A stretch of DNA of 64,000 nucleotides, taken from contig JAGUCH010000002.1 of NCBI GenBank assembly GCA_019096065.1, positions 198,501-262,500 of the forward strand, written 5' to 3'. The position numbers and the translations under genes are program-made. Below are positions 1 to 64,000 of the stretch, piece after piece. Numbering within the stretch: the first letter of the stretch is position 1; each line of letters starts with the position of its first letter. Below the pieces are notes generated by a model, which did not search any database, was not told where the DNA came from, and was given only the letters and a program-made list of their open reading frames with translations. The stretch comes from Paracyclopina nana (lineage: Eukaryota; Arthropoda; Copepoda; Cyclopoida; Cyclopettidae).

Positions 1-2335
1 AAATAGTTATGGGATGCAAAGTGAATTATAGCCCCAAATTTCCTTTCATGAAAACTTGGCAAAGTTTATTTACAATTTTTATTTGAGTTTGAAGTCGCTA
101 CGTTCGGGCTCAAAAATTTGCACTAGGTTTAAAAAAAATTTCTCACATTTTCAACAGAGTGAAAAACTGCTTTACAAAAAGGAACATTTCATTAGCACAA
201 TATCTATTTCTATCTGGTGCCGGTATGTAAAACGGGGTCTTTAGATAATTTGAAAAAGGTTCGGACTGAAAAAATTGCACTAGGTTTAAAAAAACCTCAC
301 ATTTTCAACAGAGTGAAAAACTACTTTACAAAAAGGAACATTTCATTAGCACAATATATATTTCTATCTAGTGCCAGTATGTAAAACTGCTTTACAAAAA
401 GGAACATTTCAATAGCACAATATATCTTTCTATTTAGTGCTGGTATGTAAAACGGGGTCCCTAGATAATTTGAAAAAGGTTCGGGCTGGAAAAATTGCAC
501 TAGGTTTAAAAAAAACCTCACATTTTCAACAGAATGAAAAACTGCTTTACAAAAAGGAACATTTCAATAGCACAATATATCTTTCTATTTAGTGCTGGTA
601 TGTAAAACGGGGTCCCTAGATAATTTGAAAAAGGTTCGGGCTGGAAAAATTGCACTAGGTTTAAAAAAAAACTCACATTTTCAACAGAATGAAAAACTGC
701 TTTACAAAAAGGAACATTTCAATAGCACAATATCTATTTGTATCTAGTGCCGCTATGTAAAACGGGGTCGCTAAATAATTTGAAAAAGGTTCGGGCTGGA
801 AAATTTGCACTAGGTTTAAAAAAACCTCACATTTTCAACAGCGTGAAAAACTGCTTTACAAAAAGGAACATTTCAATAGCACAATATATCTTTCTATTTA
901 GTGCTGGTATGTAAAACGGGGTCCCTAGATAATTTGTAAAAGGTTCGGGCTGGAAAAATTGCACTAGGTTTAAAAAAACCTCACATTTTCAACAGCGTGA
1001 AAAACTGCTTTACAAAAAGGAACATTTCAATAGCACAATATATCTTTCTATTTAGTGCTGGTATGTAAAACGGGGTCCCTAGATAATTTGAAAAAGGTTC
1101 GGGCTGGAAAAATTGCACTAGGTTTAAAAAAAAACTCACATTTTCAACAGAATGAAAAACTGCTTTACAAAAAGGAACATTTCAATAGCACAATATCTAT
1201 TTGTATCTAGTGCCGCTATGTAAAACGGGGTCGCTAAATAATTTGAAAAAGGTTCGGGCTGGAAAATTTGCACTAGGTTTAAAAAAACCTCACATTTTCA
1301 ACAGCGTGAAAAACTGCTTTACAAAAAGGAACATTTCAATAGCACAATATCTCTTTCTATTTAGTGCAGGTATGTAAAACGGGGTCGCTAGATAATTTGT
1401 AAAAGGTTCGGGCTGGAAAAATTGCACTAGGTTTAAAAAAACCTCACATTTTCAACAGCGTGAAAAACTGCTTTACAAAAAGGAACATTTCAATAGCACA
1501 ATATCTCTTTCTATTTAGTGCTGGTATGTAAAACGGGGTCCCTAGATAATTTGAAAAAGGTTCGGGCTGGAAAAATTGCACTAGGTTTAAAAAAAAACTC
1601 ACATTTTCAACAGAATGAAAAACTGCTTTACAAAAAGGAACATTTCAATAGCACAATATCTATTTGTATCTAGTGCCGCTATGTAAAACGGGGTCGCTAA
1701 ATAATTTGAAAAAGGTTCGGGCTGGAAAATTTGCACTAGGTTTAAAAAAACCTCACATTTTCAACAGCGTGAAAAACTGCTTTACAAAAAGGAACATTTC
1801 AATAGCACAATATCTCTTTCTATTTAGTGCAGGTATGTAAAACGGGGTCGCTAGATAATTTGTAAAAGGTTCGGGCTGGAAAAATTGCACTAGGTTTAAA
1901 AAAAACCTCACATTTTCAACAGAGTGAAAAACTGCTTTACAAAAAGGAACATTTCAATAGCACAATATCTCTTTCTATTTAGTGCTGGTATGTAAAACGG
2001 GGTCGCTAGATAATTTGAAAAAGGTTCGGGCTGGAAAAATTGCACTAGGTTTAAAAAAAAACTCACATTTTCAACAGAATGAAAAACTGCTTTACAAAAA
2101 GGAACATTTCAATAGCACAATATCTCTTTCTATTTAGTGCAGGTATGTAAAACGGGGTCGCTAGATAATTTGAAAAAGGTTCGGGCTGGAAAATTTGCAC
2201 TAGGTTTAAAAAAACCTCACATTTTCAACAGCGTGAAAAACTGATTTACAAAAAGGAACATTTCATTTGCACAATATCTATTTCTATCTAGTTCTGGTAT
2301 GTAAAACGGGGCCGTTAAATAATTTGAAAAAGCCA
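1..2335 (+). repeat. 155-bp satellite array in a TauE/SafE intron, left copy
   Basis: About 14 head-to-tail units of 154-156 bp follow a ~105-base single-copy leader. Successive GGGGTC landmarks fall at 454, 609, 764 and 918. Each unit holds AAGGTTCGGGCTGG, GCACTAGGTTTAAAAAAACC, CAACAGCGTGAAAAACTG and AGGAACATTTCAATAGCAC. Two or three unit subtypes alternate, for example GGTCCCTAGATAA against GGTCGCTAAATAA. The block lies in the intron upstream of the TauE/SafE exon at 2450 and has the same unit order as 61661-64000. The short open frames in it (56-244 +, 321-521 -) recur in both copies and look like repeat by-products. Confidence 0.95.
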
Positions 2336-2449
2336 GTGCAACTTTACAAACACGAGCTGGGCGGGCCATAAAGTACTTTTATGTCCCCACATTAGCCTTA
2401 AATATACAAATCTTACAGTTTATAGCCTGAGAATGACTTTTTTACGCAG

Positions 2450-2857
2450 GCTTTTTTTGGCGCCAATTGATGAGCGAGACCGGATGTGAGCCCGAAGCGT
2501 GGAACTTTTTCGCGGTCTGTGTCCCCATAGTGGTTTTTTTCGCGCCTTTTGGCTCTTTCCTAGCCTCACACTTCCACAGACAAGTTTTGGCCGCGCTCAT
2601 CTACATTTTGGACACAATTGCCCTGGTAAAAAGCCAAGTCACCTCTCATTTGAAAACATTTTTATTTTTTATTTTTGTATTTTAAGGTCACTGCTCTCAT
2701 TGTCATTCCAATGACTGCCAATCGAGGAATTCTCTGTGGTTGCCTCATTTTGGGCGGTTTTCTCTTCTTTGCTCTCATTTCGAAAGCTGGAGAAAGACTT
2801 TTGCTTTACCTAGATGAGCCCAAAAATGTGGAAAATTCTGTGAAAAACCTGGCTTAG
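2450..2857 (+). CDS. TauE/SafE-family membrane protein, 3' exons (partial)
   Basis: These are the last two coding exons of a polytopic membrane protein of the TauE/SafE (sulfite-exporter-like) family; the transported anion cannot be told from sequence. Exon 2450-2625 follows the acceptor TTTTTTACGCAG, enters in phase 1 and ends at a GTAAAA donor. Exon 2687-2857 is in phase 0 and stops at TAG. The peptide has the family signature region AVCVPIVVFFAPFGS, then SHFHRQVLAALIYILDT, continuing across the intron as VTALIVIPMT, followed by a last hydrophobic helix and a short charged tail ending VKNLA. At least three membrane segments are visible. The upstream exons should lie left of the window; their paralogues are at 61328-61597, whose outgoing phase fits. 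An AATAAA follows the stop by 12 nt. The gene converges on the kinase gene, with 311 bp between the stops. Confidence 0.85.
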
Positions 2858-3168
2858 TGAATGAAAACAAATAAATAGGATCAAAAAATGTCCACAGATT
2901 TTACTTTAAAATAAGGAAGTTTTTTGTCAGAGGTTTCAATCAATTTTCTAAATTTGATTTTTCTATAAGTGATCTTGAATATAATTCAGTCATTGACAAA
3001 AATCAAATTAATGTTGCTGTACAACTTTCCTAGTGTGCACACTCGGCAACTTTTTAGGGTGAACTTTTTCAGTCACTTTATCCCACTGTGCTGAAAGCAA
3101 TTTCCTGTTTCCAAGTGAATTACACATTTATTAGTCACCTTTCGAATATTTTGGCTTTCAATTATACT
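2858..3168. other. Convergent intergenic spacer
   Basis: This holds the 3' ends of two convergent genes. AATAAA for the + strand gene is at 2870-2875. I see no further gene, repeat or RNA in it. Confidence 0.7.
2870..2875 (+). promoter_or_regulatory. Polyadenylation signal AATAAA of the TauE/SafE gene
   Basis: Canonical hexamer 12 nt after the TAG stop, in a plausible place for cleavage within the next 10-30 nt. Confidence 0.6.
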
Positions 3169-3172
3169 TTAT
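3167..3172 (-). promoter_or_regulatory. AATAAA overlapping the kinase stop codon
   Basis: On the minus strand the last codon and stop read GAA TAA and continue AAG, so the polyadenylation hexamer AATAAA contains the TAA stop. If used, the 3' UTR would be only about 15-30 nt long. Confidence 0.5.
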
Positions 3173-6100
3173 TCAGATTTGAAAAAAAGTTTGGTTTCAC
3201 CCATGATAACTTTGGTTGAAATATTGAGCACAATAAGCGTGATTGGCTCATTTTCTTCACCAGCAAACCACCCTGGTCTGAATTGGATCACTTTGGTTTC
3301 TCCAGATGTTTGCTGTTTGTCCAAGTCAACAATTGCACCCAAGTGATTAACTCCATTGATTTGCATCAAAGCCACTTCTTCTCCAACACTTTCATCAAAG
3401 GAAAAAAGAGTATGATAATAAGTTCCATATTCCTTGATGTACAAAAACACTTTTCCTTTCACATTTTCTCCTCTCCATTGGAACTTGCAGTTGGCCCAAG
3501 TTTGAGCTTCATAGCCATCAGCGACTTCCTTGGCTCCATTCAAGATGGGCACAATTTTCCATGGTCTGGAATTCATGGTGGAAAAGCTGTGTTAGGTGTG
3601 ATGTGAAAAAGAAATTGAGCATTTGCACCTTTCTGGCTTGTTGTACTCCACTTGGGTACAACCATAATCCTTGGCAGTGTAGACAATATTGTCATTATGC
3701 AAAATTGACCATCCATGGAAGTCAGGATCACCAAGATTTACAAATACTTCATGCTGAAGTATTTGTGATGCACTTGGTCTCATTGATCGTTCACTGACCA
3801 TTGAGCAGAGTAGCATGGCACAAGGATCATAAAATGACTTGAATTGTTCAATCTCTGCTTGTAGAGCTGAAGGAGTGGAAGTTTTTTGAAACATTTGGAA
3901 TGCAATGACTCCGAGTGAATACACATCACTGAGGTGATCAGCCCCACTTCCAATGTCTGGACATGCATAGAATCCGTCCTGGCAACCAAAGAAGCCACCA
4001 ATTTTGGGAATGCCCTCATCGGAAATTGTGATGTTTGAAGGCTGCAGGCAGCTGCAAAATAATCATTATTTGCATCAAACTACTAAAAGATTATTAACTG
4101 CTGCACATTATCTGCGAAAACTTGTGAAAACTTTGCAATTTTCAATCAAGCTTGCTAAAATAAATAGAGATATATGCAAATAACCTTGCCTATTCCGGCA
4201 GCGCACACTGGCCCAAAAAACTTCAATTTGTACATTTTGGTCAAAATCTAAAGTTATATTTTTTTCCACTTTTTTGCATGAATATCATCAGTTTAAGCTC
4301 TAGCACACCCAAAATATTCTTTTGTAGTGGTAGCAGTATCATACCGCATAAATGAGTGCACTGTGGTTAAAAATGCGATTTTAATGCTCATCCCAAAAAA
4401 GTCGCTGCATTTGAGCAAAATTTAATTTGCCCTTATCAACTTTTGCCCAAAAATTATTTTTTTGTGCTAAATGTGCATCTTTATCTACCAATTTACATTA
4501 ATTTATTCTCTTTTTTAAAAGAGAGCCTAAAAGTCATGCAAATTAGAAACCGAAAATTGATGCATCCACTGTGCATGATTATAAGGCTCCACCATAGAAG
4601 CTATGATTTGACAAAATTTGTAACATACAAAAAAAGTCTGTTTAGCCCTATTTGCAATGCAAGGTTATTATGGTAGGGGCCAGATATCCAGCACACAGAA
4701 TTCCCAAAATTGGCTCTTCTGCAACCAAAGCGCAACAATAAAACATAAAAATCCCAAAAGTTCAAGCGCGCATTCAAACAGCATAGCCTAATTATTCAAA
4801 TTACATATTTTTCACTTCTAGCTCAAAAAAGTTGACAAAATATGCTAGTTTCGGTTAGTTTTTGGCACTACAATAACAGTCTTGTCAAAACTAGAAGAAA
4901 CAAAGGCCCAAAATTGGCCTTTGTTAATGAGTACAATTTAGCTCAGGCAATGATACATTCTATGCGAATTCTGCTCCTACCTCAAAGAAGTTGTCAGAAA
5001 AAGACTAATTTTGGTTAATTTTGGCAGTCTTGTCAAAACTAGGTGTAACAAAGGCCAAACATTGGCCTTTGCGTAAAAATGCTATTATCCATAATGCACA
5101 GTTTTTGTTCCTAGCTATAAAAGGTTGCCTTAAAATATGCTAGTTTCCATTAGCTTTTGGCACTAGGAGACCAGTCTTGTCGCAACTAGGAGAAACAAAG
5201 GCCAAAAGAGTCTGCCAGTGTTAAATAAGCGTACCTTTCTGTGATGTTCTGGCTGTCACAGAATTTGAGCCCCTCAAGGATTCCGTGGATTAGTTTCCAT
5301 GCCTCCACACGAAATTGTCTTGTGTAAACTTGCGCATTTTCATTGATGAAATCTTTTAGAGTTCTGCCTTTGCAGAACTCTGTTGCCGTATAAAAGTAAT
5401 CCCCCTCCATGGTATCCAGCCTTAAGAAGTCAAGGCTCAGTACTACATCAAGTGAGTCGAGTAAGGCAGTTGAAACTCCATGTATTTGACTCAAAAGCTT
5501 TTTGGCCCAACCTTCACAGAAAATGCAGTATGAAACAAATATCTTTGGTGACAACAGAATTTTGGGCGACTTATTATACCTTTGGGGTTGGTTTGCTCCC
5601 AATCCATGATGGTGCTGACCACGTTAGGATGTTTGCTTTGGCTCAACTTTTTCATCTTTTGTTGAAAGGTTGCTGATGGACAATCCCTCTTCGGTGATAT
5701 TGTCACCACATGCACCTTGCTTTGCCAAATCTTGGCATTAATAATGAGGGTGTCTCCTTCCACCCTCACTATTTTGATTGGTTGAAACCAAGATGAGTCA
5801 TCACTAGAAGCACTGTTTTTCTGAAGGTGGAAAAGAATTTCACATCCCTCTGGCCTGTCGTTTGGCTCCTTGCTGAGCATCTTTTTCAGCAATTGAATGT
5901 CATCATCGGATAATCCACGCAGCTCTTGAACATCAACAATTCTATCCTTAATAGGAACGGGGCTATGCAACATGGCAAATATGACACCAAGGCAGTAAAT
6001 GTCTGTCTTTTTATCATGGTGCTTCTTTCCTCCCGCATTTCAGGGCTCTGATACTGATTGGTACCAATACCAAGAGAGTGACTTTGATCTTCTGAATCTT

Positions 6101-8787
6101 GGACTTTGGCGAGTCCAAAATTGGCAACTTTGAGTTGTCCGTTCAGGCCAATGAGGACATTATCAGGCTTCAAATCTCTGCAACAAAAAAGCAGCCAGTC
6201 TTTTTGAGTCATTAACAAAGCTAATCCCAACCAGAAATTTACAAGCTTATTTCCATAAGTTGTTGACTGGTGTTTTTGATTATACTAACATCCAAGGTAT
6301 AGTTAATTTTTCATAAAGACATAAACTCTTTGCTGATGAAAGGTTCAAGCTCCACTGAGTGTTATTTTGGCAGTGGCCAGATATCCAGTGCACAGAACCC
6401 CCGAAAAAGTCTCAAGTCTCCCTTCCCCATGTCCTCGTGTTATTGCTAGCTCGCTTCAGGGCGTGTGTGCGCCCGTTAACGCCAGCCCCCACAAACCAAA
6501 TAAAAAATAGTTCCAATTTAATGTACCCCAACCAGAAATTTTTGAAAATTTTGAGGAGCTTCTGTGGGACTTATGGGTAACTCAGAAATCCCTCAATTTT
6601 GGCAAATTGGGGCGAAAACCCGTGACGAATTACAGATTTTTGTGGAACTCAGTTTTGATAAGTCTAAAGAGGCTGTCACAATTCTTGAATAAACCATCCA
6701 CATTGTGACTCTGTTACAATTTACAATTCTGGCACAATATGTAATCAAAATTCAGATAGTATTGGTTAGAATTTGTGACTAACTTGTCAGTTCATTTTTT
6801 GAAACATTATCTATTTAGAAAAAGGAATGAGAGTATCATTCATCTATAAAATTAGACATTCTGCCAATAGATGGCGGACTTTGCAAGTCTTTCCCACATC
6901 AGACAAGATGTGCAAGTGTCCATCAATTGTAGGACTTGGCAGAAGAAAAATATTTTTAGTCTACATACTTATCTAACTTACTGGCTTATTGATTTGGTTT
7001 AAATATTTCATAGTTCCATAATAATTTTGAAAAAAAAATATTTTTGCTTCAATACTAATTTAGTTTGGACTTAAAGCTATTAGCAATGTTTTTGAAACTC
7101 TCTAATCATAGCAAAGTTGTTAACATAATTACTTTTAGATAATATGGATTTGATAGCAGAGCCATCTCTTAATAATTTGCTAAGCTAGACTACTAAATTC
7201 TTGGATTTTTCCCCAAGCTTCACTGGTGCTTTTGAGACTTACTTAAGAGTAACTCAAATCGGGCAATTTGAGGCTGAAATCCGTGACGAAATGGCATTTG
7301 TTTGTGGAACTCGACTTCTAATTAAAATAAGAGTTGTGTTCAATTTGTTGTCAAATTGTGTGACTCATAATTTGCCCAACCTTGTGTTACACAAAATTGT
7401 GTAACCTTCAATGCTACAATTATTCCACATATTTGTGGAATGCAAAATTTTTGTTGAGTAGCACAACTTTGTGGTTAAGTTGTGACTCCCAAAAGTCCCT
7501 CAAATCAGTCACATATTTTTTGTGGCCGAGTTGATCTCATATTGCGGAATGAAATTTCTGGTTGGGACAGTTAGCTCCAAAAATAACCCGGTGAGGGATC
7601 AGTAGTCATTATAGTAGTACCATTAGTCACATATATAAGTAGTGTTGATTTCTCCATTACGATACTTTCAAATACGTATTTTGAAATTTTAAGATACATT
7701 GTATATCTCATAGCTTCTGTATGTGGTGTATATAGAAAAGGTGCTATGTATTTTTTTTATATCTCCATTACTTTAAAAGACATCAGCCTTTTTCCAACTT
7801 TAGCTTGTTATAAAAATTGGGTCAGAACACACCATGAGTGAAAAACCCTATATGGACTCTTATTTTTGCATTTTTGGCAAGTTAATGACAGTTTGAATAT
7901 TGTGACTGCACTTTAAGAACACAGAATGAATGCCAAATAGAGCTGATTTTGCACACATCATTTGTTGAGTTGAAAATAAAGCAGAATACTGATAACAAAA
8001 TGACCTATTTTATCTATCGGATACTTGATCCTAAAGCTAACAGTAACTTGAAAGTGTTTTGGCGGCAACTTTTTAAGGTAGGACAAAAAAGATTTGTCCG
8101 GCAATTTTGGCGAGTGCTCAGAATTTCTGGTAGGGATGTGAAGCAGTTGAATACCTGTGGATGATGTCATGAGAGTGGAGGTAGAAGAGACCTTTGCTCA
8201 GTTGGGAACAGTACTCCTTGCATTCTTGGTAGTTTACTTCACTGCGGTTCTTGATGTAATCAGAGAGCGTGCTAGACTGACACACCTCAGTCGCAATGAA
8301 GGTGCATGGCTCATCATCAAGGTCTAGAAGCTGATCGTAATCACCTGGTGTTTTGCACTTTTCCAATCCAACTTCAATAGGAAAATCTTCAAAAAAAAAA
8401 AAAAATTTGATCAAATTGAAAATGTAATCATCAAGGATCCTCATACCGGATGGAGTTGTCTCCTTCCACGCTCTAAAGTACCTCAGCAAATTTGGATGGT
8501 CCAGGTTGCTGAGGATGTCAATCTCATGCTTAATGTATGTCATCATATACTCATACTGTGAATCCTTGATGATTTTCACTGCATGTGTGGTGTTGTCTTC
8601 TCCTAAGACTTGGGCCTCAAGAACCATACCAAAAGATCCGGAACCAAGGATTGACACGGCCTTATACATGTCCACAAAAGTCAAGGAGCTGAGAAAAAGC
8701 ATGTAAAATCAACTGCCCTAGGGATGTTCTACTACTAACCAAGGAATGTGGGATTAGGAATTTCTCTTACCTTTCATCCGCCGCCAT
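3169..8787 (-). CDS. Tandem kinase-domain protein, eIF2-kinase-like, frameshifted
   Basis: Seven exons: 8787-8771, 8688-8447, 8386-8155, 6177-5580, 5511-5235, 4051-3629 and 3586-3169. They join in frame except for one missing base near 6034. ATG at 8787 is in frame and sits 13 residues before the domain. Domain 1: Gly-rich loop GSGSFG (21-26), AVK Lys44, Glu61 in helix C, HPNLLRYFRAW typical of eIF2-alpha kinases, HRDLKPDN (163-170), then NFG (183-185) where DFG is expected, and SPE (208-210). Past the frameshift the other frame carries DIYCLG and a normal C-lobe. Domain 2 aligns but is degenerate: no Gly loop or catalytic HRD (ER-SCLQPSN instead), and GFFG at the DFG position, so a pseudokinase. 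A ~135-residue beta-rich C-terminal module of unknown family ends the protein, about 735 residues if the frame were continuous. Two introns occur at matching positions and phases in both domains, so the domains arose by internal duplication. Whether the product is active is unknown. Confidence 0.85.
4190..4800. other. Kinase intron 5, part without recognised gene
   Basis: AT-rich intronic sequence. The only element seen is a ~30-bp block around 4678-4708 (GGCCAGATATCCAGCACACA) that recurs with few changes at 6371-6402 in intron 3. The 77-codon open frame at 4443-4676 has no recognisable domain. Confidence 0.4.
4830..5212 (+). repeat. Diverged ~160-bp satellite units in kinase intron 5
   Basis: Two to three degenerate units share the features of the array at 57440-58870: ATGCTAGTTTC, TTTTGGCACTA, AGTCTTGTCAAAACTAG, AACAAAGGCC with its complement GGCCTTTG, and GCTCCTAGCT. 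They lie in a host-gene intron and are much more diverged than the 57-58 kb copies, so they are probably older. Confidence 0.7.
6034..6036 (-). other. One-base frameshift in the kinase exon
   Basis: After the SPEM residues (GAA ATG ending at 6036) only two bases, CG, precede the downstream coding frame that starts GGA GGA AAG at 6033. The upstream frame would run on about 50 unrelated residues to a stop at 5886. Exon lengths and all downstream intron phases add up exactly if one base is missing here. No intron fits. It is a true disabling deletion or a sequencing error; the local sequence (CCTCCCGC on the + strand) is not a long homopolymer. Confidence 0.8.
6226..8135. mobile_element. DNA transposon with CCCAACCAG ends, filling kinase intron 3
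   Basis: The left end CCCAACCAGAAATT (6226-6239) and the right end AATTTCTGGTAGGG (8122-8135) are inverted repeats matching at 13 of 14 positions. AT flanks both sides (6224-6225 and 8136-8137), a 2-bp target-site duplication. The element makes up nearly all of the 1,977-nt intron and is itself interrupted by a relative at 6527-7566; without that insertion it is about 0.87 kb. No transposase reading frame is present, so it is non-autonomous. I cannot assign the superfamily. Confidence 0.75.
6527..7566. mobile_element. Nested DNA transposon of the same family
   Basis: Perfect 15-bp terminal inverted repeats, CCCAACCAGAAATTT at 6527-6541 and AAATTTCTGGTTGGG at 7552-7566, are flanked by the dinucleotide AC on both sides (6525-6526, 7567-7568). 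The 1,040-bp element sits inside the one at 6226-8135. Its interior has two similar stretches (about 6535-6660 and 7190-7320) sharing GTGACGAA and TTTGTGGAACTC. There is no credible coding frame. Confidence 0.8.
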
Positions 8788-9161
8788 TTTCGGTGCAATT
8801 TTCCTGGTGTGGTGTTTTTTTCAAGAATGCATCACTTGCCAGATTAGTGGCAATTGGCAGCTTTAACAAAGCTAGTGACTTTATATTCACATTGATACCC
8901 TGTTTAGATAGAGATAAGGAAAACGTTACCTAAGCATGGCTTTTTGCTTTGCAAATAAATGATGTTGCCTTCACAAATGCAATGTAAAAAAAATAATTTT
9001 GGAGAGTGATTTTTCAAAATCCACGCAGGGAAAAACAAGCGAAATCGTCAGAGTCAACTTTCACAGAGCTGTAAGCTAAAAACCAATAAAAGCTGATTTT
9101 GAAATTTATCATGGTAGATGGCGCCACTGTAAGGTAGCACAGTTGTTGTGAATTTGGTGTC

Positions 9162-9170
9162 TATATATAA
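9162..9170. promoter_or_regulatory. TATA-like motif
   Basis: TATATATAA lies about 375 bp upstream of the kinase ATG (reading minus). The motif is nearly symmetrical and the region is AT-rich, so this is weak support. Confidence 0.2.
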
Positions 9171-9264
9171 GCGATACCTGACTTCTCTCGTACAAAGCCA
9201 CAACTGAGTTTATTTCTCAACCAAGCACTGTATATACAATGTACTGTCAAGGTGAAATCGCATT

Positions 9265-9289
9265 GTACATCCTGCTAGGTGAAAGTGTG
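9265..9289 (+). repeat. Left part of an interspersed ~110-bp repeat split by a transposon
   Basis: The 25 bases GTACATCC to AAAGTGTG are identical to 57133-57157. There they continue directly into the sequence that here resumes at 10603. Confidence 0.85.
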
Positions 9290-10602
9290 CCCAACTAGGA
9301 AATTTTTTTGGATGCTAAGCAGGTTCTGGACATGCAAAGACAAGTTTTTGCCACTACATTGAAATGTTAGAAACTGCATCAAAAACGTGTACAATTTTTT
9401 GATGTGTATTCTAACAATTTTTTTGCTGCTCTATCCCTATCTTCTGGTTTACGGCAATTCTGCTGACATTTCTACCGGTTAGAAATCTGGCGTAAACTTG
9501 TTCATGTCACATACATGTTTTCAACTATTTTCTATATTTTTCATGAACAAGTTTACTACAGGAAATCTGTGACATTTCATGTGGATGATTGCAACAGATT
9601 TCTACCAAAAATCTGGAGATGATGCTAATTGTCCTGAATGCATGTTTTCTTACATGAAACCAACAGTTTTTCTAACAAACCTTAATTCAAAATGTAGTAA
9701 ATCTGACGATCCCTTTCTGAGCAAGAATGATCTGGAATTTTGCCGAAATCAGCTTGGAGCCGGCCATCAGCAGACATTTTGGTTGTGGCAAGCTATTTGA
9801 AAATTAAAAGTTTGCTAGTTGAACACATGATGGTTCTTCATCAATAAAAGCCTTCCAAGGCAAAGCAAGACCTTCCTGAGCTGAAGAACATCAAGCAAAT
9901 ACCCTTGATAGAGATAATTTTCTAGGGAGAGTGCAAAGGTAAGGCATTACAAAATTATAAAGGAAGGAAGTCATGTGACTAAACACTTAATTTTTAAGGT
10001 TTTGACTCAGGAGAGGGGCAGAAATTCATCAACCCTTAATTTGGATGACAAATTCCCCAATTCCCCACAACTAGCATCAACACAAAGCATGGACATCTAC
10101 TAAGATCCCTACAAGCCTTACAAGACCTGAATTGGCAAAAACGAGAGCAAGACAATTCATTATGTTTAAATATTATTAGAATATACATATTTCCTGTAAT
10201 GCAAGGCTGTAAGAGGCCAATGAGGCCACAAAGGGCAGCAAGGCCTGAATTCGCGACCTTTTTCAAGCTCCATGCAAAGACAAGTTTTCAACAAGCAAAA
10301 AAAAAATAGCATCACTTTCTTAGCAAGCTTTCGAGTAAAGCTGTTGAAAACATAACAGAATGCAACTGTAGATGGGCCTCGGTCATTTTACCAAATGTAG
10401 AAGCGACATTTTTGCTGAAATGAGTGGGTAAAGTTATCGCGATAACAATTCATTTAAAGTCAGTCTTCCTGAAGCTTGCATCTCCAGATTGGCTAACATG
10501 AATGTACCAGTATAGAAGATGTTTGTTAAGATTTTGTAGATAAATCAGCTCGATATTCTGAACATGTCAGCATCATTCTGACCCTTAATTTTCCTAGTTG
10601 GG
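9290..10602. mobile_element. 1,313-bp DNA transposon with CCCAACTAG ends and TG duplication
   Basis: The termini are CCCAACTAGGAAA (9290-9302) and TTTCCTAGTTGGG (10590-10602), a perfect 13-bp inverted repeat. TG is found on both sides (9288-9289, 10603-10604), and the uninterrupted target exists at 57133-57241, where only one TG is present. The ends resemble those of the elements at 6226 and 6527 (consensus CCCAACYAG then A-rich). Internal open frames (9579-9800 +, 10036-10266 -) are under 80 codons with no recognisable domain, so it is non-autonomous. Confidence 0.88.
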
Positions 10603-10690
10603 TGGTTAGGCAGCGCGGCTCGTACTATGCTACTATACTACGATATTACTGAAGGACGACGCGCTAGCGCCATGAATGGTGAAAGTTATA
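10603..10690 (+). repeat. Right part of the split ~110-bp interspersed repeat
   Basis: GTTAGGCAGCGCGGCTCGTA to GGTGAAAGTTA matches 57156-57241 with only a few substitutions (for example CGATATT against CTATATT). Together with 9265-9289 it forms one repeat copy cut by the transposon. Confidence 0.85.
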
Positions 10691-11214
10691 AAAACATAAC
10701 ACAGTTGTTTGCACATGACGCTTTGGCGGAAAAGTGGAAAAAATAATTTTTGAGTTACACCCTAAAAGTTTTTATAAATGGCCAGTTTTTGCAAAAAACA
10801 GCCCAAATAACTCATAATGTGCTCTGATTGGTCAAAAAAAGGGGCGGGAAATGGTGGTTGGCAAGGCTGTTTTTTTTATGTATCTTTTGACCTTGTCATC
10901 ATTGAAGTCAACAGACTGATCTTGTTTGATTAATCGAGCTAATACCTTTAGCGAGGACTTCTTATCAGGCCAGCTTTAGCATATGCTACAATAGCTTCTT
11001 TATTTACTTTTCTCATGAGCGAGTTCTCCCAACTTTGCTTGAATTGCTCAGTTTAGAGCACAACTTTCTAGCTTAAAAAAATGAAAAAGCTAACAGACAG
11101 TTCCCTTTCTTTTACAGCATGCATGTTAGGTTACAATTAAGTATTAATACTGCCAGCGAATTATAGAAGTAAATAAATGGGCAGAATCGGCTGGGCGTTC
11201 TGGTGCAGGTTGCC
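10691..11214. other. Single-copy spacer with promoter-like motifs
   Basis: No gene seen. It contains an inverted CCAAT box (ATTGG, 10827-10831) and a GC-box/E2F-like GGGGCGGGAAA (10841-10851) ten bases apart. No downstream coding exon on either strand could be tied to them. Confidence 0.35.
10827..10851. promoter_or_regulatory. CCAAT + GC/E2F-like motif pair
   Basis: ATTGG followed by GGGGCGGGAAA in AT-rich DNA. The reverse reads TTTCCCGCCCC, matching the E2F core TTTCCCGC. No associated transcript can be identified here. Confidence 0.25.
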
Positions 11215-11339
11215 CCACGGAAGGCTGCGTCTGCAGAGCCAGCTTACAAATGCAATGAAACTAGCCGTTCTCTATGCAATGATTCACGGTTAATCTTATC
11301 AAATAAGGCACGAAGTCACATTACTCCACTGCTCAAGAA

Positions 11340-14300
11340 CTGCAAACCGTGTTCTCTGTTTTGAATCACGGTTGGGCTTGTCAGGGACTTTTCATTTTTT
11401 CCGAGGTCAAGTCAACCGGGGTTTGCTGAGCGATTCGAGGCCAAGAAAAAACTTTGCCTAACCCCCAAGTACCGGACTCCCATATTTTTTATCTGTCTTT
11501 CCTTTTGGGTGGGATCATTGGGATCATTTGGGATCAAAATGGGAACAAGAATTGCAAACTGTGTTCTCCGCTTTGAATCACGGTTGGCATTATCAGGGAC
11601 TTTTCATTTTTTCTGAGGTCAAGTCAACTGGGGTTTGCTGAGCAATTCGCAGCCAAAAAAAACTTTGCCTCACCCCCAAGTACCGGACTCCCATATTTTT
11701 TATCTGTCTTTCTTTTGGGGTGGGATCATTGGGATCATTTGAGATCAAATGTGTACTAAAACTGCAAACCGTGTTCTCCGCTTTGAATCGCGGTTGGGCT
11801 TGTCAGGGAAATTTCGTTTTTACCGAGGTCAAGTGAACCAGGGTTTGCTGAGCAATTGGCGGCCAAAAAAAAATTTGCCTCATGCCAAAGTACCTGACTC
11901 TTATATTTTTTATCTGTCTTTCCTTTTGGGTGGGATCATTGGGATCATTTGGGATCAAAATGGGAACAAGAACTGCAAACCGTGTTCTCCGCTTTGAATC
12001 ACGGTTGGGATTGTAAGGGACTTTTCATTTTTTCGAGGTCAAGTCAACCGGGGTTTGCTGAGCAATTCGAGGCCAAGAAAAAACTTCGCCTCATGCCCAA
12101 GAACCGGACTCCCCTATTTTTTATCTGTCTTTCTTTTTGGGTGGGATCATTGGGATCATTTGGGATCAAATGTGTACTAGAACTGCAAACCGTGTTCTCC
12201 GCTTTGAATCGCGGTTGGGCTTGTCAGGGAAATTTCGTTTTTACCGAGGTCAAGTGAACCGGGGTTTGCTGAGCCATTTGCGGCCAAAAAAATTTGCCTC
12301 ATGCCAAAGTACCTGACTCAGATATTTTTATCTGTCTTTCTTTTTGGGTGGGATCATTGGGATCATTTGGGATCAAATGTGTACTAGAACTGCAAACCGT
12401 GTTCTCCGCTTTGAATCGCGGTTGGGCTTGTCAGGGAAATTTCGTTTTTACCGAGGTCAAGTGAACCGGGGTTTGCTGAGCAATTGGCGGCCAAAAAAAA
12501 ATTTGCCTCATGCCAAAGTACCTGACTCTGATATTTTTTATCTGTCTTTCTTTTTGGGTGGGATCAGTGGGATCATTTGGGATCAAAATATGTTCAAGAA
12601 CTGCAAACCGTGTTCTCCGCTTTGAATCGCGGTTTGGCTTGTCAGGGAAATTTCGTTTTTACCGAGGTCAAGTGAACCAGGGTTTGCTGAGCAATTGGCG
12701 GCCAAAAAAAAATTTGCCTCATGCCAAAGTACCTGACTCTTATATTTTTTATCTGTCTTTCTTTTTGGGTGGGATCATTGGGATCATTTGAGATCAAATG
12801 TGTACTAGAACTGCAAACTGTGTTCTCCGCTTTGAATCGCGGTTGGGCTTGTCAGGGAAATTTCGTTTTTACCGAGGTCAAGTGAACCGGGGTTTGCTGA
12901 GCAATTGGCGGCCAAAAAAATTTGCCTCATGCCAAAGTACCTGACTCAGATATTTTTATCTGTCTTTCTTTTTGGGTGGGATCATTGGGATCATTTGGGA
13001 TCAAATGTGTACTAGAACTGCAAACCGTGTTCTCCGCTTTGAATCGCGGTTGGGCTTGTCAGGGAAATTTCGTTTTTACCGAGGTCAAGTCAACCGGGGT
13101 TTGCTGAGCCATTTGCGGCCAAAAAAAAATTTGCCTCATGCCAAAGTACCTGACTCTGATATTTTTTATCTGTCTTTCTTTTTGGGTGGGATCATTTGGG
13201 ATCAAAATATGTTCAAGAACTGCAAACCGTGTTCTCCGCTTTGAATCGCAGTTGGGCTTGTCAGGGAAATTTCGTTTTTACCGAGGTCAAGTCAACCGGG
13301 GTTTGCTGAGCCATTTGCGGCCAAAAAAAAATTTGCCTCATGCCAAAGTACCTGACTCTTATATTTTTTATCTGTCTTTCTTTTTGGGTGGGATCATTGG
13401 GATCATTTGGGATCAAATGTGTACTAGAACTGCAAACCGTGTTCTCCGCTTTGAATCGCAGTTGGGCTTGTCAGGGAAATTTCGTTTTTACCGAGGTCAA
13501 GTGAACCAGGGTTTGCTGAGCAATTGGCAGCCAAAAAAAAATTTGCCTCATGCCAAAGTACCTGACTCTTATATTTTTTATCTGTCTTTCTTTTTGGGTG
13601 GGATCATTGGGATCATTTGGGATCAAATGTGTACTAGAACTGCAAACTGTGTTCTCCGCTTTGAATCACGGTTGGCATTATCAGGGACTTTTCATTTTTT
13701 CTGAGGTCAAGTCAACTGGGGTTTGCTGAGCAATTCGCAGCCAAAAAAAACTTTGCCTCACCCCCAAGTACCGGACTCCCATATTTTTTATCTGTCTTTC
13801 TTTTGGGGTGGGATCATTGGGATCATTTGAGATCAAATGTGTACTAAAACTGCAAACCGTGTTCTCCGCTTTGAATCGCGGTTGGGCTTGTCAGGGAAAT
13901 TTCGTTTTTACCGAGGTCAAGTGAACCAGGGTTTGCTGAGCAATTGGCGGCCAAAAAAAAATTTGCCTCATGCCAAAGTACCTGACTCTTATATTTTTTA
14001 TCTGTCTTTCCTTTTGGGTGGGATCATTGGGATCATTTGGGATCAAAATGGGAACAAGAACTGCAAACCGTGTTCTCCGCTTTGAATCACGGTTGGGATT
14101 GTAAGGGACTTTTCATTTTTTCGAGGTCAAGTCAACCGGGGTTTGCTGAGCAATTCGAGGCCAAGAAAAAACTTCGCCTCATGCCCAAGAACCGGACTCC
14201 CCTATTTTTTATCTGTCTTTCTTTTTGGGTGGGATCATTGGGATCATTTGGGATCAAATGTGTACTAGAACTGCAAACCGTGTTCTCCGCTTTGAATCGC

Positions 14301-15225
14301 GGTTGGGCTTGTCAGGGAAATTTCGTTTTTACCGAGGTCAAGTGAACCAGGGTTTGCTGAGCCATTTGCGGCCAAAAAAAAATTTGCCTCATGCCAAAGT
14401 ACCTGACTCAGATATTTTTATCTGTCTTTCTTTCTGGGTGGGATCATTGGGATCATTTGGGATCAAATGTGTACTAGAACTGCAAACCGTGTTCTCCGCT
14501 TTGAATCGCGGTTGGGCTTGTCAGGGAAATTTCGTTTTTACCGAGGTCAAGTGAACCGGGGTTTGCTGAGCAATTGGCGGCCAAAAAAAAATTTGCCTCA
14601 TGCCAAAGTACCTGACTCTTATATTTTTTATCTGTCTTTCTTTTTGGGTGGGATCATTGGGATCATTTGGGATCAAATGTGTACTAGAACTGCAAACTGT
14701 GTTCTCCGCTTTGAATCGCGGTTTGGCTTGTCTGGGAAATTTCGTTTTTACCGAGGTCAAGTCAACCGGGGTTTGCTGAGCAATTGGCGGCCAAAAAAAA
14801 ATTTGCCTCATGCCAAAAGTACCTGACTCTGATATTTTTTATCTGTCTTTCTTTTGGGATGGGATCATTGGGATCATTTGAGATCAAATGTGTACTAAAA
14901 CTGCAAACCGTGTTCTCCGCTTTGAATCGCGGTTGGGCTTGTCAGGGAAATTTCGTTTTTACCGAGGTCAAGTGAACCAGGGTTTGCTGAGCAATTGGCG
15001 GCCAAAAAAAAATTTGCTTCATGCCAAAGTACCTGACTCAGATATTTTTATCTGTCTTTCTTTTTGGGTGGGATCAGTGGGATCATTTGGGATCAAAATA
15101 TGTTCAAGAACTGCAAACCGTGTTCTCCGCTTTGAATCGCGGTTTGGCTTGTCAGGGAAATTTCGTTTTTACCGAGGTCAAGTGAACCGGGGTTTGCTGA
15201 GCAATTGGCGGCCAAAAAAAAAATT
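11340..15225 (+). repeat. ~209-bp tandem array, left arm of the foldback-like element
   Basis: About 18-19 head-to-tail units, mostly 207-211 bp (landmarks GTGTTCTCC at 12192, 12399, 12610, 12820), some shorter. Blocks include AACTGCAAACCGTGTTCTCC, GGAAATTTCGTTTTTACCGA, GGGTTTGCTGAGCAATTGGC, CATGCCAAAGTACCTGACTC and GGGTGGGATCATTGGGATCA. The outermost units (11340-11760) are the most diverged. A stretch of about 650 bp near 11690-12340 recurs almost unchanged near 13780-14430, a higher-order duplication. Open frames of up to about 200 codons run through several units because many units are exactly 210 bp. Confidence 0.95.
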
Positions 15226-15450
15226 GCTTAAGCACCTGACAGGATGGCTTTTGGTACCAATATGCAATAGAGCGATTCTTTTGTCAAAATCTAAAAAAAT
15301 CTTTTTACAAATACCAGATATTTGCAAATATAAGCAAAATATCGCGCATTATTTTGTTGATATTTTCGCATGTGAACAGGGCCTTAATTGCGCATGTCAA
15401 AAATGCATTTTCAGCTTTATTACTGTGCTACATAAGCATGCAGTTAAGTA
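15226..15450 (+). other. Single-copy junction between the two satellites
   Basis: About 225 bp of AT-rich, non-repeated sequence between the left 209-bp arm and the 169-bp array. It has no counterpart at the right junction (18216), where the satellites meet abruptly. No gene recognised. Confidence 0.6.
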
Positions 15451-18215
15451 CCGCGCGATGCGCAAGCTTTCTCTCTTGCGAATTCAAAATAAGTCAAAAG
15501 TTTGACTTTGTCTCATATTTTGAGTCAAGTTGACTCAAACTATCGCCTGCAACTGATATTCTGACTCAAAATTGACTTGGTCAAGAATTTCGTGTTTTAT
15601 TAGCAATTAAGTAGAAGTACCGCGCGATGCGCAAGTTTTCTCTCTGGCGATTTTAAAATGAGTCAAAAGTTTGACTTTGCCTCATATTTTGAGTCAAGTT
15701 GACTCAAACTATCGCCTGCAACTGATATTTTGACTTAAAATTGACTTGGTCAAGAATTTTGTATCTTATTAGCAATTAAGTAGAAGTACCGCGCGATGCG
15801 CAAGTTTTCTCTCGTGCGAATTTAAATGGATTGAAAAGTTTGACTTTGTCTCATCTTTTGAGTCAAGGTGACTCAACCTATCGCCTGCAACGGTTATTCT
15901 TTCTGAAAATGGGCTTGGGCATGGATTTCGTGTTTTATTAGCATTTAGGTATAAGTACAGCGCGATGCGCAAGTTTTCTCTCTGGCGAATTTAAAATGAG
16001 TCAAAAGTTTGACTTTGCCTCATATTTTGAGTCAAGTTAACTCAAACTATCAACTGCAACTGACATTTTGACTTAAAATTGACTTGGTCAAGAATTTTGT
16101 ATCTTATTAGCAATTAAGTAGAAGTACCGCGCGATGCGCAAGTTTTCTCTCTGGCGAATTTAAAATGAGTCAAAAGTTTGACTTTGCCTCATATTTTGAG
16201 TCAAGTTGACTCAAACTATCGCCTGCAACTGATATTTTGACTCAAAATTGATTTGGTCAAGAATTTCGTGTTTTATTAGCAGTTAAGTAGAAGTACCGCG
16301 CGATGCGCAAGTTTCTCTCTTGCGAATTCAAAATAAGTCAAAAGTTTGACTTTGTATCATATTTTCAGTCAAGTTAACTCAAACTATCGCCTGCAACTTA
16401 TATTTTGACTTAAAATTGACTTGGTCAAGAATTTTGTATCTTATTAGCAATTAAGTAGAAGTACCGCGCGATGCGCAAGTTTTCTCTCTGGCGAATTCAA
16501 AATAAGTCAAAAGTTTGACTTTGTCTCATATTTTGAGTCAAGTTGACTCAAACTATCGCCTGCAACTGATATTCTGACTCAAAATTGACTTGGTCAAGAA
16601 TTTCGTGTTTTATTAGCAATTAGGTAGAAGTACTGCGCGATGCGCAAGTTTTCTCTCTGGCGAATTTAAAATGAGTCAAAAGTTTGACTTTGCCTCATAT
16701 TTTGAGTCAAGTTAACTCAAACTATCAACTGCAACTGACATTTTGACTTAAAATTGACTTGGTCAAGAATTTTGTATCTTATTAGCAAATAAGTAGAAGT
16801 ACCGCGCGATGCGCAAGTTTTCTCTCTGGCGAATTTAAAATGAGTCAAAAGTTTGACTTTGCCTCATATTTTGAGTCAAGTTGACTCAAACTATCGCCTG
16901 CAACTGATATTTTGACTCAAAATTGATTTGGTCAAGAATTTCGTGTTTTATTAGCAGTTAAGTAGAAGTACCGCGCGATGCGCAAGTTTCTCTCTTGCGA
17001 ATTCAAAATAAGTCAAAAGTTTGACTTTGTCTCATATTTTGAGTCAAGTTGACTCAAACTATCGCCTGCAACTGATATTTTGACTCAAAATTGACTTGGT
17101 CAAGAATTTCGTTTTTTATTAGCAGTTAAGTAGAAGTACCGCGCGATGCGCAATCTTTCTTTCTTGCGAATTAAAAATAAGTCAAAAGTTTGACTTTGTC
17201 TCATATTTTGAGTCAAGTTGACTCAAACTATCGCCTGCAACTGATATTCTGACTCAAAATTGACTTGGTCAAGAATTTCGTGTTTTATTAGCAATTAAGT
17301 AGAAGTACCGCTCGATGCGCAAGTTTTCTCTCTGGCGAATTTAAAATGAGTCAAAGTTTGACTTTGCCTCATATTTTGAGTCAAGTTAACTCAAACTATC
17401 AACTGCAACTGACATTTTGACTTAAAATTGACTTGGTCAAGAATTTTGTATCTTATTAGCAATTAAGTAGAAGTACCGCGCGATGCGCAAGTTTTCTCTC
17501 TGGCGAATTTAAAATGAGTCAAAAGTTTGACTTTGCCTCATATTTTGAGTCAAGTTGACTCAAACTATCGCCTGCAACTGATATTTTGACTCAAAATTGA
17601 TTTGGTCAAGAATTTCGTGTTTTATTAGCAGTTAAGTAGAAGTACCGCGCGATGCGCAAGTTTCTCTCTTGCGAATTCAAAATAAGTCAAAAGTTTGACT
17701 TTGTCTCATATTTTGAGTCAAGTTGACTCAAACTATCGCCTGCAACTGATATTTTGACTCAAAATTGACTTGGTCAAGAATTTCGTGTTTTATTAGCAGT
17801 TAAGTAGAAGTACCGCGCGATGCGTAAGCTTTCTCTCTTGCGAATTCAAAATAAGTCAAAAGTTTGACTTTGTCTCATATTTTGAGTCAAGTTGACTCAA
17901 ACTATCGCCTGCAACTGATATTCTGACTCAAAATTGACTTGGTCAAGAATTTCGTGTTTTATTAGCAATTAAGTAGAAGTACCGCGCGATGCGCAAGTTT
18001 TCTCTCTGGCGATTTTAAAATGAGTCAAAAGTTTGACTTTGCCTCATATTTTGAGTCAAGTTGACTCAAACTATCGCCTGCAACTGACATTCTGACTCAA
18101 AATTGACTTGGTCAAGAATTTCGTGTTTTATTAGCAATTAAGTAGAAGTACCGCGCGATGCGCAAGTTTTCTCTCTTGCGAATTTAAAATGAGTCAAAAG
18201 TTTGACTTTGTCTCA
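15451..18215 (+). repeat. ~169-bp satellite array, core of the foldback-like element
   Basis: About 16 units of ~169 bp. CCGCGCGATG recurs at 15451, 15620 and 15789. Each unit has GCGCGATGCGCAAG, ATGAGTCAAAAGTTTGACTT and the perfect palindrome TGAGTCAAGTTGACTCA, then GACTCAAAATTGACTTGGTC and TTTTATTAGCA. Several unit subtypes recur in blocks of about 850 bp, so multi-unit segments were also amplified. Related units occur inverted in the 3717-bp repeat (31-43 kb) and, more diverged, at 59100-59535. Confidence 0.95.
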
Positions 18216-20640
18216 TTGCAGTTCTAGTACACATTTGATCCCAAATGATCCCAATGATCCCACCCAAAAAGAAAGACAGATAAAAAATATCTGAGTCAGG
18301 TACTTTGGCATGAGGCAAATTTTTTTTTGGCCGCCAATTGCTCAGCAAACCCCGGTTCACTTGACCTCGGTAAAAACGAAATTTCCCTGACAAGCCAAAC
18401 CGCGATTCAAAGCGGAGAACACGGTTTGCAGTTCTAGTACACATTTGATCCCAAATGATCCCAATGATCCCACCCAAAAAGAAAGACAGATAAAAAATAT
18501 AAGAGTCAGGTACTTTGGCATGAGGCAAATTTTTTTTTGGCCGCCAATTGCTCAGCAAACCCTGGTTCACTTGACCTCGGTAAAAACAAAATTTCCCTGA
18601 CAAGCCCAACCGCGATTCAAAGCGGAGAACACGGTTTGCAGTTCTAGTACACATTTGATCTCAAATGATCCCAATGATCCCACCCAAAAAGAAAGACAGA
18701 TAAAAATATCTGAGTCAGGTACTTTGGCATGAGGCAAATTTTTTTTTGGCCGCCAATTGCTCAGCAAACCCCGGTTCACTTGACCTCGGTAAAAACGAAA
18801 TTTCCCTGACAAGCCAAACCGCGATTCAAAGCGGAGAACACAGTTTGCAGTTCTAGTACACATTTGATCCCAAATGATCCCAATGATCCCACCCAAAAAG
18901 AAAGACAGATAAAAAATATAAGAGTCAGGTACTTTGGCATGAGGCAAATTTTTTTTTGGCCGCCAATTGCTCAGCAAACCCTGGTTCACTTGACCTCGGT
19001 AAAAACGAAATTTCCCTGACAAGCCCAACTGCGATTCAAAGCGGAGAACACGGTTTGCAGTTCTTGAACATATTTTGATCCCAAATGATCCCAATGATCC
19101 CACCCAAAAAGAAAGACAGATAAAAAATATCAGAGTCAGGTACTTTGGCATGAGGCAAATTTTTTTTTGGCCGCAAATGGCTCAGCAAACCCCGGTTGAC
19201 TTGACCTCGGTAAAAACGAAATTTCCCTGACAAGCCCAACCGCGATTCAAAGCGGAGAACACGGTTTGCAGTTCTAGTACACATTTGATCCCAAATGATC
19301 CCAATGATCCCACCCAAAAAGAAAGACAGATAAAAATATCTGAGTCAGGTACTTTGGCATGAGGCAAATTTTTTTGGCCGCCAATTGCTCAGCAAACCCC
19401 GGTTCACTTGACCTCGGTAAAAACGAAATTTCCCTGACAAGCCAAACCGCGATTCAAAGCGGAGAACACAGTTTGCAGTTCTAGTACACATTTGATCCCA
19501 AATGATCCCAATGATCCCACCCAAAAGGAAAGACAGATAAAAAATATAAGAGTCAGGTACTTTGGCATGAGGCAAATTTTTTTTTGGCCGCCAATTGCTC
19601 AGCAAACCCTGGTTCACTTGACCTCGGTAAAAACAAAATTTCCCTGACAAGCCCAACCGCGATTCAAAGCGGAGAACACGGTTTGCAGTTTTAGTACACA
19701 TTTGATCTCAAATGATCCCAATGATCCCATCCCAAAAGAAAGACAGATAAAAAATATCAGAGTCAGGTACTTTTGGCATGAGGCAAATTTTTTTTTGGCC
19801 GCCAATTGCTCAGCAAACCCCGGTTGACTTGACCTCGGTAAAAACGAAATTTCCCAGACAAGCCAAACCGCGATTCAAAGCGGAGAACACAGTTTGCAGT
19901 TCTAGTACACATTTGATCCCAAATGATCCCAATGATCCCACCCAAAAAGAAAGACAGATAAAAAATATAAGAGTCAGGTACTTTGGCATGAGGCAAATTT
20001 TTTTTTGGCTGCCAATTGCTCAGCAAACCCTGGTTCACTTGACCTCGGTAAAAACGAAATTTCCCTGACAAGCCCAACTGCGATTCAAAGCGGAGAACAC
20101 GGTTTGCAGTTCTAGTACACATTTGATCCCAAATGATCCCAATGATCCCACCCAAAAAGAAAGACAGATAAAAAATATAAGAGTCAGGTACTTTGGCATG
20201 AGGCAAATTTTTTTTTGGCCGCAAATGGCTCAGCAAACCCCGGTTGACTTGACCTCGGTAAAAACGAAATTTCCCTGACAAGCCCAACCGCGATTCAAAG
20301 CGGAGAACACAGTTTGCAGTTCTAGTACACATTTGATCCCAAATGATCCCAATGATCCCACCCAAAAAGAAAGACAGATAAAAAATATAAGAGTCAGGTA
20401 CTTTGGCATGAGGCAAATTTTTTTTTGGCCGCCAATTGCTCAGCAAACCCCGGTTCACTTGACCTCGGTAAAAACGAAATTTCCCTGACAAGCCCAACCG
20501 CGATTCAAAGCGGAGAACATGGTTTGCAGTTCTAGTCCACCCAATCCCACCCAAAAAGATAGACAGATAAAAAATATCAGAGTTAAGTACTCAGGCTTTG
20601 TTTGGCCGTTAATCGCTCAGCTAACCTCAGTTCACTTGAC
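18216..20640 (-). repeat. ~209-bp tandem array, right arm (inverted)
   Basis: About 11-12 units of the same repeat as 11340-15225 in reverse orientation, for example GTTCTAGTACACATTTGATC and GATCCCAATGATCCCACCC. It meets the 169-bp satellite directly at 18215/18216. Minus-strand open frames of up to 263 codons (19763-20554) mirror those of the left arm and have no start, splice or codon features of a gene. Confidence 0.95.
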
Positions 20641-20860
20641 CTCAGTAATAATGAAATGTTGTGTGATTTTGTGCCTGATTAATTCTTGTTATGTTTAACC
20701 GTGTGTCAAAGCACTGAGAACGGCAAGTTTTCATTGCATTTGAAGGCTGGCTCTGCAGACGCAGCCCCACGGAAAACGCAACAGCCGCACAGCCAAGCAG
20801 CGCTAAGGCTTGTTTACATTTGGTGCGGTTTCCGAGAGTCGGAGGCCCATACTAAATACT

Positions 20861-20940
20861 GCCCACAATCGCGCACCATCGCGCACAAACGCGCACAAAC
20901 GCGCAATATCGCGCACAATCGCGCACAAACGCGCAAATAC
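20861..20940 (+). repeat. 10-bp GCGCACAAAC microarray
   Basis: Eight contiguous 10-base units of the form GCGCANNANC just outside the right end of the foldback-like element. CpG-rich in otherwise AT-rich DNA. ACTGCCCA motifs flank it on both sides (20858 and 20944 regions). Confidence 0.85.
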
Positions 20941-21130
20941 TAAAAACTGCCCATAGATGATAATTAAGTAATAAAAAATGAATCAGAGTCAAAATTACTT
21001 ATAGTAACCCATAATTTTAAAAATTGTCAGTTCAAAGGGAACAAAACTAAGCCACTTTTTGACATTTACTTTTTTCCTAGATTTTTTTTGCAAATTTGAG
21101 ATGCTTATATCTCTAATAAGAACAAATTGA

Positions 21131-24100
21131 GAATTCTTGACCCAATGGTGAGTTTTGCTGAGAATTTGAGGCACCTGAGTCAACCCCAACCTGTAGATTC
21201 AGCAAGGATCTACAAAATCCGTTTTTTGGCTGCCCTGAAACGCCCACAGTAGTACTTTTTTTCAGCTTTGAGCAGTCTCAGCATTCTTGACCCTTTGCTG
21301 AGCTCTGCTGAAAATTTGAGGCAGCTGAGTCAATTTTAAGGGCCGATTTCAGGAATATCAACAAACTGCTAGCTACTGCCCATGTACTGAATGTTGACCA
21401 GCATAAAATGGAAAGATAAAAATGGGTCATTTACTCACATCTGAGACCTGACTCAGCATTCTTGACCCAATGCTGAGTTTTGCTGAGAATTTGAGGCACC
21501 TGAGTCAACCCCAACCTGTAGATTCAGCAAGGATCTACAAAATCCGTTTTTTGGCTGCCCTGAAACGCCCACAGTAGTACTTTTTTTCAGCTAAGAGCAG
21601 TCTCAGCATTCTTGACCCTTTGCTGAGCTCTGCTGAAAATTTGAGGCAGCTGAGTCAATTTTAAGGGCCGATTTCAGGAATATCAACAAACTGCTAGCTA
21701 CTGCCCATGTACTGAATGTTGACCAGCATAAAATGGAAATACAAAAATGAGTCATTTACTCACTTCTGAGACCTGACTCAGCATTCTTGACCCAATGCTG
21801 AGTTTTGCTGAGAATTTGAGGCACCTGAGTCAACCCCAACCTGTAGATTCAGCAAGGATCTACAAAATCCGTTTTTTGGCTGCCCTGAAACGCCCACAGT
21901 AGTACTTTTTTTCAGCTAAGAGCAGTCTCAGCATTCTTGACCCTTTGCTGAGCTCTGCTGAAAATTTGAGGCAGCTGAGTCAATTTTTAGGGCCGATTTC
22001 AGGAGTATCAACAAACTGCTAGCTACTGCCCATGTACTGAATGTTGACAAGCATAAAATGGAAATACAAAAATGAGTCATTTACTCACTTCTGAGACCTG
22101 ACTCAGCATTCTTGACCCAATGCTGAGTTTTGCTGAGAATTTGAGGCACCTGAGTCAACCCCAACCTGTAGATTCAGCAAGGATCTACAAAATCCGTTTT
22201 TTGGCTGCCCTGAAACGCCCACAGTAGTACTTTTTTTCAGCTTTGAGCAGTCTCAGCATTCTTGACCCTTTGCTGAGCTCTGCTGAAAATTTGAGGCAGC
22301 TGAGTCAATTTTAAGGGCCGATTTCAGGAATATCAACAAACTGCTAGCTACTGCCCATGTACTGAATGTTGACAAGCATAAAATGGAAATACAAAAATGA
22401 GTCATTTACTCACTTCTGAGACCTGACTCAGCATTCTTGACCCAATGCTGAGTTTTGCTGAGAATTTGAGGCACCTGAGTCAACCCCAACCTGTAGATTC
22501 AGCAAGGATCTACAAAATCCGTTTTTTGGCTGCCCTGAAACGCCCACAGTAGTACTTTTTTACAGCTAAGAGCAGTCTCAGCATTCTTGACCCTTTGCTG
22601 AGCTCTGCTGAAAATTTGAGGCAGCTGAGTCAATTTTAAGGGCCGATTTCAGGAATATCAACAAACTGCTAGCTACTGCCCATGTACTGAATGTTGACAA
22701 GCATAAAATGGAAATACAAAAATGAGTCATTTACTCACTTCTGAGACCTGACTCAGCATTCTTGACCCAATGCTGAGTTTTGCTGAGAATTTGAGGCACC
22801 TGAGTCAACCCCAACCTGTAGATTCAGCAAGGATCTACAAAATCCGTTTTTTGGCTGCCCTGAAACGCCCACAGTAGTACTTTTTTTCAGCTTTGAGCAG
22901 TCTCAGCATTCTTGACCCTTTGCTGAGCTCTGCTGAAAATTTGAGGCAGCTGAGTCAATTTTAAGGGCCGATTTCAGGAATATCAACAAACTGCTAGCTA
23001 CTGCCCATGTACTGAATGTTGACCAGCATAAAATGGAAAGATAAAAATGGGTCATTTACTCACATCTGAGACCTGACTCAGCATTCTTGACCCAATGCTG
23101 AGTTTTGCTGAGAATTTGAGGCACCTGAGTCAACCCCAACCTGTAGATTCAGCAAGGATCTACAAAATCCGTTTTTTGGCTGCCCTGAAACGCCCACAGT
23201 AGTACTTTTTTTCAGCTAAGAGCAGTCTCAGCATTCTTGACCCTTTGCTGAGCTCTGCTGAAAATTTGAGGCAGCTGAGTCAATTTTTAGGGCCGATTTC
23301 AGGAGTATAAACAAACTGCTAGCTACTGCCCATGTACTGAATGTTGACAAGAATAAAATGGAAATACAAAAATGAGTCATTTACTCACTTCTGAGACCTG
23401 AATCAGCATTCTTGACCCAATGCTGAGCTAAGCTGAGAATTTTAGGCACCTAAGTCAACCCCAACCTGTAGATTAAGCAAGGATCTACAAAATCCGTTTT
23501 TTGGCTGCCCTGAAACGCCCACAGTAGTACTTTTTTTCAGCTTTGAGCAGTCTCAGCATTCTTGACCCTTTGCTGAGCTCTGCTGAAAATCTGAGGCTGC
23601 TGAGTCAATTTTAAGGGCCGATTTCAGGAGTATCAACAAATTGCTGAGTAAAGCCCAAGTACGGAAAGTTGACAGGTTTAAAATGGAAATACAAAAATGA
23701 GTCATTTACTCACTTCTGAGACCTGACTCAGCATTCTTGGCCCATTGCTGAGTTTTGCTGAAAATTTTAGGTACCTGAGTCAACCCCAACCTGTAGATTC
23801 AGCAAGGATCTACAAAATCCGTTTTTTGGCTGCCCTGAAACGCCCACAGTAGTACTTTTTTTCAGCTTTGAGCAGTCTCAGCATTCTTGACCCTTTGCTG
23901 AGCTCTGCTGAAAATTTGAGGCAGCTGAGTCAATTTTTAGGGCCGATTTCAGGAGTATCAACAAACTGCTAGCTACTGCCCATGTACTGAATGTTGACAA
24001 GCATAAAATGGAAATACAAAAATGAGTCATTTACTCACTTCTGAGACCTGACTCAGCATTCTTGACCCAATGCTGAGCTAAGCTGAGAATTTTAGGCACC

Positions 24101-24570
24101 TAAGTCAACCCCAACCTGTAGATTAAGCAAGGATCTACAAAATCCGTTTTTTGGCTGCCCTGAAACGCCCACAGTAGTACTTTTTTTCAGCTTTGAGCAG
24201 TCTCAGCATTCTTGACCCTTTGCTGAGCTCTGCTGAAAATCTGAGGCTGCTGAGTCAATTTTAAGGGCCGATTTCAGGAGTATCAACAAATTGCTGAGTA
24301 AAGCCCAAGTACTGAAAGTTGACAGGCATAAAATGGAAATACAAAAATGAGTCATTTACTCACTTCTGAGACCTGACTCAGCATTCTTGGCCCATTGCTG
24401 AGTTTTGCTGAAAATTTTAGGTACCTGAGTCAACCCCAACCTGTAGATTCAGCAAGGATCTACAAAATCCGTTTTTTGGCTGCCCTGAAAAGTCCACAGT
24501 GGTACTTTTTTTCAGCTAAGAGCAATCTCAGCATTTTTGACCCTTTGCTGAGTTCTGCTGAAAATTTTCA
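21131..24570 (+). repeat. 325-bp satellite array, left block (+)
   Basis: About 10.6 units of 325 bp; GACCTGACTC recurs at 21445, 21770 and 22095. Each unit carries TGACTCAGCATTCTTGACCC, CCAACCTGTAGATTCAGCAA, GGCTGCCCTGAAACGCCCAC, TTTTTTTCAGCTAAGAGCAG, CTGCTAGCTACTGCCCATGT and ATGAGTCATTTACTC. The right-hand four units are more diverged. The block ends at 24570 in CTGCTGAAAATTTT, 465 bp before the stop codon of the transposase gene, and is mirrored by an inverted array at 48062-54494. Confidence 0.96.
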
Positions 24571-25034
24571 TTTTATCATTATTTGTTTTTATTGCGAATA
24601 TTTGTCATAGATGAAAGATTTTTTCAGGTGTTCAGGAGTTTTCCATTTTCTTCCACTTCTTGATTTTGGGGTTGGATTTTTGTGAGCCAAAGTAACTTCG
24701 TCAGATTCTTCTGAAAGAAACCATTGCATCACAATTTCAAATATGTTTGATAAACTTATTTATGAATATTTTTGGTATTTCCTTGAAGTTGCTCAGCATT
24801 CGGCACACAACAGGCACTCAGCTGACACAACAAATCAAAGATGCAAAGTGACAGACAATGAATCAGCTGGTAATTTTAATGCAATGATTGCCAATAGCAA
24901 AAATACTTTATTATCTGGTTTAATGTAAAACTTTTTTAAAAAGTAACAAGTGCTTAAGTGGTATCACCAGAGCTTGAATTACCAAAAGAAGCTTTGTTTT
25001 GCTTCATTTTCAAGTTTTCCAGTCTCATTTCTGC
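24571..25034. other. Spacer between 325-bp array and transposase gene
   Basis: AT-rich single-copy sequence, probably the 3' flank and UTR of the transposase gene. The 61-codon frame at 24743-24928 has no recognisable domain. Confidence 0.5.
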
Positions 25035-28000
25035 TCAGTAATTTTTGTATCTTTTAGGAGTTTTCAAGGTACGACCACCCTTTGTTTGGCGATTCTTTTT
25101 GCTTTTCTCCTCATCTTCAAATTTCTTTCTTGCACCAATTTCCATTGAAGCAGCCATAGCTTCAAAAAAACTTTTCTTCACTGGCTTGTCATCTGTCTTT
25201 GAATTTTTTGGTTGGTTTACATTTTGTTCTATAAAAGTAAACAAGATTTCTCAAAAAGAAGATAAAGTGATTTATCTTAATCACATTAAATAGCTTTTCA
25301 AAAGCTTGAAGGAACTGTGTCAATGAATGCCATACATCTTCAATTTCATGCATAAAATCTGATGAAAAATTATCATTGCTGTGTTCGAGCTGTGTGCCAA
25401 CTGGGTCATTTTTTTTTTTTTTTGGAAAATTAGATGTTTTCATTTTAAATGTACTGCATTTCAGTTTTTGTGTAACAAATAGACAAGGTCAAATAAGCAA
25501 TGTAATATGGAGGCTTATAGCTCATCAACTATTGAATTGATTGGCACCAAATTTTGTGGGATTCATAAGAAGAGCATTATGAGCCACCATACCAAATTAC
25601 AAATATTCATAAGACAAATCTGACACTCTACATGAAAAAGGACCTGAATGAAATGCAATCATACCTTTCCTCAGTGATTGGCCTTTGAATGTAACAGTGT
25701 TGTCTGGCGAATTGTCTTCATCTGGATACAACAGGTCATCATTTTCATTGTCAAAAATGTCTAAAATAGAAAAAAATATTAAAAAGTTCATTTCTCCAAC
25801 GAAGAGCAATACAGATTTCTTCAATCCATGAAGTTGTAAAATAGTTTTGCTATTATATGTTTTCATATTTTCAGTTTCTTTGTATTTATCTCTGATAATT
25901 TGTCACAATTGTATTAGCATAAGAGCATATGTAGGTGAACCCTTACTTTTAAGCATAAACGCTCTAACATATACTATGAAGAGTAGAAAAACATTTTTGT
26001 CATGTGAATTGGATAATTTTTATAAAAAAACCTTTATTAAATTGACAATTAGAATTTATTCTGGGCTTTGTAGATACGTATTGTTTAACAAACTATTAGA
26101 AACCCAACCTCGTTAAAACAAAAATTAGCCTTAAAGTAACTGACTTAAATTGAAAAATATAGCATACTTTGCCGTATACTATGTATTAGCATTTCAGCTC
26201 TTAATCATTTAGTTTCTAAATATATAAGCATGTAAAAACAATATTTATTGCTCCTACCGTGTCTAGAATGCAATCGTTTCTCATTTGGCTTTGCAACACC
26301 AACATCATCTAAAGCTGTTGATCGGGAGCGTTTCTTATCCACAGCATCATCTATAACGGTAATTTGCAATGCATGCAGCTTCTAATTCAAAAATTTAAAT
26401 AAGTATTGCCTTACTTGACTTAGAGTCATTTCCTCCCTGAAACTTCTTGAGTGGAGTGGAAGTCTTTTCAATAACCAATGCTGTGTCAATGTCTGCGATT
26501 TCATTGAGTGATTTCTCAATTCCTTTCCACGGAGTTTTGCCTGAGCTTTCAAAGCTTTGATGATTCTTCCTATTACACATCTTCTGTGTTTCAAGGAGCC
26601 CTTTTGAATCGGGGGGGTGAAAGTCTCCTAGTAATTTGTAATGTATAGTACTATATTTGTTTAAATGCAAATTGAATCATTCAAATAGTATTCTCTTGAC
26701 TTGATTGCCATGATTCAATCAGCATATGTATTCTTGTTATTCATGATGACAATTAATAACACATGCATCAAGAAAATCTGAGTCCTCATAGACAATAATG
26801 TACCTCATTAAATCTTTTTTCAATGCAATTAAACATTAGCCCAGTTCCAACAGCAAAAAATTAGTATAGTATAAGTACTATTAACCAGTATAGTATGGTG
26901 CAAATGAGCAAGTGAGCTAGCATGGATGATACTATACTTATAAGTATAGATAAGGTGTCCATACTATACTGATTTTGATTGTTGGTCACAGGCTTTAGAC
27001 TATTTTGACTATATCTTAATGCAAATCAATTAAAGGCAAATAATCAATTTTGATCCTCAATTAATGCAACAAATCAACATTTGATAAAGCAGATGACTTT
27101 GACATGTCACCATTTTGCATAGAATAATTGAAAAATTTTATTGTTGATAAGGTGGCTCTATACTTACTTGCCATTTCCTCTAAACCATTGTTGGATGCGT
27201 TCTGCAATTGATTTACCCCATTGTCAGAAATCAAGTTCTCCACTAACTTGAAACCATCACTTTCAGAAGCTATAGCACCAAATGACTTAGATCTTCTTCC
27301 TATCTTTGCTGGTTCTGATGTTGGTAATGTCTGACTGCTACATCTCCCATTTGGGTGAGGCTTGGCACTTTTTCCCTTGCTTCTGCTTCTTTCAGCAGCA
27401 GATCTTACTTTTTGACCAGGTTTTTTTGCTTAGAAATAAAGCATATTATTAATCCCACTAAACATTATTGGCTTTTCATACAATTCATGATATTTCTAGT
27501 GCATGCAAAGGCTTCTAAATTGATTGATTATAATACAATATAGACAATTTTTACATCCTAATATTAACCAGTGTAAGGAGTTATTGCCATGGGTAAAAAT
27601 GTTTTAGTTTAAGAATCATACCAGAGTATGACTTGTCCTTGATCACCATTCCTTCATCAGAAGCCACATAGCCATCAGGCCTTTCAGATGGATCTGGAGT
27701 AGTCAGGGCTTTCAGAAGCTTTCTAATGTGTGCTTCCCGTTTCTCCATAGACCACCTATTCCAATTTTCTGCAGCTACCTCAAACTTCTTGTACTCTCCT
27801 TTTAGCCTGAAGCGCCCTTCATTGGTTATGGCTGATTTAAAATCAGCAAGCTGTAAGTGTGTACAAATGCACATGTATGTTTTGCACTTACTATTTTAAT
27901 CAAATTTGTAGCCTAAACAATTTTGCAAAAATGCATTTATACTTTTGAATTTATGCTGATTCAATGTAAGGTTTGTTTTTCTAACAATGTCAACTGAATC

Positions 28001-29798
28001 TAATGTGCCATTAGTTCAGATATCAACCTTACCTGTCCATTTTGGTAATCAGTCAGAACACTGACACCCATATCCAGAGTTTGAAGTTTGTGGCCAAATA
28101 CTGTCTTCACTGCCGAATTAGCTGCCTCTCCTCTCTAAAATCATGAAGTGACCAGGTTACCTTGACATTCAAAGAGTTGCTGTGTTCTACAGTTTCTCAG
28201 TAACTTATCCATGATTGAAAACATCAGAAACATTGTTTAATAACAACATCTCAGACTATTATACACCAAGGCCATAATTTTAAAATTCAAGAATGAAAAA
28301 TTTAAACATGTCAAAAAAACTTATTTCTAAACATTTCTTTGAATTTGGTAATCTGGTCACATTCCTGATTCATCCAGTTGGCCAAGTTTTCTGAAACCTT
28401 CATGCATGGAGTAATCACATGATCCCAAATGACTTGCTTCATTTTGGCCAAATAAGCATCATTTTGAAAATCGCTTGAGTACTTTGTTCGAAACTCCAAA
28501 AATCGCTCGTCATACTCCACTTCATCTCGCAAAGATATCAATCCATTTCTCTTGTTGAAAATTGCTGACTCAATTTCAGCTATTTTTTTGGACAAGACAC
28601 CAACTTTGGTCAAGTTTCTTGACACACCTTCTTTTAAGTGCTTGCAGCAAGTGACATGGATTGTCTGTTTTTTGAAGCCATTGGTCATACCATTTACAAG
28701 TGCACGTTCCTGATCACTCCCAGTGATCACAAAAGTCTCCTCAGTGAATGGTTTGATTGCACTCAAACGCATGCTCAGGTTTTCATAGAATGGTAAAAAA
28801 TCCTCATAGGTGCACCCAAAATGAAGATATTGAGCTGCTATAAAAGTTGGCGTCTCATTTGTGCCTACAAAATGAAATAGGACTTCATTTATTCGTTTAA
28901 TTTAACCATGCTGTTTAGGTAGAATTGATTCTTCTAATATGTCAAGGCCATTTGCGTTAAAAGGACCATATGAAGCATAACATTTACCCATTCAAAAATT
29001 ATGAGCATACAGCTTGCACCACAAATTGAAAGGTAATTTGAAGACCAAGGTAGTAGTATTTGAATTAAAAAGTTGCTTTTATGACATTCTTCATAAAGAT
29101 GAAAAATAATTTGGTGCAATTAATCAATGCAAAAAAGACATGAATGGCAATATTGGTCTTATTGGGATAAGCAAATAATGTTACCATACTTCCAACTACT
29201 GTTTCTTGCCTTTTACACATAAAATGCGAAAGAAGAGAACTATGTGGACATGGCTATCTTGAATTACCTTGAACTTCCAGGCATTTGCACTCAAACACAA
29301 CCTGGGTCAAAAAGAAAGTTCCAACGTTAAAAGTAACATCAGAACATAACACAGTTGGATCTCGGGAATCAGTTGTCACGCATGCTCGGGCTAATGCCAT
29401 CATGTCATTGTGATAAAGGACAACGTCAGGTTGGCCTTGCCTGAGTTGCCCTTGAAACAGCTTTTGGATGAATTGAGACTTTGGATTGTTCGAATCTGTC
29501 ATCATATTCACAACCTTCACACATGCATTGGCAAGGTTGGTTGAGCGTGGTCCATACTTTGCCTTGTTTTGGTTGTACTTCCTTAGGATAATAAGTCTCA
29601 AAAATTATGCATGCCTAGCTTTCACAAACAAATAAAAAAAGATCACCTGTTTTGACACTGTTTGAGGTCTTTTGGGCGCTCAAGTCCAGTTTTCTCTCCC
29701 AAGACAGTTATGTACGCACCAATGGGTGGCTTAGACTTGACATTGTCATCAATGAGGTCTTCAGTTTCAGGCTGGCACTTCATGTGAGGGCGAGTATT
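25035..29798 (-). CDS. Mutator-like (MULE) transposase-derived gene, multi-exon, 5' end missing
   Basis: Eleven exons join in frame: 29798-29647, 29596-29268, 28864-28321, 28132-28033, 27850-27622, 27428-27168, 26627-26415, 26350-26258, 25760-25665, 25400-25285 and 25196-25035, giving 764 residues to a TGA stop. The donor at 28321 is weak (AA/GTTTTT). The middle carries the MULE-type DDE core: first acidic motif SDVTFNVGTFF, second GSDQERALVNGM about 70 residues later, then CCKHLKEGVSRNL, and later GEAANSAVK, as in animal MULE transposases. The C-terminal ~330 residues are Lys/Ser-rich and polar, with acidic exons. No zinc finger is seen; it may have been in missing 5' exons, because satellite begins 77 bp upstream. 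All visible exons are open. Many introns, mostly phase 1, are unusual for a transposon and leave open domestication, or an intron-bearing autonomous element whose terminal repeats are the flanking 325-bp arrays. Confidence 0.82.
25440..25610 (+). mobile_element. Fragment related to the 55330-56257 element
   Basis: Inside a transposase-gene intron. AGACAAGG, GAGGCTTATAGCTCA, ATTGGCACCAAATTT and GCCACCATACCAAATT occur in the same order as in the reverse complement of 56120-56250, with about 80-85% identity by eye. It is an end fragment lacking clear termini. Confidence 0.65.
26887..26970. repeat. Intronic 12-bp inverted repeat
   Basis: AGTATAGTATGG (26887-26898) and CCATACTATACT (26959-26970) can form a stem around a ~60-nt loop in the 540-nt intron between exons 27168 and 26627. 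Several further TATAGTA-type repeats lie between them. Function unknown. Confidence 0.5.
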
Positions 29799-29874
29799 CT
29801 GTAATAAAAATATTACCTAACACTTTTTTGTTCAAAAAGAAAAGACTCCCTTGCAAAAGCCTCCCAAATATGAA

Positions 29875-31135
29875 AATAAAATTAAAGCATTTTTCAATCA
29901 CTTTTCTGGTATGAAAGTTGACTCTTTTTTTCGACAATTTTGCAATTGCATTTTAAAAAATGCTTCATGATTTCAACCAAATCTAAATGAAAGCAAAGGC
30001 CATTATTATTATTTCGGTATGGTCTACATTTCTTATTTTATGAAAAAAGTCATAGTTGCAAAAAACCCATATTTTTAGCTACTGCAGCGCCACCTATTGG
30101 CTGATATGTGCGAAACTGAAAAATCATGCAGGAAAAGAGGCTACAAATTATCTTTCAACTAAAAAGGATTTTTCAATCACTTTTTGGGTATGATTGCCAA
30201 AAAAAGTTGACTTTTTTCAACATTTATTGCAATTGCATTATAAAATAATTATTCACGAAACTAGCTCTTTTTAAGCTATTTTTTAACTAAATGAAAAATG
30301 CAAAGGCCATTATTATTATTTCGGTATGGTCTACATTTCTTATTTTATGAAAAAAGTCATAGTTGCAAAAAACCCATATTTTTAGCTACTGCAGCGCCAC
30401 CTATTGGCTGATATGTGCGAAACTGAAAAATCATGCAGGAAAAGAGGCTACAAATTATCTTTCAACTAAAAAGGATTTTTCAATCACTTTTTGGGTATGA
30501 TTGCCAAAAAAAGTTGACTTTTTTCGACATATTTTGCAATTGCTTTATAAAATAATTATTCACGAAACTAGCTCTTTTTAAGCTATTTTCTAACTAAATG
30601 AAAAATGCAAAGGCCATTATTATTATTTCGGTATGGTCTACATTTCTTATTTTATGAAAAAAGTCATAGTTGCAAAAAAACCATATTTTTAGCTACTGCA
30701 GCGCCACCTATTGGCTGATATGTGCGAAACTGAAAAATCATGCATGAAAAGAGGCTACAAATTATCTTTCAACTAAAAAGGATTTTTCAATCACTTTTTT
30801 GGTATGATTGCCCAAAAAAAGTTGACTTTTTTCGACATATTATGCAATTGTATTATAAAATAATTATTCATGAAACTAGCTCTATTTAAGCTATTTTCTA
30901 ACTAAATGAAAAATGCAAAGGCCATTATTATTATTTCGGTATGGTCTACATTTCTTATTTTATGAAAAAAGTCATAGTTGCAAAAAACCCATATTTTTAG
31001 CTACTGCAGCGCCACCTATTGGCTGATATGTGCGAAACTGAAAAATCATGCATGAAAAGAGGCTACAAATTATCTTTCAACTAAAAAGGATTTTTCAATC
31101 ACTTTTTGGGTATGATTGCCAAAAAAAGTTGACTT
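29875..31135 (+). repeat. 307-bp tandem repeat, four copies
   Basis: CATTATTATTATTTCGGTAT recurs at 30001, 30308, 30615 and 30922. Shared blocks include TGCAGCGCCACCTATTGGCT and TTTCAATCACTTTTTGGGTA. The first unit is the most diverged. The array ends at 31135 where the 3717-bp composite repeat begins, and starts 77 bp upstream of the first recognisable transposase exon. Confidence 0.93.
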
Positions 31136-31137
31136 TT

Positions 31138-34100
31138 AGCTAAAACTATTGACTTATAGTTTGAGTCAACTTGACTCAAAATGTGAGGCAAAGTCAAACT
31201 TTTGACACTTTTTGATTTCGCAAATGCCAAAACTTGCGCATCGCGTTATGCTACTAGATGACAGCTATGAAAACGCGAAATTCTTGACTGAGTCAAATTT
31301 TAGTAAAAATGAGCTGAAATAACTGATCACTCCTTGAAGGACATTGACCACTCACTGATGGCCAAAAATGACCACTCACTGATGGCCAAAAAATGACCAC
31401 TCACTGATGGCCAAGAAATAACCACTCCTTATTGTGAAAGGTTGCGAGATAATTCAAAAAATGAAATTAGGGAGTGGTCATCATTCCGATGGCTAATGGC
31501 ATTGATGGGACAAACCACCCATTTTCAAGTATTTGGTATCAAATGAATTCTACTGACCTCAGGAACTCATTTTACCCAACTTTGCCTTGAGGTCCCATCA
31601 GTACGTCCCATCAGTGCAGGCCGTCCTCATTTATTTAGTCACTGATGGGACTCGAGTCTTATCAGTGCTACAAATGAACAACACAGTCTACCCTATCCAA
31701 TTCTACCCAATCCTAGTGTAGCCAATCCTAGTCTTTGATCCCATTGTAGCCTATTTGTGACACCAATCCTAGTGTATCCCATCTTTGTCTGCCATATCCT
31801 AGTCCTCCAAACATTTTCTCCCAAATCCTTGTCTTCCCAATCATAGTCTCACAAATCCTAGTTTACCCAATCCTAGTCTACCCAATACTTGTCAAACCAA
31901 ATCCTAGTGTAACTGAACCTTGCCCTCCAAATCATTTCTCCAAAATCCCAGCCTACACAATCCAGGATAATAAAATGGAAATACAAAAATGAGTCATTTA
32001 CTCACTTCTGAGACCTGACTCAGCATTCTTGACCCAATGCTGAGTTTTGCTGAAAATTTGAGGCACCTGAGTCAACCCCAACCTGTAGATTCAGCAAGGA
32101 TCTACAAAAACCGTTTTTTGGCTGCCCTGAAACGCCCACAGTAGTACTTTTTTTCAGCTAAGAGCAGTCTCAGCATTCTTGACCCTTTGCTGAGCTCTGC
32201 TGAAAATTTGAGGCAGCTGAGTCAATTTTTAGGGCCGATTTCAGGGTATCAACAAACTGCTAGCTACTGCCCATGTACTGAATGTTGACAAGCATAAAAT
32301 GGAAATACAAAAATGAGTCATTTACTCACTTCTGAGACCTGACTCAGCATTCTTGACCCAATGCTGAGTTTTGCTGAAAATTTGAGGCACCTGAGTCAAC
32401 CCCAACCTGTAGGTTCAGCAAGGATCTACAAAAACCGTTTTTTGGCTGCCCTGAAACGCCCACAGTAGTACTTTTTTTCAGCTAAGAGCAGTCTCAGCAT
32501 TCTTGACCCTTTGCTGAGCTCTGCTGAAAATTTGAGGCAGCTGAGTCAATTTTTAGGGCCGATTTCAGGAGTATCAACAAACTGCTAGCTACTGCCCATG
32601 TACTGAATGTTGACAAGCATAAAATGGAAATACAAAAATGAGTCATTTACTCACTTCTGAGACCTGACTCAGCATTCTTGACCCAATGCTGAGCTAAGCT
32701 GAGAATTTGAGGCACCTGAGTCAACTCCAACCTGTAGATTCAGCAAGGATCTACAAAAACCGTTTTTTGGCTGCCCTGAAACGCCCACAGTAGTACTTTT
32801 TTTCAGCTAAGAGCAGTCTCAGCATTTAGTTTTAGTAGCTAAGACTTGCATGACTTAAGCCAAGACGAAGGAAATGTGCTCTGAATAATTGAGCCAATGA
32901 AAACTTATAAGGCTAAGCTTTCTTAAGTTAATAAGAACTGGACTTGACTTTTGCAAATGACCACTCCTTGATGGGACTTTTAATTAGATTTATTCCTAGC
33001 CAGACAGATTTCCAAGTTTTAGTGAAAAAATAACCACTCCTTGATTAGACTTAGTCTCCCAAGGCTTAGTCAAGTTATGGCTTAGACTTGTATGACTTAT
33101 GCTAGGACTTGAAAGCAGTACTTTAAGTAAATGAGTCTGCAAAACTTATTTGGCTTATCTCTCTTAAGTTACTTAGTACTGGACTTGACTTTTGCAAAGA
33201 ACCACTCCTTGATGGGACTTTTAATTACATTTATTCCTAGCCAGACAGATTTCCAAGTTTTAGTGAAAAAATAACCACTCCTTGATTAGACTTAGTCTCC
33301 CAAGGCTTAGTCAAGTCATGGCTTAGACTTGTATGACTTATGCTAGGACTTGAAAGCAGTGCTTTAAGTAAATGAGTCTGAAAAACTTATTTGGCATAGA
33401 TCTCTCAAGTTACTTAGTACTGGACTTGACTTTTGCAAAGAACCACTCCTTGATGGGACTTATAATTAGATTTATTCCTAGCCAGACAGATTTCCAAGTT
33501 TTAGTGAAAAAATAACCACTCCTTGATTAGACTTAATCTCTTAGAGCTAAGTCAAGTCCTTATAGCTAAGACTTGCATGACTTAAGCAAGGACTTGAAAG
33601 CAACTTGACCCTAAATGTTTGGCAAAGTCACACTTTTGACTCATTTTGAACTCGCAAGAGCAAAAACTTGCGCATCGCCTTATACTTCTACTTATGTGCT
33701 AATAAAACCCGAAATACCTGGTTAAGTCCATTTTGAGTCAAAATGTCAGTTGCTGCTGATAGTTTGAGTCAACTTGACTCAAAATGTGAGGCAAAGTCAA
33801 ACTTTTGACACTTTTTGATTTTGCAAATGCCAAAACTTGCGCATCGCGTTTTACTACTAGATGACTGCTATGAAAACTCGAAATTCATGACTTAGTCAAA
33901 TTTCAGTCAAAATGTCAGTTGCAGCTGATAGTTTGAGTCAACTTGACACAAAATGTGAGGCAAAGTCATACTTTTGACACTTTTTGAATTTGCAAATGCT
34001 GAAATTTGCGCAACGTGTTATACTAAATCAGTCTGAACTGAAAACGTAGTTAAAAAGGACAAAACAGAGTGACCACTTACTAATGTGACATTGACCTCTT

Positions 34101-37100
34101 CCAAATAGAACATTAACCACTCTTTGATAGAGCCTTGACCATTTCTTACAAGGACATGCCGAAACTTGCGCGTCGCGTTTTACTACTAGATGACAGCTAT
34201 GAAAACTTCAAAATTCTTGACCAAGTCAATTTTGAGTCAAAATGTCAGTTGCAGTCGATAGTTTGAGTCAACTTGACCCAAAATATGAGGTAAAGTCAAA
34301 CTTTTGATTAATTTTGAATTTGCAAGAGAGAAAACTTGCGCATCGCGTGGTACTTTAACTTTACTGCTAATAATGCTCTTAATTCTTGACCAAGTGATTT
34401 TTGAGTCAAAATGTTAATTGTAGTCGATAGTTTGAGTTAACTTGACTCAAAATGTGAGGCAAAGTCAAACTTTTGACACTTTTTGATTTCGCAAATGCCA
34501 AAACTTGCGCATCGCGTTTTACTACTAGATGACTGGTATGAAAACACGAAATTCTTGACTGAGTCAAATTTTAATCAAAATGTCTGTTGCAGCTGATAGT
34601 TTGAGTCAAATTGACTCAAAATGTGAGGTAAGGTCAAACTTTTGACACTTTTAAAATTTGCAAATGCTGAAACTTGCGCATCGCGTTATACTAAATCAGT
34701 CTGGACTGAAAACGTGGAAAAACAGAGTGACCACTCGCTAATGTGACATTGACCTCTTCCAAATGGAACTTTAACCACTCTTTGATAGAACCTTGACCAT
34801 TTCTTACAAGGACAAGTAATAAAGAGATATTTCTAGAAAGTGGTACTTAAAGTTAGCTAAAACTATTGACTTATAGTTTGAGTCAACTTGACTCAAAATG
34901 TGAGGCAAAGTCAAACTTTTGACACTTTTTGATTTCGCAAATGCCAAAACTTGCGCATCGCGTTATGCTACTAGATGACAGCTATGAAAACGCGAAATTC
35001 TTGACTGAGTCAAATTTTAGTAAAAATGAGCTGAAATAACTGATCACTCCTTGAAGGACATTGACCACTCACTGATGGCCAAAAATGACCACTCACTGAT
35101 GGCCAAAAAATGACCACTCACTGATGGCCAAGAAATAACCACTCCTTATTGTGAAAGGTTGCGAGATAATTCAAAAAATGAAATTAGGGAGTGGTCATCA
35201 TTCCGATGGCTAATGGCATTGATGGGACAAACCACCCATTTTCAAGTATTTGGTATCAAATGAATTCTACTGACCTCAGGAACTCATTTTACCCAACTTT
35301 GCCTTGAGGTCCCATCAGTACGTCCCATCAGTGCAGGCCGTCCTCATTTATTTAGTCACTGATGGGACTCGAGTCTTATCAGTGCTACAAATGAACAACA
35401 CAGTCTACCCTATCCAATTCTACCCAATCCTAGTGTAGCCAATCCTAGTCTTTGATCCCATTGTAGCCTATTTGTGACACCAATCCTAGTGTATCCCATC
35501 TTTGTCTGCCATATCCTAGTCCTCCAAACATTTTCTCCCAAATCCTTGTCTTCCCAATCATAGTCTCACAAATCCTAGTTTACCCAATCCTAGTCTACCC
35601 AATACTTGTCAAACCAAATCCTAGTGTAACTGAACCTTGCCCTCCAAATCATTTCTCCAAAATCCCAGCCTACACAATCCAGGATAATAAAATGGAAATA
35701 CAAAAATGAGTCATTTACTCACTTCTGAGACCTGACTCAGCATTCTTGACCCAATGCTGAGTTTTGCTGAAAATTTGAGGCACCTGAGTCAACCCCAACC
35801 TGTAGATTCAGCAAGGATCTACAAAAACCGTTTTTTGGCTGCCCTGAAACGCCCACAGTAGTACTTTTTTTCAGCTAAGAGCAGTCTCAGCATTCTTGAC
35901 CCTTTGCTGAGCTCTGCTGAAAATTTGAGGCAGCTGAGTCAATTTTTAGGGCCGATTTCAGGGTATCAACAAACTGCTAGCTACTGCCCATGTACTGAAT
36001 GTTGACAAGCATAAAATGGAAATACAAAAATGAGTCATTTACTCACTTCTGAGACCTGACTCAGCATTCTTGACCCAATGCTGAGTTTTGCTGAAAATTT
36101 GAGGCACCTGAGTCAACCCCAACCTGTAGGTTCAGCAAGGATCTACAAAAACCGTTTTTTGGCTGCCCTGAAACGCCCACAGTAGTACTTTTTTTCAGCT
36201 AAGAGCAGTCTCAGCATTCTTGACCCTTTGCTGAGCTCTGCTGAAAATTTGAGGCAGCTGAGTCAATTTTTAGGGCCGATTTCAGGAGTATCAACAAACT
36301 GCTAGCTACTGCCCATGTACTGAATGTTGACAAGCATAAAATGGAAATACAAAAATGAGTCATTTACTCACTTCTGAGACCTGACTCAGCATTCTTGACC
36401 CAATGCTGAGCTAAGCTGAGAATTTGAGGCACCTGAGTCAACTCCAACCTGTAGATTCAGCAAGGATCTACAAAAACCGTTTTTTGGCTGCCCTGAAACG
36501 CCCACAGTAGTACTTTTTTTCAGCTAAGAGCAGTCTCAGCATTTAGTTTTAGTAGCTAAGACTTGCATGACTTAAGCCAAGACGAAGGAAATGTGCTCTG
36601 AATAATTGAGCCAATGAAAACTTATAAGGCTAAGCTTTCTTAAGTTAATAAGAACTGGACTTGACTTTTGCAAATGACCACTCCTTGATGGGACTTTTAA
36701 TTAGATTTATTCCTAGCCAGACAGATTTCCAAGTTTTAGTGAAAAAATAACCACTCCTTGATTAGACTTAGTCTCCCAAGGCTTAGTCAAGTTATGGCTT
36801 AGACTTGTATGACTTATGCTAGGACTTGAAAGCAGTACTTTAAGTAAATGAGTCTGCAAAACTTATTTGGCTTATCTCTCTTAAGTTACTTAGTACTGGA
36901 CTTGACTTTTGCAAAGAACCACTCCTTGATGGGACTTTTAATTACATTTATTCCTAGCCAGACAGATTTCCAAGTTTTAGTGAAAAAATAACCACTCCTT
37001 GATTAGACTTAGTCTCCCAAGGCTTAGTCAAGTCATGGCTTAGACTTGTATGACTTATGCTAGGACTTGAAAGCAGTGCTTTAAGTAAATGAGTCTGAAA

Positions 37101-40100
37101 AACTTATTTGGCATAGATCTCTCAAGTTACTTAGTACTGGACTTGACTTTTGCAAAGAACCACTCCTTGATGGGACTTATAATTAGATTTATTCCTAGCC
37201 AGACAGATTTCCAAGTTTTAGTGAAAAAATAACCACTCCTTGATTAGACTTAATCTCTTAGAGCTAAGTCAAGTCCTTATAGCTAAGACTTGCATGACTT
37301 AAGCAAGGACTTGAAAGCAACTTGACCCTAAATGTTTGGCAAAGTCACACTTTTGACTCATTTTGAACTCGCAAGAGCAAAAACTTGCGCATCGCCTTAT
37401 ACTTCTACTTATGTGCTAATAAAACCCGAAATACCTGGTTAAGTCCATTTTGAGTCAAAATGTCAGTTGCTGCTGATAGTTTGAGTCAACTTGACTCAAA
37501 ATGTGAGGCAAAGTCAAACTTTTGACACTTTTTGATTTTGCAAATGCCAAAACTTGCGCATCGCGTTTTACTACTAGATGACTGCTATGAAAACTCGAAA
37601 TTCATGACTTAGTCAAATTTCAGTCAAAATGTCAGTTGCAGCTGATAGTTTGAGTCAACTTGACACAAAATGTGAGGCAAAGTCATACTTTTGACACTTT
37701 TTGAATTTGCAAATGCTGAAATTTGCGCAACGTGTTATACTAAATCAGTCTGAACTGAAAACGTAGTTAAAAAGGACAAAACAGAGTGACCACTTACTAA
37801 TGTGACATTGACCTCTTCCAAATAGAACATTAACCACTCTTTGATAGAGCCTTGACCATTTCTTACAAGGACATGCCGAAACTTGCGCGTCGCGTTTTAC
37901 TACTAGATGACAGCTATGAAAACTTCAAAATTCTTGACCAAGTCAATTTTGAGTCAAAATGTCAGTTGCAGTCGATAGTTTGAGTCAACTTGACCCAAAA
38001 TATGAGGTAAAGTCAAACTTTTGATTAATTTTGAATTTGCAAGAGAGAAAACTTGCGCATCGCGTGGTACTTTAACTTTACTGCTAATAATGCTCTTAAT
38101 TCTTGACCAAGTGATTTTTGAGTCAAAATGTTAATTGTAGTCGATAGTTTGAGTTAACTTGACTCAAAATGTGAGGCAAAGTCAAACTTTTGACACTTTT
38201 TGATTTCGCAAATGCCAAAACTTGCGCATCGCGTTTTACTACTAGATGACTGGTATGAAAACACGAAATTCTTGACTGAGTCAAATTTTAATCAAAATGT
38301 CTGTTGCAGCTGATAGTTTGAGTCAAATTGACTCAAAATGTGAGGTAAGGTCAAACTTTTGACACTTTTAAAATTTGCAAATGCTGAAACTTGCGCATCG
38401 CGTTATACTAAATCAGTCTGGACTGAAAACGTGGAAAAACAGAGTGACCACTCGCTAATGTGACATTGACCTCTTCCAAATGGAACTTTAACCACTCTTT
38501 GATAGAACCTTGACCATTTCTTACAAGGACAAGTAATAAAGAGATATTTCTAGAAAGTGGTACTTAAAGTTAGCTAAAACTATTGACTTATAGTTTGAGT
38601 CAACTTGACTCAAAATGTGAGGCAAAGTCAAACTTTTGACACTTTTTGATTTCGCAAATGCCAAAACTTGCGCATCGCGTTATGCTACTAGATGACAGCT
38701 ATGAAAACGCGAAATTCTTGACTGAGTCAAATTTTAGTAAAAATGAGCTGAAATAACTGATCACTCCTTGAAGGACATTGACCACTCACTGATGGCCAAA
38801 AATGACCACTCACTGATGGCCAAAAAATGACCACTCACTGATGGCCAAGAAATAACCACTCCTTATTGTGAAAGGTTGCGAGATAATTCAAAAAATGAAA
38901 TTAGGGAGTGGTCATCATTCCGATGGCTAATGGCATTGATGGGACAAACCACCCATTTTCAAGTATTTGGTATCAAATGAATTCTACTGACCTCAGGAAC
39001 TCATTTTACCCAACTTTGACTTGAGGTCCCATCAGTACGTCCCATCAGTGCAGGCCGTCCTCATTTATTTAGTCACTGATGGGACTCGAGTCTTATCAGT
39101 GCTACAAATGAACAACACAGTCTACCCTATCCAATTCTACCCAATCCTAGTGTAGCCAATCCTAGTCTTTGATCCCACTGTAGCCTATTTGTGACACCAA
39201 TCCTAGTGTATCCCATCTTTGTCTGCCATATCCTAGTCCTCCAAACATTTTCTCCCAAATCCTTGTCTTCCCAATCATAGTCTCACAAATCCTAGTTTAC
39301 CCAATCCTAGTCTACCCAATACTTGTCAAACCAAATCCTAGTGTAACTGAACCTTGCCCTCCAAATCATTTCTCCAAAATCCCAGCCTACACAATCCAGG
39401 ATAATAAAATGGAAATACAAAAATGAGTCATTTACTCACTTCTGAGACCTGACTCAGCATTCTTGACCCAATGCTGAGTTTTGCTGAAAATTTGAGGCAC
39501 CTGAGTCAACCCCAACCTGTAGATTCAGCAAGGATCTACAAAAACCGTTTTTTGGCTGCCCTGAAACGCCCACAGTAGTACTTTTTTTCAGCTAAGAGCA
39601 GTCTCAGCATTCTTGACCCTTTGCTGAGCTCTGCTGAAAATTTGAGGCAGCTGAGTCAATTTTTAGGGCCGATTTCAGGGTATCAACAAACTGCTAGCTA
39701 CTGCCCATGTACTGAATGTTGACAAGCATAAAATGGAAATACAAAAATGAGTCATTTACTCACTTCTGAGACCTGACTCAGCATTCTTGACCCAATGCTG
39801 AGTTTTGCTGAAAATTTGAGGCACCTGAGTCAACCCCAACCTGTAGATTCAGCAAGGATCTACAAAAACCGTTTTTTGGCTGCCCTGAAACGCCCACAGT
39901 AGTACTTTTTTTCAGCTAAGAGCAGTCTCAGCATTCTTGACCCTTTGCTGAGCTCTGCTGAAAATTTGAGGCAGCTGAGTCAATTTTTAGGGCCGATTTC
40001 AGGAGTATCAACAAACTGCTAGCTACTGCCCATGTACTGAATGTTGACAAGCATAAAATGGAAATACAAAAATGAGTCATTTACTCACTTCTGAGACCTG

Positions 40101-42288
40101 ACTCAGCATTCTTGACCCAATGCTGAGCTAAGCTGAGAATTTGAGGCACCTGAGTCAACTCCAACCTGTAGATTCAGCAAGGATCTACAAAAACCGTTTT
40201 TTGGCTGCCCTGAAACGCCCACAGTAGTACTTTTTTTCAGCTAAGAGCAGTCTCAGCATTTAGTTTTAGTAGCTAAGACTTGCATGACTTAAGCCAAGAC
40301 GAAGGAAATGTGCTCTGAATAATTGAGCCAATGAAAACTTATAAGGCTAAGCTTTCTTAAGTTAATAAGAACTGGACTTGACTTTTGCAAATGACCACTC
40401 CTTGATGGGACTTTTAATTAGATTTATTCCTAGCCAGACAGATTTCCAAGTTTTAGTGAAAAAATAACCACTCCTTGATTAGACTTAGTCTCCCAAGGCT
40501 TAGTCAAGTTATGGCTTAGACTTGTATGACTTATGCTAGGACTTGAAAGCAGTACTTTAAGTAAATGAGTCTGCAAAACTTATTTGGCTTATCTCTCTTA
40601 AGTTACTTAGTACTGGACTTGACTTTTGCAAAGAACCACTCCTTGATGGGACTTTTAATTACATTTATTCCTAGCCAGACAGATTTCCAAGTTTTAGTGA
40701 AAAAATAACCACTCCTTGATTAGACTTAGTCTCCCAAGGCTTAGTCAAGTCATGGCTTAGACTTGTATGACTTATGCTAGGACTTGAAAGCAGTGCTTTA
40801 AGTAAATGAGTCTGAAAAACTTATTTGGCATAGATCTCTCAAGTTACTTAGTACTGGACTTGACTTTTGCAAAGAACCACTCCTTGATGGGACTTATAAT
40901 TAGATTTATTCCTAGCCAGACAGATTTCCAAGTTTTAGTGAAAAAATAACCACTCCTTGATTAGACTTAATCTCTTAGAGCTAAGTCAAGTCCTTATAGC
41001 TAAGACTTGCATGACTTAAGCAAGGACTTGAAAGCAACTTGACCCTAAATGTTTGGCAAAGTCACACTTTTGACTCATTTTGAACTCGCAAGAGCAAAAA
41101 CTTGCGCATCGCCTTATACTTCTACTTATGTGCTAATAAAACCCGAAATACCTGGTTAAGTCCATTTTGAGTCAAAATGTCAGTTGCTGCTGATAGTTTG
41201 AGTCAACTTGACTCAAAATGTGAGGCAAAGTCAAACTTTTGACACTTTTTGATTTTGCAAATGCCAAAACTTGCGCATCGCGTTTTACTACTAGATGACT
41301 GCTATGAAAACTCGAAATTCATGACTTAGTCAAATTTCAGTCAAAATGTCAGTTGCAGCTGATAGTTTGAGTCAACTTGACACAAAATGTGAGGCAAAGT
41401 CATACTTTTGACACTTTTTGAATTTGCAAATGCTGAAATTTGCGCAACGTGTTATACTAAATCAGTCTGAACTGAAAACGTAGTTAAAAAGGACAAAACA
41501 GAGTGACCACTTACTAATGTGACATTGACCTCTTCCAAATAGAACATTAACCACTCTTTGATAGAGCCTTGACCATTTCTTACAAGGACATGCCGAAACT
41601 TGCGCGTCGCGTTTTACTACTAGATGACAGCTATGAAAACTTCAAAATTCTTGACCAAGTCAATTTTGAGTCAAAATGTCAGTTGCAGTCGATAGTTTGA
41701 GTCAACTTGACCCAAAATATGAGGTAAAGTCAAACTTTTGATTAATTTTGAATTTGCAAGAGAGAAAACTTGCGCATCGCGTGGTACTTTAACTTTACTG
41801 CTAATAATGCTCTTAATTCTTGACCAAGTGATTTTTGAGTCAAAATGTTAATTGTAGTCGATAGTTTGAGTTAACTTGACTCAAAATGTGAGGCAAAGTC
41901 AAACTTTTGACACTTTTTGATTTCGCAAATGCCAAAACTTGCGCATCGCGTTTTACTACTAGATGACTGGTATGAAAACACGAAATTCTTGACTGAGTCA
42001 AATTTTAATCAAAATGTCTGTTGCAGCTGATAGTTTGAGTCAAATTGACTCAAAATGTGAGGTAAGGTCAAACTTTTGACACTTTTAAAATTTGCAAATG
42101 CTGAAACTTGCGCATCGCGTTATACTAAATCAGTCTGGACTGAAAACGTGGAAAAACAGAGTGACCACTCGCTAATGTGACATTGACCTCTTCCAAATGG
42201 AACTTTAACCACTCTTTGATAGAACCTTGACCATTTCTTACAAGGACAAGTAATAAAGAGATATTTCTAGAAAGTGGTACTTAAAGTT
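31138..42288 (+). repeat. 3717-bp composite repeat, three tandem copies
   Basis: AGCTAAAACTATTGACTTAT starts at 31138, 34855, 38572 and 42289, an exact 3717-bp period. Copies 1 and 2 look identical; copy 3 differs at a few sites (CTTTGACTTGAGG against CTTTGCCTTGAGG near 39016, and 39175, 39842). Each copy is a mosaic. For copy 1: inverted 169-bp satellite (31138-31320), CCACTCACTGATGGCC short repeats (31345-31420), CCCAATCCTAGT minisatellite (31680-31963), 2.65 units of the 325-bp satellite in + orientation (31964-32826), three ~240-bp units with CCTAGCCAGACAGATTTCCA (32826-33600), and more inverted 169-bp satellite units (33600-34850). No coding sequence is seen. Confidence 0.97.
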
Positions 42289-43118
42289 AGCTAAAACTAT
42301 TGACTTATAGTTTGAGTCAACTTGACTCAAAATGTGAGGCAAAGTCAAACTTTTGACACTTTTTGATTTCGCAAATGCCAAAACTTGCGCATCGCGTTAT
42401 GCTACTAGATGACAGCTATGAAAACGCGAAATTCTTGACTGAGTCAAATTTTAGTAAAAATGAGCTGAAATAACTGATCACTCCTTGAAGGACATTGACC
42501 ACTCACTGATGGCCAAAAATGACCACTCACTGATGGCCAAAAAATGACCACTCACTGATGGCCAAGAAATAACCACTCCTTATTGTGAAAGGTTGCGAGA
42601 TAATTCAAAAAATGAAATTAGGGAGTGGTCATCATTCCGATGGCTAATGGCATTGATGGGACAAACCACCCATTTTCAAGTATTTGGTATCAAATGAATT
42701 CTACTGACCTCAGGAACTCATTTTACCCAACTTTGACTTGAGGTCCCATCAGTACGTCCCATCAGTGCAGGCCGTCCTCATTTATTTAGTCACTGATGGG
42801 ACTCGAGTCTTATCAGTGCTACAAATGAACAACACAGTCTACCCTATCCAATTCTACCCAATCCTAGTGTAGCCAATCCTAGTCTTTGATCCCATTGTAG
42901 CCTATTTGTGACACCAATCCTAGTGTATCCCATCTTTGTCTGCCATATCCTAGTCCTCCAAACATTTTCTCCCAAATCCTTGTCTTCCCAATCATAGTCT
43001 CACAAATCCTAGTTTACCCAATCCTAGTCTACCCAATACTTGTCAAACCAAATCCTAGTGTAACTGAACCTTGCCCTCCAAATCATTTCTCCAAAATCCC
43101 AGCCTACACAATCCAGGC
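42289..43118 (+). repeat. Partial fourth copy of the 3717-bp unit
   Basis: It matches the first ~830 bp of the unit and stops at AATCCAGG. There the other copies enter the 325-bp satellite (ATAATAAAATGG) but this one continues in the local CCTAGT minisatellite leading to the innexin gene. It therefore marks the probable founding junction. Confidence 0.92.
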
Positions 43119-44230
43119 ATACCTAATCCTGGTGTACTAAATCTTAGTCTACCCAATCATAGTTTATCAACCCTAGTCAGCCAAATACTGACATAACCTA
43201 ACTATGCTCTGTTTATCTTCAGACTCCTTAAGGAATCTTAACGCGAAATTCCTTCGTGCAAAGGAGCTCACAGTACATAAACTAGCTGCAAAGGGTTATC
43301 ATTATGCATGGTTTTGTCATAATGCAATCCTTAAGGAATGGTACGTAGATGAACAGTTAACCTTGTCCTCCAAATCCTTTCTCCCGAATCCTAGTCTTCC
43401 CTTTAATAGTCTGCCCTATCCTGGTTTTCAATCCCAGTGTACCCTATTTGTGAACCCAATCCTAGGATACCCAATTTTAGTCTGTCAAATGCTTGCATAA
43501 CCTATCCTACTCCTCCAAATATTTCCTCCCAAATCATAGTCTACCCAATCCTAGTCTCCCAAATCCTAGTCTGCCCAGTCCCAGCCTACCCAATCCCTGT
43601 CAGCCAAATCCTAGAGTAACTGAGCCACATCCTCCAAATCCTTTCTCTCAAACTTAGTCTACCCTATCAAATAATACCTAGTCCTAGTCTTCTCAATCCT
43701 AGTCTACCCAATCCCCTTCATCCAAATCACAACATAATGTAATCCTATCCACCAAATCCTTTCTCCCAAATTTTAGTCTGCCCTATCCAAGTCTACCCAA
43801 TCCAAGTCTACCCAATGTTAGTCTATCTATCCTAGTCTACCCAATCCATTTCAGATAAATCCTATCTTAATGTAAAATTTTCCTCCAAATGCCTTCTTCC
43901 AAATCCTAGTCTACCATATCCAAGTCTTCCCCACCCGATCCTAGCATACCCTAACGTAGTCTACCCGATCCTAGTCAACCCAATCCTTGTCTACTCATTC
44001 CTAGTCTACCAAATCTTAGTCTACCAAATCCTAGTCTACAAAATCCTATTCTACAAAATTCTAGTCTACACAATCCTAGTCCACCCCATCCTTATGTAAC
44101 CTTACCTAGTCTATCTTTTATCGCAATCTACCAAGCCTACATAATCCTAGCTGCTGTGATGAAACTTTTTGAGTAACCCTTTATTTAATAACACATACTA
44201 CAGATGAGTGCCCTGTGAAAAATGTCTTTC
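43119..44230 (+). repeat. Degenerate CCTAGTCTACCCAAT minisatellite upstream of innexin
   Basis: About 1.1 kb of imperfect ~15-bp units (CCCAATCCTAGTCTA and variants), interrupted by one non-repetitive block at 43200-43365. The sequence ends shortly before the acceptor-like TTTCCTAG at 44225-44232, just upstream of the innexin ATG. Confidence 0.85.
43222..43340 (+). other. Possible exon in the innexin upstream region
   Basis: A non-repetitive island inside the minisatellite. It follows TGTTTATCTTCAG, a fair splice acceptor, and reads as a protein-like frame (LRNLNAKFLRAKEL, GYHYAWFCHNAILKEW) before GT dinucleotides near 43342. Its composition resembles an exon, but no family is recognised and it is not needed for the innexin frame. 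It could also be a captured gene fragment. Confidence 0.25.
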
Positions 44231-44240
44231 CTAGTTCAAA

Positions 44241-47200
44241 ATGTTTCAACTGGCCACCAACATTCTCTTCTCGACTTTTCAACAAAAAGTCTGTATTGAC
44301 AGTGTCTGCTTCAAAGGCTTCTACAGAACAGCTTTCACACTGTTGATGATCTTGTCAATGGGTGGAATGTGCAGCCAATTCATTGGGCAGCCAATTTTCT
44401 GCAATTTTGGCAACCAAATTGACAGAGATATGGCAAACTATTATTGCCTTACCCATGACTCTTTGACTGCTTCTTCTTCCATGCCAAAGTATGAAAAAAG
44501 TGATAGTGAATATGACAAAACTGAAAAAAATACAATGACTTATTATAAGGTGAGAAATAGTACCTTGTCCTCCCAAATAGCTCTGGTGCGTAAGTAAGGT
44601 ATCCCAAACCCTAAGTCTCCTAATCCCCAAAATACTTGTTCCCCAAACCCAAGTCTCCTATTATCCCAAATGTTTGTTTCCCAATTCATAGCGTCCCAAA
44701 CCCAAGTCTCCTTGCCTCCCAAATACTTATTTCCTGAATCCTATTTCCAAAACCCAATTCTAAAAGTATCCCAAGCACTACTTATTAATAACCCTAATCC
44801 CTAGTCTTCAATTACCCATTAAACCTTAGTCTTCAAGCATACTTACTCATAGTCATAAATTATTCATAACTCACATCTTCAAGCATCCCAAACCCTATTT
44901 TTAAAAGTATAGGTACCAAATATTGTTCTACCCTATCCTAGTCTCCTAAGGCCAAGAAATTGCCTAATAATAATAATAATACATATAATGCTTTTCTATG
45001 TAGCCCCTGTATCAAAGACATCCCACAACCCAATTCTGATCTAACCAAATGAAGCCAGTGGCCCAAATCAAACAATCTACAACCTAGTCCATGTATAAAA
45101 AAGTATCTCAAATCCTAGTCTACCCTATTCATTCTATCCTATACAATTGTACCAATTTCTACCCTTCTAAATCCCTGCCTCCCTAAACCAAGTCTAGGCA
45201 CTGCCAATCCTACTCTTCTAAAGCCTACATTCCCAAAACCTATTCATTACTGCAAATTCTATAGTACTCAAAATCCTATTATCCCAAGTCTTCCTCAATT
45301 GTAAAATTAATTGCCTCCAAAGTCTGTGTTACTTAAAACTTAGTGACCAAAATCATTTCCTATAATCCTAAATCCTATTCTTCTTGATCTTGCCTCCCAA
45401 ATTCTTATTTATTCTTTCCTGCAATTGCCAATCATAGGCATCCTAATCCTACTCGCAATCTAGTTGATCTGATCAACCAAATCCTAGCTCTACCAATCCT
45501 AGCCTCCCAATACCTAGACTACCAAATTCTTGTCCTACCAATCCTAGTTTGCAACAAGTTTCAATACCCAACTATGCCTATTACTAGCCTCCCCTCCATA
45601 TCCTAGATTTCTGAACAATATCAAAGTTTACTACCCTGCTACTTCTTTTTTGCAGTGGATTTCTCTATTCCTGGCAATTCAAGCGTTGACTTTTCTTCTA
45701 CCCCGAGTACTGTGGCAATTTCTGGAAGGTAATTTAATTTCCAAGATACTACAACACATCCATGACAAGGAAAAGACTGCAAGAACAATTACTATGATTT
45801 GGGGGAGAACAGGAGCCTACTACTACAAATACTTGATATGTCACTGGATGAATGTACTAGTTCTGGCAATGAACATTTATGTTACAAACCTGTACCTCAA
45901 TGGAAACTTCCTCAAACTTGGACTGGATTTTTCAACTCAGGTGAAAAGAATTACCTAAGCTACCCTATCATTTTCTTATCTTCCCAATCCCTAGTCACCT
46001 ATACTCTAGAGCAAACCTTAGCCAAACCAAGTCTTCCCATTTTAAACTCTCACTCACCAACAACCCAATAATATACATTACCCTAGTCTTCCAAGCCCAA
46101 ATGTCCCAAAGTAATGTCTTCCCTATCCAAGTCAACCCAATCATAGTCTACCCAAACCAAGTTTACCCAATCCAAGTACACCCAACCTAGCTAACCCAAT
46201 CCTTCCCATCCAAACAATAGAGTAATCTTACCTTTTCCTCCAAATCCTTTCTCCCAAAGCCTAGTCTACCCAATCCAAGTCTACTAAATAATACTCTACC
46301 CAATCCCAGTCGATCAATCCTTGTTGGCCAAATTCTAGTCTAACCTTACCTTGTCAACCAAATCCTAGTCTACCCAATCCTAGTCTACCCAATCCCAGTC
46401 TACCCAATCCCAGTCTACCCAATCCTAGTCTGCCCAATCCTAGTCTGCCCAATCCTAGTCTACCCAATCCTAGCCTACCCAATCCCAGTCTACCCATTCC
46501 TAGTCTGCCCAATCCTTGTCTGCCCAATCCTTGTCTACCCAATCCTAGTGTACCCAATCCTAGTCTACCCAATCCTAGTCTACCCAATCCTAGTCTACCC
46601 AATCCTAGTCTACACAATCCTAGTCTACCCAATCCTAGTCAACCCAATCCTAGTCTACCCAATCCTAGTCTACCCAATCCTACTGTTGAAACCCCAAAGA
46701 TACCCTTGAATTTTTTTCCCAAAAATGCCAAACACTGGTCTCCCTTAATTCTTAATTATTTTTTTTCACATTTGCACAGAGTAATTTGATGGGTCAAACC
46801 TTTCCATTGGATGTTGTTTGCAATATGCCAATACAAACTGCTAGTGGAACAATCAGGAAATTATCTGGACATTGCTTCCTTGGACAAAATGAATACAACA
46901 GAATGACTTACCTCTTAATTTGGATATGCTTTTCTGTGATGACTGCTTTGAGCACTTACCTGATTGTGTGGCATGTCTTCAACATGACCTTTCGATGCCT
47001 TAGGTTGCAATATCTCAGTAAGTTGTTTATTCTTATATACACCCACAGTACATACCCACCCTTTTTAACTTATCCTTAATTAGTCTACCTATCTTAGCTA
47101 TCCTATTCAGCCAAAACTTTTCTCCCAAATAGCCTAGTCTTCCCAATCCTAGTGTATCTAATCCTAGTGTACCCTACCCAAGTCTACCCTATCCTAGTCT

Positions 47201-48010
47201 ACTCTATCCAATTCTACCCAATCCAATTCTACCCAATCCATGTCTACCCAATTAAAGTCTATGCAATCCTAAGTCTGCCCAATCCTAGTCTACCCAAACC
47301 TTGTCAGCCAAATCTAAGTCTTACATACCCTTGTACTCAAAATCTTTCCTCCCAAATGCAATTCTATTCAGTCCTAGTCTACCCAATCCCTGTCTACTAA
47401 ATCCTTGGCTAACTTATTCTAATCCTCCAAATCTTTTCTCACAAATCCTAGTCTGCCAAACATAACCAAGTCCTTCTAATCCTAGTCTACCTGATCCTAC
47501 TCTTTGTAAGTCTACCCTTTACTAGCCTTCCCAATCCTAGCCATCCCAATACTAGTCTACCTAATCCTTGTCATCCTAATCCTAGACTCAAAAAAACTTA
47601 TCCTTCAAACCATTTCTCCCAAATACTGCTCTAAACTATCCTAATCTACCCTATGCAAGTCTACCAAGTCCTCGTTAGCCAAATCCTAGTCTAAACTACC
47701 ATTTTACTCCAACTCATTTCTCACAAATCCTACCCTAGGTCTACCCTACATTTCACATCCCTCCCCTGATATTAGACCCTGGAACTACATTGTGACTTTG
47801 TTTACAGGAATTGCAGGCTTCACTTATGACGGCACCTACAACCTGAATATTAGTTTGCTGATGAGGAAAGCATCAATCCATGAGTGGTTCTTGCTGGTGC
47901 AAATCAAACGAAATATGGACGAGTTGACTTTCGCTGAGGTTCTTGTAGATTTGTGTAACATAATTTATCACAGACCAAATGCCCAAAAAAATTTGATTTC
48001 AATGGTTTAA
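44241..48010 (+). CDS. Innexin (gap-junction channel protein)
   Basis: Four coding exons, 44241-44549, 45656-45940, 46780-47017 and 47808-48010, join in frame (phases 0, 0, 1) to 344 residues ending in TAA. Innexins form hexameric or octameric plasma-membrane channels linking invertebrate cells. Visible features in order: N-terminal QKVCIDSVCFKGFYR; first membrane helix; extracellular loop 1 with two cysteines (QPIFC and YYCLTH); YYK-WISLFLAIQA at the splice junction, equivalent to the YYQWV signature starting helix 2, then PRVLW; helix 3 near WMNVLVLAMNIYVTNLYL; extracellular loop 2 with two cysteines (VVCNMP and SGHCFL); helix 4 (YLLIWICFSVMTALSTYLIVW); and the cytoplasmic tail with EWFLLVQIKRNMD and FAEVLVDL. 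All four loop cysteines are present and no break is seen. The ATG is in exon 1 at the expected N-terminus; an acceptor-like TTTCCTAG just upstream suggests a 5' UTR exon. The 325-bp array starts 52 bp after the stop. Confidence 0.92.
46361..46683 (+). repeat. Homogeneous 15-bp minisatellite in innexin intron 2
   Basis: About 21 copies of CCTAGTCTACCCAAT with few changes, the best-preserved part of the repeat that fills all three innexin introns and the upstream region. The minus-strand frame of GLGRL repeats (46354-46632) is its translation, not a gene. Confidence 0.95.
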
Positions 48011-48061
48011 TACAAAAATATGCACTATTCTCCAAAATGCTTGCTTTTGAAAGAATGGTAT

Positions 48062-51000
48062 CAAATTTTCAGCAGAGCTCAGCAAAGGGTCAAGAATGCT
48101 GAGACTGCTCTTAGCTGAAAAAAAGTACTACTGTGGGCGTTTCAGGGCAGCCAAAAAACGGTTTTTGTAGATCCTTGCTGAATCTACAGGTTGGGGTTGA
48201 CTCAGGTGCCTCAAATTTTCAGCAGAGCTCAGCATTGGGTCAAGAATGCTGAGTCAGGTCTCAGAAGTGAGTAAATGACTCATTTTTGTATTTCCATTTT
48301 ATGCTTGTCAACATTCAGTACATGGGCAGTAGCTAGCAGTTTGTTGATACTCCTGAAATCGGCCCTAAAAATTGACTCAGCTGCCTCAAATTTTCAGCAG
48401 AGCTCAGCAAAGGGTCAAGAATGCTGAGACTGCTCTTAGCTGAAAAAAAGTACTACTGTGGGCGTTTCAGGGCAGCCAAAAAACGGTTTTTGTAGATCCT
48501 TGCTGAATCTACAGGTTGGGGTTGACTCAGGTGCCTCAAATTTTCAGCAAAACTCAGCATTGGGTCAAGAATGCTGAGTCAGGTCTCAGAAGTGAGTAAA
48601 TGACTCATTTTAGTATTTCCATTTTATGCTTGTCAACATTCAGTACATGGGCAGTAGCTAGCAGTTTGTTGATATTCCTGAAATCGGCCCTTAAAATTGA
48701 CTCAGCTGCCTCAAATTTTCAGCAGAGCTCAGCAAAGGGTCAAGAATGCTGAGACTGCTCTTAGCTGAAAAAAAGTACTACTGTGGGCGTTTCAGGGAAG
48801 CCAAAAAACGGTTTTTGTAGATCCTTGCTGAATCTATAGGTTGGGGTTGACTCAGGTGCCTCAAATTTTCAGCAAAACTCAGCATTGGGTCAAGAATGCT
48901 GAGTCAGGTCTCAGAAGTGAGTAAATGACTCATTTTTGTATTTCCATTTTATGCTTGTCAACATTCAGTCATGGGCAGTAGCTAGCAGTTTGTTGATACT
49001 CCTGAAATCGGCCCTAAAAATTGACTCAGCTGCCTCAAATTTTCAGCAGAGCTCAGCAAAGGGTCAAGAATGCTGAGACTGCTCTTAGCTGAAAAAAAGT
49101 ACTACTGTGGGCGTTTCAGGGCAGCCAAAAAACGGTTTTTGTAGATCCTTGCTGAATCTACAGGTTGGAGTTGACTCAGGTGCCTCAAATTCTCAGCTTA
49201 GCTCAGCATTGGGTCAAGAATGCTGAGTCAGGTCTCAGAAGTGAGTAAATGACTCATTTTTGTATTTCCATTTTATGCTTGTCAACATTCAGTACATGGG
49301 CAGTAGCTAGCAGTTTGTTGATACTCCTGAAATCGGCCCTAAAAATTGACTCAGCTGCCTCAAATTTTCAGCAGAGCTCAGCAAAGGGTCAAGAATGCTG
49401 AGACTGCTCTTAGCTGAAAAAAAGTACTACTGTGGGCGTTTCAGGGCAGCCAAAAAACGGTTTTTGTAGATCCTTGCTGAATCTACAGGTTGGGGTTGAC
49501 TCAGGTGCCTCAAATTTTCAGCAAAACTCAGCATTGGGTCAAGAATGCTGAGTCAGGTCTCAGAAGTGAGTAAATGACTCATTTTTGTATTTCCATTTTA
49601 TGCTTGTCAACATTCAGTACATGGGCAGTAGCTAGCAGTTTGTTGATACCCTGAAATCGGCCCTAAAAATTGACTCAGCTGCCTCAAATTTTCAGCAGAG
49701 CTCAGCAAAGGGTCAAGAATGCTGAGACTGCTCTTAGCTGAAAAAAAGTACTACTGTGGGCGTTTCAGGGCAGCCAAAAAACGGTTTTTGTAGATCCTTG
49801 CTGAATCTACAGGTTGGGGTTGACTCAGGTGCCTCAAATTTTCAGCAAAACTCAGCATTGGGTCAAGAATGCTGAGTCAGGTCTCAGAAGTGAGTAAATG
49901 ACTCATTTTGTATTTCCATTTATGCTTGTCAACATTCAGTACATGGGCAGTAGCTAGCAGTTTGTTGATACTCCTGAAATCGGCCCTAAAAATTGACTCA
50001 GCTGCCTCAAATTTTCAGCAGAGCTCAGCAAAGGGTCAAGAATGCTGAGACTGCTCTTAGCTGAAAAAAAGTACTACTGTGGGCGTTTCAGGGCAGCCAA
50101 AAAACGGTTTTTGTAGATCCTTGCTGAATCTACAGGTTGGGGTTGACTCAGGTGCCTCAAATTTTCAGCAAAACTCAGCATTGGGTCAAGAATGCTGAGT
50201 CAGGTCTCAGAAGTGAGTAAATGACTCATTTTTGTATTTCCATTTTATGCTTGTCAACATTCAGTACATGGGCAGTAGCTAGCAGTTTGTTGATACTCCT
50301 GAAATCGGCCCTAAAAATTGACTCAGCTGCCTCAAATTTTCAGCAGAGCTCAGCAAAGGGTCAAGAATGCTGAGACTGCTCTTAGCTGAAAAAAAGTACT
50401 ACTGTGGGCGTTTCAGGGCAGCCAAAAAACGGTTTTTGTAGATCCTTGCTGAATCTACAGGTTGGGGTTGACTCAGGTGCCTCAAATTTTCAGCAAAACT
50501 CAGCATTGGGTCAAGAATGCTGAGTCAGGTCTCAGAAGTGAGTAAATGACTCATTTTTGTATTTCCATTTTATGCTTGTCAACATTCAGTCATGGGCAGT
50601 AGCTAGCAGTTTGTTGATACTCCTGAAATCGGCCCTAAAAATTGACTCAGCTGCCTCAAATTTTCATCAGAGCTCAGCAAAGGGTCAAGAATGCTGAGAC
50701 TGCTCTTAGCTGAAAAAAAGTACTACTGTGGGCGTTTCAGGGCAGCCAAAAAACGGTTTTTGTAGATCCTTGCTGAATCTACAGGTTGGAGTTGACTCAG
50801 GTGCCTCAAATTCTCAGCTTAGCTCAGCATTGGGTCAAGAATGCTGAGTCAGGTCTCAGAAGTGAGTAAATGACTCATTTTTGTATTTCCATTTTATGCT
50901 TGTCAACATTCAGTACATGGGCAGTAGCTAGCAGTTTGTTGATACTCCTGAAATCGGCCCTAAAAATTGACTCAGCTGCCTCAAATTTTCAGCAGAGCTC

Positions 51001-54000
51001 AGCAAAGGGTCAAGAATGCTGAGACTGCTCTTAGCTGAAAAAAAGTACTACTGTGGGCGTTTCAGGGCAGCCAAAAAACGGTTTTTGTAGATCCTTGCTG
51101 AATCTACAGGTTGGGGTTGACTCAGGTGCCTCAAATTTTCAGCAAAACTCAGCATTGGGTCAAGAATGCTGAGTCAGGTCTCAGAAGTGAGTAAATGACT
51201 CATTTTTGTATTTCCATTTTATGCTTGTCAACATTCAGTACATGGGCAGTAGCTAGCAGTTTGTTGATACTCCTGAAATCGGCCCTAAAAATTGACTCAG
51301 CTGCCTCAAATTTTCAGCAGAGCTCAGCAAAGGGTCAAGAATGCTGAGACTGCTCTTAGCTGAAAAAAAGTACTACTGTGGGCGTTTCAGGGCAGCCAAA
51401 AAACGGTTTTTGTAGATCCTTGCTGAATCTACAGGTTGGGGTTGACTCAGGTGCCTCAAATTTTTAGCAAAACTATGCATTGGGTCAAGAATGCTGAGTC
51501 AGGTCTCAGAAGTGAGTAAATGACTCATTTTTGTATTTCCATTTTATGCTTGTCAACATTCAGTACATGGGCAGTAGCTAGCAGTTTGTTGATACCCTGA
51601 AATCAGCCCTAAAAATTGACTCAGCTGCCTCAAATTTTCAGCAGAGCTCAGCAAAGGGTCAAGAATGCTGAGACTGCTCTTAGCTGAAAAAAAATTCTAC
51701 TGTGGGCGTTTCAGGGCAGCCAAAAAACGGTTTTTGTAGATCCTTGCTGAATCTACAGGTTGGGGTTGACTCAGGTGCCTCAAATTTTCAGCAAAACTCA
51801 GCATTGGGTCAAGAATGCTGAGTCAGGTCTCAGAAGTGAGTAAATGACTCATTTTTGTATTTCCATTTTATGCTTGTCAACATTCAGTACATGGGCAGTA
51901 GCTAGCAGTTTGTTGATACTCCTGAAATCGGCCCTAAAAATTGACTCAGCTGCCTCAAATTTTCAGCAGAGCTCAGCAAAGGGTCAAGAATGCTGAGACT
52001 GCTCTTAGCTGAAAAAAAGTACTACTGTGGGCGTTTCAGGGCAGCCAAAAAACGGTTTTTGTAGATCCTTGCTGAATCTACAGGTTGGGGTTGACTCAGG
52101 TGCCTCAAATTTTCAGCAAAACTCAGCATTGGGTCAAGAATGCTGAGTCAGGTCTCAGAAGTGAGTAAATGACTCATTTTAGTATTTCCATTTTATGCTT
52201 GTCAACACTCAGTACATGGGCAGTAGCTAGCAGTTTGTTGATATTCCTGAAATCGGCCCTGAAAATTGACTCAGCTGCCTCAAATTTTCATCAGAGCTCA
52301 GCAAAGGGTCAAGAATGCTGAGACTGCTCTTAGCTGAAAAAAAGTACTACTGTGGGCGTTTCAGGGCAGCCAAAAAACGGTTTTTGTAGATCCTTGCTGA
52401 ATCTACAGGTTGGGGTTGACTCAGGTGCCTCAAATTTTCAGCAAAACTCAGCATTGGGTCAAGAATGCTGAGTCAGGTCTCAGAAGTGAGTAAATGACTC
52501 ATTTTTGTATTTCCATTTTATGCTTGTCAACATTCAGTCATGGGCAGTAGCTAGCAGTTTGTTGATACTCCTGAAATCGGCCCTAAAAATTGACTCAGCT
52601 GCCTCAAATTTTCATCAGAGCTCAGCAAAGGGTCAAGAATGCTGAGACTGCTCTTAGCTGAAAAAAAGTACTACTGTGGGCGTTTCAGGGCAGCCAAAAA
52701 ACGGTTTTTGTAGATCCTTGCTGAATCTACAGGTTGGGGTTGACTCAGGTGCCTCAAATTTTCAGCAAAACTCAGCATTGGGTCAAGAATGCTGAGTCAG
52801 GTCTCAGAAGTGAGTAAATGACTCATTTTTGTATTTCCATTTTATGCTTGTCAACATTCAGTACATGGGCAGTAGCTAGCAGTTTGTTGATACTCCTGAA
52901 ATCGGCCCTAAAAATTGACTCAGCTGCCTCAAATTTTCATCAGAGCTCAGCAAAGGGTCAAGAATGCTGAGACTGCTCTTAGCTGAAAAAAAGTACTACT
53001 GTGGGCGTTTCAGGGCAGCCAAAAAACGGTTTTTGTAGATCCTTGCTGAATCTACAGGTTGGGGTTGACTCAGGTGCCTCAAATTTTCAGCAAAACTCAG
53101 CATTGGGTCAAGAATGCTGAGTCAGGTCTCAGAAGTGAGTAAATGACTCATTTTAGTATTTCCATTTTATGCTTGTCAACACTCAGTACATGGGCAGTAG
53201 CTAGCAGTTTGTTGATATTCCTGAAATCGGCCCTGAAAATTGACTCAGCTGCCTCAAATTTTCAGCAGAGCTCAGCAAAGGGTCAAGAATGCTGAGACTG
53301 CTCTTAGCTGAAAAAAAGTACTACTGTGGGCGTTTCAGGGCAGCCAAAAAACGGTTTTTGTAGATCCTTGCTGAATCTACAGGTTGGGGTTGACTCAGGT
53401 GCCTCAAATTTTCAGCAAAACTCAGCATTGGGTCAAGAATGCTGAGTCAGGTCTCAGAAGTGAGTAAATGACTCATTTTTGTATTTCCATTTTATGCTTG
53501 TCAACATTCAGTCATGGGCAGTAGCTAGCAGTTTGTTGATACTCCTGAAATCGGCCCTAAAAATTGACTCAGCTGCCTCAAATTTTCATCAGAGCTCAGC
53601 AAAGGGTCAAGAATGCTGAGACTGCTCTTAGCTGAAAAAAAGTACTACTGTGGGCGTTTCAGGGCAGCCAAAAAACGGTTTTTGTAGATCCTTGCTGAAT
53701 CTACAGGTTGGGGTTGACTCAGGTGCCTCAAATTTTCAGCAAAACTCAGCATTGGGTCAAGAATGCTGAGTCAGGTCTCAGAAGTGAGTAAATGACTCAT
53801 TTTTGTATTTCCATTTTATGCTTGTCAACATTCAGTCATGGGCAGTAGCTAGCAGTTTGTTGATACTCCTGAAATCGGCCCTAAAAATTGACTCAGCTGC
53901 CTCAAATTTTCATCAGAGCTCAGCAAAGGGTCAAGAATGCTGAGACTGCTCTTAGCTGAAAAAAAGTACTACTGTGGGCGTTTCAGGGCAGCCAAAAAAC

Positions 54001-54494
54001 GGTTTTTGTAGATCCTTGCTGAATCTACAGGTTGGAGTTGACTCAGGTGCCTCAAATTTTCAGCAAAACTCAGCATTGGGTCAAGAATGCTGAGTCAGGT
54101 CTCAGAAGTGAGTAAATGACTCATTTTTGTATTTCCATTTTATGCTTGTCAACATTCAGTACATGGGCAGTAGCTAGCAGTTTGTTGATACCCTGAAATC
54201 AGCCCTAAAAATTGACTCAGCTGCCTCAAATTTTCATCAGAGCTCAGCAAAGGGTCAAGAATGCTGAGACTGCTCTTAGCTGAAAAAAAGTACTACTGTG
54301 GGCGTTTCAGGGCAGCCAAAAAACGGTTTTTGTAGATCCTTGCTGAATCTACAGGTTGGGGTTGACTCAGGTGCCTCAAATTTTCAGCAAAACTCAGCAT
54401 TGGGTCAAGAATGCTGAGTCAGGTCTCAGAAGTGAGTAAATGACTCATTTTTGTATTTCCATTTTATGCTTGTCAACATTCAGTACATGGGCAG
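48062..54494 (-). repeat. 325-bp satellite array, right block (inverted)
   Basis: About 19.8 units of the same 325-bp repeat as at 21131-24570, in reverse orientation and very homogeneous; unit subtypes (CAGTCATGGG against CAGTACATGGG, TTTTCATCAG against TTTTCAGCAG) recur in order, indicating multi-unit amplification. The array begins 52 bp after the innexin stop at AAATTTTCAGCAGAGCTC, the same point of the unit where the left array ends, and stops at ATGGGCAGTA. Confidence 0.97.
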
Positions 54495-54495
54495 T

Positions 54496-55029
54496 ATGAA
54501 AGTTGCTTTTAAAAATACAAAGAATTAAAATTCCGCTTTCACTATTTAACATAAAATAAAGATAATTTGATGCAGTTTCAGAAAATGTGAAAAAAATAAT
54601 TTTGTGACTTTGCTTTGCTGAGATATTGCAAAAATTCGGGCAATTACCTCTGAGACCTTTGTGCGCTTGTTGTGTGCCAACATGAAAATTGCTTTTAAAA
54701 ATTATAAAGAATTAAAATTTGGCTTTTGTTATTTAACAAACAATAAAGATAATTTGATGCAACTTCCATTTTTGGACTTTGATTTGCTGAGATAATGCCA
54801 AAATTCGGGCAATTAATCCAATGTTGCTAAAGTATCACACAACCCAAGCACACAATGGCTCACAATGGCCCACAATGGCACACAATGATGGCACATAATG
54901 GCACACAACGGCACACAATGGCACACAATGATGGCACACAATGGCACACAATGATGGCACACAATGGCCCACAATGGCACACAATGGCACACAATGGCAC
55001 ACAATGGCCCACAATGGCCCACAATGGCA
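54496..55029 (+). repeat. ~180-bp repeat (two units) plus GCACACAATGG minisatellite
   Basis: Two units start TGAAAGTTGCTTTTAAAAAT (54496) and TGAAAATTGCTTTTAAAAAT (about 54683) and share AATTTGATGCA, GACTTTG, TTTGCTGAGATA and AAATTCGGGCAATTA. From 54845 to 55029 follow about 16 short units of (G)GCACACAATG. Inverted relatives of the ~180-bp unit lie at 55040-55325 and 56258-56965. Confidence 0.88.
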
Positions 55030-55329
55030 GTAATTGCCCGACTTTTTGCGTTATCTCAGCAAAGCAAAGTCAGAAAATTGATTTGTTTACATTTTCAGAA
55101 ATAAATTCGCACAAAAAAAGTCACAAGAGTGGTCACAAGAGCAGTCTCAAAAGTGGTCGCAAAAGTGTGCTTTTAGTTTGCCATCATTGTGTGCCATTGT
55201 GTGCTTTATTTGTTAACAACAATTGATTTAGCTGTAATTGCCTGAATTTGTGCATTATCTCAGCAAAGCAAAATCAGAAAAATAATTTGAAAACATTTTT
55301 GGAAACTGAATCAAATTATTATTACTTTA
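55030..55329 (-). repeat. Inverted ~180-bp units
   Basis: TAATTGCCCGACTTTTTGCG, TTATCTCAGCAAAGCAAAGT and CATTTTNNGAAA are the reverse complement of the units at 54496-54845; a second unit starts near 55230. The last unit is cut at 55329 by the element that follows. Confidence 0.8.
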
Positions 55330-56257
55330 GGCCAATTTCATATTATCGGACTCCTACCCTTGGATCGACAACGGATCGTCCGTGGATAGACTACGACGAA
55401 CCGGCCTTGCATCGACAAAACGGATCATCCGTGGACCGACTGTCAGAACACACAGTCCTTGGATAGACCAGGACTGACATGTATTAGGTTAGACAAGAAA
55501 AACGAAATGTACTTGGATCGACAAGAAAAACGAAATGTACTTGGATCGACAAGACGAATCGTCCTTGGATCGACTATGAGAACATACAGTCCTTGGATAG
55601 AACAAAAGTTTTTGTTGAATTCTAACATTGTACAGTACGTTCTAGCTGTCGATCCAAGGACGATCCGTTTTTCGATGCAGGGACAGTCAGTTATGTCAGT
55701 CTATCCTAGCACAGTTCGTTCTAGTCGACCTAGGTCATGCTAAGTCATAGTAGTCGATCCAAGGACTATCCGTCTCGTCGATCCAGGGACTATGAGTTCT
55801 GTCTGTCTATCCAAGGACGATCTGTTGCAGTCTATCCAGGGACAGTATGTCCTAGTCGATCCAAGTACGGCCGCCCATATTATCGAAGTCAAGCTAAGGC
55901 AAGCTAAGCTAGGTTCTTTGGAGGCTAATATCTCAGCAAATACTGAGTGTATTGGCACCAAATTTGGTAGGATTCATCAAAATGTCAACCAATAGCTGCG
56001 TTCCAAATTTGGTTAAGTTCCGAGGCCGTTTAGAGGAGGTCATTTTCTAAGCAAAGCTAGGTATCTAGCTAGTCTTTTTAGGCAGGTAAAGTCAGCCTAT
56101 GGAAGGGATCCTTAGATTCATTTGAAATTTGGTATGGTGGCTTATTAGGCTCTTCTTATGAATCCTACCAAATTTGGTGCCAATCGACTTAATAGTTGCT
56201 GAGCTATAAGCCTCAAAAGTACCTTGCTTTTTTTAGCTTGTCTATGTGAAATTGGCC
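55330..56257. mobile_element. 928-bp DNA transposon with GGCCAATTTCA ends
   Basis: GGCCAATTTCA at 55330-55340 and TGAAATTGGCC at 56247-56257 form an 11-bp perfect inverted repeat. The flanks (CTTTA before, TTTTA after) join to the ~180-bp repeat, whose intact copy at 56509-56550 shows the uninterrupted target, so a short duplication of about 4 bp (TTTA-like) is probable. The interior has a GGATCGAC / CCTTGGATCG minisatellite (55360-55870) and a ~27-bp inverted repeat around ATTGGCACCAAATTTGGTAG (55949-55978 with 56157-56186). Non-autonomous. Confidence 0.75.
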
Positions 56258-56965
56258 TTTTATGTTACATAGTGAAAGCCAAATTTTAATTCTTTGTTGT
56301 GTGCCATTGTGTGCCTTTGTGGGCCATTGTGGGCCGTTGTGTGCCATTGTGTGTCTTTGTGTGCCATTGTGGGCCATTGTGTGCCATCATTGTGTGCCAT
56401 TGTGTGCTTTATTTGTTAACAACAATTGCTTTTGCTGTAATTGCCTGAATTTTTGCATTATCTCAGCAAAGCAAAGTCAGAAAAATTATTTGTTTACATT
56501 TTTGGAAACTGCATCAAATTATCTTTATTTTATGTTTCATAGTGAAAGCCAAATTTTAATTCCTTTTATTTTTAAAAGCAACTTTCATGTTGGCACACAA
56601 CAAGCACACAAAGGTCGTAGCAGTAATTGCCCGAATTTTTGCATTATCTCAGCAAAGCAAAGTCAGAAAATTAATTTGTTTACATTTTTGGAAACTGCAT
56701 CAAATTATCTTAATTTTTATTAAATAGTGAAAGCCATTGTGTGCCATTGTTTGCCGATATGTGCCATCATTGTGCGCAAATGTGTGCTTTTTTTGTTAAC
56801 ACCAATTGAAACAATTGATCTAGCTGTAATTGCCGAAATTTTGGTATTATCTCAGCAAGGCAATGTCAGTAAATTAAATAGCTCAAATTATGTTTTGTTA
56901 AATAAAATAAGCAAAATTGTAATTCCTTATATTTTTAAAAAAGTACTTTTATATTTGGCACACAT
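56258..56965 (-). repeat. Inverted ~180-bp units with TGTGTGCCATTG minisatellite
   Basis: About four degenerate units of the repeat at 54496 in reverse orientation, each with ATTATCTCAGCAAAGCAAAG and, in most, TTTAAAAGCAACTTTCATG-like ends. TGTGTGCCATTG runs (56300-56410) are the inverted form of the 54845-55029 minisatellite. The whole 54496-56965 block is thus an inverted pair. Confidence 0.82.
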
Positions 56966-57132
56966 CTAAGCTAAAAACATGCAACCACTTTCCAACTTAC
57001 TTTTACGAATCAATTATTTTTTTTTTAAATTTGATGTGCGCCTTTTAGTAATTGTGTGCCGGTTGTGTGCCTTGTGGGTGGTGTGGGCATTGTGTGCCAA
57101 TTGTGGGCATTGTGTGCCTTTTAGTAGGAGCG
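56966..57132. other. Degenerate TGTGTGCC-rich spacer
   Basis: AT-rich sequence, then loosely repeated TTGTGTGCC and GTGTGGGCATTG. No gene seen. Confidence 0.5.
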
Positions 57133-57241
57133 GTACATCCTGCTAGGTGAAAGTGTGGTTAGGCAGCGCGGCTCGTACTATGCTACTATACTACTATATT
57201 ACTGAAGGACGACGCGCTAGCGACATGAATGGTGAAAGTTA
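57133..57241 (+). repeat. Intact copy of the ~110-bp interspersed repeat (empty site)
   Basis: It joins without interruption the two sequences that flank the transposon at 9290-10602 (9265-9289 and 10603-10690), so it represents the pre-insertion state, with a single TG at 57156-57157. Confidence 0.85.
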
Positions 57242-57339
57242 AAAAGGCCACATAACGGCCGCGACTGCATAGGCAGGGATCAAATGCAAGCAAAACTTTA
57301 TTTATTTTCACAAAAAATATAGATTACGCCGTGTGAACT

Positions 57340-57430
57340 TGTGTTTGGTGTGTTCACCGTGTTCGGTGTGTTCGCCCGTGTTCGCTGTGTTCGCCCGTGT
57401 TCGGTGTGTTCGCCCGTGTTCGCCCGTGAT
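57340..57430 (-). repeat. Short inverted arm of the CGAACAC minisatellite
   Basis: About eight short units such as GTGTTCGCCCGTGTTCG, the reverse complement of the long array at 59908-60945, placed next to the left terminal repeat. Confidence 0.9.
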
Positions 57431-57439
57431 TTTTGCTTC

Positions 57440-58870
57440 TAGTTTAAAAAAATGTCAAAAAATATGCTAGTTGCAGTTCTTATTTTGCACTAGGAGACCA
57501 GTCTTGTCAAAACTAGATGAAAAAAAGGCCAAAGTTTGGTCTTTGTCAAAAAATGCAATTATGCTCTAGCAATTATTCACTTACGCGACTTTCGCTCCTA
57601 GCTAAAAAAGTTAAAAAAAATATGCTATTTTCAGTTCTTATTTTGCACTAGGAGACCAGTCCTGTCAAAACTAGATGAAAAAAAGGCCAAAGTTTGGTCT
57701 TTGTCAAAAAATGCAATTATGCTCTATCAAGTGTTCCCATTACGGGATTTTCGCTCCTAGCTCAAAAGTTGAAAAAAATATGCTAGTTGCAGTTCTTATT
57801 TTGCACTAGGAGACCAGTCCTGTCAAAACTAGATGAAAAAAAGGCCAAGGTTTGGCCTTTGCCAAAAAATGCAATTTTGCTCTGCCAATTATTCACGTTA
57901 TGCGAGTTTCGCTTCTAGTTTAAAAAATGTCAAAAATATGCTAGTTGCAGTTCTTATTTTGCACTAAGAGACCAGTCTTCTCAATACTAAATGAAGGAAA
58001 GGCCAAAGTTTGGCCTTTGTCAAACAATGCAATTTTGCTCCTGCAATTATTCACGTTACGCGATTTTTGCTCCTTTTTATAAAAAAAAATGTCCAAAAAT
58101 ATGCTAGTTTCAGCACTAGGAGACTAGTCTTGTCAAAACTAGGTGAAAGGAAGGCCAAGGTTTGGCCTTTGCGAAAAAATGCAATTTTGCTCAGGCAATT
58201 AATCACGTTACGCGATTTTTGCTCCTAGGTTAAAAAAATGTCCAAAAAATATGCTAGTTTCAGATCTTATTTTGCACTAGGAGACCAGTCCTGTCAAAAC
58301 TAGAGGAAAAAAAGGCCAAGGTTTGGCCTTTGTCAAAAAATGCAATTATGCTCTAGCAATTGTTCACATTACGCGATTTTTGCTCCTAGGTTAAAAAATG
58401 TCCAAAAAATATGCTAGTTTCAGTTCTTATTTTGCACTAGGAGACCAGTCCTGTCAAAACTAGATGAAAAAAGGCCAAAGTTTGGTCTTTGTCAAAATGC
58501 AATTTTGCTCTTGCAATTATTCACGTTACTCGAGTTTCGCTTCTAGATTAAAAAAATGTCAAAAAAATATGCTAGTTGCAGTTCTTATTTTGCACTAGGA
58601 GACCAGTCCTGTCAAAACTAGATGAAAAAAAGGCCAAAGTTTGGTCTTTGTCAAAAAATGCAATTTTGCTCTAGCAATTGCTCACGTTACGCGATTTTCG
58701 CTCCTAGCTCAAAACATTGAAAAAAATATGCTATTTTCAGTTCTTATTTTGCACTAGGAGACCAGTCATGTCAAAACTAGATGAAAAAAAGGCCAAAGTT
58801 TGGTCTTTGTCAAAATGCAATTTTGCTCTAGCAATTGCTCACGTTACGCGATTTTCGCTCCTTGATCCAA
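57440..58870 (+). repeat. ~160-bp satellite array inside the foldback-like element
   Basis: About nine units of 155-165 bp with TTTGCACTAGGAGACCAGTC, CTGTCAAAACTAGATGAAAA, GGCCAAAGTTTGGTCTTTGT, CACGTTACGCGATTTT and ATATGCTAGTTGCAG. Diverged relatives are in kinase intron 5 (4830-5212). Confidence 0.93.
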
Positions 58871-59099
58871 ATATATGTAAATTCCACGTCCCGTTATTAA
58901 TATGCTGAGATATCTGTAAATTACTGTCACGGTCAGCAAAGAAGATCGTCTTGCTGAGCGAACTAAGTTAGTACAATATAAGAATTCATCCAATTCACAC
59001 GTATCATTCATGTCTTCATAAATTAAGTATATTTTCGATATTAGCACTCTGAAGTCTCCATTAGACCGTTGTTGATTCGTGGCGCTTTTCTGGTCATTC
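58871..59099. other. Single-copy AT-rich segment
   Basis: About 230 bp between two satellites within the element. The only longer open frame (58844-59047 -) has no recognisable domain. Confidence 0.4.
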
Positions 59100-59535
59100 G
59101 TTTTTTTCTTAGTAGTTTATTAGCAGCATTACGCGATGCGCAAGTTTCGGCTCTCGCATAATCAAAAATGAGTCAAAGTTTGACTTTGCCTCACACTTAG
59201 GGTCCAGATGCCTCAAATAATTAGCCACTACTGACATTTTGACTCAAATTTGACCTAGTCTAGAATTTAGGATTTTCTTAGTAGTTTATTAGCAGCATTA
59301 CGCGATGCGCAAGTTTCGGCTCTCGCATAATCAAAAACTGAGTCAACGTTTGCCTTTGCCTCACATTTAGGGTCCAAATGCCTCAAATAATTAGCCACTA
59401 CTGACATTTTGACTCAAATTTGACCTAGTCCAGAATTTCGTATTTTCTTAGTAGTTTATTAGCAGCATTACGCGATGCGCAAGTTTCGGCTCTCGCATAA
59501 TCAAAAATGAGTCAAGTTTGACTGGCTCTGCAGAC
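59100..59535 (+). repeat. Three diverged units of the 169-bp satellite family
   Basis: ACGCGATGCGCAAGTTTCGG, ATGAGTCAAAGTTTGACTTT, CCTCAAATAATTAGCCACTA and ACTCAAATTTGACCTAGTC recur about every 180 bp (CGCGATGCG near 59131, 59299, 59469). They are clearly related to 15451-18215 but diverged and longer. Confidence 0.85.
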
Positions 59536-59907
59536 TTTGCCTATCTGGCTCCAATTTGAACCTCTGAAGTCAGGTTGATCTCCTCTAAAGGTTTATTAGC
59601 AGTCCAAGTTATTCGCGGAAAATTCCAATTTAGAATGCTATTAGTACTCAATACAAGAAAACAGTAGAAGGAAGACTTGGCTGCACGAATCCCCCCTTTT
59701 CCAGTTCTTTTAAGCCCCCAAAAACCGAAAATTCGGGTCCTAAATGAAAAAGTAAACAAAGTCTATATTAGTAAACTTCGGGGAGCAATATCTCAGCAAC
59801 AGAGCGCCCCAGCTCACTACTTTTTGCGGCTATTAATTTGTCTTGACTTTTATTTGTACTCAAATTCTCTCAGCGCATTTTCATTTACGAAGTTCTGTGA
59901 TTTCTGT
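59536..59907. other. Single-copy segment before the 19-bp array
   Basis: About 370 bp with no recognised gene. The first ~50 codons of a frame entering the minisatellite begin here (59677) but match no known family. Confidence 0.4.
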
Positions 59908-60945
59908 GAGGGCGAACACGGGCGAACACGGCCGAACACAGCGAACACGGCCGAACACAGCGAACCCGGCCGAACACACCGAACACAGCGAACACAGCGA
60001 ACACGGGCGAACTCAGCTAACACGGGCAAACACAGCGAACACGGCCAAACACAGCGAACACGGCCGAACACAGCGAACACGGCCGAACACAGCGAACACA
60101 GCGAACACAGCGAACACGAGGCGAACTCAGCGACCAAGGGCAGACATAGCGAACACGGCCGAAAACAGCGAACACGGCCGAACACAGCGAACACGGCCGA
60201 ACACAGCGAACACGGCCGAACACAGCGAACACAGCGAACACGGGCGAACTCAGCGAACACGGCCGAACACAGCGAACACAGCGAACACAGCGAACAAGGG
60301 CGATCACAGCGAAGACGGCCAAACACAGCGAACACGGCCGAACACAGCGAACACGGCCGAACACAGCGAACACGGCCGAACACAGCGAACACGGGCGAAC
60401 ACAGCGAACACGGCCGAACACAGCGAACACGGCCGAACACAGCGAACACGGCTGAACACAGCGAACACAGCGAGCACGGGCGAACTCAGCGAACACGGGC
60501 AAACACAGCGAACATGGCCGAACACAGCGAACACGGCCGAACACAGCGAACACGGCCGAACACAGCGAACACGGCCGAACACAGCGAACACGGCTGAACA
60601 CAGCGAACACAGCGAACACGGGCGAACTCAGCGAACACGGGCAAACACAGCGAACATGGCCGAACACAGCGAACACGGCCGAACACAGCGAACACGGCCG
60701 AACACAGCAGACACGGCCGAACACAGCGAACACAGGCGAACACAGCGAACACGGCTGAACACAGCGAACAAGGGCGAACACAGCGAACACTGGCGAACAC
60801 GGCGAACACAGCGAACACGGGCGAACACAGCGAACACAGGCGAACACAGCGAACACGGCTGAACACAGCGAACAAGGGCGAACACAGCGAACACACCTGA
60901 ACGCAGCGAACATGGGCGAACTCGGGCGGACACAGCGAAAAAAAT
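59908..60945 (+). repeat. 19-bp GC-rich minisatellite (CGAACACAGCGAACACGGC)
   Basis: About 55 units of 19 bp, themselves two similar halves, with variants CGAACACGGGC and CGAACTCAGC. The unit lacks stop codons in several frames on both strands and its length is not a multiple of three, so open frames of 200-339 codons arise on both strands. It is far GC-richer than its surroundings. Confidence 0.96.
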
Positions 60946-61035
60946 TCTAAGTTTTGCTTGCATTTGATCCCTGCCTATGCAGTCGCGGCCCTACTTACTT
61001 AATAGGTGAGTTAAAATTGATTATTTTTAAATTGT

Positions 61036-61123
61036 AATCTTGCAATAAAATACATTTAAATTGTTTTACAATCTTAATGTTAATTAATCTTGCAATAAAA
61101 TACATTTAAATTGTTTTACAATC
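61036..61123 (+). repeat. Two-copy 48-bp direct repeat
   Basis: AATCTTGCAATAAAATACAT followed by TTAAATTGTTTTACAATC occurs twice, offset by about 48 bp. The next ~200 bp to 61327 are T-rich and end in the splice acceptor of the TauE/SafE exon. Confidence 0.85.
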
Positions 61124-61327
61124 AAAATGTTATTGTTAAGTTAAGTTTTAATAAATATTTTTTTTTTAATTTTTTACATTTTATTTTTTTTTCCAATTTT
61201 TTCAGGTTTTTTTCAACTTTTACATATTTTTTAATTTTTATAAATCATTTCTAATTTTGACATATTTCTTGTATGTTTTTTTTTCATTTTTGATCATTTC
61301 TGTAACTCTTTTTCAATTTCTTTTTAG

Positions 61328-61597
61328 GCAACAAAAGAGGCAAACTTTTGATAGCATTCCCAAATTTGGGTATTGGCATGGAATCACTTTGATGCTCACA
61401 GGATTTATTGGAGGCATTTTTTCTGCCATTGCTGGAAGTGGAGTGGACATTTGCTCATTTTCCATCCTCAGCCTGCTTTTTAGGTAAGTATTATTACTTT
61501 ATGATCATTGAAATGTGCAAACTTGTGATTTTCAGGGTTAGTGAAAAGGTGTCAACTCCAACATCAGTGGTGTTAATGGCCATTAACACTTGCGTAA
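61328..61597 (+). CDS. TauE/SafE-family membrane protein, internal exons (second copy)
   Basis: Two internal exons of a second copy of the gene whose 3' exons are at 2450-2857. Exon 61328-61483 follows TTTCTTTTTAG and ends AG/GTAAGT; exon 61536-61597 follows GATTTTCAG, after a 52-nt intron. The peptide reads FGYWHGITLMLTGFIGGIFS, AIAGSGVDICSF, then VSEKVSTPTSVVLMAINT, the conserved glycine-rich half-helix and Thr-Pro-Thr segment of TauE/SafE proteins. A GTAATA donor at 61598 gives phase 1, matching the incoming phase at 2450; the nearer GTAAGT at 61594 would not. The next intron is the 155-bp satellite and the following exons lie beyond 64000. No 5' exons could be recognised upstream through the minisatellite region. 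Confidence 0.8.
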
Positions 61598-61660
61598 GTA
61601 ATAAAAAATAATAATAATAAAATATCTTTTATTGGCATAATATTAATCAATTTTGATCAA

Positions 61661-64000
61661 AAATAGTTATGGGATGCAAAGTGAATTATAGCCCCAAATT
61701 TCCTTTCATGAAAACTTGGCAAAGTTTATTTACAATTTTTATTTGAGTTTGAAGTCGCTACGTTCGGGCTCAAAAATTTGCACTAGGTTTAAAAAAAATT
61801 TCTCACATTTTCAACAGAGTGAAAAACTGCTTTACAAAAAGGAACATTTCATTAGCACAATATCTATTTCTATCTGGTGCCGGTATGTAAAACGGGGTCT
61901 TTAGATAATTTGAAAAAGGTTCGGACTGAAAAAATTGCACTAGGTTTAAAAAAACCTCACATTTTCAACAGAGTGAAAAACTACTTTACAAAAAGGAACA
62001 TTTCATTAGCACAATATCTATTTCTATCTAGTGCCAGTATGTAAAACTGCTTTACAAAAAGGAACATTTCAATAGCACAATATATCTTTCTATTTAGTGC
62101 TGGTATGTAAAACGGGGTCCCTAGATAATTTGAAAAAGGTTCGGGCTGGAAAAATTGCACTAGGTTTAAAAAAAACCTCACATTTTCAACAGAATGAAAA
62201 ACTGCTTTACAAAAAGGAACATTTCAATAGCACAATATATCTTTCTATTTAGTGCTGGTATGTAAAACGGGGTCCCTAGATAATTTGAAAAAGGTTCGGG
62301 CTGGAAAAATTGCACTAGGTTTAAAAAAAAACTCACATTTTCAACAGAATGAAAAACTGCTTTACAAAAAGGAACATTTCAATAGCACAATATCTATTTG
62401 TATCTAGTGCCGCTATGTAAAACGGGGTCGCTAAATAATTTGAAAAAGGTTCGGGCTGGAAAATTTGCACTAGGTTTAAAAAAACCTCACATTTTCAACA
62501 GCGTGAAAAACTGCTTTACAAAAAGGAACATTTCAATAGCACAATATCTCTTTCTATTTAGTGCAGGTATGTAAAACGGGGTCGCTAGATAATTTGTAAA
62601 AGGTTCGGGCTGGAAAAATTGCACTAGGTTTAAAAAAACCTCACATTTTCAACAGCGTGAAAAACTGCTTTACAAAAAGGAACATTTCAATAGCACAATA
62701 TATCTTTCTATTTAGTGCTGGTATGTAAAACGGGGTCCCTAGATAATTTGAAAAAGGTTCGGGCTGGAAAAATTGCACTAGGTTTAAAAAAAAACTCACA
62801 TTTTCAACAGAATGAAAAACTGCTTTACAAAAAGGAACATTTCAATAGCACAATATCTATTTGTATCTAGTGCCGCTATGTAAAACGGGGTCGCTAAATA
62901 ATTTGAAAAAGGTTCGGGCTGGAAAATTTGCACTAGGTTTAAAAAAACCTCACATTTTCAACAGCGTGAAAAACTGCTTTACAAAAAGGAACATTTCAAT
63001 AGCACAATATCTCTTTCTATTTAGTGCAGGTATGTAAAACGGGGTCGCTAGATAATTTGTAAAAGGTTCGGGCTGGAAAAATTGCACTAGGTTTAAAAAA
63101 ACCTCACATTTTCAACAGCGTGAAAAACTGCTTTACAAAAAGGAACATTTCAATAGCACAATATCTCTTTCTATTTAGTGCTGGTATGTAAAACGGGGTC
63201 CCTAGATAATTTGAAAAAGGTTCGGGCTGGAAAAATTGCACTAGGTTTAAAAAAAAACTCACATTTTCAACAGAATGAAAAACTGCTTTACAAAAAGGAA
63301 CATTTCAATAGCACAATATCTATTTGTATCTAGTGCCGCTATGTAAAACGGGGTCGCTAAATAATTTGAAAAAGGTTCGGGCTGGAAAATTTGCACTAGG
63401 TTTAAAAAAACCTCACATTTTCAACAGCGTGAAAAACTGCTTTACAAAAAGGAACATTTCAATAGCACAATATCTATTTCTATTTAGTGCAGGTATGTAA
63501 AACTGGGTCGTTAGTTAATTTGAAAAAGGTTCGGGCTGGAAAATTTGCACTAGGTTTAAAAAAACCTCACATTTTCCTCAGTGAAAAACTACTTTAATAA
63601 AAGGAACATTTCAATAGCACAATATCTATTTCTATTTAGTGCAGGTATGTAAAACGGGGTCGTTAGTTAATTTGAAAAAGGTTCGGGCTGGAAAATTTGC
63701 ACTAGGTTTAAAAAAACCTCTCACATTTTCAACAGAATGAAAAACTGCTTTACAAAAAGGAACATTTCAATAGCACAATATCTCTTTCTATTTAGTGCAG
63801 GTATGTAAAACGGGGTCGCTAGATAATTTGAAAAAGGTTCGGGCTGGAAAATTTGCACTAGGTTTAAAAAAACCTCACATTTTCAACAGAGTGAAAAACT
63901 GATTTACAAAAAGGAACATTTCATTTGCACAATATCTATTTCTATCTAGTTCTGGTATGTAAAACGGGGCCGTTAAATAATTTGAAAAAGCCAGTGCAAC
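61661..64000 (+). repeat. 155-bp satellite array in a TauE/SafE intron, right copy
   Basis: The leader and about 14 units align with 1-2342 almost base for base at an offset of 61660 (61658 at the end). Unit subtypes occur in the same order. Differences include a few substitutions (62018 region), one changed unit near 62545-62590, and two units with GGGTCGTTAGTTAATTTG (63505-63525, 63655-63675) that the left copy lacks. Confidence 0.96.

Follow-up and report, generated by a model that had tools for sequence, protein, structure and literature searches.

A probable foldback-type DNA transposon with tandem-repeat arms and a satellite core, accompanied by a second element with homologous tips

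Introduction

Tandem arrays in inverted orientation around a satellite may be a mobile element or a local satellite rearrangement. This question is raised by a 9.5-kb structure, termed E1 here (11223-20766), within a 64-kb stretch of animal DNA (the window). According to the original prediction, inverted arrays of ~209-bp repeats enclose an unrelated 169-bp satellite here, the whole ends in inverted sequences flanked by an 8-bp duplication, and the arrays moved, or were inserted, as a single transposable unit.

Results

Anatomy and termini of E1

The layout of E1 is as predicted, with the corrections that the array unit measures 210 bp and that a 218-bp spacer lies left of the core. The left arm (11336-15227, + strand) holds 18.6 copies, or 19 units as cut; its innermost unit L18 is degenerate (70.5% identity to the consensus), and units L01-L04 recur as L11-L14, forming a 708-bp exact repeat. 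The spacer (15228-15445), for which no further copy was found in the window, is followed by 16.4 copies of the 169-bp satellite (15446-18216, + strand), and these adjoin the inverted right arm (18216-20540, - strand; 11.1 copies, 11 whole units) directly. Along all of its 2,325 bp, the right arm can be aligned with the left arm in inverted orientation (about 94%), so that E1 has the long inverted ends, mostly of tandem repeats, that define foldback elements. The two units are indeed unrelated: no significant similarity was detected between the 169-bp and 210-bp sequences (shuffles equalled the score in 34/300 cases on the + and 166/300 on the - strand).

The predicted ends are likewise present. 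The sequence GGCTGCGTCTGCAGAGCC occurs exactly at 11223-11240 (+) and 20749-20766 (-), the outermost bases of E1, whereas 0.00 matches with up to 3 mismatches are expected in shuffled windows. In the left terminus (11223-11335, +), a conserved tip of bases 1-43 is followed by degenerate sequence that is collinear with the 210-bp unit; in the right one (20541-20766, -), the conserved tip is accompanied by a diverged partial unit (72-79% identity to the array units at 20544-20657). Compared with each other, the termini are identical at 21/21 positions over bases 1-21, in 19/23 alignment columns over bases 22-43 and in 43/61 over bases 44-98; tips that are kept next to DNA that is not would be expected if the tip alone is recognised. 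The conserved pattern covers about 35 bp and reads GGCYGCGWCTGCA.AG.CAG....CAAATGCAA.

E1 is flanked by exact 8-bp copies of CCACGGAA (11215-11222 and 20767-20774), the target-site duplication expected of a foldback element. On the + strand of the window this octamer occurs at these two flanks only and on the - strand once, at 5281 (0.53 and 0.47 expected by chance); the probability of identical 8-bp flanks by chance is about 2e-5. When the window was searched for inverted ends adjoined by duplications, 144 matches were obtained at 8 bp against 0 in each of 10 shuffles. Array-internal matches predominated, and E1 was not among the best 25 per length.

A second element, E2

Within the window, one further element has tips homologous to those of E1. 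E2 (57257-60990), 36 kb from E1, is smaller and has a different arm repeat. Its left tip of 42 bp (57257-57298, +) and its right tip (60949-60990, -), once inverted, agree at 100% of positions. A model built from the E1 ends alone scored both E2 ends at 27.1 (best of 20 shuffled windows: 20.0), and a model from E2 alone scored the E1 ends at 27.9 and 25.0 (shuffled best: 15.7). The arms are made of a 19-bp repeat, with about 4.4 copies on the left (57340-57428, +) and about 54 inverted copies on the right (59913-60939, -). The core comprises a 158-bp satellite (57428-58862, +) and a 170-bp satellite (59104-59523, +) that shares homology with the core of E1.

Comparison of the E2 flanks, CACATAAC and CTACTTAC, revealed no target duplication, which suggests that E2 later recombined ectopically or lost one of its sides. 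A related site at 10602-10700 (+) resembles the left flank: 10602-10692 matches 57155-57245 at 96.7% without gaps, the match ending at 57245, and after a 4-base gap 7 further bases reach the base preceding the E2 left tip. The case for E2 as an element depends on its tips, not on this site.

The 169/170-bp satellite family of the E1 and E2 cores is also found outside any recognised element. Kinship of the 158-bp satellite to this family was sought by consensus alignment and not established; scores against the E1, E2 and 31-43-kb consensus sequences were 27, 27 and 22, with shuffled means of 12-13 and maxima of 31, 33 and 33. A candidate tip of a third element at 59524-59541 (-; 15/18 matches to the E1 tip, 3 mismatches) was rejected because the 170-bp satellite also contains its GACTTTGCC half; against the E1-end model it scored 14.0, about the mean best of shuffled windows (13.9). 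With the E2-tip model, units of a 325-bp satellite reached a score of 18.6, whereas shuffled windows gave 15.7 at most.

Possible origin of the 210-bp unit and sequence exchange between the arms

E1's own subterminal DNA and the 210-bp unit are collinear, and judged from this alignment the arms appear to have been built by amplification of the tip. Bases 21-82 of the right and 21-80 of the left terminus align to the unit in a single register, the best of its 210 rotations being 192 for the right and 191 for the left end. At rotation 192, a register picked after an earlier tip-unit alignment had been seen, 0/2000 mononucleotide shuffles equalled the score at each end. The similarity of tip and unit is strong only if collinearity is required; unconstrained alignments were weak, with shuffles as good in 10/500 (loose scoring) and 410/500 cases (strict) for the left tip and in 79/500 (loose) and 40/500 (strict) for the right. 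A match between the 210-bp unit and the tips of E2, in GGGATCAAATG, is again weak (shuffles as good: 26/500 and 12/500 strict, 141/500 and 115/500 loose). Separately, the octamer CCGTGTTC was noticed by eye in both arm repeats.

The longest exact matches across the E1 arms measure 417, 374 and 351 bp, compared to 165 bp within the right arm, which indicates that the inverted arms exchange sequence. For six of the 11 whole right-arm units the nearest relative is a left-arm unit (R02-L10 and R03-L16, 100%; R00-L15 and R05-L07, 99.5%; R01-L09, 99.0%; R06-L05, 98.1%); R07 is tied, and four are closest to fellow right-arm units.

Transposase and superfamily

Among the ORFs listed, the interiors of E1 and E2 contain no long non-repeat ORF, and no transposase was identified in the 64-kb window. 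On the - strand, coding sequence at 25-29.8 kb appears MULE-like by eye; it gave no convincing family match in Pfam, and a search of its surroundings yielded no inverted ends. Tips of the hAT superfamily typically begin with CAG, those of E1 and E2 with GGC, and we therefore discarded this assignment. Helitrons and Helentrons with central repeats are not known to have target duplications or long inverted ends, and do not fit the 8-bp duplication and the inverted ends of E1. The duplication fits the 8-11 bp described for Mutator/MULE elements (PMC6446971). We regard Mutator and P as the likeliest superfamilies.

In viral_contigs, the tip pattern occurred at 6 loci, none of which continued like a tip, and an arm 20-mer gave no match. 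A 16-mer, which is too short for this purpose, hit at least 117 stretches in genome_contigs, with matches in bacterial records. When 123 loci were compared with the window by blastn, there was no match at E up to 1e-3.

Discussion

The TU elements of sea urchin are foldbacks with repeat-built arms and 8-bp duplications, and their middle segments, which are heterogeneous and stem from various other repeat families, make them similar by description to E1 and E2. For TU elements, "Lieberman et al. 1983" is cited in the paper on Tetris, a foldback transposon of Drosophila virilis (PMC4079207). As described there, Tetris resembles E1 in being non-autonomous, with no transposase found, in inverted ends of about 220-bp tandem repeats (210 bp in E1), in a repeat of which 37 bp recur in the outer domain (about 80%), in target duplications of 8-10 bp (8 bp in E1) and in a middle domain that varies in composition and has no evident coding capacity. 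Its repeats can turn into satellite arrays (PMC4079207), and it is tabulated among the transposons that gave rise to satellites (PMC9659126). The inverted ends of Tetris reach up to 1,735 bp (PMC4079207), those of E1 contain arrays of 3.9 kb and 2.3 kb; by the same description, E1 further differs in having a satellite array for its middle and a sister, E2, with a different arm repeat.

Galileo, of the P superfamily, is reported to have long inverted ends with internal repeats, which in one group from D. mojavensis measure about 210 bp, tips of about 40 bp conserved between families next to family-specific long arms, as in E1 and E2, and 12 chimeric copies that, like E2, lack matching target duplications; unlike E1, it has 7-bp duplications, a P-type transposase and a handful of repeat units per arm (PMC3688188, PMC3573991). 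DNA binding by a purified transposase domain has been assayed for Galileo. The account of Tm1 (Mutator/Foldback) from root-knot nematodes gives composite inverted ends with a variable number of ~14-bp repeats, comparable to the 19-bp arms of E2, as well as unequal arm lengths and 8-10-bp duplications; these are mostly of 9 bp and, again unlike E1, the terminal motifs are asymmetric and a putative transposase is known (PMC3169594). Rehavkus, a Mutator-like element, is likewise described with a minisatellite beside its inverted end; the position of this minisatellite before the 3' end, the 9-bp duplications and the encoded transposase set it apart from E1 (PMC6446971). By analogy, the anatomy of E1 is closely matched by Tetris, Galileo and Tm1, making E1 a largely expected example of such elements. 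To call it "unusual", as the original prediction did, is thus too strong, given the same arm design and variable middle in Tetris and the repeats of about 210 bp in the Galileo group.

We consider E1 very probably the insertion, in an animal genome, of a cut-and-paste DNA transposon that is non-autonomous and of foldback type, because its tips match in inverted orientation, an 8-bp duplication flanks it, the arm unit is collinear with subterminal DNA and long exact matches connect the arms; the homologous tips of E2 and the published elements of like anatomy support the same assignment. It is weakened by the failure to identify a transposase in the window, by the target duplication being present in only one of the two elements and by the low similarity of tip and unit in unconstrained alignments. 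A transposase provided in trans would recognise the conserved tip of about 35 bp, make an 8-bp staggered cut and move anything between two such tips. DNA just inside the tip may have been amplified in tandem via slippage or unequal exchange, giving 210 bp in E1 and 19 bp in E2; the two arms would pair and convert one another, and satellites would accumulate in the loop between them. E2 would be a second member of the same kind, with a different arm repeat.

The foldback architecture, the duplication and the homologous ends of E2 thus speak for a transposable unit, as predicted. It does not follow that the arrays travelled or went in together, because the target duplication dates only the ends; as the arms exchange sequence, the arrays keep changing and may have grown after insertion. 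It is a serious possibility, if at somewhat less than even chances, that the insertion which made the 8-bp duplication was of a small element, foldback or MITE-like, having only a few units and hardly any core, and that arms and core satellite grew in place, the arrays themselves never having moved. This is a variant of the transposon explanation and compatible with its first half. Large local changes inside the arms, such as the left-arm duplication of 708 bp and the cross-arm matches of up to 417 bp, point in this direction, and the Tetris authors likewise infer amplification within inserted copies (PMC4079207). On the other hand, arms of repeats and a core satellite from this family are present in E2 too, which hints at a layout older than both insertions.

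It is hardly credible that no transposon is involved and that a local satellite inversion or hairpin acquired inverted ends and an 8-bp repeat at its breakpoints by chance. The window does contain other arrays, around which no such inverted ends were found, but the exact tips, the flanking repeat (improbable by itself, see above) and the homologous tips of a separate element with different arms all argue against coincidence. An assembly artefact, in which inverted array and satellite core were wrongly joined, is very unlikely as well. The region is highly repetitive, and a 2.34-kb direct repeat (98.8% identity) at both window ends could be haplotype overlap; yet tandem copies of a 3,717-bp unit, resolved at 99.9% identity within the window, suggest a long-read assembly, and the target duplication fits a real insertion.

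Returning to E1 as a foldback-type transposon, new here are the collinearity of the arm unit with subterminal DNA, the exchange between the arms and a second element with homologous ends, different arms and a diverged core satellite. E1 and E2 form a compact two-element case of satellites arising from transposons: a 210-bp satellite unit is traceable to the tip of its own element, and in the sister E2 a different unit lies beside a homologous tip. Tentatively, and with more doubt than confidence, one may envisage a modular family in which one tip of about 35 bp mobilises unrelated, self-grown arms together with a satellite core, carrying full-length 169/170-bp arrays to new sites. If this family is real, the carried arrays would seed a satellite-rich animal genome.

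Structure of the inserted element

The inserted element predicted at 11223-20766 (E1), with matching inverted ends and a flanking octamer on both sides, proved to be real. Its end sequence, GGCTGCGTCTGCAGAGCC, has two exact matches in the window, which are inverted relative to each other (11223 and 20766), and the octamer CCACGGAA adjoins both ends (11215-11222 and 20767-20774). On the forward strand of the window the octamer occurs at these two sites only, with one further occurrence on the reverse strand; the probability of a chance 8-bp identity of the flanks is about 2e-5. The left arm, an array of 210-bp repeats (11336-15227), is separated by a 218-bp spacer from a core of 169-bp satellite (15446-18216), which directly joins, with no gap, the right arm (18216-20540), a 210-bp array in the opposite orientation. 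Core and arm units (169 versus 210 bp) show no significant similarity, in agreement with the original prediction that they are unrelated. The insertion site with one octamer copy (11184-11222 plus 20775-20798) forms an imperfect hairpin, or palindrome, with the octamer at its apex or centre. In a single post-hoc test, the single-strand DNA energy of the joined flanks had a z of -2.99, with 1 of 200 shuffles as good; this hairpin is only a lead.

Sequence exchange between the arms

Division of the arms into repeat units gave 19 for the left (L00-L18, L18 being degenerate) and 11 whole ones for the right (R00-R10), leaving an 18-base stub, R11, out of the counts. Six of the 11 right-arm units are closest to a left-arm unit: R02-L10 and R03-L16 (both 100%), R00-L15 and R05-L07 (both 99.5%), R01-L09 (99.0%) and R06-L05 (98.1%). 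R07 is a tie, and R04, R08, R09 and R10 (4/11) are closest to other right-arm units. The longest exact matches across the arms extend over 417, 374 and 351 bp; inside the right arm itself no exact repeat is longer than 165 bp, and the left arm contains an internal 708-bp duplication. This pattern fits inverted arms that pair and convert one another. The arrays seen today may accordingly differ from those at the time of insertion.

Origin of the arm repeat

Identity between the two E1 termini falls inward, from 21/21 in the first 21 bases to 19/23 in the next zone and 43/61 beyond, so that constraint seems confined to the tip. Bases 21-82 of the right and 21-80 of the left terminus match the 210-bp unit in one register, the best of the 210 rotations being 192 and 191, respectively. 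At rotation 192, a register picked after inspection of unconstrained alignments, none of 2000 mononucleotide shuffles scored as well at either end. The right terminus continues with a partial unit, clearly diverged, at 20544-20657 (0/500 shuffles). When collinearity was not required, similarity of the tips to the unit was weak, with shuffles as good in 10/500 (loose scoring) and 410/500 (strict) cases for the left tip, and 79/500 and 40/500 for the right. The arm repeat appears to derive from the element's own tip. Tetris, a foldback of D. virilis, is similar in that its outer domain and repeat are described as having a 37-bp stretch of about 80% in common (PMC4079207).

A second element in the window

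A low-threshold comparison among the non-array segments of the window detected another element, E2 (57257-60990), whose inverted tips are identical over 42 bp (GGCCGCGACTGCATAGGCAGGGATCAAATG...). These tips are homologous to the E1 tips. A model built only from the E1 ends ranks the E2 ends directly below E1's own (27.1 versus 20.0 as the best in 20 shuffled windows); in the reverse test, a model of the E2 ends gave 27.9 and 25.0 for the E1 ends, versus 15.7 as the best in shuffles. The arms consist of a 19-bp repeat, of which the left arm has about 4.4 copies and the right arm about 54 in inverted orientation. The core comprises two satellites: one of 158 bp, without established kinship to the others, and one of 170 bp that is homologous, in the same orientation, to the 169-bp satellite of E1 (score 172, where shuffles reached at most 38).

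No target duplication surrounds E2: the adjoining sequences, CACATAAC and CTACTTAC, differ. For Galileo copies with unmatched flanks, recombination between copies is invoked in the published accounts (PMC3688188, PMC3573991), and by analogy we infer the same for E2. On the left, E2 is flanked by a dispersed repeat (57155-57245 versus 10602-10692, 96.7%); gapped extension reaches 57256/10700, the base before the tip, with the last 7 bases following a 4-base gap, and does not enter E2. The end of repeat homology lends modest support to the left boundary, although the repeat copy could end near the tip by coincidence; the right flank, compared likewise, gave no such repeat match. The dispersed repeat is split by a 1.3-kb element at 9290-10601 with inverted ends of about 15 bp (CCAACTAGGAAA...) and an implied target duplication of 2-3 bp (TG or GTG), and its uninterrupted copy lies beside E2 at 57133-57245.

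Satellites, genes and wider searches

The 169-bp family is not exclusive to E1 and E2: it is also part of a composite unit of 3,717 bp, arranged in tandem at 31-43 kb, where element tips were not recognised. The best pairs of the E1 core reach 86.5% with the 31-43 kb members versus 71.6% with the E2 core. The core satellite may have been carried along as cargo, descend from an ancestral internal region or have been acquired independently. The composite unit is repeated about 3 times (31136-43121, 99.9% identity) and is made up of different tandem arrays (25, 15/30, 325, 241 and 169 bp). Two large arrays of the 325-bp satellite, at 21133-24567 and 48061-54496, are in opposite orientation with about 96% identity; no inverted tips were found in their surroundings. 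A 2.34-kb direct repeat (1-2342 and 61661-64000, 98.8%), its copies 61.66 kb apart, runs past both window ends and reflects either a large tandem duplication or assembly haplotype overlap.

A protein kinase domain and an innexin (PF00876) mark the window as animal DNA. The innexin exons lie at 45548-48007 (PF00876 at 45548-45955, more weakly at 47690-48007) and are separated by a 15-bp minisatellite (CCTAGTCTACCCAAT). An interrupted coding region on the reverse strand at 25000-29800 looks MULE-transposase-like by eye; comparison with Pfam gave no convincing family match. Viral contigs scanned for E1 sequence patterns yielded no relevant match, and a scan of genome contigs with a poorly designed, too short pattern (a 16-mer) gave nothing relevant among the matches listed.

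Place among known foldbacks

The anatomy of E1 is that of foldback elements. The closest kind is Tetris, reported with 8-10-bp duplications, arm repeats of about 220 bp and a variable middle; according to that account no transposase is known, and its authors lean to Mutator on the grounds of duplication length and earlier foldback suggestions (PMC4079207). Galileo is described as having conserved tips of about 40 bp and family-specific repeat arms, with repeats of about 210 bp in one group and experimentally found transposase binding sites within the repeats (PMC3688188, PMC3573991). Tm1 of root-knot nematodes is reported to have arms of short repeats, unequal in length (PMC3169594). On these grounds we place E1, without superfamily assignment, in the foldback structural class as a new member, distinguished there by its long arms and satellite core.
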